A stretch of DNA of 42,220 bases. It comes from an uncultured Erysipelotrichaceae bacterium (lineage in GTDB: Bacteria > Bacillota_I > Bacilli_A > RF39 > UBA660). The position numbers and the translations under genes were made by a program. Positions 1 to 42,220 of this stretch are shown here, one piece after another (the stretch's first letter is position 1; every line of letters starts with the position of its first letter). The stretch spans positions 1 through 42,220 of the forward strand of contig CADAWN010000007.1 in assembly GCA_902791625.1 (NCBI GenBank). Reading direction: 5' to 3'. Under the pieces are notes generated by a model. That model saw only the letters and a program-made list of their open reading frames with translations. It made no database searches and was not told where the DNA came from.

Positions 1-10
1 TAGTGGCATA

Positions 11-40
11 GAAAAATACACCTCCTTTCGGAAGTGTATT
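11..40 (-). terminator. Intrinsic terminator of the zinc-ribbon gene pair
   Basis: Read on the minus strand, an 11-bp stem (outer arms AATACAC/GTGTATT, inner TTCC/GGAG with one G-U pair) closes a GAAA tetraloop and is followed by a T-run. It lies about 80 bases downstream of the stop of the minus-strand gene ending at 120, so it probably ends that transcript. Bases 41-119 contain nothing else I can name. Confidence 0.75.
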
Positions 41-119
41 ATAACATTTTTTATTGAACTGTTTTTTTATTAGTGTCTACTCTAAGGGGTGCAGTTCATA
101 ATGAAGTGTTTTTTAATAC

Positions 120-818
120 TTAAATTCTTGAGAATATTTCAAAGAATAGTATAAATTCTGCTACAAATGTAGGTGCCATTACATAGATAACTTGATCTTT
201 TTTAACTCCGAAAGTTTCTTCACATGTAGCAATTATTTGAACTAATCCAAATATTCCAACTAAAGCAAATATTCTTTCTGTAAGTCCTGGTAAGAATGCA
301 GCAAAGATACTTCCAAGTACTAATCCTCCAGCTACATATAGTGATCCAATTCCTAAAGCAGTAACTACTTTTAAGAAAGAGACTTTTGATTTGAATACTA
401 CTTTTGCCATTAGTAATATCATTCCTAACATTACTCCATAATATAGAATTACGAATAAGAATGCTTTGAAGAATGATCCTATAAATGAAGGCCCAACTGA
501 TAAAGTATATAAGCTTGTAGATAAACTAGATGTTCCAAATAGTCTTCCTAAAGTACCAGTTACGATTAATCCATAACATAGTCCTCCAAATATTGCACAT
601 ACACCCATTAAGATAAGTGCGATAAATATATTATTATCAGTACTATAATCTTTTATAGTAGATATTGGTTTAAATATAATTCCTTTTAAAATTGGAAGTA
701 TATCACTGAAATAACCTTTCTTATTAGTTTCTGTTTTTGCTACTTCTTTTTTAGCTGTACAAGAACAAGTTTCCCCTTCTTTTAATTCTTTTCCACATTT
801 TGTACAAAACTTTGCCAT
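120..818 (-). CDS. Zinc-ribbon membrane protein, Yip1-like
   Basis: The 232-residue protein starts with a short zinc ribbon (Cys5, Cys8, Cys18, Cys20; CxxC then CxC). A basic linker and about five hydrophobic segments follow, from roughly residue 60 to the C-terminus. This layout, a cytoplasmic zinc ribbon followed by a polytopic Yip1-like domain, is common in Bacillota, where the function is unknown. The gene starts 17 bases after the stop of the next zinc-ribbon gene (836-2152), so the two probably form one transcript ending at the hairpin at 11-40. The Yip1 assignment rests on architecture and the style of the TM helices, not on a diagnostic motif. Confidence 0.65.
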   Translation of the reverse strand: MAKFCTKCGKELKEGETCSCTAKKEVAKTETNKKGYFSDILPILKGIIFKPISTIKDYSTDNNIFIALILMGVCAIFGGLCYGLIVTGTLGRLFGTSSLSTSLYTLSVGPSFIGSFFKAFLFVILYYGVMLGMILLMAKVVFKSKVSFLKVVTALGIGSLYVAGGLVLGSIFAAFLPGLTERIFALVGIFGLVQIIATCEETFGVKKDQVIYVMAPTFVAEFILFFEIFSRI

Positions 819-835
819 TTTTTATTTCCTCCTAA

Positions 836-2152
836 TTAATATCTTGAAAAATATGTTGGTAATGAACTAACTGCCATTACTTTATTATTTTTACTATTAG
901 TATCATATGTTACATATACATAATCATATGAATTTTTATCTTTAGTTTTCATTTCTTCTCCATCTTTATATGATACAGTATAATCATATGTTATCTTGAA
1001 GAATACTTTTACATAGCCTTCATCAGTAGTTGATAAACTTGAAAACTCTGCTTTTGTAATATTAAATTTAGTTAATTTTTTAGAATCTGTTTGAATACTC
1101 TTGTAATTACTTTCATATTCAGATTTAACTTTAGAATCAAATTTTTTACTATCTAAAGTATCAAAACCTTTTTCATCAGTAATTGCTTTATACCAAGCAG
1201 TTAAATCTTTCTTACCTTCAGTAACTAATTCATCTTTAAATTTTTGAGATACACTACTACTTGATAATCTTACTGTATAAGTATTATTGTATGTAGATGG
1301 TGTTACTTTTTCATCAATTACAACTCCATTTGTTAAAGTAGCTTTAATTGGAGTTCTAAGATTAAATACTTGATTTAATTTATATGCATCAAAAGTAGAA
1401 GTTGATTCACTCTTATCTAAATATGATTTATCAACACTAATTCCTGCAAATTCAAGTTTAGCTCCTTTAGGTACTTTAATAGTATAATCTTTAACTATAC
1501 TAGCTGATGAACCAAGTCCACTAGTTAATTTCCATTTTGTAAAGAATAAGAATCTTTTTTCACCAGAATTTGTAAAAATAAATTTAGTATCATCAGATTT
1601 TCCATCTGAATATGTATAACTTACTGGTATTGTTACTACTAAATTTCCTAAACTATAACTATTATTACCTACTGTATAATTAGATACTTTTTTAGTTGCT
1701 GTTGCTCTTATTATATTTGCATATGCAGTCTTAGATACAAATGTTGTATCTCCTGTTGGTTCTTTATCTACCACATATTCATATATATCTTCATAGTTTT
1801 CATTAACAAATGCTTTCATTATATTATTTACTATATGAGATGGTTTAGTAATCATAGATAGCCATACTACTAAAGCAATTATTAATGCAATGAAACAACT
1901 TCCTCCAATAATTAATCCTTTAATTAATGGTGATAAACCTTTTTTAGCTGGTTTATTAACTGTTTCATTTTTTACTGGTTTTGTTTCTGCTACAACTTCA
2001 GGTGTTTCTTTCTTTTCTGCTACCTTCTTAGATGTAGTTTTTTTCTTTTCTTCTTTTTCTACAGGTGCTTCTTCAACTTCTAATTTAGCACCACACTTTT
2101 CGCAAAATTTAGAATTTTTTGCATTTTTTGTTCCACACTCACCACAGAACAT
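836..2152 (-). CDS. Zinc-ribbon, single-TM extracellular protein (TcaA/YvbJ-like)
   Basis: The 438-residue protein has an N-terminal double-CxxC zinc ribbon (Cys3, Cys6, Cys17, Cys20). A Lys/Glu-rich linker to about residue 70 and one strong TM helix (about 76-98) follow. The remaining ~340 residues should lie outside the membrane and are rich in Ser, Thr and Tyr, with alternating beta-type segments. This architecture matches Bacillus YvbJ and staphylococcal TcaA, which are envelope-stress or glycopeptide-response proteins. I infer family resemblance only. The start is supported by AAGGAGTGATGAT just ahead of the ATG. It is first in a two-gene unit with the Yip1-like gene. Confidence 0.6.
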   Translation of the reverse strand: MFCGECGTKNAKNSKFCEKCGAKLEVEEAPVEKEEKKKTTSKKVAEKKETPEVVAETKPVKNETVNKPAKKGLSPLIKGLIIGGSCFIALIIALVVWLSMITKPSHIVNNIMKAFVNENYEDIYEYVVDKEPTGDTTFVSKTAYANIIRATATKKVSNYTVGNNSYSLGNLVVTIPVSYTYSDGKSDDTKFIFTNSGEKRFLFFTKWKLTSGLGSSASIVKDYTIKVPKGAKLEFAGISVDKSYLDKSESTSTFDAYKLNQVFNLRTPIKATLTNGVVIDEKVTPSTYNNTYTVRLSSSSVSQKFKDELVTEGKKDLTAWYKAITDEKGFDTLDSKKFDSKVKSEYESNYKSIQTDSKKLTKFNITKAEFSSLSTTDEGYVKVFFKITYDYTVSYKDGEEMKTKDKNSYDYVYVTYDTNSKNNKVMAVSSLPTYFSRY

Positions 2153-2213
2153 ATCATCACTCCTTCATAAAATTTATTATATTCTTTATTTTTTCTTTTG
2201 TAAATAAGAAAAA

Positions 2214-4579
2214 CTAAATAATTTCTTCATCTTTATCTATGTCATACCACTTCCAATTTCTTACTTCTTCTATATCCATTCCATAATCTTTTATATACTC
2301 TTTATGTTCAACTAATCTATCTAGACATTTTTGATAAAGACTTCCACCTCTATTACCTAGACAATCTAAGTATTTTAAGGCATCCATTACTAAATGATAT
2401 CTATCTATATGATTTTGAACTCTCATATCAAAAGGTGTTGTTATAGTTCCCTCTTCTATATAACCATGTACATGTATATTTTTATTATGTCTTCTATGAA
2501 TTAACTCATGTATTACTGAAGGATAACCATGGAAGTTAAATATAATTGGTTTATCTTTAGTAAATAACATATCATAACTTAAATCATCTAATCCATGTGG
2601 ATGTTCAGAATTAGATTGTAATCTCATTAAGTCTACTACATTAATAGTTCTTATTTTTAAATCAGGGAAATTTCTATGTAATATTGAAACAGCTGCTAAA
2701 GTTTCTAATGTTGGTGTATCTCCACAACAAGCCATTACAATATCAGGTTCTTCACCTTTATCATTACTAGCCCAATCCCAAACACCTATACCTAATGTAC
2801 AATGTTTTACTGCTTCATCCATACTTAACCACTGAAAGCTTGGATGTTTTGAAGCAACTATTGCATTAATATAATTACGACTCTTTATACAATGATCAAA
2901 ACAAGATAATAAACAGTTCGCATCAGGTGGTAGATATATTCTTGTAATATCTGCTTTTTTAGTTATTAAATGATTTAAGAAACCTGGATCTTGATGAGTA
3001 AATCCATTATGATCTTGTTGCCATATATGAGATGTAAGTATATAGTTTAAGGATGCTATATCTGCTCTCCATGGTAATTGATTACAAACTTTCAACCATT
3101 TTGCATGTTGACTAGCCATTGAATCTACTACTCTAATAAAAGCTTCATAACAATGGAAGAATCCATGTCTTCCTGTTAGTAAATATCCTTCTAACCACCC
3201 TTCACATAAATGTTCAGAAAGATATGAATCTATAACTCTACCACTATTATTAAGATATTCATCAGTATTTAAAATATCACATTCCCACTGACGATTAGTA
3301 GAATCAAATACATAATTCAATCTATTAGATAAAGCTTCATCTGGTCCAAAAATTCTAAAGTTTTTATTATTTTCATTTAATCTAACTACTTCACTAACAT
3401 ATTTACCAAGCTCCATCATATCTTGAGCAAGTACATGTCCATGTTCTTTAACATCTACACCAAATTCTGTAAAGTCTGGTGTTCTTAAATTCTTAAGTAA
3501 TAATCCTCCATTAGCATGTGGATTTGCTCCCATTCTTCTATAACCATTAGGAGTTTGTTCTTTAATATCTGGAAGTACATGTCCATCATCATCAAATAAT
3601 TCTTCTGGATGATAACTTCTTAACCATGTCTCTAATACACCTAAATTTTCTATATGGTTATCATCTATCATAACTGGTACTTGATGTGATCTAAAACTAT
3701 TCTCAATCATTTTTTCTTCTACTTCTTTAGGTCCAGTCCATCCTTTAGGAGTTCTAAGTATTATAAGTGGCCATCTAGGTCTTCTTGTTTCTCCATACTC
3801 TCTTGCTCTTTTCCAAATAGCTTTAATAGTAAGAATTGCTTTTTCCATTGCTTCTGCCATTTTTTCATGCATAACAAGTGGCTCTGTACCACTAACTATA
3901 TAAGGTTCATAACCATATCCATAAAATAATGATAGAAGTTCATCTTCACTAATTCTAGCAAGTACTGTTGGATTAGCTATTTTATATCCATTAGTACAGC
4001 TCCATCTGTTTTAGGGTTTATGAATTTATTTGAGTGCCAGCTTGTAGCAAGTGGTCCCGTTTCTGCTTCTCCATCACCTACTACGCAAGCTGCTATTAAA
4101 TCAGGGTTATCTAGTACTGCTCCAAATGCATGTGAAAGACTATATCCAAGTTCTCCACCTTCATTAATAGATCCAGGAGTTTCAGGTGCTGCATGTGATG
4201 AAATTCCACCAGGAAAACTAAACTGTTTACAAAGTTTTTTTAGTCCCTCTTCATCTTCTGAAATATTTGGATAAACTTCACTATAAGTTCCCTCTAAATA
4301 TGTATTAGTAACACTAGCTTGTCCACCATGACCAGGTCCTGAAATATAAATCATATCTAAATCATATTTTTTAATAACGCGATTTAAATGTGTATAGACA
4401 AAATTTTGTCCAGGTACAGTTCCCCAATGTCCAACTAATTTATTTTTTATATCAGTTATTCTAAGAGGTCTTTTTAAAAGTGGATTATCAAGTAAATACA
4501 TCTGACAAGCAGATAAATAATTTGCCGTTCTAAAATACCTATCAATACTATATAATTCTTTTTCTGTAAGTACACTCAT
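2214..4579 (-). pseudogene. xfp: Phosphoketolase (Xfp), frameshifted by a ~16-nt deletion
   Basis: Phosphoketolase cleaves xylulose 5-phosphate (and often fructose 6-phosphate) to acetyl phosphate using thiamine diphosphate. The N-terminal part (3977-4579, 200 aa) carries the family motifs [22 protein letters not shown] and [12 protein letters not shown]. It runs into a stop after TDGAVL. The remaining 552+ residues (from 3989 down to 2214) continue in another frame with GYKIANP, RTPKGWTGPK, RIFGPDE, LLTGRHG, WQQDHNGFTHQDPG and HGYIEEG. Together they give the usual ~790 aa. Between the halves the normally invariant PILHLN codons are missing, about 16 bases at 3990-3992. Everything else looks intact, so this is either a recent inactivation or an assembly error. 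The ATG at 4579 has AAAAGGGGAA upstream. Confidence 0.9.
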
Positions 4580-4683
4580 ACAAATTCCCCTTTTTTCCTA
4601 TTCTATATATATGATAACATAGATTACTATATTTTTCTATATAATAAATTAATTATTTTACACATAATATTTAAAGTTAATGT

Positions 4684-4689
4684 TATAAT
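4684..4689 (+). promoter_or_regulatory. Possible extended -10 of the aminopeptidase gene
   Basis: TGTTATAAT is a perfect extended -10 (TGn-TATAAT). It lies only about 10 nt ahead of the AGGAGG ribosome binding site, so the predicted transcript would start almost at the SD. There is no convincing -35. This is plausible but unproven. Confidence 0.35.
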
Positions 4690-4705
4690 AAAAAAGGAGG
4701 ATTTT

Positions 4706-5908
4706 ATGAAAGAAAAGTATATAAATTTATTAGTAAATAAATGCCTAAATTTTAGTAAAAGTAGTTCACTATTTATTAGTTGTGATAAAGTAAATAAAGA
4801 TTTTGTAGATGAATTAATAGAAAAAATTGACAAAGAAAAAGTAACAGATATATATATTGATATGGATGATATATTTTTAAAACATGATAAACTTAAAAAT
4901 ATAAATATAGAAGATATTGAACATGATAAGTATTTTGATAAAAGCATTTGGGATGAGTATGCAAAAAAAGATTCAGCTTTCTTAATGATTGATACTGAGT
5001 TTCCTCATGTAATGGATGATATTGAACCTGAAAAGATTACTAAAGCAGCTGAAATTGCTCGTAAATCTAGACCAATATTTAGAAGAAAAGAATCTACCAT
5101 GGAAATATCATGGTGTATAGCAGCAGTTCCTAATGAAATATGGGCTAAAGATATTTTTAAGGATGATGAAAAAGCTTATCAAAAATTAGAAGAATTAATA
5201 TATAAATGTTGTATGGTAGATACAGAAAATCCAATAGAAAGTTGGACTAATTATTTAAATAAAACAAAATGTCTTGCAGATAAACTTAATAATTTAAAAA
5301 TAGAACGTCTTCATTATAAAAATAGTTTAGGAACTGACTTAAATATAGAACTACCAAAAGACGTTATATGGCAAAGTGCTGCTAGCGAAGCTAGTTTTGA
5401 TTGTATTGTAAATATGCCAACATATGAAATATTTACATCTCCTAACTATAAAGGTACAAATGGTGTTGTTTATAACGCTCTTCCATTAATGTATGGTGGA
5501 AAACTTGTTGATAAGTTTTCTATAGAATTTAAAGATGGTAAAGCAGTTAATTGGAAAGCAGAATCTGGTGAAGAAATCTTAAAAGGTATTATCGAAGGAG
5601 ATGAAAGAAGCTCTTATTTAGGAGAAGTAGCTCTAGTAAATCATAACTCTCCTATTTCTAATACTGGTGTTATATTTGGTACAACTTTATTTGATGAAAA
5701 TGCTTCATGTCATTTAGCACTAGGAGATGGATTCCCAGAATGTATAAAAAATGGATCTAAAATGAGTAAGGAAGAATTATTAAATCATGGTATAAACCAA
5801 TGTCCTAATCATGTTGACTTTATGGTTGGAACAAGTGATTTAGAAATAGAAGCTAAAACAAAAGATGGAATAATTAAAATATTTGAAAACGGAAATTTTG
5901 TAATATAA
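4706..5908 (+). CDS. Aminopeptidase, M29 family (AmpS/PepS type)
   Basis: This 400-residue cytoplasmic metalloaminopeptidase is the usual length for peptidase family M29, which removes N-terminal amino acids with a two-metal site. Family blocks are visible: PTYEIFTSP followed by GTNG, GEVALVNHNSPISN, LFDENASCHLALG and NHVDFMVGTSDLEI. These contain the conserved Glu, His and HxD metal ligands. The start has a near-perfect AAGGAGG 5 nt ahead of the ATG. It is divergent from the phosphoketolase pseudogene, convergent with the DUF4176 gene, and ends in the palindromic terminator at 5907-5938. Confidence 0.92.
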   Translation: MKEKYINLLVNKCLNFSKSSSLFISCDKVNKDFVDELIEKIDKEKVTDIYIDMDDIFLKHDKLKNINIEDIEHDKYFDKSIWDEYAKKDSAFLMIDTEFPHVMDDIEPEKITKAAEIARKSRPIFRRKESTMEISWCIAAVPNEIWAKDIFKDDEKAYQKLEELIYKCCMVDTENPIESWTNYLNKTKCLADKLNNLKIERLHYKNSLGTDLNIELPKDVIWQSAASEASFDCIVNMPTYEIFTSPNYKGTNGVVYNALPLMYGGKLVDKFSIEFKDGKAVNWKAESGEEILKGIIEGDERSSYLGEVALVNHNSPISNTGVIFGTTLFDENASCHLALGDGFPECIKNGSKMSKEELLNHGINQCPNHVDFMVGTSDLEIEAKTKDGIIKIFENGNFVI

Positions 5909-5938
5909 AAAAGGAAATAATTAATTATTTCCTTTTTT
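5907..5938. terminator. Bidirectional terminator, perfect 32-bp palindrome
   Basis: Sixteen bases (A6 GGAAATAATT) are followed at once by their exact reverse complement, giving an A-run/stem/T-run arrangement on both strands. It lies between the convergent M29 peptidase (stop 5908) and DUF4176 (stop 5945) genes and can serve both. Confidence 0.85.
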
Positions 5939-5944
5939 ATTATT

Positions 5945-6493
5945 TTAATTTATTTGAGTAAAAATTGTTGTTGATTGTTGTTGAGCAGATTCTTCAGTCT
6001 GGCCAGAATCTTCAGTTTCAGTAATAACTGGAGCTACATATCCAGGAAGTCCTGGTCCTATAGGTGGTATATCATCCTCTTCTTGCTCTACTGTTGGTAC
6101 ATTTTCCTCAATAGTTGTTGGTTCTACATATCCAGGTAACCCTGGTCCTATTGGTGGTATATCATCCTCTTCATTTTTTTGTTCAATTTGCTGTTGATTA
6201 TTTTTTATATTATTAGCATTTTCTAAAGCAAATTTTAATTGATTAATAAACATCTTTTCTTCATCATCAATTAATCCCATATGATAAACTTTTCCTATTT
6301 GATTGTGATTAAATAATGCAGTTTCATCACTAGAAAGTGTTCCTTCTGGATAAAGTACACCTACATAATCATACATTTCATCTTTATTATCATCTGCTAT
6401 TGCGCAGAAGCCTGTAATCATCAATCTTTTTGTTGCTCCTTCCAACATAACTACTGTACCAATTGGTAAATATTTTTCTCCTACTTCATTCAT
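5945..6493 (-). CDS. DUF4176 protein with a duplicated Pro/Gly motif tail
   Basis: The 182-residue protein begins with a DUF4176-type domain (about residues 1-85: YLPIGTVVMLEG, YDYVGVLYPEG, FNHNQIGKVYHMGL). In Bacillota this small domain is typically encoded beside type VII secretion (ESX) effectors. Its molecular role is not established. The C-terminal half is low complexity: acidic and Gln-rich spacers around two copies of DDIPPIGPGLPGYV, encoded by a 48-nt direct repeat (6035-6082 and 6125-6172). It is last in the effector operon. The start is supported by AGGAGGAAAA upstream. The repeated tail may be a binding motif; that is inference. Confidence 0.7.
   Translation of the reverse strand: MNEVGEKYLPIGTVVMLEGATKRLMITGFCAIADDNKDEMYDYVGVLYPEGTLSSDETALFNHNQIGKVYHMGLIDDEEKMFINQLKFALENANNIKNNQQQIEQKNEEDDIPPIGPGLPGYVEPTTIEENVPTVEQEEDDIPPIGPGLPGYVAPVITETEDSGQTEESAQQQSTTIFTQIN
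6035..6172 (-). repeat. Two 48-nt direct repeats in the DUF4176 gene
   Basis: Copies at 6035-6082 and 6125-6172 (90-nt period) differ at only a few bases and encode the same 14-residue acidic/Pro/Gly block. The 42-nt spacer between them is unrelated. Confidence 0.85.
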
Positions 6494-6513
6494 TTTATTT
6501 TTCCTCCTTATAC

Positions 6514-6774
6514 TTACTTTATTCTATTTTTTTCCTGCAGTTCTATAACCCATTCTGGTATACCGCAATTCAACATTTCTTCAATGTCAACACTACTTTC
6601 ATCTATATTATTTTTTCTTAATAATTCTTTAATATATTCTCTTCTATATTCTTTTACTGTTTCTAACGATATATTCATTTTATTTTCAAGATCTTGTCTT
6701 AATTCTTCCATAGTCGAACTATGGGAATTATCTGTATGTGGTTCAATATTAAATAACATATTATTTTCTCTCAT
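6514..6774 (-). CDS. Small protein downstream of the T7SS toxin, candidate immunity protein
   Basis: This 86-residue, highly charged, mostly helical protein has no signal peptide or TM segment and I recognise no family. It begins 24 nt after the stop of the 1200-aa toxin gene, with AAGGTGATAAA directly ahead of its ATG. That is where cytoplasmic immunity proteins of polymorphic toxins usually sit. Immunity is inferred from position only. It could instead be an adaptor associated with the following DUF4176 gene. Confidence 0.5.
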   Translation of the reverse strand: MRENNMLFNIEPHTDNSHSSTMEELRQDLENKMNISLETVKEYRREYIKELLRKNNIDESSVDIEEMLNCGIPEWVIELQEKNRIK

Positions 6775-6798
6775 TTTATCACCTTTTCTAATAATATT

Positions 6799-9700
6799 CT
6801 AAATTTGATCTAAGAAAATGTAGATAGATTTATTATCATTACTCTTCATAACATTAGATATATTAAATTTTGAACCACTACCTAATGTAACTTCTACCTC
6901 ATGTGAATAACCATAGTCCGATAAAAAGCCTAAATTAGCTCCTTTTTTTGTATTTATAATTAATTGGACATCCGCTCCAGGTAACAATCCGGCATCAGCT
7001 ATAGGGGTTGCACTCATAAAGCCATTGTCTGAATATATATTACCATTTTTTGTCAATTTTTTGTAGATTTCCTCAGCAGAATCTGTAAGTTTTATTCCAT
7101 AACTTGATAATCCTTCTATACTCATTCCTCTACCTAAAACCATAGAATCTTGAAAATCATTTAAACTAAAAGCTTCATTAAGTGCTTCAGTTTGTGATTT
7201 AACTCTAACTAGTAAATCAGAAAACTTCATTTTTTCTTCTCCAAATATACTACGACCAGCTTTATTTATTTTAATAATATCTGTTAACGGGTCATATGTA
7301 TAAGATATTTTTCTACCATTTAAACCTGTCATTTCCAATTGAGGCTTGCCATATACATCAGTTATTACCTTACCATCTTTATTTCTACAAAATAAGTTTT
7401 CCAAAATTTTCTTTGGATCTGTGTTCCATGCCCTATTAATAGTATTAATCTCAGTAAATGCACCAGGTCCTCTTCCTTTTGTATATCCAACACATAAATC
7501 TTTGTATTTATATTGTTTTCCATTAATAGGATCTACATATACTTTTTCTTCTAATATTTTACCCCATTGTTTTCTAACCTCTTCAGTTGCTTTTTTATAT
7601 TCAATTGAATTATTATAAATAGTCAAATCTTTTCTATCGCCTTTTGATATCAAAAATTTTTCAGAATCATTATTAATGATGCCAAATTGATTATTGTTAT
7701 TTGATGATATTTTAGGCTCAATTTTATTCTGATTATTAGTATTTTTAGCAACCTGATTATTACTGCTATACTCATATTCTTTCGAATAATTATCCATTAT
7801 TTTTTCCCAATTATTAAACTTCTTATCGTATTTAATCAATTCTTCATAGTTTGCTTTTTTACGATTAACTGCATATTCATACCATTTAAAATTTTGACTC
7901 GACATTAATCCTTCAATTTGTTGCATAGAATAATGTAAACCATTAGGATTAAAAACAGGATTATAATTAGTATTAGCAACCACTTTTTTTGTTACATTAT
8001 CATACGATCCAACGATTAGACTCGGTGTTAAATATGTAATAGTTCTGTCATTAGTAACTTTATATATAGGCACAGGAATATCATTTGCATTGTACCCCAT
8101 ATATTTTTTAGGAATTTTTATAATATAGCACTTTTCATAATTATGGTTATTACAGTAATTTTTTACATATTCATCTAAATTCATATTTGTATTTTTTAAA
8201 TCTATTTGCATCATTGTTGAGGCCATATCGGTACCATATCTTGATCTCAATCCATTTGTAAATATTTCATTATCAATATCTGTATTATTCGTTCCATGAA
8301 TATAATACACATAATTTTTATCACTTCCATCTAATACATTTTGATTTATATAGCTAATATTTTTTGTTTTTGGTTCAAATGTATGAACATTTTTTTCTAT
8401 AGATTTTTGATTAATAATATCTATTTTTTCTAACTGTTCTGTAGTTAAATATTTCTTGATTTTTTCAAATTCTTCGTTATTTAATTTCCTAATTCTATCC
8501 GTTGATAAATTCTTAGTAAATAAATCCAAAGTTGTTGTTTTAGCAGTTTCAATTATTTCATGTACTTGTGATTCACTAATGTTATCTATAACTTTTCTTA
8601 ATGTCACTTTGTCAAGTAATGAGAAAGTCTTAGTTAACTGTTTAGCAGTAAGTTTACTTGTTACTAAACCTAGTTTTCCACCTTGATCAGCCTTTGTTAA
8701 AAAGTTTTTCAAACTATTTCCTTTTAAATTTTGTATAGAAGTAACTGTGGCATCTGTTAAACCATCAGCAGACATTTTTTTATAAGTTGCATTTGCTCTT
8801 TTTACAGATGCAATATCTGGCATTTCAGAAACTAATGATATAACTGCAGCAGATGCTGCTTGTATACCTACATTAGACCAACCACCTCTAAGTTTAAATA
8901 ATGCTGCATATTTTTCACTGAATGAAAGATCTTCCCATTTTTTGTCACTAATCTTATTTCCATTTTTATCATAATTTACACAATACATTATTTGTGCTTT
9001 ATTTTCTTCATTTGGAGAATATATCATACTAAATAATGGATCCATAAATGCTCCACTTGCTCCATCAGCAGCATCTAAAGCTACATGCACGCCTGTATTA
9101 CCAACCTGTGAAGCCATTCCTGTACCTTTAAAAGGTTTAAATCCATTTATTGCATAACCAATAGTCATTTCTGCACCTTCATATAGACCCTTAGTTATAC
9201 CGTACCCTAAGCCACCTAAAATACTTGCTCCATCATTCCAAGCAGCGGCAGTATTTTTTCCAACACCTGCAGCTGCTGCTATCCCACCGGATACAAATGC
9301 ACTTGATGAAACCGTTAGTGTTGCTCCTGTTGCACTTGCTGCTGCAGAGCCTGCTACCAAACCATTTCCTCCACCAGCTGCTAAAACTGTACTTCCTGCA
9401 CCAGCTGTTGCACCTGTTAATATTAGAACACCTGTTATATAACCTACACCTTCAGCAACTTTTCCAATAGTTCCTGTTGTCTTAAATGGTGAATAAGCAT
9501 ATTTATCAAGTTTTTGTCTCAATCCCAACTTTTGATCTAACTTATCTGACCAATTATATTTAACAGCTGCCTTAGTACCATCCCATAAATCTTTTGTATT
9601 CTTAAAATCCCAATTACCCGTTACTGCTCCTTTAACAATATCTTTTGCTCCTGTAAATACAGTGCCTGCGGCTGATGCAGCCATGAGCCCAAAATCTCCA

Positions 9701-10401
9701 ATCGATTCTACAAAATTTACTACACCTTTTGAAAATGATAATACTACATTACCTAATGAAGCTAGTGTTCTTTTTGCAATATCTCTACCTTTTTTAAATA
9801 ATGATTTTAAACCATTCCATGCTGCTTTTACTCCAGTACAAATAACAGCTCCTGTTTTCTTTAATGCAGAGCCCACTCTACCAATAAATGTTTTTGGTTT
9901 TTTCTCAGTTACCTTACTTGCAGTTTCTACTATACTTTTCCTATTTCTACTATTATTATTAACACTAGTAACTTTTGATTGTGTCATTTTAGATTTTGTT
10001 GATTCATCTGTTTTTTTATATCTTGAATCAATATTAATATTAATTCCACTTTTTACATTTCCTTTATCAGTAGTAAATGTTCTTACTGATTTTCCTATTT
10101 CAATTGCATTGATAGTATTAGTTAATGTTTTAAAAGAACTATTATTTTTATTATCTATTCTTTCTTTTTCTATTACTTTATTTTGCACTTCTTTTTTTAT
10201 ATTATCTATTTTTTTACTAATATTATTTATTTCAACTTTTACTTTTTCTAAATTACTACATACTTCATCATTTTTTTCAGAATAATTATTTATGGCACAA
10301 TTAATAGTATCAATAGAATCATCAAAATTATTTTTTGATTTTTCAATTGATGGTATTAAACTACTTTTTATTCGAGTTGTATCAAGCACTATTAATCCCA
10401 T
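6799..10401 (-). CDS. Large T7SS polymorphic toxin with C-terminal ADP-ribosyltransferase domain
   Basis: This 1200-residue effector has four visible parts. Residues 1-100 are an LXG-like helical coiled-coil targeting region, with no signal peptide. About 165-460 is an amphipathic then Gly/Ala-rich hydrophobic region that could cross or insert into a membrane. About 690-830 is a domain opening with YIHGTNN and GLRSRYG (His702), resembling the start of HxT-type ART folds. About 920-1200 is a domain with the R-S-E signature of ADP-ribosyltransferase exoenzymes: Arg1091 (VLGRGM), Ser1130 (GFMSATP) and Glu1168/Glu1170 (SHEVEV, ExE). It follows two WXG100 genes and a coiled-coil gene and is followed by a small ORF, the standard type VII toxin cassette. 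The ART call is firm by motif. The target and the role of the middle domain are unknown. Confidence 0.8.
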   Translation of the reverse strand: MGLIVLDTTRIKSSLIPSIEKSKNNFDDSIDTINCAINNYSEKNDEVCSNLEKVKVEINNISKKIDNIKKEVQNKVIEKERIDNKNNSSFKTLTNTINAIEIGKSVRTFTTDKGNVKSGININIDSRYKKTDESTKSKMTQSKVTSVNNNSRNRKSIVETASKVTEKKPKTFIGRVGSALKKTGAVICTGVKAAWNGLKSLFKKGRDIAKRTLASLGNVVLSFSKGVVNFVESIGDFGLMAASAAGTVFTGAKDIVKGAVTGNWDFKNTKDLWDGTKAAVKYNWSDKLDQKLGLRQKLDKYAYSPFKTTGTIGKVAEGVGYITGVLILTGATAGAGSTVLAAGGGNGLVAGSAAASATGATLTVSSSAFVSGGIAAAAGVGKNTAAAWNDGASILGGLGYGITKGLYEGAEMTIGYAINGFKPFKGTGMASQVGNTGVHVALDAADGASGAFMDPLFSMIYSPNEENKAQIMYCVNYDKNGNKISDKKWEDLSFSEKYAALFKLRGGWSNVGIQAASAAVISLVSEMPDIASVKRANATYKKMSADGLTDATVTSIQNLKGNSLKNFLTKADQGGKLGLVTSKLTAKQLTKTFSLLDKVTLRKVIDNISESQVHEIIETAKTTTLDLFTKNLSTDRIRKLNNEEFEKIKKYLTTEQLEKIDIINQKSIEKNVHTFEPKTKNISYINQNVLDGSDKNYVYYIHGTNNTDIDNEIFTNGLRSRYGTDMASTMMQIDLKNTNMNLDEYVKNYCNNHNYEKCYIIKIPKKYMGYNANDIPVPIYKVTNDRTITYLTPSLIVGSYDNVTKKVVANTNYNPVFNPNGLHYSMQQIEGLMSSQNFKWYEYAVNRKKANYEELIKYDKKFNNWEKIMDNYSKEYEYSSNNQVAKNTNNQNKIEPKISSNNNNQFGIINNDSEKFLISKGDRKDLTIYNNSIEYKKATEEVRKQWGKILEEKVYVDPINGKQYKYKDLCVGYTKGRGPGAFTEINTINRAWNTDPKKILENLFCRNKDGKVITDVYGKPQLEMTGLNGRKISYTYDPLTDIIKINKAGRSIFGEEKMKFSDLLVRVKSQTEALNEAFSLNDFQDSMVLGRGMSIEGLSSYGIKLTDSAEEIYKKLTKNGNIYSDNGFMSATPIADAGLLPGADVQLIINTKKGANLGFLSDYGYSHEVEVTLGSGSKFNISNVMKSNDNKSIYIFLDQI

Positions 10402-10417
10402 TTTATTTCTCCTTTTA

Positions 10418-10840
10418 TTATTCTAAAGTATTATAATATTCGTTTAACAATTGTATATGCGAACTATTTGAATTTATATTATTTTTCAAGTTATTAAGTT
10501 TATCATTCAATTTTTGTATAATATTATTATTAATATTTCTTATTAATTCTTCAGTTTTATTAATAATATTATCTAATTCTTGAGTATTTGCTATATTATT
10601 GTGAACTTGAAAATACTTTTCAAGTTCATTTTTTGATATTGAAACATCAGTGCTAGCTGTTTTCAATTTTTGTATTAGATCATTACAATATTTTAAAGAA
10701 TTATTAATTTCATTAAATTTATTACTTGAACTATTATTCTCAATCTTCTTTGTATTAATATAGTTATATAGTTGAGATTTACTCATTTCTAATTCTTGTT
10801 TTGTAAGCGATGAAAATTTTGAATCTATTTGTTTTTCCAT
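10418..10840 (-). CDS. Small coiled-coil partner of the T7SS toxin (Lap/WXG-like)
   Basis: The 140-residue protein is almost entirely helical, rich in Asn, Lys, Leu, Ser and Ile, and has no signal peptide. It ends 16 nt before the toxin start. LXG toxins are commonly preceded by one or two small alpha-helical partners that bind the N-terminal helices and form the secretion complex. Size and position fit that role, but I recognise no diagnostic family motif. Its AGGAG ribosome binding site (10847-10851) abuts the base of a 21-bp hairpin (10852-10896), so its translation may be structure-controlled. Confidence 0.6.
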   Translation of the reverse strand: MEKQIDSKFSSLTKQELEMSKSQLYNYINTKKIENNSSSNKFNEINNSLKYCNDLIQKLKTASTDVSISKNELEKYFQVHNNIANTQELDNIINKTEELIRNINNNIIQKLNDKLNNLKNNINSNSSHIQLLNEYYNTLE

Positions 10841-10851
10841 AATTAACTCCT

Positions 10852-10896
10852 ATTCATAAATAAGAGTTAAAACCATTTTAACTCTTATTTATGAAT
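10852..10896 (-). promoter_or_regulatory. Perfect 21-bp intergenic hairpin with 3-nt loop
   Basis: Arms at 10852-10872 and 10876-10896 are exact reverse complements around a 3-nt loop. On the transcribed (minus) strand the 3' arm is followed directly by AGGAGTTAATT and the ATG of the coiled-coil gene. There is no T-run after it, so it is not a normal terminator. A processing site, mRNA stabiliser or translation switch between WXG100 and toxin genes fits better. Confidence 0.8.
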
Positions 10897-10915
10897 GCCT
10901 TACATAGAATAAGGC
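10897..10915 (-). promoter_or_regulatory. Small second hairpin after the WXG100 stop
   Basis: Arms GCCTTA and TAAGGC (6 bp) surround a 7-nt loop. On the transcript it lies between the WXG100 stop and the large hairpin. With no downstream T-run it more likely protects the 3' end of the WXG100 mRNA than terminates it. Confidence 0.5.
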
Positions 10916-10922
10916 AAATTTT

Positions 10923-11213
10923 TTATCCAATTTTACTTGAAACTGTTGATTCTAGTTTTTCATATGCAGGTGCTACTTTATTTGTTAAATAATCAGAACA
11001 GTCAGTTACTGATTTTATAAATTCTGGAAATTTTGCTTTCATTTTTGCAAATGCATCATATAATTCTTGTGCTGCTTCAGAATCATATACAGTTTTTACT
11101 TTTTCTATAATACCTGATAATTCACTATTTAATAATGAATCTAAATTTCTTGCAGATGTATTTAAATTATTAGCTGCTTCTCTACATCCTTGTGATGAAA
11201 ATGTCATTGCCAT
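10923..11213 (-). CDS. WXG100-family protein with degenerate WXG motif
   Basis: The 96-residue helical-hairpin protein has the size and pattern of ESAT-6/WXG100 secreted partners. At the turn the usual WxG is replaced by YDSEAAQEL. The C-terminus retains a YxxxE secretion signal (AYEKLES). It lies 16 nt downstream of the second WXG100 gene, so the two products may form a heterodimer, as EsxA/EsxB do. SD: GGAGGGATAAT. No other secretion-system gene is in the window. Confidence 0.8.
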   Translation of the reverse strand: MAMTFSSQGCREAANNLNTSARNLDSLLNSELSGIIEKVKTVYDSEAAQELYDAFAKMKAKFPEFIKSVTDCSDYLTNKVAPAYEKLESTVSSKIG

Positions 11214-11229
11214 TATTATCCCTCCTATT

Positions 11230-11502
11230 TTATAAATTTTCTTCTAAATCTTTATAATCTTTTCCTACTGATACTAAAAGTTCTCCAAAATCATTTATTA
11301 ATTTTCCAAACTTTTCATAATCTGCTTTAAAAGAATCAATACTATCAGTAAATCTTTGTGCTGCTGATCCTGTCCAAGTCTTTTTTAAATCTTCTACTAT
11401 ACCATAAATTTTTTTGATTTCATCATTATAGCTAGCAGCATTTCTAATTACTTGATTTCCATAACTAATTGCTTGTTCTGGATCCATACTAATCTTAGCC
11501 AT
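11230..11502 (-). CDS. WXG100-family protein (EsxA-like)
   Basis: The 90-residue helical hairpin has a canonical WTGSAAQRF turn and a C-terminal YxxxE signal (DYKDLEE), both hallmarks of type VII secretion substrates. It is first gene of the effector operon, with AGGAGGTGAAGAT ahead of the ATG. WXG100 proteins are secreted as dimers and often escort larger effectors; here it would be co-expressed with the 96-aa partner and the 1200-aa toxin. Confidence 0.9.
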   Translation of the reverse strand: MAKISMDPEQAISYGNQVIRNAASYNDEIKKIYGIVEDLKKTWTGSAAQRFTDSIDSFKADYEKFGKLINDFGELLVSVGKDYKDLEENL

Positions 11503-11520
11503 ATCTTCACCTCCTATTTT

Positions 11521-11565
11521 AAGAATGACTATTCTTATATTTTAAGGCTACACTATTTTGTTCAA
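11521..11565 (-). promoter_or_regulatory. Putative promoter and leader hairpin of the T7SS effector operon
   Basis: Read on the minus strand, TTGAAC (11560-11565) and AATATA (11536-11541) are 18 nt apart and resemble a sigma-A promoter. Just downstream, a 6-bp inverted repeat (AAGAAT/ATTCTT, 11521-11536) lies ahead of the SD and could be an operator or a leader hairpin. Confidence 0.4.
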
Positions 11566-11605
11566 CAATTCAATATATATGAAATGTTTTTACATGTTTT
11601 TACAT

Positions 11606-11634
11606 AAAAAAATAACCCGAAGGTTATTTTTTTT
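11606..11634 (-). terminator. Terminator with C(UUCG)G tetraloop after the 412-aa gene
   Basis: On the minus strand AATAACC-TTCG-GGTTATT is followed by a T-run. The UUCG loop closed by C-G is exceptionally stable. It overlaps the stop of the 412-aa gene and separates it from the WXG100 operon. An almost identical copy ends the DUF4097 gene (12965-12993). Confidence 0.9.
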
Positions 11635-12871
11635 ATAATTCTTTATTATTTGATTTTTCTTCCTGCTGAGATTTATTGGTTTCAAAAATCATTTGTTGTA
11701 ATTCTATATTATGCGCCTTATCCAATAATTGTTTTTTTAAATCAACTAGTTTTTGCATATCTATTGATGTACTCTTTGTTTCTTCTTCCGCACCTATTAT
11801 TTCTATTTCGTCTTCTTCCTGTAAGAATTTCTTTTCTACTTCGCTATATATTTTTTCTCTTTCATCAATTGGAATACTATCTTCTAAATCTTTTACCCTC
11901 TCTACTAATTTATCTTGTAATTCTGCATCATGTGTCTTCACTGCCTCAAACAAATTGCTAACAAGGTTTCTATAATTTTTTAAATTATATTCTTTTGTTC
12001 TTTCTTCTCCAGTTTCTTTAATATAATCACTAAATTTACCTTCTAAATCGTATTTTTCAACCTTATCTATAATCTTGGAAAGTTTATCAATTCTTTTTTC
12101 ATTATTCTTAATAATGTCATTGATTATACTTCTAAATTCAGTATCATTTTTAGTAAAATTAGCAATTTTTTCTTGACTAATTAATTCTTTTAGTTTGTTA
12201 TTCAAATATTTTAATTTTCCTATTTCATTATATACTTCTGCAATTTTATCCATATTTTTTCTAATATAGTTATTATCTAATTTACCTGCAGCTTTTAATT
12301 TTTGGACAATATAAATAAATCTATTACCCTTAGAGTTTAAATGTTCTAAAACACCTTCTTCAATAGGATTATAATTACTACGCAAAAAATCTATTTTTTC
12401 ACTACCTTCTTGATTAATCCTTTGTTCATGCTTATGTGCTATTTTTGAAATAAGTTGTATATTTTCTTTATTAGTTATATTTTTTTTAGATTCTTTTTCT
12501 AATTCTTCTAAACGCTTCATATCACTTTTTTTTCGTTCATTCACTTCTTCATAAAAAACACTAGCAATCCTATTTTTATCTTTTTCATCAAGTAGTGGTA
12601 GAATCTCTCTCAATTTTTTTTGTGTTTCAATACTAACCATAAATGTATTAGTATATGTAGTAGTAAAATTTCCTAATTTAACTAAAGTTTTGATTATGGT
12701 ATCGTATTTTCCTATATCATTAGAAATACTTTTATATTCTCTGTTAAAACCTTTAATATTTGATAATTTATGTTTCTTAGAATCAATTCTATATTTAAAA
12801 TCTTCGATAATAAAGTTTAATCTAGTTTTAAGTTCTTCATCTAACTTTGAAAACGTAGTATCATATTGCAT
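11633..12871 (-). CDS. 412-aa cytoplasmic coiled-coil protein of unknown function
   Basis: I recognise no family. The protein has no signal peptide or TM segment and is very rich in Lys, Glu, Ile and Asn, with heptad-like stretches from about residue 15 to 330. An acidic patch (EEDEIEIIGAEEE, about 350-362) and a Gln-rich tail follow. It lies directly upstream of the WXG100 genes and is insulated by its own terminator. A structural or adaptor role for the secretion system is possible from position. The neighbourhood is the only evidence. Confidence 0.5.
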   Translation of the reverse strand: MQYDTTFSKLDEELKTRLNFIIEDFKYRIDSKKHKLSNIKGFNREYKSISNDIGKYDTIIKTLVKLGNFTTTYTNTFMVSIETQKKLREILPLLDEKDKNRIASVFYEEVNERKKSDMKRLEELEKESKKNITNKENIQLISKIAHKHEQRINQEGSEKIDFLRSNYNPIEEGVLEHLNSKGNRFIYIVQKLKAAGKLDNNYIRKNMDKIAEVYNEIGKLKYLNNKLKELISQEKIANFTKNDTEFRSIINDIIKNNEKRIDKLSKIIDKVEKYDLEGKFSDYIKETGEERTKEYNLKNYRNLVSNLFEAVKTHDAELQDKLVERVKDLEDSIPIDEREKIYSEVEKKFLQEEDEIEIIGAEEETKSTSIDMQKLVDLKKQLLDKAHNIELQQMIFETNKSQQEEKSNNKEL

Positions 12872-12964
12872 TATAAAACCCTCCTACAATTTCTTATAAT
12901 AAATTTAACACAAATATATTGAGAAAAACAATTTATTTCAATATGTTTACATTTTTATACACAA

Positions 12965-12993
12965 TAAAAAAATAACCAGAAGGTTATTTTTTT
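12965..12993 (-). terminator. Terminator after the DUF4097 gene
   Basis: On the minus strand AATAACC-TTCT-GGTTATT is followed by TTTTTTT. It differs from the terminator at 11606-11634 only in the loop. Confidence 0.88.
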
Positions 12994-13939
12994 AATATAC
13001 AGTTAAATCTCCACTTGTTGTTTCAACTTTTAAAGTTAGATCACTCTTTCTATCACTGTGACTTACTGTTTCATCACCACTTGTTGAATCAAAATCAACA
13101 TAGCAATTACTTTCATTATTAGTAATAGTTACATCTCCACTTGTTGTATTAACATTAGAATTTTCAGTCATTGCTAAAGTACCTACTGTAACATCTCCAC
13201 TTACTGTTTTAAGATTCATAGATTTAGTAACTTTATCTAACTTAATATCTCCACTTGTTGATTTAATAACTATTTTAGCTACTGCACCAACATAAATATC
13301 TCCACTTGTTGTTTCAATATTTGAAGAATCTTTAGCTCCCTTTAATTTTACATCTCCACTTGTTGTATGGAATTTAACTTTATTTGCATTTCCACCTTTA
13401 ATATCTCCGCTTGTAGTTATAATATTAACATCATTAGCATTTTCAAATGATATATCTCCACTTGTTGTTTCTATTTCTATATTATTGTTAGGTGTATCTA
13501 CATCAAATTTAATATCTCCACTTCTAGTTATATAATTATATTCTCCAGCATAAGTACTTGGGACATATAAAACTATTTTTCTATTATTAAAACAAATTCC
13601 TATACAATAATTACCTTTTTCTTCTTCATTTACTACTATTGTATTTCCTTCTTGTTTAATATCTGCATTTTTATCTTTATTACTATAGTATTCTACTTTA
13701 ATAGTATCATTACTACTTTCTTTTACTTCTACATCTGTACTGTAAAGAGTAAAATCTATTTTATTTATTTCTTCTACTTTTGCTTCATAACTATCTACTA
13801 ACTTCATATTTTTATTACTTCCCCAATCAAAACTAAAATCAATTTTACCAGTCATAACTAAAACCATAACTGTTATAAGTCCTATTCCAAGTAATGAAAG
13901 AATAGTAATTAATGTAATTGTTAATCCTTTATTTTTCAT
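12992..13939 (-). CDS. DUF4097-family membrane-anchored beta-repeat protein
   Basis: One N-terminal TM helix (about residues 6-28) is followed by a predicted outside domain. From about residue 135, ten [T/S]SGD-type turns recur about every 18 residues (TTSGDI, TTSGDV, STSGDI and so on), the right-handed beta-helix pattern of DUF4097 'adhesin-like' proteins. Such proteins are usually made with a membrane-linked HTH regulator or PspC, as here. I place the start at ATG 13939, 9 nt after GGAG, rather than at the in-frame TTG at 13948, which would touch the SD. It overlaps the HTH gene by 11 nt, implying translational coupling. Confidence 0.85.
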   Translation of the reverse strand: MKNKGLTITLITILSLLGIGLITVMVLVMTGKIDFSFDWGSNKNMKLVDSYEAKVEEINKIDFTLYSTDVEVKESSNDTIKVEYYSNKDKNADIKQEGNTIVVNEEEKGNYCIGICFNNRKIVLYVPSTYAGEYNYITRSGDIKFDVDTPNNNIEIETTSGDISFENANDVNIITTSGDIKGGNANKVKFHTTSGDVKLKGAKDSSNIETTSGDIYVGAVAKIVIKSTSGDIKLDKVTKSMNLKTVSGDVTVGTLAMTENSNVNTTSGDVTITNNESNCYVDFDSTSGDETVSHSDRKSDLTLKVETTSGDLTVY

Positions 13940-14570
13940 CAGTATCAACTCCTTTCAAACTAAATATTAATTTAATTACTTCTACACCTATAGCATATAC
14001 TATCCATATAATCCATGTTATATGCCATGCCATAGTTATAAAACTAACTAGTAAGTATATACAAGTTGTAGCTAAAGAAAAGATACTGATAACTGGTTTT
14101 AGCATTGGATTTTTCTTTTCTTCTTCAATTTTTTCTACTCTTGATTCTTTTTTACTTCTTCTAGTTAAGAAAGTAAATATCAATATTATAGTACCAATAG
14201 CAGAAAGCATTAAGAATGATGAAGCTACTAATCCATCATTTAGATGAACTACTTCTTCAAGTACTATTGTAGATATAACTGCTAAAAAGTAAAAGAATAT
14301 AGCTATACATATTAATACTGCTTTAACAATATCTACTTTTTTCTCTTGTTTTTCTTCTTTTTTCTCCTCTATTTTTTTATCTCTAAGTAATTCTTCAGTT
14401 GATATTCCAAATAGTTCACAAAGTGGAACAATCTTATCAAAGTCTGGACAACTTTCTCCAACTTCCCATTTTGAAACTGTTTGTCTTGAAACATTTAATT
14501 CATTTGCAAGTTCTTCTTGTGATAAATTATGTTTCTTTCTTAGTGAATAAATTTTTTCACCAATCTTCAT
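13929..14570 (-). CDS. XRE-family HTH regulator with membrane domain
   Basis: Residues 1-60 form a Cro/CI helix-turn-helix (LSQEELANELNVSRQTVSKWE). A Lys/Glu-rich linker and about four hydrophobic segments with a charged cytoplasmic loop follow. Membrane-bound XRE regulators of this kind are typically encoded with envelope proteins and often control their own operon. It precedes and overlaps the DUF4097 gene. I prefer the ATG at 14570 because of GGTGAGGAAA directly upstream; a longer frame to 14621 exists but adds an unrelated 17-residue extension. Its operator is probably in 14571-14671; I could not identify it. Confidence 0.82.
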   Translation of the reverse strand: MKIGEKIYSLRKKHNLSQEELANELNVSRQTVSKWEVGESCPDFDKIVPLCELFGISTEELLRDKKIEEKKEEKQEKKVDIVKAVLICIAIFFYFLAVISTIVLEEVVHLNDGLVASSFLMLSAIGTIILIFTFLTRRSKKESRVEKIEEEKKNPMLKPVISIFSLATTCIYLLVSFITMAWHITWIIWIVYAIGVEVIKLIFSLKGVDTDEK

Positions 14571-14671
14571 TTTCCTCACCTCACGAAAATCATACCATTT
14601 TTTTCGGTTGCGCACTACCAATTAACATTTGAAATTTGTCAACTTTGCTTAACAATTTGCCTATTTTTAGC

Positions 14672-15979
14672 TTATTTTTCTAATATTTTCTCAAAACCTT
14701 TAATTAAAGGCTCATTATCTGCACATCCCATGAATACTACTACATTACCTTTTTCTTTAGATAATTTTTCTATAGTATCTTCTTCTATCATCTCTGAATT
14801 ATCTATTTTATCAGCTATCATATGAGATGTTACTCCAGGATATTCTTCTTGTTTTTCACGATTAGCAAGTATCTCTGTCATATATACTTTATCAGCTACT
14901 TGTAATGCTTCAATAAATTCATTAGTAAAATCTTTTGTTCTTGAATAAGTATTAGGTCTAAATACTACAACTATTTTTCTATCAGGGTATTTTTGTCTAG
15001 CTCCTTCTAGAGTAACTTTTATTTCAGTTGGATGATGTGCATAATCATCTACTATTACAGTATCACCAATATTTGTTATTTCAAATCTTCTTTTGGCATT
15101 CTTAAATGTCTTAAGATGTTTTTTAATATCTTCTAAACTTATACCAATAGTCTTACACATATATATTGCACTTGCAGCATTAGATACCATATGGCTACCA
15201 AATAGAGGTAATGAGAAATTACCATATAACTCACCTTCAATATATAAATCAAACTTTGAATATTCACCATCAGTCTCTAAATTTTTAATTACTATATCAT
15301 TATCATCATTAAATCCATAGAATTTTACTTTAGTTTTATAATTTATTTTTCTTACTTCTTCATTATCTCCATTAGCGATAACTAAATTCTTTGTTTGATT
15401 TGCAAACTTCTCAAATGTATTTCTAATATCATCTATATCTTTATATATTTCCATATGTTCACATTCAACATTAGTAATAATTGAATATGTAGGATGATAA
15501 TATAAGAAATGTCTATTAAACTCGTCACTTTCTACAACATAATATTTATTACTTCTAGTTGCCATTCCATCTCCAGCTCCTATAAAGTAGTTACATCCGA
15601 TAGTGTTTTCTAAAATATGTTTAATCATAGATGAAGTAGATGTTTTACCATGTGTTCCACTTACTCCAATTGTTTCAAATTCATCTATTACATGTCCCAT
15701 AATCTCTGCATATGGTTTAATAGTAAGTCCTAATTCTTTTACTCTTTTCATTTCTGGATGATCTTCTTTAAAAGCAACTGAATAAGTAACAATTGTATCT
15801 TTATCTATATCATGATCATGTCCATAATATATTTTAATACCTCTTTCATCTAATCCTTTTTGTGTAAATTTATATCCTTCATGGTCATCATATCCACTTA
15901 CTTCATATCCCAAATCAAAAAGTATTTGAGCAAGTGTTGACATACCAGTTCCTTTTATACCTATACAATAATATTTCAT
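14672..15979 (-). CDS. murC: UDP-N-acetylmuramate--L-alanine ligase
   Basis: MurC adds the first amino acid (L-Ala) of the peptidoglycan stem peptide, using ATP in the cytoplasm. The 435 residues match the family length. The N-terminal Rossmann loop is GIKGTGMS, the ATP loop GVSGTHGKTSTSS (about 110-122), and the central domain carries DDYAHHPTEIKVTL. The C-terminal ligase domain ends normally. The gene stands alone on this strand, with about 80 nt to queH. A murein ligase shows the organism has a cell wall, excluding wall-less Mollicutes. Confidence 0.96.
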   Translation of the reverse strand: MKYYCIGIKGTGMSTLAQILFDLGYEVSGYDDHEGYKFTQKGLDERGIKIYYGHDHDIDKDTIVTYSVAFKEDHPEMKRVKELGLTIKPYAEIMGHVIDEFETIGVSGTHGKTSTSSMIKHILENTIGCNYFIGAGDGMATRSNKYYVVESDEFNRHFLYYHPTYSIITNVECEHMEIYKDIDDIRNTFEKFANQTKNLVIANGDNEEVRKINYKTKVKFYGFNDDNDIVIKNLETDGEYSKFDLYIEGELYGNFSLPLFGSHMVSNAASAIYMCKTIGISLEDIKKHLKTFKNAKRRFEITNIGDTVIVDDYAHHPTEIKVTLEGARQKYPDRKIVVVFRPNTYSRTKDFTNEFIEALQVADKVYMTEILANREKQEEYPGVTSHMIADKIDNSEMIEEDTIEKLSKEKGNVVVFMGCADNEPLIKGFEKILEK

Positions 15980-16030
15980 TATTTCACCTCAATATATATT
16001 ATAAACTATGTATATTTTCATGTAAATATA

Positions 16031-16064
16031 ATCAAAAAAAATAAAAAACTTATTACAGTTTTTT
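16031..16064 (-). terminator. Terminator after queH
   Basis: On the minus strand AAAAAACT-GTAATA-AGTTTTTT is followed by A and a long T-run. It overlaps the queH stop codon. Confidence 0.75.
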
Positions 16065-16659
16065 ACTTATTTCTAACAGAATATATACATCCACAATAGT
16101 CTTGTCTATATAAATTATATTCACGTGATAATTCTATACTTCTTTTATAACCATTCTTCTTTTTAAAATCAGAATATAAATATGTACTTTTTGTATTTTT
16201 ATCTAACTCTTCACCTATTTCATTAATCCAATTACTATTTTTATATGGACTAAGTGTTAGAGTTGTTGCGAAAAAGTCATAATTATTATCGTTTGCATAT
16301 TCACTAGTTTTTTTAAGTCTTAGTTTATAACACTCATAACATCTTTTACCTCTTTCAGGTTCTTCTTCTAATCCTTTAGCCATTTTAAAGAATATATCAC
16401 TATCATATCCACCATCAATGACATTAACTGGATATTTAGTTTTAAATGACTCAGTAAATCTAATTACTTCATTTAATCTTTTATTATATTCATCAATATT
16501 ATCTATATTTGGATTATAGTAATAAATATCTATTTTGAATATATCTCCTAATCTTTCAAGACATGCTGATGAACATGGTGCACAGCAAGCATGAAGTAAT
16601 AATCTAGGAACTTTATCTAACTTACTTATTTGTTCTTCCATTAAATTATCATAATTCAT
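16063..16659 (-). CDS. queH: Epoxyqueuosine reductase QueH
   Basis: QueH (former DUF208) reduces epoxyqueuosine to queuosine, the last step of tRNA wobble-base modification, and is non-homologous to QueG. Its metal-binding cysteines are all visible: HACCAPCSSAC near residue 23, RCYECYKLRL near 110, and DYCGC near the C-terminus. The motif TLTLSPYKN is also present, and the 198-aa length is typical. It follows the HAD nucleotidase gene by 2 nt, so they are probably co-transcribed. No queA, tgt or queT is in the window. Confidence 0.93.
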   Translation of the reverse strand: MNYDNLMEEQISKLDKVPRLLLHACCAPCSSACLERLGDIFKIDIYYYNPNIDNIDEYNKRLNEVIRFTESFKTKYPVNVIDGGYDSDIFFKMAKGLEEEPERGKRCYECYKLRLKKTSEYANDNNYDFFATTLTLSPYKNSNWINEIGEELDKNTKSTYLYSDFKKKNGYKRSIELSREYNLYRQDYCGCIYSVRNK

Positions 16660-16661
16660 AT

Positions 16662-17216
16662 TTATAGCACTTTCTTATTATTATCTTTTTTAAACTTTTC
16701 TGATACTTCATTCCAAGAAGTAATTCTATCTTCTATACCAGGATAATGATTTTCTTCATCAAAAAGAATTGGTGTTGTATCTACATCTCTATTTAAGATA
16801 TTAGAGTAATTATTAATACTATTATCTATCATTAAATCTATATTATATTTTTTACATACATAAGCTTTATCGCTTGCATTTACTATTACATGATCAACAC
16901 ATAGATTATTTCTCATACAATAATCTTCTGTTAATTCTTCACAATCATCTACTAAATCACTACATCTTGCACTTATTATAAATATTTCATTAACTTCATC
17001 ACCATATTGATATTTTAAATATCTAAATGCTTCTTGTGCACCTTCTTTTAATTCAACTTCTTTATATATTTTAGAAAGTACACTTCTTATTCTTTTCGCA
17101 TCCCATAAATCTTCTACTGTAGATACTTTATTTCCAACAGAAAAATCCTGTTCTAATTCTATTACTTTTTTTGTAGTTGAACATGTTGTGTCATCCATAT
17201 CAATACCAATTCTCAT
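16662..17216 (-). CDS. HAD-type 5'(3')-deoxyribonucleotidase-like phosphatase
   Basis: The protein opens with the HAD nucleophile motif IGIDMDDTTC. It continues with FIISARCSD (motif II Ser) and a Lys plus acidic motif in SDKAYVCKKYNIDLMIDNS. This arrangement and the ~185-aa length fit the NT5C/YorS group of nucleotidases, which dephosphorylate nucleoside monophosphates. I chose ATG 17216, well spaced from GAGGA. The GTG at 17225 would touch the SD. Two nucleotides separate it from queH. Substrate is not determinable from sequence. Confidence 0.8.
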   Translation of the reverse strand: MRIGIDMDDTTCSTTKKVIELEQDFSVGNKVSTVEDLWDAKRIRSVLSKIYKEVELKEGAQEAFRYLKYQYGDEVNEIFIISARCSDLVDDCEELTEDYCMRNNLCVDHVIVNASDKAYVCKKYNIDLMIDNSINNYSNILNRDVDTTPILFDEENHYPGIEDRITSWNEVSEKFKKDNNKKVL

Positions 17217-17282
17217 AACAAACACTCCTCAAGTAAATTTAGTTTATTTTATCATATTTTTGTCTTTTTTTCCACAAAATCA

Positions 17283-17810
17283 TTAATTATTACTCTTTTT
17301 CTTATTTCTTATTATTCCATATTTTTTAGTGATAGGATCTTGAAATATAAAATTTTTAAGTGGTAAAAGAGTTAAAACCATATAGCTACCAAATATAATA
17401 AATAGTATAACTACACTAATATATTGATAAGTAAATCCAAGTGGGTTTGCCCCTATTATTAAATAGAATACTTTTTGTGCAAGATAGATTGCTCCAAAAA
17501 AAGTTAATATATCTACAAATAATACTGGTTTTTTAGTAAATGTTGTATATGTATAAAAAACAGCAATTATAAATGCAATAACTATTATTAAACTTAGTGT
17601 CTTTCCTATAAAATAATTAGAATAATCTCCATACATATATCCATCATGTAAACTCCATATAAACATAGATGAAAGAGCCATTTTAATATGTTCCCAAGTA
17701 CTTTCATTAACTGCAGCAAACAAAGCAACTATTTTATTATGACCACTTATCTCATATAAAAAGTGAAATAAACTACCTATACAAAATATAAATATAATAC
17801 TATACCACAT
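17283..17810 (-). CDS. DUF6512-type integral membrane protein
   Basis: This ~175-residue protein has about five TM helices and a basic C-terminus. The first third has the family-like block GSLFHFLYEISGHN...VNESTWEHIKM, with conserved His, Glu and Trp near the membrane face. That block is shared by an uncharacterised membrane family in Bacillota (DUF6512, from memory). GGAGGTTAAT immediately before ATG 17810 sets the start; the in-frame TTG at 17822 would include the SD. No function is known. Confidence 0.72.
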   Translation of the reverse strand: MWYSIIFIFCIGSLFHFLYEISGHNKIVALFAAVNESTWEHIKMALSSMFIWSLHDGYMYGDYSNYFIGKTLSLIIVIAFIIAVFYTYTTFTKKPVLFVDILTFFGAIYLAQKVFYLIIGANPLGFTYQYISVVILFIIFGSYMVLTLLPLKNFIFQDPITKKYGIIRNKKKSNN

Positions 17811-17834
17811 ATTAACCTCCAAAATATTTTATGT

Positions 17835-17860
17835 TAAAAAAAAGGACTTAGTCCTCTTTT
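17835..17860 (-). terminator. Terminator after the secreted anchored protein
   Basis: On the minus strand AGGAC-TAA-GTCCT is followed by eight T residues, at the stop of the gene ending at 17859. Confidence 0.75.
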
Positions 17861-18509
17861 ATATTACTTCTTTTTTCTTACATAATTTAGTAGCTAATAT
17901 AACATTAACTATTAAACTAACTAATAAACATGATCCTAGTATAATATAAATTATACAACTATTATCCTTTGTTTCTTTACATTTTGTTTCAACTAATGCT
18001 TCTTTGCAATTTGTTTGAATTAATTTATCATCTTTTCCAGATATTAGTTTATTATCGCTTTCTGTTGTTTCTTCTTTATCAGTATAAATATTTTTAGATG
18101 GTTCAATAATCATTTTATCTTTATAACTTTCATAAGAAATTGGTGTTTTAGCATTAATAGTTAATTTACCATTTCCATTAAACTTAATCTTTCCATTATA
18201 ATTAAAATCAATACCTACACTATCTGCATTAATTACATTATCACCATCTAAATCAATAATAAATGTAATTCCATCTTGACCTATTCCATAACAATTAAGT
18301 TTAAGTTCTCCTCCTTTATAATTTGAAAGTTTTAAAAGAACCTCATTTCCATTTTTAGTAAGAGTTGCAGTTTTTGAACTATTAGATTCATTTACTGTTT
18401 CTCCACCTACTATCCAGTTATATGGAACACTTGCTGCATTAACATTAAAATACATAACTGATATTAAAACCATGCAGAAAACAAAAAATATTTTTTTAAC
18501 ACTTTTCAT
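17859..18509 (-). CDS. Exported, C-terminally anchored protein with EF-hand-like loop
   Basis: I recognise no family. The 216-residue protein has a signal peptide (KK then a hydrophobic stretch, cleavage probably after NVNA, about residue 25). An extracellular beta-rich domain of about 130 residues contains the dockerin/EF-hand-like loop DLDGDNVINADS. A Lys/Thr-rich stalk with three Cys and a C-terminal TM helix (about 184-207) with a KKK tail follow. No sortase LPxTG motif is present. It is probably a surface protein that may bind calcium. SD: AAGGAGGCTTAT. Confidence 0.6.
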   Translation of the reverse strand: MKSVKKIFFVFCMVLISVMYFNVNAASVPYNWIVGGETVNESNSSKTATLTKNGNEVLLKLSNYKGGELKLNCYGIGQDGITFIIDLDGDNVINADSVGIDFNYNGKIKFNGNGKLTINAKTPISYESYKDKMIIEPSKNIYTDKEETTESDNKLISGKDDKLIQTNCKEALVETKCKETKDNSCIIYIILGSCLLVSLIVNVILATKLCKKKEVI

Positions 18510-18564
18510 ATAAGCCTCCTTACCTTAAGTATATATCTATTAAATATAAAAAAAAAAGAAAAAA

Positions 18565-19047
18565 TTATTTTTCTTTTATCTCTTTACAATGATTTACATG
18601 TATACCAATATGACCTATTCCTAAAATAATTATTGAAATAATTAAGAATATATTTTTGCCGTATATACCAAGAAGAAAGAATGAAAGTACTGGAAGAGTT
18701 GCTCCTGCTACTGGAATACCTAGTATACTACTATACATATCTTTCATGGTTTTATTACTTTTAAAATATCTTATCCAATATATTTTATATAAAACCATTG
18801 ATAAAAATGATACTAGTAAAAGAATAGACCAATATGAAATATTATTTATATTAAAATCTTTAAATATTAGTGCTACAACAGTTACTAATACTTCACCTAT
18901 TCTTTCTAAAGTAAGTAATATTTTATTTTCATTTTTAGCATATTTTTCATAATCTTTAGGTAGATTTTTACTCCATATAATATTTGGTATATATAACATT
19001 AATAAATATATTAATCCAACATAAGAAAATCCAAAATTAATATTCAT
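18565..19047 (-). CDS. Small integral membrane protein, unknown
   Basis: The 160-residue protein has about five TM helices. A loop LPKDYEKYAKNENKIL after the first helix is the kind of conserved motif seen in an uncharacterised Clostridia/Bacilli membrane family. It ends HVNHCKEIKEK. It starts 11 nt after the stop of the HFTN-motif gene (19059-19673), so the two are likely co-transcribed. No enzymatic motif is visible. Confidence 0.6.
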   Translation of the reverse strand: MNINFGFSYVGLIYLLMLYIPNIIWSKNLPKDYEKYAKNENKILLTLERIGEVLVTVVALIFKDFNINNISYWSILLLVSFLSMVLYKIYWIRYFKSNKTMKDMYSSILGIPVAGATLPVLSFFLLGIYGKNIFLIISIIILGIGHIGIHVNHCKEIKEK

Positions 19048-19058
19048 ATAATCACTTC

Positions 19059-19673
19059 CTATACTACTTTTTCTTTTCCTTTTTGTTCCTGTTTAGGAAA
19101 TCCTCTATCCATCATATAAAAGAAATCTTCATTCATTTCTCTAAATATTTCTACATTTTTTGTTTTTTCATAAATAAAACTACATATATCAAAAGCACTC
19201 ATAACATTATCATTTTGTGTAACTAACTCTAATTTAGATTTATCAATACCATGTGGTAAATTTATATCAAAGCCAGTAAAGCCACCTATTCTTGCTTCAT
19301 TTAACTCTTCTTCTTTTACATTTATTTTAAAATAAACTTCTTCTTTTAATTTTCTTTCCATTGCTCTACAAGCTAATTCTTTTCCAACTAATTCTTTAGA
19401 TGAAAAATCATCTATTTCTGGGAAATATTTTCTAAAGTCTTCTGGAATATTAGCAATACTTCTATTTGCAATCATAAAAATAAATGAATTAACTGTCCCC
19501 ATGATACCTTTAGCACCTTTAGATATAGAAACATTAGGTCTATCATTTATCATTTCACTTGCTGCTCCAACCATTGGTTTTAATCCTTCTTTAAGTATTC
19601 CTTCAACATTTTTTATATTAGTGAAGTGAAAATAATCTTCATTTAAATCAACTGAATTAATATCTATATTCAT
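19059..19673 (-). CDS. Protein with ART-like N-terminal HFTN...GLKP motif, unknown
   Basis: This 204-residue soluble protein has no signal peptide. Near residue 14 it reads YFHFTNIKNVEGILKEGLKP, the first His-x-Thr strand plus helix plus Gly-Leu pattern common to ADP-ribosyltransferase-fold proteins (such as RNA 2'-phosphotransferases and DarT-like enzymes). The later part has a basic helical stretch and a GGFTGFDINLP block. The assignment is by motif resemblance only. It could equally be an uncharacterised family with a chance match. It lies upstream of the membrane gene, insulated from the ABC operon by the terminator at 19704. Confidence 0.5.
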   Translation of the reverse strand: MNIDINSVDLNEDYFHFTNIKNVEGILKEGLKPMVGAASEMINDRPNVSISKGAKGIMGTVNSFIFMIANRSIANIPEDFRKYFPEIDDFSSKELVGKELACRAMERKLKEEVYFKINVKEEELNEARIGGFTGFDINLPHGIDKSKLELVTQNDNVMSAFDICSFIYEKTKNVEIFREMNEDFFYMMDRGFPKQEQKGKEKVV

Positions 19674-19703
19674 ATTTTTATCACCCTAATATCATTATAT
19701 CAA

Positions 19704-19733
19704 AAAAAGAAGAGAATTACTATTCTCCTCTTA
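19704..19733 (-). terminator. Terminator of the ABC transporter operon
   Basis: On the minus strand AGAGGAGAAT-AGTA-ATTCTCTTCT (10 bp with one G-U pair) is followed by TTTTTTT. It overlaps the end of the permease gene. Confidence 0.85.
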
Positions 19734-22053
19734 ATAAATCACATGGTTCTATTTTTCTAATCTTTAAAGACATCAGTATTGCTGCTATAGTTGATATACC
19801 TATTATAAATAATACTGTAATTACTAGTAAGTCTAAAGGTATTTCCATAGTACACTTCATTATACCAAATGGTCTCATCATTAAACCAATATATGGATTA
19901 GTTACATAGTATGAAACTATTGTACCAACAAGTGTTGCAACTATTATAGTTGGTAAGAATGATAATACATTTTGAAGTATTAAATCTTTTGATTTATATC
20001 CTAATGCTTTTAAAACACCATATTCATATCTTCTAGTATAAATTAATGTTTTCATAAGTAAGTAAAGCACAAGAATTATTATACATCCAGAAATAATAGA
20101 CATAATTACAACCATTAAGTTAGCAACATTAATAAATGTATCCATTTGTCCTTTAATTAATTCTTCAAAGTCAAGTGTTGTTACTATTTTATCTTTATAC
20201 TTATCATTGTATTTCTTTATAATTTTACTTGCTTTAACATTTGAATCAAAGTAATAGATAGGATCAATATTATCAACATCAATTATATGTTTAGCACCAT
20301 CATATAAAAGTACTGCTTCACGTCCATCGTTATTAGTAGATTGAATAAATCCAGTAATTAAATATGAATATTCTTTATCACCAACATAATATTTAATCTC
20401 ATCACCTATTTTTAAATTCTTATTTTTAGCATATTTACCTGAGATAGCCACTTCATTATCATGTTTAGGATATCTTCCTTCATAACATGAATCTTTATTA
20501 TTTAGTTTACTTGGATCATCTAGGATGTATACTAAGAATTTAGTATAGTCTTTATCATGCATATTATACATTGATAAATATTTATATTTTGTAATATTCT
20601 TATCTTCTTTTAAATCCTTTTCAAAATCATATCTTATATCTTTATCTACTTGAATTACACCATCAACAATTTCAAATGTAAGAAGTGATAGATTTGGTTT
20701 TCTACTAAAGTTTTGATACATTGCCATAGAAATTACCATTAAGAAACATAAGAATAATACTGTTACAAAACTTATTACATTTTGTTTAATACTTTTAAAT
20801 ATATTCTTAAAAGATAAACTTAAATTAAGTGGTAATTTTGATTTAGATAGTGCTACATGATTCTTCTTAAAATTATGTGATTCTATTCCATCTCTTAGAG
20901 CTACAATTGGTTCTAATTTTTTTATTTTTCTAACTGATAGAATAACTATAATAAATACAAATACTGGTATTATTAGAGAAATAAGTGTTGCTGCTAAATT
21001 AAATTTAACTGTATATGGAATACCAGATTGTGCTATTAACATATCTGCTATACTTGGCATAAATAAGTATCCTAAACCTACACCTATTGCCAATGCGAAA
21101 AATGTAAGTAAACTAAACTGAATTAATAATGATTTTTTAATATCACGAGTAGTATAACCCATAGCTTTTAAAACACCTAAACTCTTAACATTTTCTCTAA
21201 TATAATTTGAGATATTGTTATAAATCATAAGCATAACTATTCCAATAATTATAACTGATGTCATTAAGAATGATACAAAGAAAATCATTGAAATAAATGT
21301 TCTTGATTCTAGAGTTAATTCTAAGCTTTCAGAACCTGTTGCTACATTCTTTTCTATAAATATTCTATTAACTATTTTATTTGATTCTTTATTAGTATCT
21401 TTAACATTCTTTTTATAATTTATAAATAATGAGAATGCTTTCATATCAGGATTATTATTTTTTATCTCTTCATACACCTCATCACTAACAAGCATTTCAT
21501 ATTTATTCATGTTATATGATCCAGCATATATAGAGTTAATATATCCTTTTACTTTAAATTTATATGTTTTAGATGGTACTTTAATCTTATAAGTATCACC
21601 TATATTAATACCTCCACCTGTATGAATATGATAAGGTATATAAACATAGTTATCTGTTATAGTTTTATCTTCTTCTAATATTTCTATTTTAGATAACTCT
21701 CTATCAAGTAGACTTTTATTAATTATATTTACATTAGGAGTTACTTCTCCATTATTAAACTCTATTGGAGTTTGTGTATTTAACATTTCAATATAGTAAT
21801 ATTCTTTTACTGTATCTGGAATGATACTATCAATATACTCTTTATTAATACTTTCTGATTTACCAGTTGATGCTATCTCATACTCTGTTGTTTTAAGTCT
21901 TTTAGCTTCATTCATAGCATTATCATTATAATCATATAAAAGTAGACCTGAAACGCACATAAATGTTGCACATATAAGTATTAATAAACTAATACAAATA
22001 GATAGTCCTTTACTCTTTCTTATATTAGATTTTGCTAGTAGTAAATTCTTCAT
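19720..22053 (-). CDS. ABC transporter permease with two FtsX domains
   Basis: The 777-residue permease has an N-terminal TM helix (about 17-40), a ~200-residue extracellular domain, three TMs (about 250-375), a second extracellular domain (about 450-640) and three more TMs. Each TM trio ends in the FtsX-type charged motif (SVRKIKKLEPIVALRDG; SLKIRKIEPCDLLRGE). This is the MacB/BceB-like class that exports or detoxifies peptides rather than importing nutrients. It starts 1 nt after the ATPase stop, and lies downstream of a two-component system. A role in antimicrobial-peptide resistance or export is inferred from context. Confidence 0.87.
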   Translation of the reverse strand: MKNLLLAKSNIRKSKGLSICISLLILICATFMCVSGLLLYDYNDNAMNEAKRLKTTEYEIASTGKSESINKEYIDSIIPDTVKEYYYIEMLNTQTPIEFNNGEVTPNVNIINKSLLDRELSKIEILEEDKTITDNYVYIPYHIHTGGGINIGDTYKIKVPSKTYKFKVKGYINSIYAGSYNMNKYEMLVSDEVYEEIKNNNPDMKAFSLFINYKKNVKDTNKESNKIVNRIFIEKNVATGSESLELTLESRTFISMIFFVSFLMTSVIIIGIVMLMIYNNISNYIRENVKSLGVLKAMGYTTRDIKKSLLIQFSLLTFFALAIGVGLGYLFMPSIADMLIAQSGIPYTVKFNLAATLISLIIPVFVFIIVILSVRKIKKLEPIVALRDGIESHNFKKNHVALSKSKLPLNLSLSFKNIFKSIKQNVISFVTVLFLCFLMVISMAMYQNFSRKPNLSLLTFEIVDGVIQVDKDIRYDFEKDLKEDKNITKYKYLSMYNMHDKDYTKFLVYILDDPSKLNNKDSCYEGRYPKHDNEVAISGKYAKNKNLKIGDEIKYYVGDKEYSYLITGFIQSTNNDGREAVLLYDGAKHIIDVDNIDPIYYFDSNVKASKIIKKYNDKYKDKIVTTLDFEELIKGQMDTFINVANLMVVIMSIISGCIIILVLYLLMKTLIYTRRYEYGVLKALGYKSKDLILQNVLSFLPTIIVATLVGTIVSYYVTNPYIGLMMRPFGIMKCTMEIPLDLLVITVLFIIGISTIAAILMSLKIRKIEPCDLLRGE

Positions 22054-22054
22054 A

Positions 22055-22810
22055 TTACCACCCCATCTTAACTAAGAAATCAGATAATTTTTGATGACGT
22101 TCTTTATCATTTGGAATATATTTACCTAAGTTACAAACTCCTGCTACTTCACCATCTTTTAAGTAAATAATTCTATTACCACGTCTTGCACTTTTTATAT
22201 CATGTGTAACCATAACTATTGATTGACCATTATTATTAAATTCAGTTAATGTATTAAGTACATCTAATCCTGTTTTAGAGTTTAATGCTCCAGTTGGTTC
22301 ATCTGCAAAAACTAATTTTGGATTATTAATAAGTGCTCTTGCAATACCTACACGTTGTGCTTCTCCTCCAGATAATTGTGTTGGGAATTTCTTCCATAGT
22401 TTTTCATCAATATCAACTTTCTTTAATAATTCTTTAGCTTTCTTAGTTACTTCTTTTCTATTCTTATTAACTAATAATCCAGATACTAATATGTTATCTA
22501 GAACACTCATAGAATCTATTAAATAAGTTTGTTGGAATACAAATCCACAATTCTTTCTTCTAAAATAAGCAAGTTTATCTATACTCATCTTAGTAATTGT
22601 TTTTTCATTAAAAGTGATTTTACCAAGAGTTGGTTTATCCATTCCTGATAATGTATAAAGTAATGTTGATTTACCAGCACCACTTGCTCCCATTATAATA
22701 GTAAAATCTCCTTCATATATTTCTAAATCTAAATTCTTTAAAACATGTTGTTGTAATCCTCCACTTGAGAATGATTTACATAATTTTTCAGTTTTTATAA
22801 TACTTTTCAT
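22055..22810 (-). CDS. ABC transporter ATP-binding protein (MacB/BceA type)
   Basis: This is a 251-residue ATPase with Walker A GASGAGKST (41-49), Q-loop FVFQQTY, signature LSGGEAQRVGIARAL, Walker B LVFADEPTGALNS and switch His in VMVTHD. The DEPTGALNS extension is typical of the LolD/MacB/BceA group, which pairs with FtsX-type permeases, here the adjacent gene. SD AAGGAGAG lies 6-8 nt ahead of the ATG. TTTAAG repeats upstream (22852-22900) suggest activation by the neighbouring response regulator. Confidence 0.93.
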   Translation of the reverse strand: MKSIIKTEKLCKSFSSGGLQQHVLKNLDLEIYEGDFTIIMGASGAGKSTLLYTLSGMDKPTLGKITFNEKTITKMSIDKLAYFRRKNCGFVFQQTYLIDSMSVLDNILVSGLLVNKNRKEVTKKAKELLKKVDIDEKLWKKFPTQLSGGEAQRVGIARALINNPKLVFADEPTGALNSKTGLDVLNTLTEFNNNGQSIVMVTHDIKSARRGNRIIYLKDGEVAGVCNLGKYIPNDKERHQKLSDFLVKMGW

Positions 22811-22851
22811 ACCTTTTCTCTCCTTACAACAATCATATTACTCTTTTTTTT

Positions 22852-22900
22852 CTTAAATGCCTTTAATTAATTCTTAAATATTTCTTAAATAATTCTTATG
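22852..22900 (-). promoter_or_regulatory. OmpR-type direct repeats ahead of the ABC genes
   Basis: On the minus strand TTTAAG boxes occur at 22884-22889, 22873-22878 and 22852-22857, with a degenerate CATAAG at 22895-22900. Spacings are 11, 11 and 21 bp. The pair at 22884 and 22873 is exactly TTTAAG-N5-TTTAAG, the arrangement bound by CiaR-like OmpR-family regulators. A TAATAT -10-like sequence lies downstream, before the SD of the ATPase gene. Two boxes overlap the histidine kinase 3' end. Confidence 0.65.
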
Positions 22901-24135
22901 TAAATAGTTGCAACAAATCCTGGATTACTATTGGAAAGCTCTAGTTTTCCATTCATCTTATCCATAAAATAATTAGCTAAATGAAGTCCAAGTCCTGCTC
23001 CATCTTGATCTTTTACATTACGACCTCTAATAAATTTTTCTTTTAAAAGTGGTAAATCAAGTTCATCTACACCTGGTCCATAATCTCTAAATTCTAGTAC
23101 TAAATATTCTTTAGTTTTTTTAATATCTATATCTATTTTAGTTGTTGCATATTTATATGAGTTATTAATAATATTATCTAGTGTTTGTTGCATTCTCACT
23201 TTATCTATATAAATATTACATTCTGGAATACTATATTTATTAAGTTTCTCTAAGTAATCAGAATTCTTAATTAATTCATTTAAAACACTAGAAATATAAT
23301 TAGATGGATTAACATTTATTTCTGTTATTTCATTAACACTAGATGTAAATAAGTTATCTACAAGTAATTTAATTTGATCTGTTTTAGTATTTATTAAGTT
23401 AAAGTAATTCTTGCTACTTTCTTCTTTTGTTTTTTCATAACCTATTTCTGATGTTGACTTAATAGATGCAATTGGTGTTTTAATATCATGAGATAGTTTA
23501 GCTACTATTTCTTTTTTCTCTTCTATAGCTTTTTTCTCACTTATTCTTGCTTTTTTTAGTTCTGATCTCATTAAGTCAAATGCTTCAGTAAATTCACCAA
23601 AAGCATGATTCTTATCCATATAAAGTGGTAAATCTAAGTTACCTGCTGCTACTCTTTCTGCAAATCCATTAAGCTTTCTAAATGGTCTAATAATATTTCT
23701 ATCTAAATATATTAAATAAAATACTATAAGTAATACTTGTATCAATGACATTATAATAATAGAAATACGTAAATAGTTTCTATACTTATCTATTAGTTCA
23801 CCTGTATTATTACTAATAAGTATTTTACCTCTTAACTCATTATTAACTTTAACATCTAAAATAATATCATTATTCTTAATCGCATCATTTAAAGAATTAG
23901 TTTTAGATTTATTAGTTTTGTATACTAAATTACCATTATTATCTATTATTGTATAATCAAGTTTTTTATAATATTTAGAATTATCATAATAGTTTTCTTC
24001 TACGCTTTTAACACATTCATTTATTTTAATTGTATCTTGTTTAACAGAATCTATTTTAGTAAATAGAATACTACATACACCTATTTCAATTATAAGAGTT
24101 AGAACAAATAAAATTATTATTACTCTTTTTTTCAT
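22885..24135 (-). CDS. Sensor histidine kinase
   Basis: The 416-residue kinase has TM1 (about 5-26), a ~95-residue extracellular sensor and TM2 (about 122-144). A HAMP linker, the HisKA motif SHDIKTPIAS with phospho-acceptor His216, an N-box (DNIINNSYKYA), G1 (FRDYGPGVDELDL) and G2 (GAGLGLHLANYFM) follow. The extracellular sensor distinguishes it from the two-TM, loop-less BceS-type kinases. Its start overlaps the response regulator stop by 4 nt (ATGA), giving coupled synthesis. It probably senses a peptide or envelope signal and controls the ABC genes. Confidence 0.93.
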   Translation of the reverse strand: MKKRVIIILFVLTLIIEIGVCSILFTKIDSVKQDTIKINECVKSVEENYYDNSKYYKKLDYTIIDNNGNLVYKTNKSKTNSLNDAIKNNDIILDVKVNNELRGKILISNNTGELIDKYRNYLRISIIIMSLIQVLLIVFYLIYLDRNIIRPFRKLNGFAERVAAGNLDLPLYMDKNHAFGEFTEAFDLMRSELKKARISEKKAIEEKKEIVAKLSHDIKTPIASIKSTSEIGYEKTKEESSKNYFNLINTKTDQIKLLVDNLFTSSVNEITEINVNPSNYISSVLNELIKNSDYLEKLNKYSIPECNIYIDKVRMQQTLDNIINNSYKYATTKIDIDIKKTKEYLVLEFRDYGPGVDELDLPLLKEKFIRGRNVKDQDGAGLGLHLANYFMDKMNGKLELSNSNPGFVATIYIRII

Positions 24136-24812
24136 TTATTCTCACCTTCAAATTTATATCCTTCTTTCCAAACAGTAAAAATATACTTTGGATCATTAGG
24201 ATCTTTTTCAATTATTTCTCTTAATTTTCTAATATGAACATTAAGTGTTCCATCTCCAGTCCACTTATCTTGCCATACATTATCAAATAATTCTTCTTTA
24301 GTAACTAACCTATTAGAATTATTAATTAAATAAACTAGTAATTTATATTCAAGACTTGTAAGTTTTACTAATTCACCTTCTACATAAACACATCTATTTT
24401 GGAAATCTACTCTTAAATGATTATCATGGTATCCTTCTATATTCTCTTTTTTAAATCTTTTTAGAATTACTCTTACTTTAGCAAGTAAAACACCTAGTGA
24501 ATATGGTTTTTCTATATAATCATCTCCACCTATATTTAGAGCAATAATTTTATCATCATCAGTATTTCTAGCAGATATAAATAAAATAGGAATATCTTTA
24601 GTTTTTCTTAATTCTTTACAAAGTTCAAAACCACTTCCATCTTTTAAATTAATATCTAAAAGTATTAAAGATGCATCATTATTTTCAAAAAACTTCATAC
24701 ATTCATCTTTTGTATAACAAACACTAGATTTAATTTCAAACATATTTAAATATTCACAAGTATTATTTGCAAGTTCAACTTCATCATCCACAATTAAACA
24801 ATCATATTTCAT
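24132..24812 (-). CDS. OmpR-family response regulator
   Basis: The 226-residue regulator has a receiver domain with acidic pocket Asp9/Asp10, phospho-acceptor Asp53 (LLDINLKDGSG), Ser80 and Lys102 (EKPYS). The C-terminal winged helix has LTSLEYKLLVYLI, VTKEELFDNVW and VNVHIRKLR-type recognition residues (LNVHIRKLREII). It is first gene of the RR-HK-ABC run. SD TGGAGGTATTCT precedes the ATG. Its likely DNA target is the TTTAAG direct-repeat cluster at 22852-22900; I see no such boxes ahead of its own gene. Confidence 0.94.
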   Translation of the reverse strand: MKYDCLIVDDEVELANNTCEYLNMFEIKSSVCYTKDECMKFFENNDASLILLDINLKDGSGFELCKELRKTKDIPILFISARNTDDDKIIALNIGGDDYIEKPYSLGVLLAKVRVILKRFKKENIEGYHDNHLRVDFQNRCVYVEGELVKLTSLEYKLLVYLINNSNRLVTKEELFDNVWQDKWTGDGTLNVHIRKLREIIEKDPNDPKYIFTVWKEGYKFEGENK

Positions 24813-24850
24813 AGAATACCTCCAAAAAAATAACTATATTAATTATAACA

Positions 24851-24876
24851 TATAAAAAACAGTCTTTCGACTGTTT
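24851..24876 (-). terminator. Terminator with GAAA tetraloop after the zinc-ribbon gene
   Basis: On the minus strand AAACAGTC-GAAA-GACTGTTT is followed by TTTATA. It separates the 120-aa zinc-ribbon gene from the two-component operon. Confidence 0.85.
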
Positions 24877-24880
24877 AATA

Positions 24881-25243
24881 TTATTTTGTAAGTACTTTTT
24901 TAGCCCATGTTTTTTTATTACATTCTGGACATCTTAGATGTCTAGTTGTATGCATATGAGGAGCGAATAAAACTTTTTTATATGAAGCAGTAAATCTATT
25001 ATGACAATTTCTACATTCATAGTATCCAGCAGCTACTTCTAGTTTTAATGCATAGAAGAACACTCCTACAGTAACCATAGTTGATACACATATAATTGTT
25101 CCTAATAATACTCCTTTTTCTAATGTTAATACAGCAAGTAATAATAAAGAAATATAGAATGCTAAAGTAGTAAATGCAAGTACATACATACTTCTTAATA
25201 ATTCTTTATTTTTTACTCTTTCTAATTCTTTTTCATTTTTCAT
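24881..25243 (-). CDS. Small membrane protein with C-terminal zinc ribbon
   Basis: The 120-residue protein has a charged N-terminus (MKNEKELERVKNKELL) and two TM helices (about 18-42 and 46-67). A C-terminal zinc ribbon follows, with CRNC and CPEC pairs separated by a basic stretch containing several His. The architecture is typical of uncharacterised Bacillota membrane zinc-ribbon proteins. SD AAAGGAGATAAAGG precedes the start. Confidence 0.65.
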   Translation of the reverse strand: MKNEKELERVKNKELLRSMYVLAFTTLAFYISLLLLAVLTLEKGVLLGTIICVSTMVTVGVFFYALKLEVAAGYYECRNCHNRFTASYKKVLFAPHMHTTRHLRCPECNKKTWAKKVLTK

Positions 25244-25315
25244 AATCCTTTATCTCCTTTCATGCTTAAATTATATAACAAATACTAAATAATTAACACG
25301 AACCTGTGGTTGAGT

Positions 25316-25879
25316 TTAAAGTTTTATATTATTTTTCTTAATAAACATTTCAGGTTTACCACAATTCAACTCTTCAGAAACATTAATATCCAAATCATCA
25401 ATAAAACTTTGTATTTCTTTTTTTATTTGTTTTACATCCACTTCATCATTTGTACAATACTCAACTTCCATAAACAAACCTAAGTCTTTTACATTTTCTA
25501 ATACAATTTCATATTTATCATTTATATATGTTTCTTTAGTATTATTTATTTCTATAAATTTAATTAGTCCTAGTTCTTCTAATATTTTTCTCATTGTATC
25601 AATAGATTCAATCTTTGTTTCATACTCATTTGAATATAACCATTTATTATCTTCAAATACATCATCTTTATACGTTACTAGAAACTCATCATTTTTCTTG
25701 CGTAATCTTAAACATTTATATATTTCACCATCTTTATCTGGTTTCAAATCATCTCTTTTTGGATCATAATAATACTCATCTATTACTTGTTTTTTACCAA
25801 TATATTGAAATCTATTTAAAATATTTTTAGCTTTCTCTATATCATCATATACTTCTACTAATACTTCTATTTCTTTCAT
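25316..25879 (-). CDS. CYTH-domain protein (class IV adenylate cyclase / triphosphatase-like)
   Basis: CYTH enzymes act on triphosphates (thiamine-PPP, tripolyphosphate, ATP) inside a beta-barrel tunnel. Visible elements are the N-terminal strand KEIEVLVEV, the YYYDP segment, CLRLRKK with FLVTYKD, NEYET, and the C-terminal KDLGLFMEVE. The usual ExExK signature reads EIEVL here, so the Lys is missing. I set the start at ATG 25879 behind AAGGAGTTAAA; the longer frame from 25903 would overlap the DUF3781 gene. Substrate is unknown and catalytic competence is uncertain. Confidence 0.8.
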   Translation of the reverse strand: MKEIEVLVEVYDDIEKAKNILNRFQYIGKKQVIDEYYYDPKRDDLKPDKDGEIYKCLRLRKKNDEFLVTYKDDVFEDNKWLYSNEYETKIESIDTMRKILEELGLIKFIEINNTKETYINDKYEIVLENVKDLGLFMEVEYCTNDEVDVKQIKKEIQSFIDDLDINVSEELNCGKPEMFIKKNNIKL

Positions 25880-25889
25880 TTTAACTCCT

Positions 25890-26141
25890 TTATTTAATTT
25901 CATGAGCCGTAATAATTGTATAACTATAAGAATTAATTGTTATTTTAATATTATCTATCTCACAATAGAAATTCTTACCTTTTTTATAAATATTACACTC
26001 TTTATCTAATACTTTATCTTTACAATATTTAACTACATCATCAGTATCTAATTTAAGATTCTTCTTAATTCTATCTATCCCCATACTAGTTGTATGAACT
26101 TTATTAATATTTTGTAATAAAACTTCTTTATTCAAAAACAT
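25890..26141 (-). CDS. DUF3781 family protein
   Basis: The ~83-residue protein matches the DUF3781 pattern throughout: LLQNINKVHTTSMGIDRIKKNL, LDTDDVVKYCKDK, then KGKNFYCEID and the ITINSYSYTIITAH ending. Members are small cytoplasmic proteins without assigned function. I prefer ATG 26141 to the upstream GTGs, which form part of the only SD-like sequence (GTGGTG). The stop is 10 nt ahead of the CYTH start, so the pair is probably one operon. Confidence 0.8.
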   Translation of the reverse strand: MFLNKEVLLQNINKVHTTSMGIDRIKKNLKLDTDDVVKYCKDKVLDKECNIYKKGKNFYCEIDNIKITINSYSYTIITAHEIK

Positions 26142-26188
26142 CACCACTTTTACTAAATTTATTATAACATAACTAATTAGTTTTATTG

Positions 26189-26194
26189 TATAAT
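26189..26194 (+). promoter_or_regulatory. -10 element of the GDPD gene
   Basis: A perfect TATAAT lies only 6 nt ahead of the AGAGGTG SD, implying a very short leader as at the aminopeptidase gene. No clear -35 is visible. Confidence 0.4.
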
Positions 26195-26211
26195 TATATT
26201 AGAGGTGTTTT

Positions 26212-26883
26212 ATGAAAAATTTAATTGCTCATAGAGGTGCGTTTAATAATAAGGATATCCCAGAAAACTCTATTAAAGCTTTTCGTGAAGCTTTAAAACT
26301 CAATCTAGCAGTTGAATATGATGTTCAGTTAACTAAAGATAATATTCTAGTAGTATTTCATGATGATAATTTATATAGAATGACTGGTGTTAATAAAAGA
26401 GTTGAAGATGTAACATTTGATGAAATTAAAAATCTAACTTTATTAGATACTAAAGAACATATACCAACGCTAAGTGAAGTATTAAAATTGATTAATAATA
26501 AAGTATTTATGGATATCGAAATAAAAAATACAAAAAGAATTAAAGAGTTATGTGATTTATTAATTAAAGAATTAAAAAACTGTAATAATTATTCTCTAAA
26601 ATCTTTTAATCCTAAAATAGTTAGATATTTAAAAAAGAATTATAAAGATATAAAATCTGGATATTTGATGAGTGATCGTCATAATAGTTTAATAATTCCT
26701 ACAAAATTAATAATTAAGTATTCAAAGTGTGATTTTATATCTATTAGTAAAAATCTTTTAAAGAACAATAAATTTATAAAACTTAGTAAAAAATATCCTA
26801 CTCAAATATGGACTATTAAAGATAAAAAAGAACTAGTAGATGATAATTATACATACATTTGTAACAATATAAAAAATATGTAA
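26212..26883 (+). CDS. Glycerophosphodiester phosphodiesterase
   Basis: GDPD hydrolyses deacylated phospholipids to glycerol 3-phosphate and an alcohol. The catalytic blocks are intact: IAHRG (His7, Arg8), IPENS, VEYDVQLTKDN (metal Glu and Asp), VVFHDDNLYRMTG (catalytic His) and MDIEIKN. The later TIM-barrel strand FNPKIVRYLK and the near-C-terminal TQIWTI are also present. At 223 aa it is a short, cytoplasmic version without a signal peptide. It is on the plus strand, with its own terminator at 26874-26903. Confidence 0.92.
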   Translation: MKNLIAHRGAFNNKDIPENSIKAFREALKLNLAVEYDVQLTKDNILVVFHDDNLYRMTGVNKRVEDVTFDEIKNLTLLDTKEHIPTLSEVLKLINNKVFMDIEIKNTKRIKELCDLLIKELKNCNNYSLKSFNPKIVRYLKKNYKDIKSGYLMSDRHNSLIIPTKLIIKYSKCDFISISKNLLKNNKFIKLSKKYPTQIWTIKDKKELVDDNYTYICNNIKNM

Positions 26884-26903
26884 ATTCTTACATATTTTTT
26901 TAT
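26874..26903 (+). terminator. Terminator of the GDPD gene
   Basis: ATATGTAA-ATTC-TTACATAT (8 bp, extended by A/T pairs) is followed by TTTTTT and overlaps the TAA stop. Confidence 0.85.
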
Positions 26904-26980
26904 TGTCTTCTAAACTTTTTTTCTTTTTGGAATACTTTCTACATATATAGATTTTGAATATTCATATTTATCTATTTCAA

Positions 26981-27511
26981 TTATATCATATTAGATATTC
27001 TATCAACAAAATCATTTATAATTTTTTCATCATCAATCTCATGTATATCAAAACATTTCTTACCTAGATCTTTAAATGATGTACCTGAGTGAAATACTCT
27101 TTTTCTATCTATAATAATAAATCTATCATGATATGAATTATTATTTATAAATGTTATATTACTATACTGGTTTAAATATTTATTCTTTAAAGTATTATCT
27201 ATATTTGATGAAATAATTATTATGTTTCTATTAATATTTCTTAACTCATCAAGTAATTTTTTACCTACATAATTATTTGTTAAACTTGAGGTCGCAATTT
27301 GCGACCTCAAAGTTTGTAGTTCATTTTTATTTAAAAACCAGGATATTCTATTAGGAAACTTTTCTTTATTTCTATTAACAGCTTCATTTACCCTTTTAGT
27401 TTCTACATTATACAATTTAGCTAAATCTTAATCCAACATCACCTCTACTCCATTAATTTCATAAATCATATCTTCTATTACTACACTTCCTTTTTCTATT
27501 ATTTCATTCAT
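26981..27511 (-). pseudogene. ORF6N-domain protein, nonsense-mutated and probably internally deleted
   Basis: ORF6N proteins resemble phage antirepressors and other mobile-element DNA-binding proteins. The frame opens at ATG 27511 (SD GGGAGAGGTTAAA) and encodes a strand ending GVEVMLD. It then meets TAA at 27428-27430 and continues in the same frame as DLAKLYNVETKRVNEAVNRN and LRSQIATSS. One base (TCA to TAA) would explain the stop, since LDSDLAKLY is the family form. After ATSS the usual central GRRYLPYAFTEQGV-type block is absent. The sequence jumps to a C-terminal domain (KKLLDELRNINRNIII, HDRFIIIDRK, FHSGTSFKDLGKKCF) that resembles the family's tail. Both points suggest decay. Confidence 0.75.
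27286..27310. repeat. 12-bp-arm palindrome inside the ORF6N coding sequence
   Basis: TTGAGGTCGCAA and TTGCGACCTCAA flank a single base. This is the most GC-rich stretch in the neighbourhood and coincides with the codons for LRSQIATS. It could be an operator, a hairpin or the scar site of the apparent internal deletion. Confidence 0.8.
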
Positions 27512-27540
27512 TTTAACCTCTCCCTTCTTAATGAAATAAA

Positions 27541-27571
27541 AAAGAGACACTTATTTAAAATAAGTATCTCC
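27541..27571 (-). terminator. Terminator in the ORF6N leader
   Basis: On the minus strand GAGATACTTA-TTTTAAA-TAAGTGTCTC (10 bp, one G-U) is followed by TTTTTT. It lies about 30 nt ahead of the ORF6N start codon, so it terminates transcription in the leader rather than after a gene. Confidence 0.85.
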
Positions 27572-27655
27572 GCATGCATGCAATCTTTATATCTTACCCT
27601 ATAAAGAGAACCCTAGTCGCTCAAATTGTCATATTAATTATCGGTAAGTATTAAT
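27572..27655 (-). ncRNA. Candidate structured leader / attenuator RNA
   Basis: On the minus strand this ~80-nt stretch between the small gene at 27710 and the leader terminator contains a conserved-looking GCGACTAGGGTTC. An 8-bp hairpin follows (TCTTTATA/TATAAAGA, 27584-27591 with 27600-27607) and the palindrome GCATGCATGC (27572-27581). An upstream ATACTTA (27645-27651) duplicates the 5' arm of the terminator and could compete for its 3' arm. This looks like attenuation control. I could not match it to a named riboswitch. Confidence 0.45.
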
Positions 27656-27709
27656 ACATTTAAAACATAACATATTATTCTTATAAATTCAATCGAACAA
27701 AGCCATTTT

Positions 27710-27916
27710 TTATTTCTTTTTTACTATCCAAACCCATTGTTCTTTTAAAGATAGTTTTTTAAATTCATATCCATAATCCGATAATTCCTTTTTGAATGAT
27801 AAAAAAGCATGATCAAATGGAAACCCAGTAATTTTAGAAACATCTTCAAATGATAATTTATATTCTTCTTTATTATTTTCTTTTACATATTTCCATAACG
27901 GTTCATATTTACTCAT
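27710..27916 (-). CDS. Small 68-aa protein of a widespread uncharacterised family
   Basis: The whole protein (MSKYEPLWKYVKENN, LSFEDVSKITGFPFDHAFLSFKKEL, YGYEFKKLSLKEQWVWIVKK) resembles a common small Bacillota protein of winged-helix size, often annotated only as a DUF (possibly DUF7662). It has no TM or signal. SD AGAGGAGATAAGTC precedes the ATG. That SD and the 20 bases ahead of it are a copy of the end of the methyltransferase gene (see repeat entry). The function is unknown. Confidence 0.65.
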   Translation of the reverse strand: MSKYEPLWKYVKENNKEEYKLSFEDVSKITGFPFDHAFLSFKKELSDYGYEFKKLSLKEQWVWIVKKK

Positions 27917-28551
27917 GACTTATCTCCTCTCTAATATATAGACTTTTGTACAATGTTAAATGAATATACTTCATAGTACTTAATTATTAATTATTGAATA
28001 TAGACACATGTCATGATATCCATCTCTTAGTTTCAAATGTTTTCCTAATGTTCCTTCATAAATAAAAGCACACTTTTCCATTACTCTTTTAGATGATATG
28101 TTATTAATTTCACAGCCTCCAAATATTCTATTTACTTTCATCTCATTTAAACAATAATTTTTAACTGCTTCAAGTGCCTCAGTCATATAACCATTACATT
28201 GATATCTATCATCTATTGCATAATTAAACTCAACTGATTCATTATAATTATCTACATTTAAATTAATAGCCCCAATTATCTTTTTATTATCTTTTAATGT
28301 TATTAACCAATTATAGTATTCTGGATTATTATATTTTTTATCTATTCCTTTTAGTGAATCTATTTCTTCTTGTAACGTTCTTTTTTCTTTGTTTGCATAA
28401 TATAAAAAGTCTTCTTGATTAACAAATCCTTCATATATTTCTTGTGCATCATCTTCTGTAAATCTTCGTAGTATTAATCTATTTGTCTCAATAGTTTTTG
28501 TACCTACATGATTCATTTTTTATCTCCTCTCTAATATACAGACACTTTCAC
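27917..28551 (-). repeat. Imperfect 35-nt direct repeats flanking the GNAT gene
   Basis: Copies at about 27920-27954 and 28522-28556 match at 30 of 35 positions, including 18 identical bases (TATATTAGAGAGGAGATA). The upstream copy is the last codons and stop of the methyltransferase gene plus the GNAT ribosome binding site. The downstream copy precedes the 68-aa gene. The GNAT gene lies between them. Confidence 0.75.
27980..28516 (-). CDS. GNAT acetyltransferase, RimJ/RimL-like
   Basis: The 178-residue N-acetyltransferase has the RimJ/L family opening IETNRLILRRFTEDDA, a GAINL strand (motif D region), YQCNGYMTEAL at the acetyl-CoA pyrophosphate site (normally Q/RxxGxG/A), and the C-terminal INNISSKRVMEKCAFIYEG. 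Such enzymes acetylate protein N-termini, antibiotics or small amines; the substrate here cannot be read. It starts 3 nt after the methyltransferase stop, and is flanked by direct repeats suggesting later insertion or duplication. Confidence 0.88.
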   Translation of the reverse strand: MNHVGTKTIETNRLILRRFTEDDAQEIYEGFVNQEDFLYYANKEKRTLQEEIDSLKGIDKKYNNPEYYNWLITLKDNKKIIGAINLNVDNYNESVEFNYAIDDRYQCNGYMTEALEAVKNYCLNEMKVNRIFGGCEINNISSKRVMEKCAFIYEGTLGKHLKLRDGYHDMCLYSIINN

Positions 28552-29716
28552 AATGATAAGTTCTTGGAAACATATTAAATAGTTCTACTTCTTTTACCTG
28601 ATAATTACTAAGTAATTTAACATCACGAGCTAAAGTAATTGGATCACATGATACATAAATAATTAAGTTAGCATTGCTATTATTTAACACTCCTATAGCT
28701 TTCTTATCAACACCACTTCTTGGTGGATCTACTATTATAGTATCATACCCTACATTATCTTTATTAATAACATCTTCTACTTTTCCACATTTAAAGTTAA
28801 TATTATCTACATTATTTAACTCTTTATTTTTATTTGCAGATTTAATCGCATCTTCTACTACTTCTACACCAAATACTTTATCTACATAGTCACTTATGCA
28901 TATACCAATAGATCCTACTCCACAATATAAATCAAGTACTTTTTTAGACTTATTTTCTTTAACAAAATCAATAATCTTTTTATATAACATATCAACAACA
29001 TCATAATTTACTTGAAAAAAAGATTCACTTGATACATAAAACTTTTTATCTAGAATACTGCATATTAAAAATTCATTACTAATAACTTTATTATTAATAA
29101 TTAAAGAAGAACATATATTTTTAAAACTATCTATATTTTTTACTTTACCATCTACTTTAATCATTACATCATTACTATAATTAGAATATCTAATCATAAT
29201 TTTATCTATTTCATTTTCATCTTTAACTACTTCTTTTAACTTTATTATTACTTCATTTATTTTATCATTAACAAGTAAACATTCATCAATATTAGTAGTA
29301 TTATTACTATTTTCTTCTAATAAACAAAGTTTATTATCTTTTACTCTTAAAACTATCTTATTACGATAATTATATTCATCTTTATAATTAATTTTATTTA
29401 TATCTATATTTAGTCCTGCAAACTTTTTAAATATATTTTTAACTTTTTCTACTTTAAAATTATTTTCTTCATTAAAAGTCATATGAGAAAGATTACATCC
29501 TCCACACATATCATAATACTTACATTTAGGAGTTATTCTTTCAGGACTTTCTTTTATTATTTTGGAAAGAGAACCAGTCATAAAATTTTTCTTATTACTA
29601 GTTACTTGGACATCAACAACTTCATCTTTTAAAGCATTTTTAACAAAACATACTTTATTATCAATTCTTATTATTCCTCTTCCAAAATCATCTAGTTTTT
29701 CTACCCTTTTTTCCAT
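28520..29716 (-). CDS. RlmD/RumA-type uracil-5 rRNA methyltransferase
   Basis: This SAM-dependent methyltransferase makes m5U in 23S rRNA (or tRNA, in the Gram-positive TrmFO-independent subgroup). An N-terminal TRAM-like domain is followed by the [4Fe-4S] cysteines CKYYDMCGGC, with the fourth Cys further on (residues ~64-73). The SAM site is LDLYCGVGSIGI, and VDPPRSGVDKKAI and the catalytic-Cys motif YVSCDPITLARD follow. ATG 29716 follows GGTGAAG; an in-frame GTG at 29728 is less likely. Its last codons are duplicated downstream of the GNAT gene. The exact target uridine cannot be assigned. Confidence 0.9.
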   Translation of the reverse strand: MEKRVEKLDDFGRGIIRIDNKVCFVKNALKDEVVDVQVTSNKKNFMTGSLSKIIKESPERITPKCKYYDMCGGCNLSHMTFNEENNFKVEKVKNIFKKFAGLNIDINKINYKDEYNYRNKIVLRVKDNKLCLLEENSNNTTNIDECLLVNDKINEVIIKLKEVVKDENEIDKIMIRYSNYSNDVMIKVDGKVKNIDSFKNICSSLIINNKVISNEFLICSILDKKFYVSSESFFQVNYDVVDMLYKKIIDFVKENKSKKVLDLYCGVGSIGICISDYVDKVFGVEVVEDAIKSANKNKELNNVDNINFKCGKVEDVINKDNVGYDTIIVDPPRSGVDKKAIGVLNNSNANLIIYVSCDPITLARDVKLLSNYQVKEVELFNMFPRTYHCESVCILERR

Positions 29717-29781
29717 ATACTTCACCACTTCAATTATACATAAAATTTATTATTTTTACCATACTAAATATGGTGAATAAT

Positions 29782-31191
29782 ATGAATGAGTTAATAAGAT
29801 TTTTAAAAGATAAAACTGGTTTAAGTAGTGATTATATATATCAAAAATTTATTATAGAAGATGAAGAAATCTATTTATTTTTTAATGAAGTATTAACTTC
29901 TTCTATTATGATTAATGATTTCATATTAAGACGACTAACTAAATTAAAAAAAGAAGAACTTAATAATTTAAATAATATAATACCTGATAGAAATATATTA
30001 TTAATTAAAGAAAAAGATATATTTGATTATATTCATAATGGTTATGTAATAATTATAACTAAAGATAATATTTATGGTTTTGAAGAAAGAGAAAATCTAG
30101 ATCGAGGTATAACTGAAGTTAAGAATGAATTAAGTATAGAAGGTCCGAAAGATTCATTTTGTGAAAACTTTAATACTAATTTAGGTCTTATAAGAACTCG
30201 TATTAAAACAACTAATTTAGAACACTTTGATATGTTTATTGGACGTGAGACTAAAACTAAAGTTGGTATTTTATATATGAAAAATATTGTTGATAAAGAT
30301 ACTTTAGATCAAATTAAATCCAGACTTAAATTAATAGATATAGATGGTATAGTTGATTCATCATATTTAAAAGAAAACTTAGAATTTAAAAACAATAGTT
30401 TCTTTCCAACAGTAATGTCTACTGAAAGACCAGATAAAAGTGTTATGGCTTTACTTGAAGGAAAAGTTGTAATTATTGTTGATAAAAGTCCTTATGTCTT
30501 AATTATGCCTAACTTCTTTATAGATTTTTTTCATACAGTAGATGATTATTATGAAAAACCAATTAATACTACTTTTATAAGAATTATTAGAGTTCTATCA
30601 TTTTTTATATCTATATTTATTCCTGCTTTATATATAATGATTACTACCCATAATCATGATTTTATTAGTTTAGACTTACTACTTTCTTTAAAAGCTCAAA
30701 GAGAAAGTGTTCCTTTTTCTGCTCTTACTGAAGCATTCTTTATGATGATAGCATTTGAAATACTAAGAGAAAGTGATTTAAGAATGTCATCTACTAGTGG
30801 TAGTGCAGTTTCAATACTTGGAGGACTTATACTTGGAGATGCAGCAGTTAGTGCAGGAATTATTTCTCCTATTATGATTATAGTTATTGCAATATCAGCA
30901 ATATCTGGTTTAGTATTTAACTCTATTGAATTAGTTAGTGCGATTAGATGGTGGAGATTTATCTTTATGTTACTTGCAGCATTTTCTGGTATATGGGGAA
31001 TACTAATTGGTTTAGTAATACTAATAGTAAAACTAATAACTATAAAAAGTTTTAATAAACCATATCTTACTCCTTTATATAAATTCATTAAAACAGAATT
31101 TAAAGACTATATAATTAAATCTAAAAATAAAGGTGAAAAACTACGTAATCCCATTCTTACAAATAATACAAAAAGAGGTAAATATAGATGA
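29782..31191 (+). CDS. GerA-family spore germination receptor protein
   Basis: GerA-type A subunits sit in the spore inner membrane and respond to nutrient germinants. The ~470-residue protein has a cytoplasmic N-terminal domain (about 1-250) with GLIRTRIKTTNL, DGIVDSSYL and STERPDKSVMALLEGK. Five or so TMs follow, with RVLSFFISIFIPALYIMITTH, AQRESVPFSALTEAF and STSGSAVSILGGLILGDAAVSAGI, all strongly conserved in the family. I prefer ATG 29782 (SD GGTGA) over ATG 29770. It overlaps the gerC-like gene by 4 nt. No gerB (permease-like subunit) is adjacent. It implies endospore formation or a recent sporulating ancestor. Confidence 0.93.
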   Translation: MNELIRFLKDKTGLSSDYIYQKFIIEDEEIYLFFNEVLTSSIMINDFILRRLTKLKKEELNNLNNIIPDRNILLIKEKDIFDYIHNGYVIIITKDNIYGFEERENLDRGITEVKNELSIEGPKDSFCENFNTNLGLIRTRIKTTNLEHFDMFIGRETKTKVGILYMKNIVDKDTLDQIKSRLKLIDIDGIVDSSYLKENLEFKNNSFFPTVMSTERPDKSVMALLEGKVVIIVDKSPYVLIMPNFFIDFFHTVDDYYEKPINTTFIRIIRVLSFFISIFIPALYIMITTHNHDFISLDLLLSLKAQRESVPFSALTEAFFMMIAFEILRESDLRMSSTSGSAVSILGGLILGDAAVSAGIISPIMIIVIAISAISGLVFNSIELVSAIRWWRFIFMLLAAFSGIWGILIGLVILIVKLITIKSFNKPYLTPLYKFIKTEFKDYIIKSKNKGEKLRNPILTNNTKRGKYR

Positions 31192-31745
31192 AAAAGAAAA
31201 TAATATATACAATTATAATTACTATTTTAATACTAGGTTCTTCTACTCTAACTAAATATGAAGAAATAAATAATCTAAGTATAATTAGCAATATAGAAAT
31301 AACATATAAAAGTAATAAATATAAAATTATATTTCAAGAAATAGTGCCTATTCAAAATGATAGTAAAATAAAATATGAATATAAATATACTTCTATTACT
31401 TCTAGTAGTATAAATAAATGCTTTAAAAAAATGAAAGATCATTCTCCTAATACTATTTATCTAAAAAAAGTACAAAATATAATTATTAATTATAATAACT
31501 ATAAAAGAATATTAAAATCTTTAATCAAAAATAATTATAAAATAAATAAGAATAGTAATATAGTAATAACTAAATTAAGTACTAAAGATATATTTAAAAT
31601 AAATAATAATTATAAATATATAGAAAGCATCTTAAAAGATAAAAATATAACTTTAAAAGAAATTAAAAAAAAGAAGAAGATTAAAATACCTCTTCTTATT
31701 ATTACTAATCATGAATTATTATTTAAGAAATATATTTATTTATAA
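31188..31745 (+). CDS. Short GerC-like protein lacking a lipobox
   Basis: The protein is 185 residues against about 370 for normal GerC lipoproteins. It has an N-terminal hydrophobic segment followed by YEEINNLSIISNIEI, which resembles the start of the GerC N-terminal domain. However, the lipobox GC is replaced by GSSTLTK, so it has no lipidation Cys. NTIYLKKVQNIIINYN matches the later strand-helix of that domain. The C-terminal GerC domain is missing, and the protein ends in a basic KKKKKIK stretch. Its ATGA start overlaps gerA, as in normal ger operons. The 3' end overlaps the convergent membrane gene by 6 bp. It may be a reduced, uncleaved membrane-anchored version or decaying. Confidence 0.65.
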   Translation: MKKKIIYTIIITILILGSSTLTKYEEINNLSIISNIEITYKSNKYKIIFQEIVPIQNDSKIKYEYKYTSITSSSINKCFKKMKDHSPNTIYLKKVQNIIINYNNYKRILKSLIKNNYKINKNSNIVITKLSTKDIFKINNNYKYIESILKDKNITLKEIKKKKKIKIPLLIITNHELLFKKYIYL

Positions 31746-32300
31746 TATTTCTATTTCTATAGTTTCATCATTTTCTTTTATTTTAGTTTTGTTATTCTTT
31801 TTAGGCTCTGTTTTTACTTCTTCTACTTTTATATCTTCTACAACCTCTGCAACTTTAACATCTTTTTCTTTTTTAGCTTTTTTCTTTTTCTCAATCTTAG
31901 TAGCTTTTATTTCATTAACCATAAGTTTAAGTTCTTTATTCTTTTCATATTCTTTTATTTCTTCTTTTTCGTCTTTTCTAGTAGCTCTGACAAACATAAT
32001 AAACATAATTATTAAACCTACTAAAAATAATGATGCATATCCGAATGATTTATAATCAAATATTTTATCTATTTTTATTTTATATATAAAATATATTATT
32101 GACATACTCAAACAAAAAGTACCTATCATAATTCCAATTACATATAAATTAAAATTAATATTATATATATATCTAGAATCTTTTTTCTTTTTATGTGTAA
32201 TACAATAGATAACTAATCCTATAACATATAAAGATATTAGTACAATAAATGGGATTAATAAAATATTAAAAATGTTTTTTATATCGAATTTATAACCCAT
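31740..32300 (-). CDS. Membrane protein with long charged C-terminal tail
   Basis: The 186-residue protein has three TM helices (about 11-33, 50-71 and 85-104). The remaining ~80 residues are a cytoplasmic Lys/Glu tail ending in alternating KVAEVVEDIKVEEVKTE and IEIEIL. I recognise no family. It faces the gerC-like gene convergently, with a 6-bp overlap and no terminator between. It lies upstream on the same strand as no close partner. Confidence 0.55.
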   Translation of the reverse strand: MGYKFDIKNIFNILLIPFIVLISLYVIGLVIYCITHKKKKDSRYIYNINFNLYVIGIMIGTFCLSMSIIYFIYKIKIDKIFDYKSFGYASLFLVGLIIMFIMFVRATRKDEKEEIKEYEKNKELKLMVNEIKATKIEKKKKAKKEKDVKVAEVVEDIKVEEVKTEPKKNNKTKIKENDETIEIEIL

Positions 32301-32369
32301 TATCTCATCCTCTTTTCTTCTTACCCTATCTTACTATATAAGAATAACATAAGTATTTCTATTTTTCAA

Positions 32370-33065
32370 TTAATTAGTAATCTTTTTCTTTATTTCTATA
32401 ACTGTTTTTATTTTTATATAACTAAATATATAAAATATGAATAAAAGAATTAGTAATATCACTAATAAATATATATTATTAAACAAAAGTAAAAAATCAT
32501 ATGAACCATGTATTAAAAGTGGAAATATAAAGCTACAAATCATATATTTTCTATAGTCTTTTTTATTTTTACTTAATTTAGCAAGTAACATATAATAACC
32601 CATCATAATACCAAATGATAAATGTCCTGGTACACTAATAATAGCTCTGAGTATTGCTGCACTTATTCCATAATTAAATACATACATTATATTTTCTAAA
32701 AATGCAAAACCTAAAGCAACAAAAGATGAATATACAATAATGTCATATGCTTCATCAAAATGTTTACTAGTATAACCAACAAATCTAGTACTCAACCACT
32801 TACATCCTTCTTCAAAGAATGAAACTAATAAGAATGAATATATAAAATATTTAATAAAATTAAAATTATAAAGATCAATTCTAAAATTAGGAAAAAATTC
32901 AAATAATAAATAACTAAATAAAAAAACAAATAAACTAGAAAGTATTCCACAACCAAATAATTTTAATAATAGTAATTTAGGTTCTTTTTCTCTATCATTA
33001 CTATAAATATAAATACTTAATATTAAAACTGGTATCACAGCAAGTATAAATAATAATATTTTCAT
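32370..33065 (-). CDS. prsW: PrsW-family intramembrane metalloprotease
   Basis: PrsW cleaves anti-sigma factors (RsiW in B. subtilis) at the membrane. The 231 residues, with about seven TM helices, carry all motifs: FFEEGCKW (EExxK), FALGFAFLENI-type GFAFLENI, RAIISVPGHLSFGIMMGYY and HGSYDF. The family size is normal. In some Bacillota related proteases act in sporulation or antimicrobial-peptide response. No sigma/anti-sigma pair lies nearby, so the substrate cannot be inferred. Confidence 0.92.
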   Translation of the reverse strand: MKILLFILAVIPVLILSIYIYSNDREKEPKLLLLKLFGCGILSSLFVFLFSYLLFEFFPNFRIDLYNFNFIKYFIYSFLLVSFFEEGCKWLSTRFVGYTSKHFDEAYDIIVYSSFVALGFAFLENIMYVFNYGISAAILRAIISVPGHLSFGIMMGYYMLLAKLSKNKKDYRKYMICSFIFPLLIHGSYDFLLLFNNIYLLVILLILLFIFYIFSYIKIKTVIEIKKKITN

Positions 33066-33102
33066 ATCATAACCTCTATATTATTTTATCAAAAATAATA
33101 AA

Positions 33103-33130
33103 AAAAATAAATGTTTAAGCATTTATTTTA
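33103..33130 (-). terminator. Terminator at the end of the 240-aa orphan gene
   Basis: On the minus strand AAATAAATG-CTTAAA-CATTTATTT is followed by TTTT. It overlaps the stop at 33128. Confidence 0.8.
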
Positions 33131-33850
33131 TATTCTTATACCGGTAGACACAACTTCTTGTTTTTCAAAACATTTAATAGAATCATTTACTCTGTTATTA
33201 ACATTCATATATTCAAGTGTTACTTTTAATGGATTCTGAACAACTATACTTCCATCTTTTCCACTCATTATTATATTATTAATCTCTTCAAAAGACATAT
33301 CTTCATTACCCTCATTATTTATTCTTAATGATGAAGGAATACTATCATCTACAGTATGTATTAATGGATTATAATTTGAAATCTCTACACCAATAAAATA
33401 TTTATGTTCATCATCTTTATGTTTTTCTTCAAGTAATTCTTTAATGCTATTTAATTCATTTCCTAATTCTTGTAATTGCTTATATTGATAACTATTTATA
33501 TAAGCAGGCATAAATACTCTAATAAAATTAAATGGTTCCATAGTAGTATATTGAATAAAAATAGAACTATTAATTCCATCTGGATTATATTTTTTTAATT
33601 TTTCTTCATATTCGTTTGTAGCAACTACAGCATTATCTAAATTATCTATATCAACATCTAAATCTAATCCATAATTATCTTTAAGAAGTTGATAACGTAA
33701 GATTCCATGATTAGTTTTTCTCCAATCATCTCCTTCACCAGTTAAAACTGTGAAAGAATTATCAGGAGTTATTAATCCTAATGCACCTATATTATCATCA
33801 TTATATTCATATTGATCAAAAAACTCATATGGAGTTATTTTTTCTAACAT
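33128..33850 (-). CDS. 240-aa soluble orphan protein
   Basis: I recognise no family. The protein is acidic and cytoplasmic (no TM or signal), with DDWRKTNHGILRYQLLKDNYGL (residues about 42-63) as its most motif-like stretch. A helical Lys/Glu segment lies near the middle (about 130-155). A small-molecule or peptide-binding role cannot be excluded. It is 65 nt downstream of the DUF1292 gene and may be a distal gene of the repeat-locus operon. SD is AGGTGAGATAA. Confidence 0.45.
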   Translation of the reverse strand: MLEKITPYEFFDQYEYNDDNIGALGLITPDNSFTVLTGEGDDWRKTNHGILRYQLLKDNYGLDLDVDIDNLDNAVVATNEYEEKLKKYNPDGINSSIFIQYTTMEPFNFIRVFMPAYINSYQYKQLQELGNELNSIKELLEEKHKDDEHKYFIGVEISNYNPLIHTVDDSIPSSLRINNEGNEDMSFEEINNIIMSGKDGSIVVQNPLKVTLEYMNVNNRVNDSIKCFEKQEVVSTGIRI

Positions 33851-33915
33851 TTATCTCACCTTCACTTTTATTATACCAACAAAAAAGAACTTTTTTCAAG
33901 TTCTTATAAACAAAT

Positions 33916-34173
33916 TTAACCTTCCTGAATTACTTTATCTAAAAGCTCATGTATTTTTATCCATTCTTCTTCTGTTTCAGGATTACCTAAAAACTCTAAT
34001 GTATCAGGATTGTAAACTGCTGAAAAGATTACTAATTTATTATTTTCGTCATAAGTATTATCTGTATAAATAATATAATCTTTATTATTATCTTCATTCT
34101 TGAATGTTAATATAACATCATATTCTATCTTATTACCAAATTCATCTGTTGAATATATCTTTTTCTTTTCCAT
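33916..34173 (-). CDS. DUF1292 (YrzB-like) protein
   Basis: The 85-residue protein has the DUF1292 pattern: DVILTFKNEDNNKDYIIYTD, NKLVIFSAVYNPD and TEEEWIKIHELLDKVI. This widespread small Bacillota protein is usually encoded near yrrK/yrzL. Here it instead overlaps the stop of the 568-aa gene by 1 nt (TAATG), an unusual translationally coupled position. The function is unknown. Confidence 0.85.
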   Translation of the reverse strand: MEKKKIYSTDEFGNKIEYDVILTFKNEDNNKDYIIYTDNTYDENNKLVIFSAVYNPDTLEFLGNPETEEEWIKIHELLDKVIQEG

Positions 34174-35879
34174 TATTTTAGCCCTCTTTTCTTCTCATCA
34201 TCTTTAGAAGTATCTTCATTATAATCTAATACTTCTTCTTCTTTTTCTTCTCCATTACTTAATCCCTTCTTTAATTCAGTAATACTATTAAGGAATTCTT
34301 TTTGTAAAGATAATGCTTTCATTTCATAATCATGAAGTAATTTTTTCATTTGTTGTTCTATATCAACAGATTGTTTTTCTTTAGATTTTAATTGATCATC
34401 CATATTCTTTAATGATTCTTCTTTTTCTTGTATTTGTTTATCTAGATCATCAATTTTATCCATCTTAGCTTTTTCTTCAGGAGTTACTCCTATTTTTCCA
34501 TCATTAGGTCTAAATACATTAACATTACCAATAGTTTCATCTTTATTTAAAATAATTCCACCAGCTGTTTTAAATGTATCATCACCTGTTTTTTCTCTTA
34601 CAAACCATTCAACTGAATCAATATCCATTGATGGAGGTACTATTTCATCTAAGTTTAGAGGTAATAATTCAGTTAAATCTAAATTCTTAACTCTATTAAT
34701 ATAACAGTTATAGAATCTTCCACCCTCTATAGGACTCTTATCATTAGGTATAAAGTATACATTTACATTACTACATCTATTACCAATAAATTCTTTTTGT
34801 CTTTCTAATGAATAATTTATTTCTTCAACTAAATAATATGTTCTTGGAAGTGTTGATAATTTATTAAATAATAATTGATATGCATCTTCTTTATCTGGAT
34901 AAGCTCTTTCAACAATATCTTTTATTTCATCTTTAACTTCATCATCTTCCCATTTATGTCCATCTAATAATAATTCAGTTAATTGTTTTAAATCTTCTAC
35001 TTTAATTCTATTATCACTACTATAAATAGTAGTATTACCATTTAAATAACTAGTTAAATTAGATACAGATAAATTTGGAGGTAATTGAGAAATTCTACGA
35101 GCTTCTTTTATTCCTTCCATAGTATGTTCATGATCATTTTTATATATAAATAATTTTCTTTGTTCTTTTGCCTTTATTTCTTCAACTGCATATAAAATAG
35201 TTTCATCAGAAATTAAAGAACTAATTATTTGTTCTCTCATTAATGATTTACTTTCTTCATCTATGTCTTCTTTAGAACATATTTTATCAACTATACTTTC
35301 TACTTCTTTAGAATCTAAATCACTAAAGAAAGCTTCTGTTAATTCTCTAATATCATCTGTTTTAAATGAATTATTAAAATCATTATCATTAACAGCTCTT
35401 AATACTTTTCTATTAACATCACCTACACCTACTCTAGGTAAATCTTTAATATCAAAAGCAATACGAATTTGTCTCATATTTTCTTCATGTAATCTCAAAT
35501 TATCTCTTTTAATAATTTCATTTAGTTTTTCATTTTTTTGTGATATTTCTTGTAATAAATAACCTATTCTTTTACTTTGTTCAATAAAGTTATATTTTTC
35601 TATTAATTGTTCTTCAGTTACATCTGGATAATTTTTTAATACTACTTTAAAGAATTCTTTTCTAACATCAGGATGTTGAAAATATCCATATTCAATTATC
35701 TTATCTATTATTGGTTTAAATTCTGTTTTACTTATTTTTTGTTTATTAAAATGAACATTAGCAGCTAGATAAGAAGTTATCTTAGAATAACTAATATTGG
35801 GTAAGTCATCTTTTGTTTCTGCATTTTTTATTTGTTCAATTACATTATTATGTCTTTGTAATTCTCTTTCTTCAGTCAT
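34173..35879 (-). CDS. 568-aa protein with three internal repeats and coiled coil
   Basis: I recognise no family. About residues 22-115, 150-235 and 265-355 are three related helical repeats. Each goes from a Leu-Pro element (DLPNISYSKITSYL; DLPRVGVGDVNRK; QLPPNLSVSNLTSYL) through a DDI/VEDLKQLTE-type helix and an acidic helix to a final YLLQEI / YAVEEI / YLVEEI. A ~100-residue beta-rich region (FYNCYINRVKNLDLTELLP, VEWFVREKTGDD) follows, then a coiled coil (about 470-550) and an acidic tail. Such repeats suggest a scaffold. It is in a tightly packed run with 36301, 36539 and DUF1292. Confidence 0.55.
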   Translation of the reverse strand: MTEERELQRHNNVIEQIKNAETKDDLPNISYSKITSYLAANVHFNKQKISKTEFKPIIDKIIEYGYFQHPDVRKEFFKVVLKNYPDVTEEQLIEKYNFIEQSKRIGYLLQEISQKNEKLNEIIKRDNLRLHEENMRQIRIAFDIKDLPRVGVGDVNRKVLRAVNDNDFNNSFKTDDIRELTEAFFSDLDSKEVESIVDKICSKEDIDEESKSLMREQIISSLISDETILYAVEEIKAKEQRKLFIYKNDHEHTMEGIKEARRISQLPPNLSVSNLTSYLNGNTTIYSSDNRIKVEDLKQLTELLLDGHKWEDDEVKDEIKDIVERAYPDKEDAYQLLFNKLSTLPRTYYLVEEINYSLERQKEFIGNRCSNVNVYFIPNDKSPIEGGRFYNCYINRVKNLDLTELLPLNLDEIVPPSMDIDSVEWFVREKTGDDTFKTAGGIILNKDETIGNVNVFRPNDGKIGVTPEEKAKMDKIDDLDKQIQEKEESLKNMDDQLKSKEKQSVDIEQQMKKLLHDYEMKALSLQKEFLNSITELKKGLSNGEEKEEEVLDYNEDTSKDDEKKRGLK

Positions 35880-35896
35880 ATATTTACACCTCTTTC

Positions 35897-36301
35897 TTAT
35901 TCAGTATATAAAATATCAGGATTCTTAATTATTTCTTCTTTTATATTAAGATTTAATTTTTTGATATTTTCTATTTTTTCTTCTACTTCTTTTGGTCCTA
36001 AAGTATATAAGTATTCATATCTTAGTATTAATGATTTTAACTCTTCTTTACTAAATATATTATTATATATATCATCAAGCATATTTTTTCTTTTTGAACC
36101 TATTGTAAATAAGTATGGATTCTTTTTAAATAGATCTATTATTTCATTATTAACTAATCCTTTTTGTTCAAAAAACTCTATATTTGATTTTATTAGTGTT
36201 AAATCATAGAAGTATAATTGATCATTAATTTTTGGAAATTCAAATAAATCTTCTTTTGTAAAACCATATTCATTTAAATAATTAAATATATTTTCATTCA
36301 T
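35897..36301 (-). CDS. Small helical protein, mTERF-like repeat pattern
   Basis: The ~134-residue protein is all helical. Repeated FKKNPYLFTIGSK, ILRYEYLYTLGP and IIKNPDILYTE units look like mTERF-type helical repeats, but I cannot assign the family firmly. The ATG at 36301 has GAGGTG 6 nt upstream and overlaps the previous stop by 8 nt. It sits in the packed run between two coiled-coil genes. Confidence 0.5.
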   Translation of the reverse strand: MNENIFNYLNEYGFTKEDLFEFPKINDQLYFYDLTLIKSNIEFFEQKGLVNNEIIDLFKKNPYLFTIGSKRKNMLDDIYNNIFSKEELKSLILRYEYLYTLGPKEVEEKIENIKKLNLNIKEEIIKNPDILYTE

Positions 36302-36539
36302 AATATTCACCTCTTCTTAGTTGTTCTCTTAATACTTTATTTTCATGTTCTAAAGTTTGTATATCTTTTACAATATCTATTATATCTGATTCTAATTCTT
36401 TTATTTCATTTCTATAAAGTATAGTAACACCATCTAATTGTTCTTCATCTAAGTCATAAACTGTTATTTCTTTATTATCTAGTTTTTGTTTAATAATTAA
36501 ATTATCCTTTAATTTTTTTAAACTATCTTTATCTTCCAT
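36294..36539 (-). CDS. 81-aa coiled-coil protein
   Basis: The protein is short, acidic and without TM. The second half (EIKELESDIIDIVKDIQTLEHENKVLREQL) is a clear coiled coil, suggesting a dimeric adaptor. The ATG overlaps the end of the HNH-array gene fragment (36529) by 11 nt, and its own end overlaps the next gene. These overlaps imply co-translation of the whole run. No family is recognised. Confidence 0.5.
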   Translation of the reverse strand: MEDKDSLKKLKDNLIIKQKLDNKEITVYDLDEEQLDGVTILYRNEIKELESDIIDIVKDIQTLEHENKVLREQLRRGEYYE

Positions 36540-37332
36540 AACTTGTCACCACCATATTATTCATGATCTCTTGTTTTAAGTTAGTATTCTCTTCTAATAG
36601 ACCATCTTTATATTCAGTTAATCTTTCTTTCTTATCTCTTAGTATTTCTACCAAATTAATTAAGTTTTGTACTTTATCACTCTTCTTGTTTTTGGCTTTT
36701 AATTTATCAATATATTGATCAATACTTTTTACCTTTAAATGATTCAACACTTTAGTTCTTGCTGTATCATACTCTTCTCCGCTATAGTCTTTATCTGATT
36801 GTACAAATTCCTTTTCATCAGCATCATAGTACTTATTATAGAACAAGAGTGGAATTATATGTGTATTACGATTGCTATTCCAAAAATAGCTTGTATCTAA
36901 TCCGTCTATATCTTCATATCCTTCAAAAGAAATTTTATTATATTGACTAAAAATATTACTATTATCTGGATATCCATTTTTTTTATATGATGTATATTTT
37001 TCTTTACTAAGCATATCTATAAATACATCTATTCTACTTAATATATTACTTTGGACTTGAAATTCATAGCTTTCTATAGCTTTTTGGGCTTTTTCTAACC
37101 TTTTAAATTTACTTTGCTCTTCTTCTGTTATATTTTCTTTCTTATTCAATTCATCGAATCGTTCTTTAAGTCTCTTTTTTATTTCTGGAGAATGACTCAT
37201 CCAAAAAAAGCTTGTATCTAACCCATCTATATCTTTATATCCTTCAAATTTAATTTTATTTCTTTGTACAAAAATATTATTATTATCCGGGTCTCCATTT
37301 TTATATGATGTATATTTTTCTTTACTAAGCAT
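36529..37332 (-). pseudogene. C-terminal fragment of the HNH repeat-array protein
   Basis: This 267-residue frame is not an independent gene by content. It starts mid-repeat (at the MLSKEKYTSYKNGDPD motif, without an SD) and contains two repeat units. It ends with a C-terminal domain (LLFYNKYYDADEKEFVQS, DYSGEEYDTARTKVLNHLKVKSI, coiled coil) homologous to the end of the 878-residue paralogue. It is the downstream end of the gene at 37631-39466 after two frameshifts. If recoding or reversion occurs, it would form one ~980-residue protein. Confidence 0.75.
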
Positions 37333-38260
37333 ATCTATAAATACATTTATTTTTTCTACTAAGCTTGTAATCTATCCAGCTTATCTTGTTCTTCTTCTGT
37401 CATATTTTCTTTCTTATCCAATTCATCTAATCGTTCTTCAAGTCTCTTTTTTATTTCCGGAGAATTATGACTCCAAAAATATCTTGTATCTAATCCATCT
37501 ATATCTTCATATCCTTCAAATTTAATTTTATTACATTGACTAAAAATATTATTATTATCCGGGTCTCCATTTTTATATGATGTATATTTTTCTTTACTAA
37601 GCATATCTATAAATACATTTATTTTTTCTACTAAGCTTGTAAGCTTGTTTTAAATTCATAGTTTTTTATAGCAGTTTGGGCTTGTTTTAATCTATTTAAT
37701 TTATCTTGTTCTTCTTCTGTAATATTTTCTTTCTTATCCAATTCATCTAATCGTTCTTCAAGTCTCTTTTTTATTTTTGAAGAGTTTCTACTCCAAAAAT
37801 GGCTTGTATCTAATCCATCTATATCTTCATATCCTTCAAATTTAATTTTATTTTGACTACTAAAAATATTATTATTATCCGGGTCTCCATTTTTATATGA
37901 TGTATATTTTTCTTCTCCAAGCATATCTATAAATACATTTATTCTTTCTACTAAGCTTGTTTTAAATTCATATTTTTCTATAGCAGTTTGGGCTTGTTTT
38001 AATCTATCTAGTTTATTTTGTTCTTCTTGTGTTTTAGTTTGTTTACTATTCAATTCATCTAATCGTTCTTCAAGTTTCTTTTTTATTTCTGAAGAATGAT
38101 CACTCCAAAAATATCTTGTATCTAATCCATCTATATCTTTATATCCTTCAAATTTAATTTTATTTTGACTACTAAAAATATTATTATTATCCGGGTCTCC
38201 ATTTTTATATGATGTATATTTTTCTTTACTAAGCATATCTATAAAAATATTTATTTTGGT
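36896..38260 (-). repeat. Five tandem ~312-nt repeat units in the HNH gene
   Basis: The shared segment encoding FIDMLSKEKYTSYKNG and FEGYEDIDGLDT recurs with successive spacings of 318, 272, 320 and 312 nt (measured at the common ATATCTAT end points 37020, 37338, 37610, 37930 and 38242). Units are nearly identical over long stretches. The 320 and 272 spacings equal 312+8 and 312-40 and mark the two frameshifts. Confidence 0.85.
37359..37604 (-). pseudogene. Middle repeat-unit fragment of the HNH repeat-array protein
   Basis: One repeat unit (81 residues) in the third frame, again beginning at an internal MLSKEKY and ending at DRLQA before TAG. It is about 40 nt shorter than the neighbouring units and lacks the QAQTAIEKYEFKT segment. 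The deletion and its frameshift lie at the ACAAGCTT motif. Confidence 0.75.
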
Positions 38261-39466
38261 ATCAACACTCAATTTAATGTTTTCTTCAAATACTCTTTTA
38301 TTTTCATCACTTAATTTACTTATAGGTATATATAACAAATCTATATCTCGTAAATCTTTCATTGATATATAATAATCTTTCATACTCTTATTATTTTCTT
38401 TAAGTATGCTTTTTATTATATCAATTCTAGAAGTTAATTCTTTTCTAATATCTTCTTCTTGTTCAAATTCAATTGAATCTACTAATCTATAATAATCTAC
38501 TTTTAATGAATTAGTTAAATATGATGTATCATTTGATTCTTCTTTAAATATATCTTCTACTATACTTTGTACCAATTCATATTTTTTATTTGCTTTAAAT
38601 ATTCCTTGTTCTTCTAATTCTTTTATTTTTGTATCAATTGCAGTAATATCATAATTATCTTCTTTTAATTTATTTACTAGTGAATCTAGAAATTTTTTAT
38701 ATTCAAAAATATCTGTTTCTTTAACATTTTGTCTATCTATTGATTTATCTTTTTTTTGTTTTATTTGCTTTTTTGTAATAGTATTTATATCATCATTGTC
38801 TGTATAGCCTTGTTCACCATCAACAAAATCATAATTAAACTCTAATTCATTTTCTTTATATTCTTTATATGCAACTGAATATGCAGATAACATATAACAT
38901 ACTATTCTATTTAGCTTTTCAGGTTTATAATACTTTTTTCCAGATTGATTAAACCAATCAATTAGATGTCGATTACCTTTTTCACCTGTTCCATTTGCTT
39001 CTACACTTGATAAAAGGCAATTAAATAAGACAGTTCCACCTCCACCTGAATGAGGCATTATATGTTCTAACTCTAATCTTTTATTACTATCTTTTTCACT
39101 ACGTTTTTTTTCTAATTCTCTTTCTATTTCTGATATATTATATTCTTTACCAGTATATGGACATGTATATGTTACATACTTTCCAGACTCATCTTTTTTT
39201 CCAAAATATAATAAAGATAAAGCAATTAGTTTTCTTTTCTCTAATAAAGCAAGATTTTCAGAATCTAGGCTTCTTCTTAAATTATTTTCTATTTGCCAAT
39301 TGGATATTAAATCTATACTCATTGTATAATCTATTAAATATTGTTTATCTTCATCTAATTGATTATACATTTCAGACTTAAAATTAGGAATACCACAAAG
39401 CATTTCTATTATTCCATCTGTACTGTTAAGTTTTTCTAATTCTTCTTTTTCTAGTATCCTATCCAT
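37631..39466 (-). CDS. HNH endonuclease with C-terminal repeat array (frameshifted 3' end)
   Basis: Of 611 residues, the N-terminal ~200 contain an HNH nuclease: CPYTGKEYN, then LEHIMPHSGGGGTVLFNCLLSSVEAN (catalytic His135 and His139, metal Asn149), then KGNRHLIDWF. The shape recalls HNH domains of Cas9-like and phage enzymes. A helical middle (about 230-400) and two ~104-residue repeats (FIDMLxxEKYTSYKNGDPDNN...GLDTRYFW, K/E-rich helix) follow. The TxxFW element resembles the G-x-W of helicase-associated repeats. Translation ends at EFKTSLQA because an 8-bp ACAAGCTT duplication shifts the frame. SD AGGTGATACT. A nuclease-plus-binding-repeat defence or mobile protein is inferred. Confidence 0.75.
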   Translation of the reverse strand: MDRILEKEELEKLNSTDGIIEMLCGIPNFKSEMYNQLDEDKQYLIDYTMSIDLISNWQIENNLRRSLDSENLALLEKRKLIALSLLYFGKKDESGKYVTYTCPYTGKEYNISEIERELEKKRSEKDSNKRLELEHIMPHSGGGGTVLFNCLLSSVEANGTGEKGNRHLIDWFNQSGKKYYKPEKLNRIVCYMLSAYSVAYKEYKENELEFNYDFVDGEQGYTDNDDINTITKKQIKQKKDKSIDRQNVKETDIFEYKKFLDSLVNKLKEDNYDITAIDTKIKELEEQGIFKANKKYELVQSIVEDIFKEESNDTSYLTNSLKVDYYRLVDSIEFEQEEDIRKELTSRIDIIKSILKENNKSMKDYYISMKDLRDIDLLYIPISKLSDENKRVFEENIKLSVDTKINIFIDMLSKEKYTSYKNGDPDNNNIFSSQNKIKFEGYKDIDGLDTRYFWSDHSSEIKKKLEERLDELNSKQTKTQEEQNKLDRLKQAQTAIEKYEFKTSLVERINVFIDMLGEEKYTSYKNGDPDNNNIFSSQNKIKFEGYEDIDGLDTSHFWSRNSSKIKKRLEERLDELDKKENITEEEQDKLNRLKQAQTAIKNYEFKTSLQA

Positions 39467-39496
39467 AGTATCACCTATTATATTTATTGTATCAAA

Positions 39497-39521
39497 AAAA
39501 GACTTATTTTATAAGTCTTTT
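39497..39521 (-). terminator. Terminator between the two HNH paralogues
   Basis: On the minus strand AAAAGACTTAT-AAA-ATAAGTCTTTT is followed by TTTTT. It ends the upstream paralogue, so each HNH gene is probably transcribed separately. Confidence 0.85.
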
Positions 39522-39556
39522 ATATTTGTTTAACATGTGGTTTACATTATTTTATA

Positions 39557-42220
39557 TTATCTATGACTTTGTGTTACTAAGATAGAGTTTTTTAACTCTT
39601 CTTTTAAGTTAATATTCTCTTCTAATTTTTCTTCTCTATATTCAATTAATCTTTCTTTCTTATTTATTAAATCTTCAACTAACTCAATCATATTTCCTAA
39701 TTTCTTTGCCTTATTAGACTTACTTTTTAGTCTATTAATATACTTTTCAGTATTCATATAATCTTCAATTCTATTTACTTTTAAGTACTTCAACACTCTT
39801 TCTCTAACTATATCATACTCTTCACCACTATAATCTTCACCTGATTGAACAAATTCATTTTTTTTAGCATCATAGTACTTATTATAAAATAGAAGTGGGA
39901 TGAGTTTATCATCTTTAATATTATCCCAAAACTTTCTTACTGTAACATTAAAATCTTTATCTACTACTCTTTTTCCATTTTCATCTTTTTTATATGTTTT
40001 AAATGTTAGATTGCTATCAAATTTTAATAATTCTTGAAATTCTTCTTGTTCTGCATTTTTTAGCATTTCTAAAAAAATTTTTCTACGTCTTTTTGCTCCT
40101 TCATTTGTTCTAGCTCCAGCATCTGTTTTCAGATAATAATCATCTAGTTTTTCTCTTATATCTTCATATTGTTCTTCTTTATATATTATATCTAGTAAAG
40201 TATCTTTTTGAGATTGCCAAAACTGTCCTATTGTAACATTAAAATCTTTCTCTATTACTTTTTTTCCTTCTTCATCAAATTCTATTTTTCCATTTTCATC
40301 CTTTTTATAAATTTTAAATGTTAGATTATTATTCTTATTTAATAATTCTTGAAATTCAGCTTTATCTGCATTTTTTAACATTTCTAAAAATATATTTATT
40401 TTTATTTCATATTTCAATTCATTTCTTAGAACATCTATTTTATTCATATACTCTTCAATTCTATTTACTTTTAAGTACTTTAACACTCTATCTCTAACTA
40501 TATCGTACTCTTTACCACTATAATCTTCACCTGATTGAACAAATATATTTTCTTTAGCATCATAGTACTTATTATAGAATAGAAGTGGGATAAGTTTATC
40601 ATCTTTATTATTTTTCCAAAATGGTCCTATTGTAACATTAAAATCTTTTTCTATTACTTTTTTTCTATTTGCATCTTTTATTACATTTCCAATTTCATCT
40701 TTTTTATATATTTTAAACGTTATATTACTACCCTGTTTTAATAATTCTTGAAACTCATCTTGATCTGCACATTTTAACATTTCTAAGAAGATTTCTATAC
40801 GTCTTTTTACTCCTTCTTCAGCCGTTCTACTTCTTATATAATAATCATCTAGCTTTTCTCTTATACCTTCATATTGTTCTTTTTTATATATTATATCTAG
40901 TAATTCATCTTTATGACTTTGCCAAAACTGTCCTATTGTAACATTAAAATCTTTTTCTATTTTTTTTCCATTTGCATATTTTATTACTTTTCCATTTTCA
41001 TCCTTTTTATAAATTTTAAATGTTATTATTTTTGCAGTATCCCTATTTAATAATTTTTGAAATTCTTTTTCATCTGCATTTTTTAACATTTCTAAGAGTA
41101 TATTTATTTTTGTTTCAGGACTTAACTTAATATTCTCTTCAAATATACTTTTATCATTGTCACTTATTTTATATGTAGGTATATATAATATATCTATATC
41201 TTCTATATCTTTCATTGATATATAATAGTCTTTCATACTTTTATTAGTTTTTTCAAGTATACCTTTTATTATTTCAATTCTTGCTTTTATTTCACTTTCT
41301 ATTTCTTTTTCGTTTTCTACTTTAATTGAATCTACTAATCTATAATAATCTACTTTTAATGAATTTGTTAAATATGATGTATCACTAGTTCGTTCTTGAA
41401 ATATATCTTCTACTATTCTTTGTACTAATTCATATTTATTATTTGTTTTAAATATTCCATCTTCTTCTAATACTTTTATTTTTTTATCAATTTCAGTAGT
41501 ATCATAGTTATCTTCTTTTAATTTATTTACTAATTGATCTAAATATATTTTATATCCTTCTATTTTTGTTTCATTTTTTTGTTTCGATTTTGTTTTTTCT
41601 TTTCTAATAGTTTCTAATTCATTATTATCAGTATTTTCTTCTTTACCATCAACAAATTCATAATTAAATTCCAATGCATTTTTTTTATACCCGTTATATG
41701 CGATTGAATATGCGGATAACATATAACATACTATTCTATTTAGTCTATTAAAATCATAATAATCAGATTGACTAAACCAATCGATTAGATGTCGATTGCC
41801 TTTTTCACCTTTTCCATTTGCTTCTACACTTGATAAAAGACAATTAAATAAAACAGTTCCACCTCCACCTGAATGAGGCATTATGTGTTCTAATTCTAAT
41901 CTTTTATTATCATCTTTTTCACTTTGTTTTTTTTCTAATTCTCTTTCTATTTCTGATATATTATATTCTTTACCAGTATATGGGCATGTATATGTTACAT
42001 ACTTTCCAGTATCATCTTTTTTTCCAAAATATAATAAAGATAAAGCAATTAATTTTCTTTTTTCTAATAAAGCTAGGTTTTCAGAATCTAGACTTCTTCT
42101 TAAATTTCTTTCTATTTGCCTATTGGATATTAAATCTATACTCATTGTATAATCTATTAAATCTTTTTTTTCTTTATCTAATTGATTATACATTTCAGAC
42201 TTAAAATTAGGAATACCACA
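39557..42220 (-). CDS. HNH endonuclease paralogue with A-B-A-B repeat array (5' end outside window)
   Basis: At least 887 residues, continuing beyond base 42220: the frame reads CGIPNFKSE before the first Met in the window, as in its paralogue (whose start is 28 residues earlier). The same HNH domain is present (CPYTGKEYN, LEHIMPHSGGGGT, NRHLIDWF), ~85-90% identical over the N-terminal region. The C-terminal array differs: unit A (KINIxLEMLKNA..., QFW, EQYExIREKLDDYY) and unit B (FLEMLK, FWxNxKDDKLIPLLFYNKYYD, DYSGxEYDIVRxRVLKYLKVNRIE) alternate A-B-A-B, ending in a coiled coil. Unlike the first copy, it is uninterrupted. Confidence 0.78.
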   Translation of the reverse strand, partial: CGIPNFKSEMYNQLDKEKKDLIDYTMSIDLISNRQIERNLRRSLDSENLALLEKRKLIALSLLYFGKKDDTGKYVTYTCPYTGKEYNISEIERELEKKQSEKDDNKRLELEHIMPHSGGGGTVLFNCLLSSVEANGKGEKGNRHLIDWFSQSDYYDFNRLNRIVCYMLSAYSIAYNGYKKNALEFNYEFVDGKEENTDNNELETIRKEKTKSKQKNETKIEGYKIYLDQLVNKLKEDNYDTTEIDKKIKVLEEDGIFKTNNKYELVQRIVEDIFQERTSDTSYLTNSLKVDYYRLVDSIKVENEKEIESEIKARIEIIKGILEKTNKSMKDYYISMKDIEDIDILYIPTYKISDNDKSIFEENIKLSPETKINILLEMLKNADEKEFQKLLNRDTAKIITFKIYKKDENGKVIKYANGKKIEKDFNVTIGQFWQSHKDELLDIIYKKEQYEGIREKLDDYYIRSRTAEEGVKRRIEIFLEMLKCADQDEFQELLKQGSNITFKIYKKDEIGNVIKDANRKKVIEKDFNVTIGPFWKNNKDDKLIPLLFYNKYYDAKENIFVQSGEDYSGKEYDIVRDRVLKYLKVNRIEEYMNKIDVLRNELKYEIKINIFLEMLKNADKAEFQELLNKNNNLTFKIYKKDENGKIEFDEEGKKVIEKDFNVTIGQFWQSQKDTLLDIIYKEEQYEDIREKLDDYYLKTDAGARTNEGAKRRRKIFLEMLKNAEQEEFQELLKFDSNLTFKTYKKDENGKRVVDKDFNVTVRKFWDNIKDDKLIPLLFYNKYYDAKKNEFVQSGEDYSGEEYDIVRERVLKYLKVNRIEDYMNTEKYINRLKSKSNKAKKLGNMIELVEDLINKKERLIEYREEKLEENINLKEELKNSILVTQSHR
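39745..41115 (-). repeat. A-B-A-B tandem repeats in the second HNH gene
   Basis: A-B pairs of ~700 nt: units begin near 41115 (A1), 40800 (B1), 40405 (A2) and 40095 (B2). The ~180-nt B segment at 40473-40655 is strikingly similar to that at 39780-39960 (same order of sites, few differences). Confidence 0.8.

What the first reader, a model, noticed from the sequence alone, without database searches (positions are those of the whole stretch)
36529..42220. Tandem HNH nucleases with interchangeable C-terminal repeat arrays
Two adjacent genes share a nearly identical ~200-residue HNH head but carry different repeat arrays (five ~104-residue KEKYTSY/GLDTxxFW units versus A-B-A-B FW units) and a common C-terminal tail. 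The FW element may bind nucleic acid, like helicase-associated repeats. A fixed nuclease with variable repeated binding modules resembles a target-specificity generator (defence or mobile-element type). I know of no named system with this layout.
Basis: partly seen in the sequence, partly recalled or inferred. Interest (0 to 1): 0.75.

Follow-up and report, generated by a model that had tools for sequence, protein, structure and literature searches.

The report
Nuclease with swappable hypervariable repeat arrays
Uncultured bacteria carry a gene cassette whose predicted DNA-cutting enzyme keeps a similar head but swaps arrays of roughly 100-residue repeats that vary sharply at a few fixed positions, which likely lets the enzyme be re-aimed at new DNA targets, perhaps invading ones.

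Summary
The layout is real and wider than reported. Two adjacent genes share an HNH head (74.6% identical over 379 residues) but carry different repeat arrays. Gene 1 is cut by the contig end; gene 2 is broken into three frames inside its array in this assembly.

Interchange is confirmed. Two alleles at one integration site have identical head and tail codons (0 of 429 differ), but 46 of 477 array codons differ. A third element at that site joins a similar head to another array class with no DNA match.

New here: units vary sharply at six core positions (IF-xxx; x-FW-xx). 83 distinct units carry 81 different six-residue words. pN/pS is 2.0 there, 0.44 elsewhere (partly circular); three further arrays support the second site. 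AlphaFold puts that site in the first turn of a helix.

An mTERF-like gene lies nearby in 10 of 10 readable loci, usually with protein X and DUF1292. Three copies ride one kind of serine-recombinase element.

Best reading: a sequence-specific nuclease re-aimed by array recombination, probably defensive. Cutting, DNA binding and defence are untested; the repeat fold has no confident PDB match and the arrays are not basic.

The parts
39557..42220 (-). Gene 1: HNH head plus four type-B repeat units and tail; 5' end cut by the contig end (887 residues present)
41792..41986 (-). HNH_4-like motif of gene 1
   Evidence: 21.7 bits, cut-off 22
39932..41098 (-). Repeat array of gene 1 (four FW units; a tail-like segment after units 2 and 4)
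36529..39466 (-). Gene 2: HNH head, five type-A units in three reading frames (ORFs 37631-39466, 37359-37604, 36529-37332), and tail
38969..39163 (-). HNH_4-like motif of gene 2
   Evidence: 22.5 bits, cut-off 22
37649..38263 (-). Units 1 and 2 of gene 2, modelled: pLDDT 92.3, pTM 0.85; a long helix begins at FW in each unit
36294..36539 (-). Small predicted coiled-coil protein (81 aa); relative in L057 at 6186-6422
   Evidence: 40% identity over 71 residues, E 4e-13
35897..36310 (-). mTERF-like protein (137 aa), the constant neighbour
   Evidence: PF02536 34.4 bits, cut-off 23.1; alignment A3
34173..35879 (-). Protein X (568 aa); C-terminal part shared with X of L016 and L020
33916..34173 (-). 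DUF1292 protein (85 aa)
   Evidence: PF06949 32.5 bits, cut-off 24

Best explanation
This is a gene cassette built round a predicted HNH nuclease whose conserved head is joined to exchangeable tandem repeat arrays, and it likely works as a sequence-specific nuclease whose target is reset by recombination of the arrays, probably to attack invading mobile DNA. SHOWN by sequence: the head keeps E-H-N-N in 23 of 23 aligned relatives; arrays fall into several repeat classes; two alleles with identical heads and tails differ in the array; units vary sharply at an IF-xxx triplet and an x-FW-xx triplet, with excess amino-acid change there; an mTERF-like gene is always nearby in the loci read, often with X and DUF1292; three copies lie in one kind of serine-recombinase element. 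PREDICTED: the head folds like a Cas9-type HNH domain, and the second variable site lies in the first turn of a long helix. INFERRED: the variable residues contact bases, the array reads a composite DNA site, unit duplication and exchange change that site, the partners help or restrain the enzyme, and the benefit is defence.
Confidence: 0.5

Rival explanations
1. A homing-type selfish endonuclease: the array recognises the empty insertion site, the HNH head cuts it and the gene is copied in.
For: HNH heads are common in homing enzymes (established knowledge); patchy occurrence (4 of 386 genomes, plus one found); L017 lies between core genes.
Against: L055 and L056 share one integration site but differ in array; the window has two different arrays side by side; three of the copies are moved by a serine-recombinase element; the partner genes recur.
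Confidence: 0.15
2. The arrays bind proteins or RNA instead of DNA, so the enzyme is a sensor-effector that cuts nucleic acid after recognising, for example, a phage protein.
For: Near-neutral arrays; no DNA-binding fold matched; diversifying sites are also typical of protein recognition (established knowledge).
Against: Variable positions are polar and poor in aromatics: 85% polar, 5% aromatic, and one site starts a helix. Neither point is decisive.
Confidence: 0.2
3. Decaying or relaxed repeats, or short-read assembly artefacts: the arrays vary because they are unconstrained or misassembled.
For: Gene 2 is broken in the window; contigs end inside arrays of L006, L007, L019 and L020.
Against: Changes peak at the same motif positions in different proteins and repeat classes, the rest of the unit is constrained (pN/pS 0.44), and many intact long proteins exist.
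Confidence: 0.1

Closest known systems
Cas9-type HNH nuclease domain (Pfam HNH_4)
   Same: Motif order CPY-G...EHI.P...N...N; modelled head aligns with Nme1Cas9 and SaCas9 HNH domains
   Different: No other Cas9 part was matched by Pfam; C-terminal repeat array instead
TALE and TALE-like repeat proteins
   Same: Near-identical tandem units that differ at fixed positions; array recombination
   Different: Units of about 93-106 residues with two variable triplets instead of about 34 with a di-residue (TALE facts recalled); joined to an HNH head. The TALE-inspired screen in PMC5472282 (abstract, outline and found passages seen) looked at 30-43-residue repeats only
Helicase-associated repeats (PF03457)
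   Same: L007, L017, L040 and L060 arrays show an LP...LGxF...Q...L pattern that recalls them (from memory)
   Different: No PF03457 match at E<=1 in the proteins scanned
Free-standing HNH homing endonucleases with modular DNA-binding parts (recalled)
   Same: HNH plus repeated small modules
   Different: Different arrays at one site; recurring partner genes
Type I restriction specificity subunits that shuffle recognition domains (recalled)
   Same: Specificity changed by recombination of recognition parts
   Different: No restriction-modification genes were recognised beside the loci read here

Membership tests
HNH nuclease, HNH_4 type | Pfam profile over its curated cut-off | tested here: met
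   Gene 2 22.5 bits, gene 1 21.7 bits, cut-off 22; 18 of 23 members match at E<=0.1
HNH nuclease, HNH_4 type | Catalytic-type residues (acidic-His, Asn, Asn) kept | tested here: met
   E139, H140, N154, N163 in 23 of 23 rows of A6; truncated L063, not in A6, has D-H
HNH nuclease, HNH_4 type | Cleaves DNA | not testable with these tools
   needs assay
Cas9 | Other Cas9 domains (RuvC, bridge helix, REC) | tested here: not met
   no such Pfam match listed for the proteins scanned
TALE | Units of about 34 residues with a variable di-residue | tested here: not met
   unit spacing 93-106 residues in type A arrays
TALE | Units differ mainly at fixed positions | tested here: met
   though linker columns also vary
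Helicase-associated domain PF03457 | Pfam match of repeats | tested here: not met
   no match at E<=1
Helicase-associated domain PF03457 | Same fold | tested here: inconclusive
   no confident structural match of a type-A pair
Known anti-phage systems | PADLOC-DB 2.0.0 match | tested here: not met
   no match for window genes 1, 2, X or for HNH, mTERF, X, DUF1292 of L055
Homing endonuclease | Recognises its own empty insertion site | not tested
   indirect evidence against: L055 and L056
mTERF (partner gene) | PF02536 over cut-off | tested here: met
   34.4 bits in the window, 34.9 in L020, cut-off 23.1

The most novel reading that the evidence does not exclude
A natural, protein-only, evolvable sequence-specific nuclease system: each ~100-residue unit reads a short stretch of DNA through two hypervariable triplets, arrays are rewritten by unit duplication and exchange while the nuclease head stays fixed, and the mTERF-like and X proteins load or control it; in effect nature's counterpart of engineered TALE nucleases, with a new recognition module.
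Probability: 0.35. Interest if true: 0.95.

Novelty: categorically new. Interest (0 to 1): 0.78.

Why it matters
If the variable triplets read DNA, this would be a new recognition module that nature has already joined to a nuclease, with a code that could be worked out from the existing arrays, and a case of bacteria re-aiming a protein-only nuclease by shuffling repeats. Even if the ligand is not DNA, the recurring gene set (nuclease, mTERF-like protein, X, DUF1292) was not described in the libraries or in the paper searches made here (open-licence papers only).

Tried and rejected

Rows dropped: searches left out P0012, P0021, P0022, L006, L007, L017 and L020 (other classes or no array); one search also left out P0001, P0014 and the pieces of gene 2 as near-duplicates. 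In one search the most variable type-A column of all (72) lies in the linker, where terminal units are out of register. One search left two units unparsed and misread a few first sites; redid the count (one unit unparsed, one first site misread). Alignment A8 dropped two gene 1 slices that were in A7, and neither held one of the four L059 slices.

Full report
WHAT IS THERE. The window is contig C7 of a 1.53 Mb assembly in 61 contigs. At its right end two minus-strand genes encode an HNH head followed by tandem repeats. Gene 1 (39557-42220) runs off the contig; its outermost 45 bases are identical to gene 2, a usual place for an assembly to stop. Gene 2 (39466 to 36529) has five type-A units in three reading frames, with breaks at copies of ACAAGCTT. 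P0001 (98% identical to gene 1) and P0004 (989 aa, an intact relative of gene 2) are each listed with a contig of 32,260 bases, probably the same locus in another assembly. P0004 has a third unit different from the window's, and the first unit of P0001 is that of P0002 rather than the window's.

THE ARRAYS. Searches gave 22 database proteins. P0014 lacks the head, and P0021 and P0022 end before the array; the others join the head to arrays that I sort by eye into classes: type A (KEKYTSY...GLDTxxFW), type B (YKKDENG...IGxFW), the L006 class, the IGxMQ class of P0012, and LGxFR or IGxFL classes in L007, L017, L060 and L040. Arrays have one (P0005, P0007) to eight units (P0015). In types A (40 units) and B (34 units) the most variable core columns are the three residues after IF or IL, the residue before FW and the two after it, although some linker columns vary as much. 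In DNA of gene 2, L006 and L007, 18 of 18 codon columns at these sites change amino acid, against 62 of 225 other columns; pN/pS is 2.03 and 0.44. That test is partly circular, since the sites came from such comparisons and the first L007 site was placed by eye. A test of the second site alone in arrays not used to define it gave more variation than random column triplets in L055 (P 0.012), L060 (0.038) and L040 (0.017). After a repeated parse, 83 distinct A and B unit cores hold 81 different six-residue words; these residues are 85% polar against 63% in whole units, and 5% aromatic against 12%. A two-unit model of the window array (pLDDT 92.3, pTM 0.85) starts a long helix exactly at FW, so the second site sits in its first turn and the first site in a loop. 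No confident PDB or viral match was found. Array charge is near zero, a point against DNA binding.

EXCHANGE. L055 and L056 are two copies at one integration site. Their heads (336 codons) and tails (93) are identical in DNA; the array has 18 synonymous and 28 non-synonymous codon differences in 477. All 28 amino-acid changes and 17 of the 18 synonymous ones lie in units 2-4; one synonymous change lies in unit 1. Five of the 28 fall at the six variable positions, more than their share of the unit but far from most; much of the rest comes from exchange of a stretch in unit 4. The aligned 10,785 bases round them are 96.9% identical. L055 and L059 (G209) match in DNA over mTERF gene and head (87%) and from the tail on (85%), but not in the arrays, which are types A and B; as proteins they still align end to end at 45.6%. 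Misassembly of short reads remains possible.

PARTNERS. In ten loci with readable flanks (window; L006 with L020; L007 with L019; L016; L017; L040; L055; L056; L057; L060) an mTERF-like gene is next to the nuclease gene or one small gene away in 10 of 10; X is present in 8 of 10 (not in L017, not seen for L007/L019); DUF1292 in 7 of 10. L006/L020 and L007/L019 are paired by inference, because the arrays run off contig ends; L016, L055 and L056 are one kind of element and not independent. L063 is cut and not counted. mTERF is otherwise uncommon: 5 of 60 relatives match at E<=0.001, 2 over the cut-off, with one match in the window's genome, though G021 has several elsewhere. X occurs in 14 of 386 genomes; four of these have the nuclease, so X, sometimes with DUF1292 (L035, L039), also exists without it. 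The nuclease was found in 4 of 386 genomes, the window's own included, plus G377, which that search missed; in 5 of 385 (one weak) and 2 of 395, again with the window's own. From gene 2 to DUF1292 the genes overlap or lie 17 bases apart, as expected of one transcript.

MOBILITY. In L016 a penicillin-binding-protein gene is split: residues 1-415 lie at 4478-5722 and 398-633 at 16019-16717, with a large serine recombinase just before the second part; in L055 and L056 the second part starts at residue 412 or 413 beside a similar recombinase (gene names recalled). The L016 element carries AbiEi and AbiEii (E 1.1e-65 and 1.2e-87) directly before the mTERF gene. That is company typical of defence genes, but in one locus. 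Named records are uncultured Bacillales, Erysipelotrichaceae, Clostridia and Bacilli bins.

HOW IT LIKELY WORKS. The head cuts (predicted). The array chooses the target (inferred from fixed-position variability, helix placement and residue make-up). Unit duplication, exchange and block replacement change the target (sequence change seen, effect inferred). The mTERF-like and X proteins assist or restrain (inferred from linkage). Defence is the most likely benefit because of the mobile element, the AbiE neighbour, the patchy occurrence and the diversifying change. Protein sensing and self-propagation stay open; homing is disfavoured because arrays differ at one integration site.

COMPARISON. It would work like a TALE-type reader joined to a nuclease, but it is not a TALE (unit length tested, not met), it matched no PADLOC system, and its repeats matched no relevant Pfam family. 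The TALE-inspired screen (PMC5472282; abstract, outline and found passages seen) looked at 30-43-residue repeats and its main text mentions neither HNH nor nuclease. Paper searches (listings only, open-licence papers) showed no description of this layout. I rate it categorically new for its layout; the mechanism is a proposal.

Noticed in passing
window 6799-11502 (-): Two WXG100-like small proteins, a 140-aa protein and a 1200-aa protein with a weak ADP-ribosyltransferase match (PF01129, E 0.031): looks like a type VII secretion cluster (names partly recalled).
   Followed up: no
window 2214-4579 (-): A phosphoketolase-like protein (name recalled) appears as two ORFs of 552 and 200 aa, perhaps a frame break.
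   Followed up: no
L068 (own genome G000:C27:27500-34315): The same PBP gene is split in the window's own genome too, by a smaller serine-recombinase element near residue 350: the gene seems a hotspot.
   Followed up: partly
L035 7948-9218; L039 9183-11058: X and DUF1292 pairs without a nuclease gene in the stretch read.
   Followed up: partly
L018 2857-5194 (-): Two longer mTERF-like proteins (388 and 254 aa) in G021 without a nuclease gene nearby.
   Followed up: no
L060 18-3423; L007 6131-9105 with L019 8119-8604: The nuclease gene is flanked by mTERF-like genes on both sides (L007/L019 paired by inference).
   Followed up: partly
L016 6376-7829 (+): AbiEi and AbiEii genes beside the cassette on the mobile element.
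   Followed up: yes
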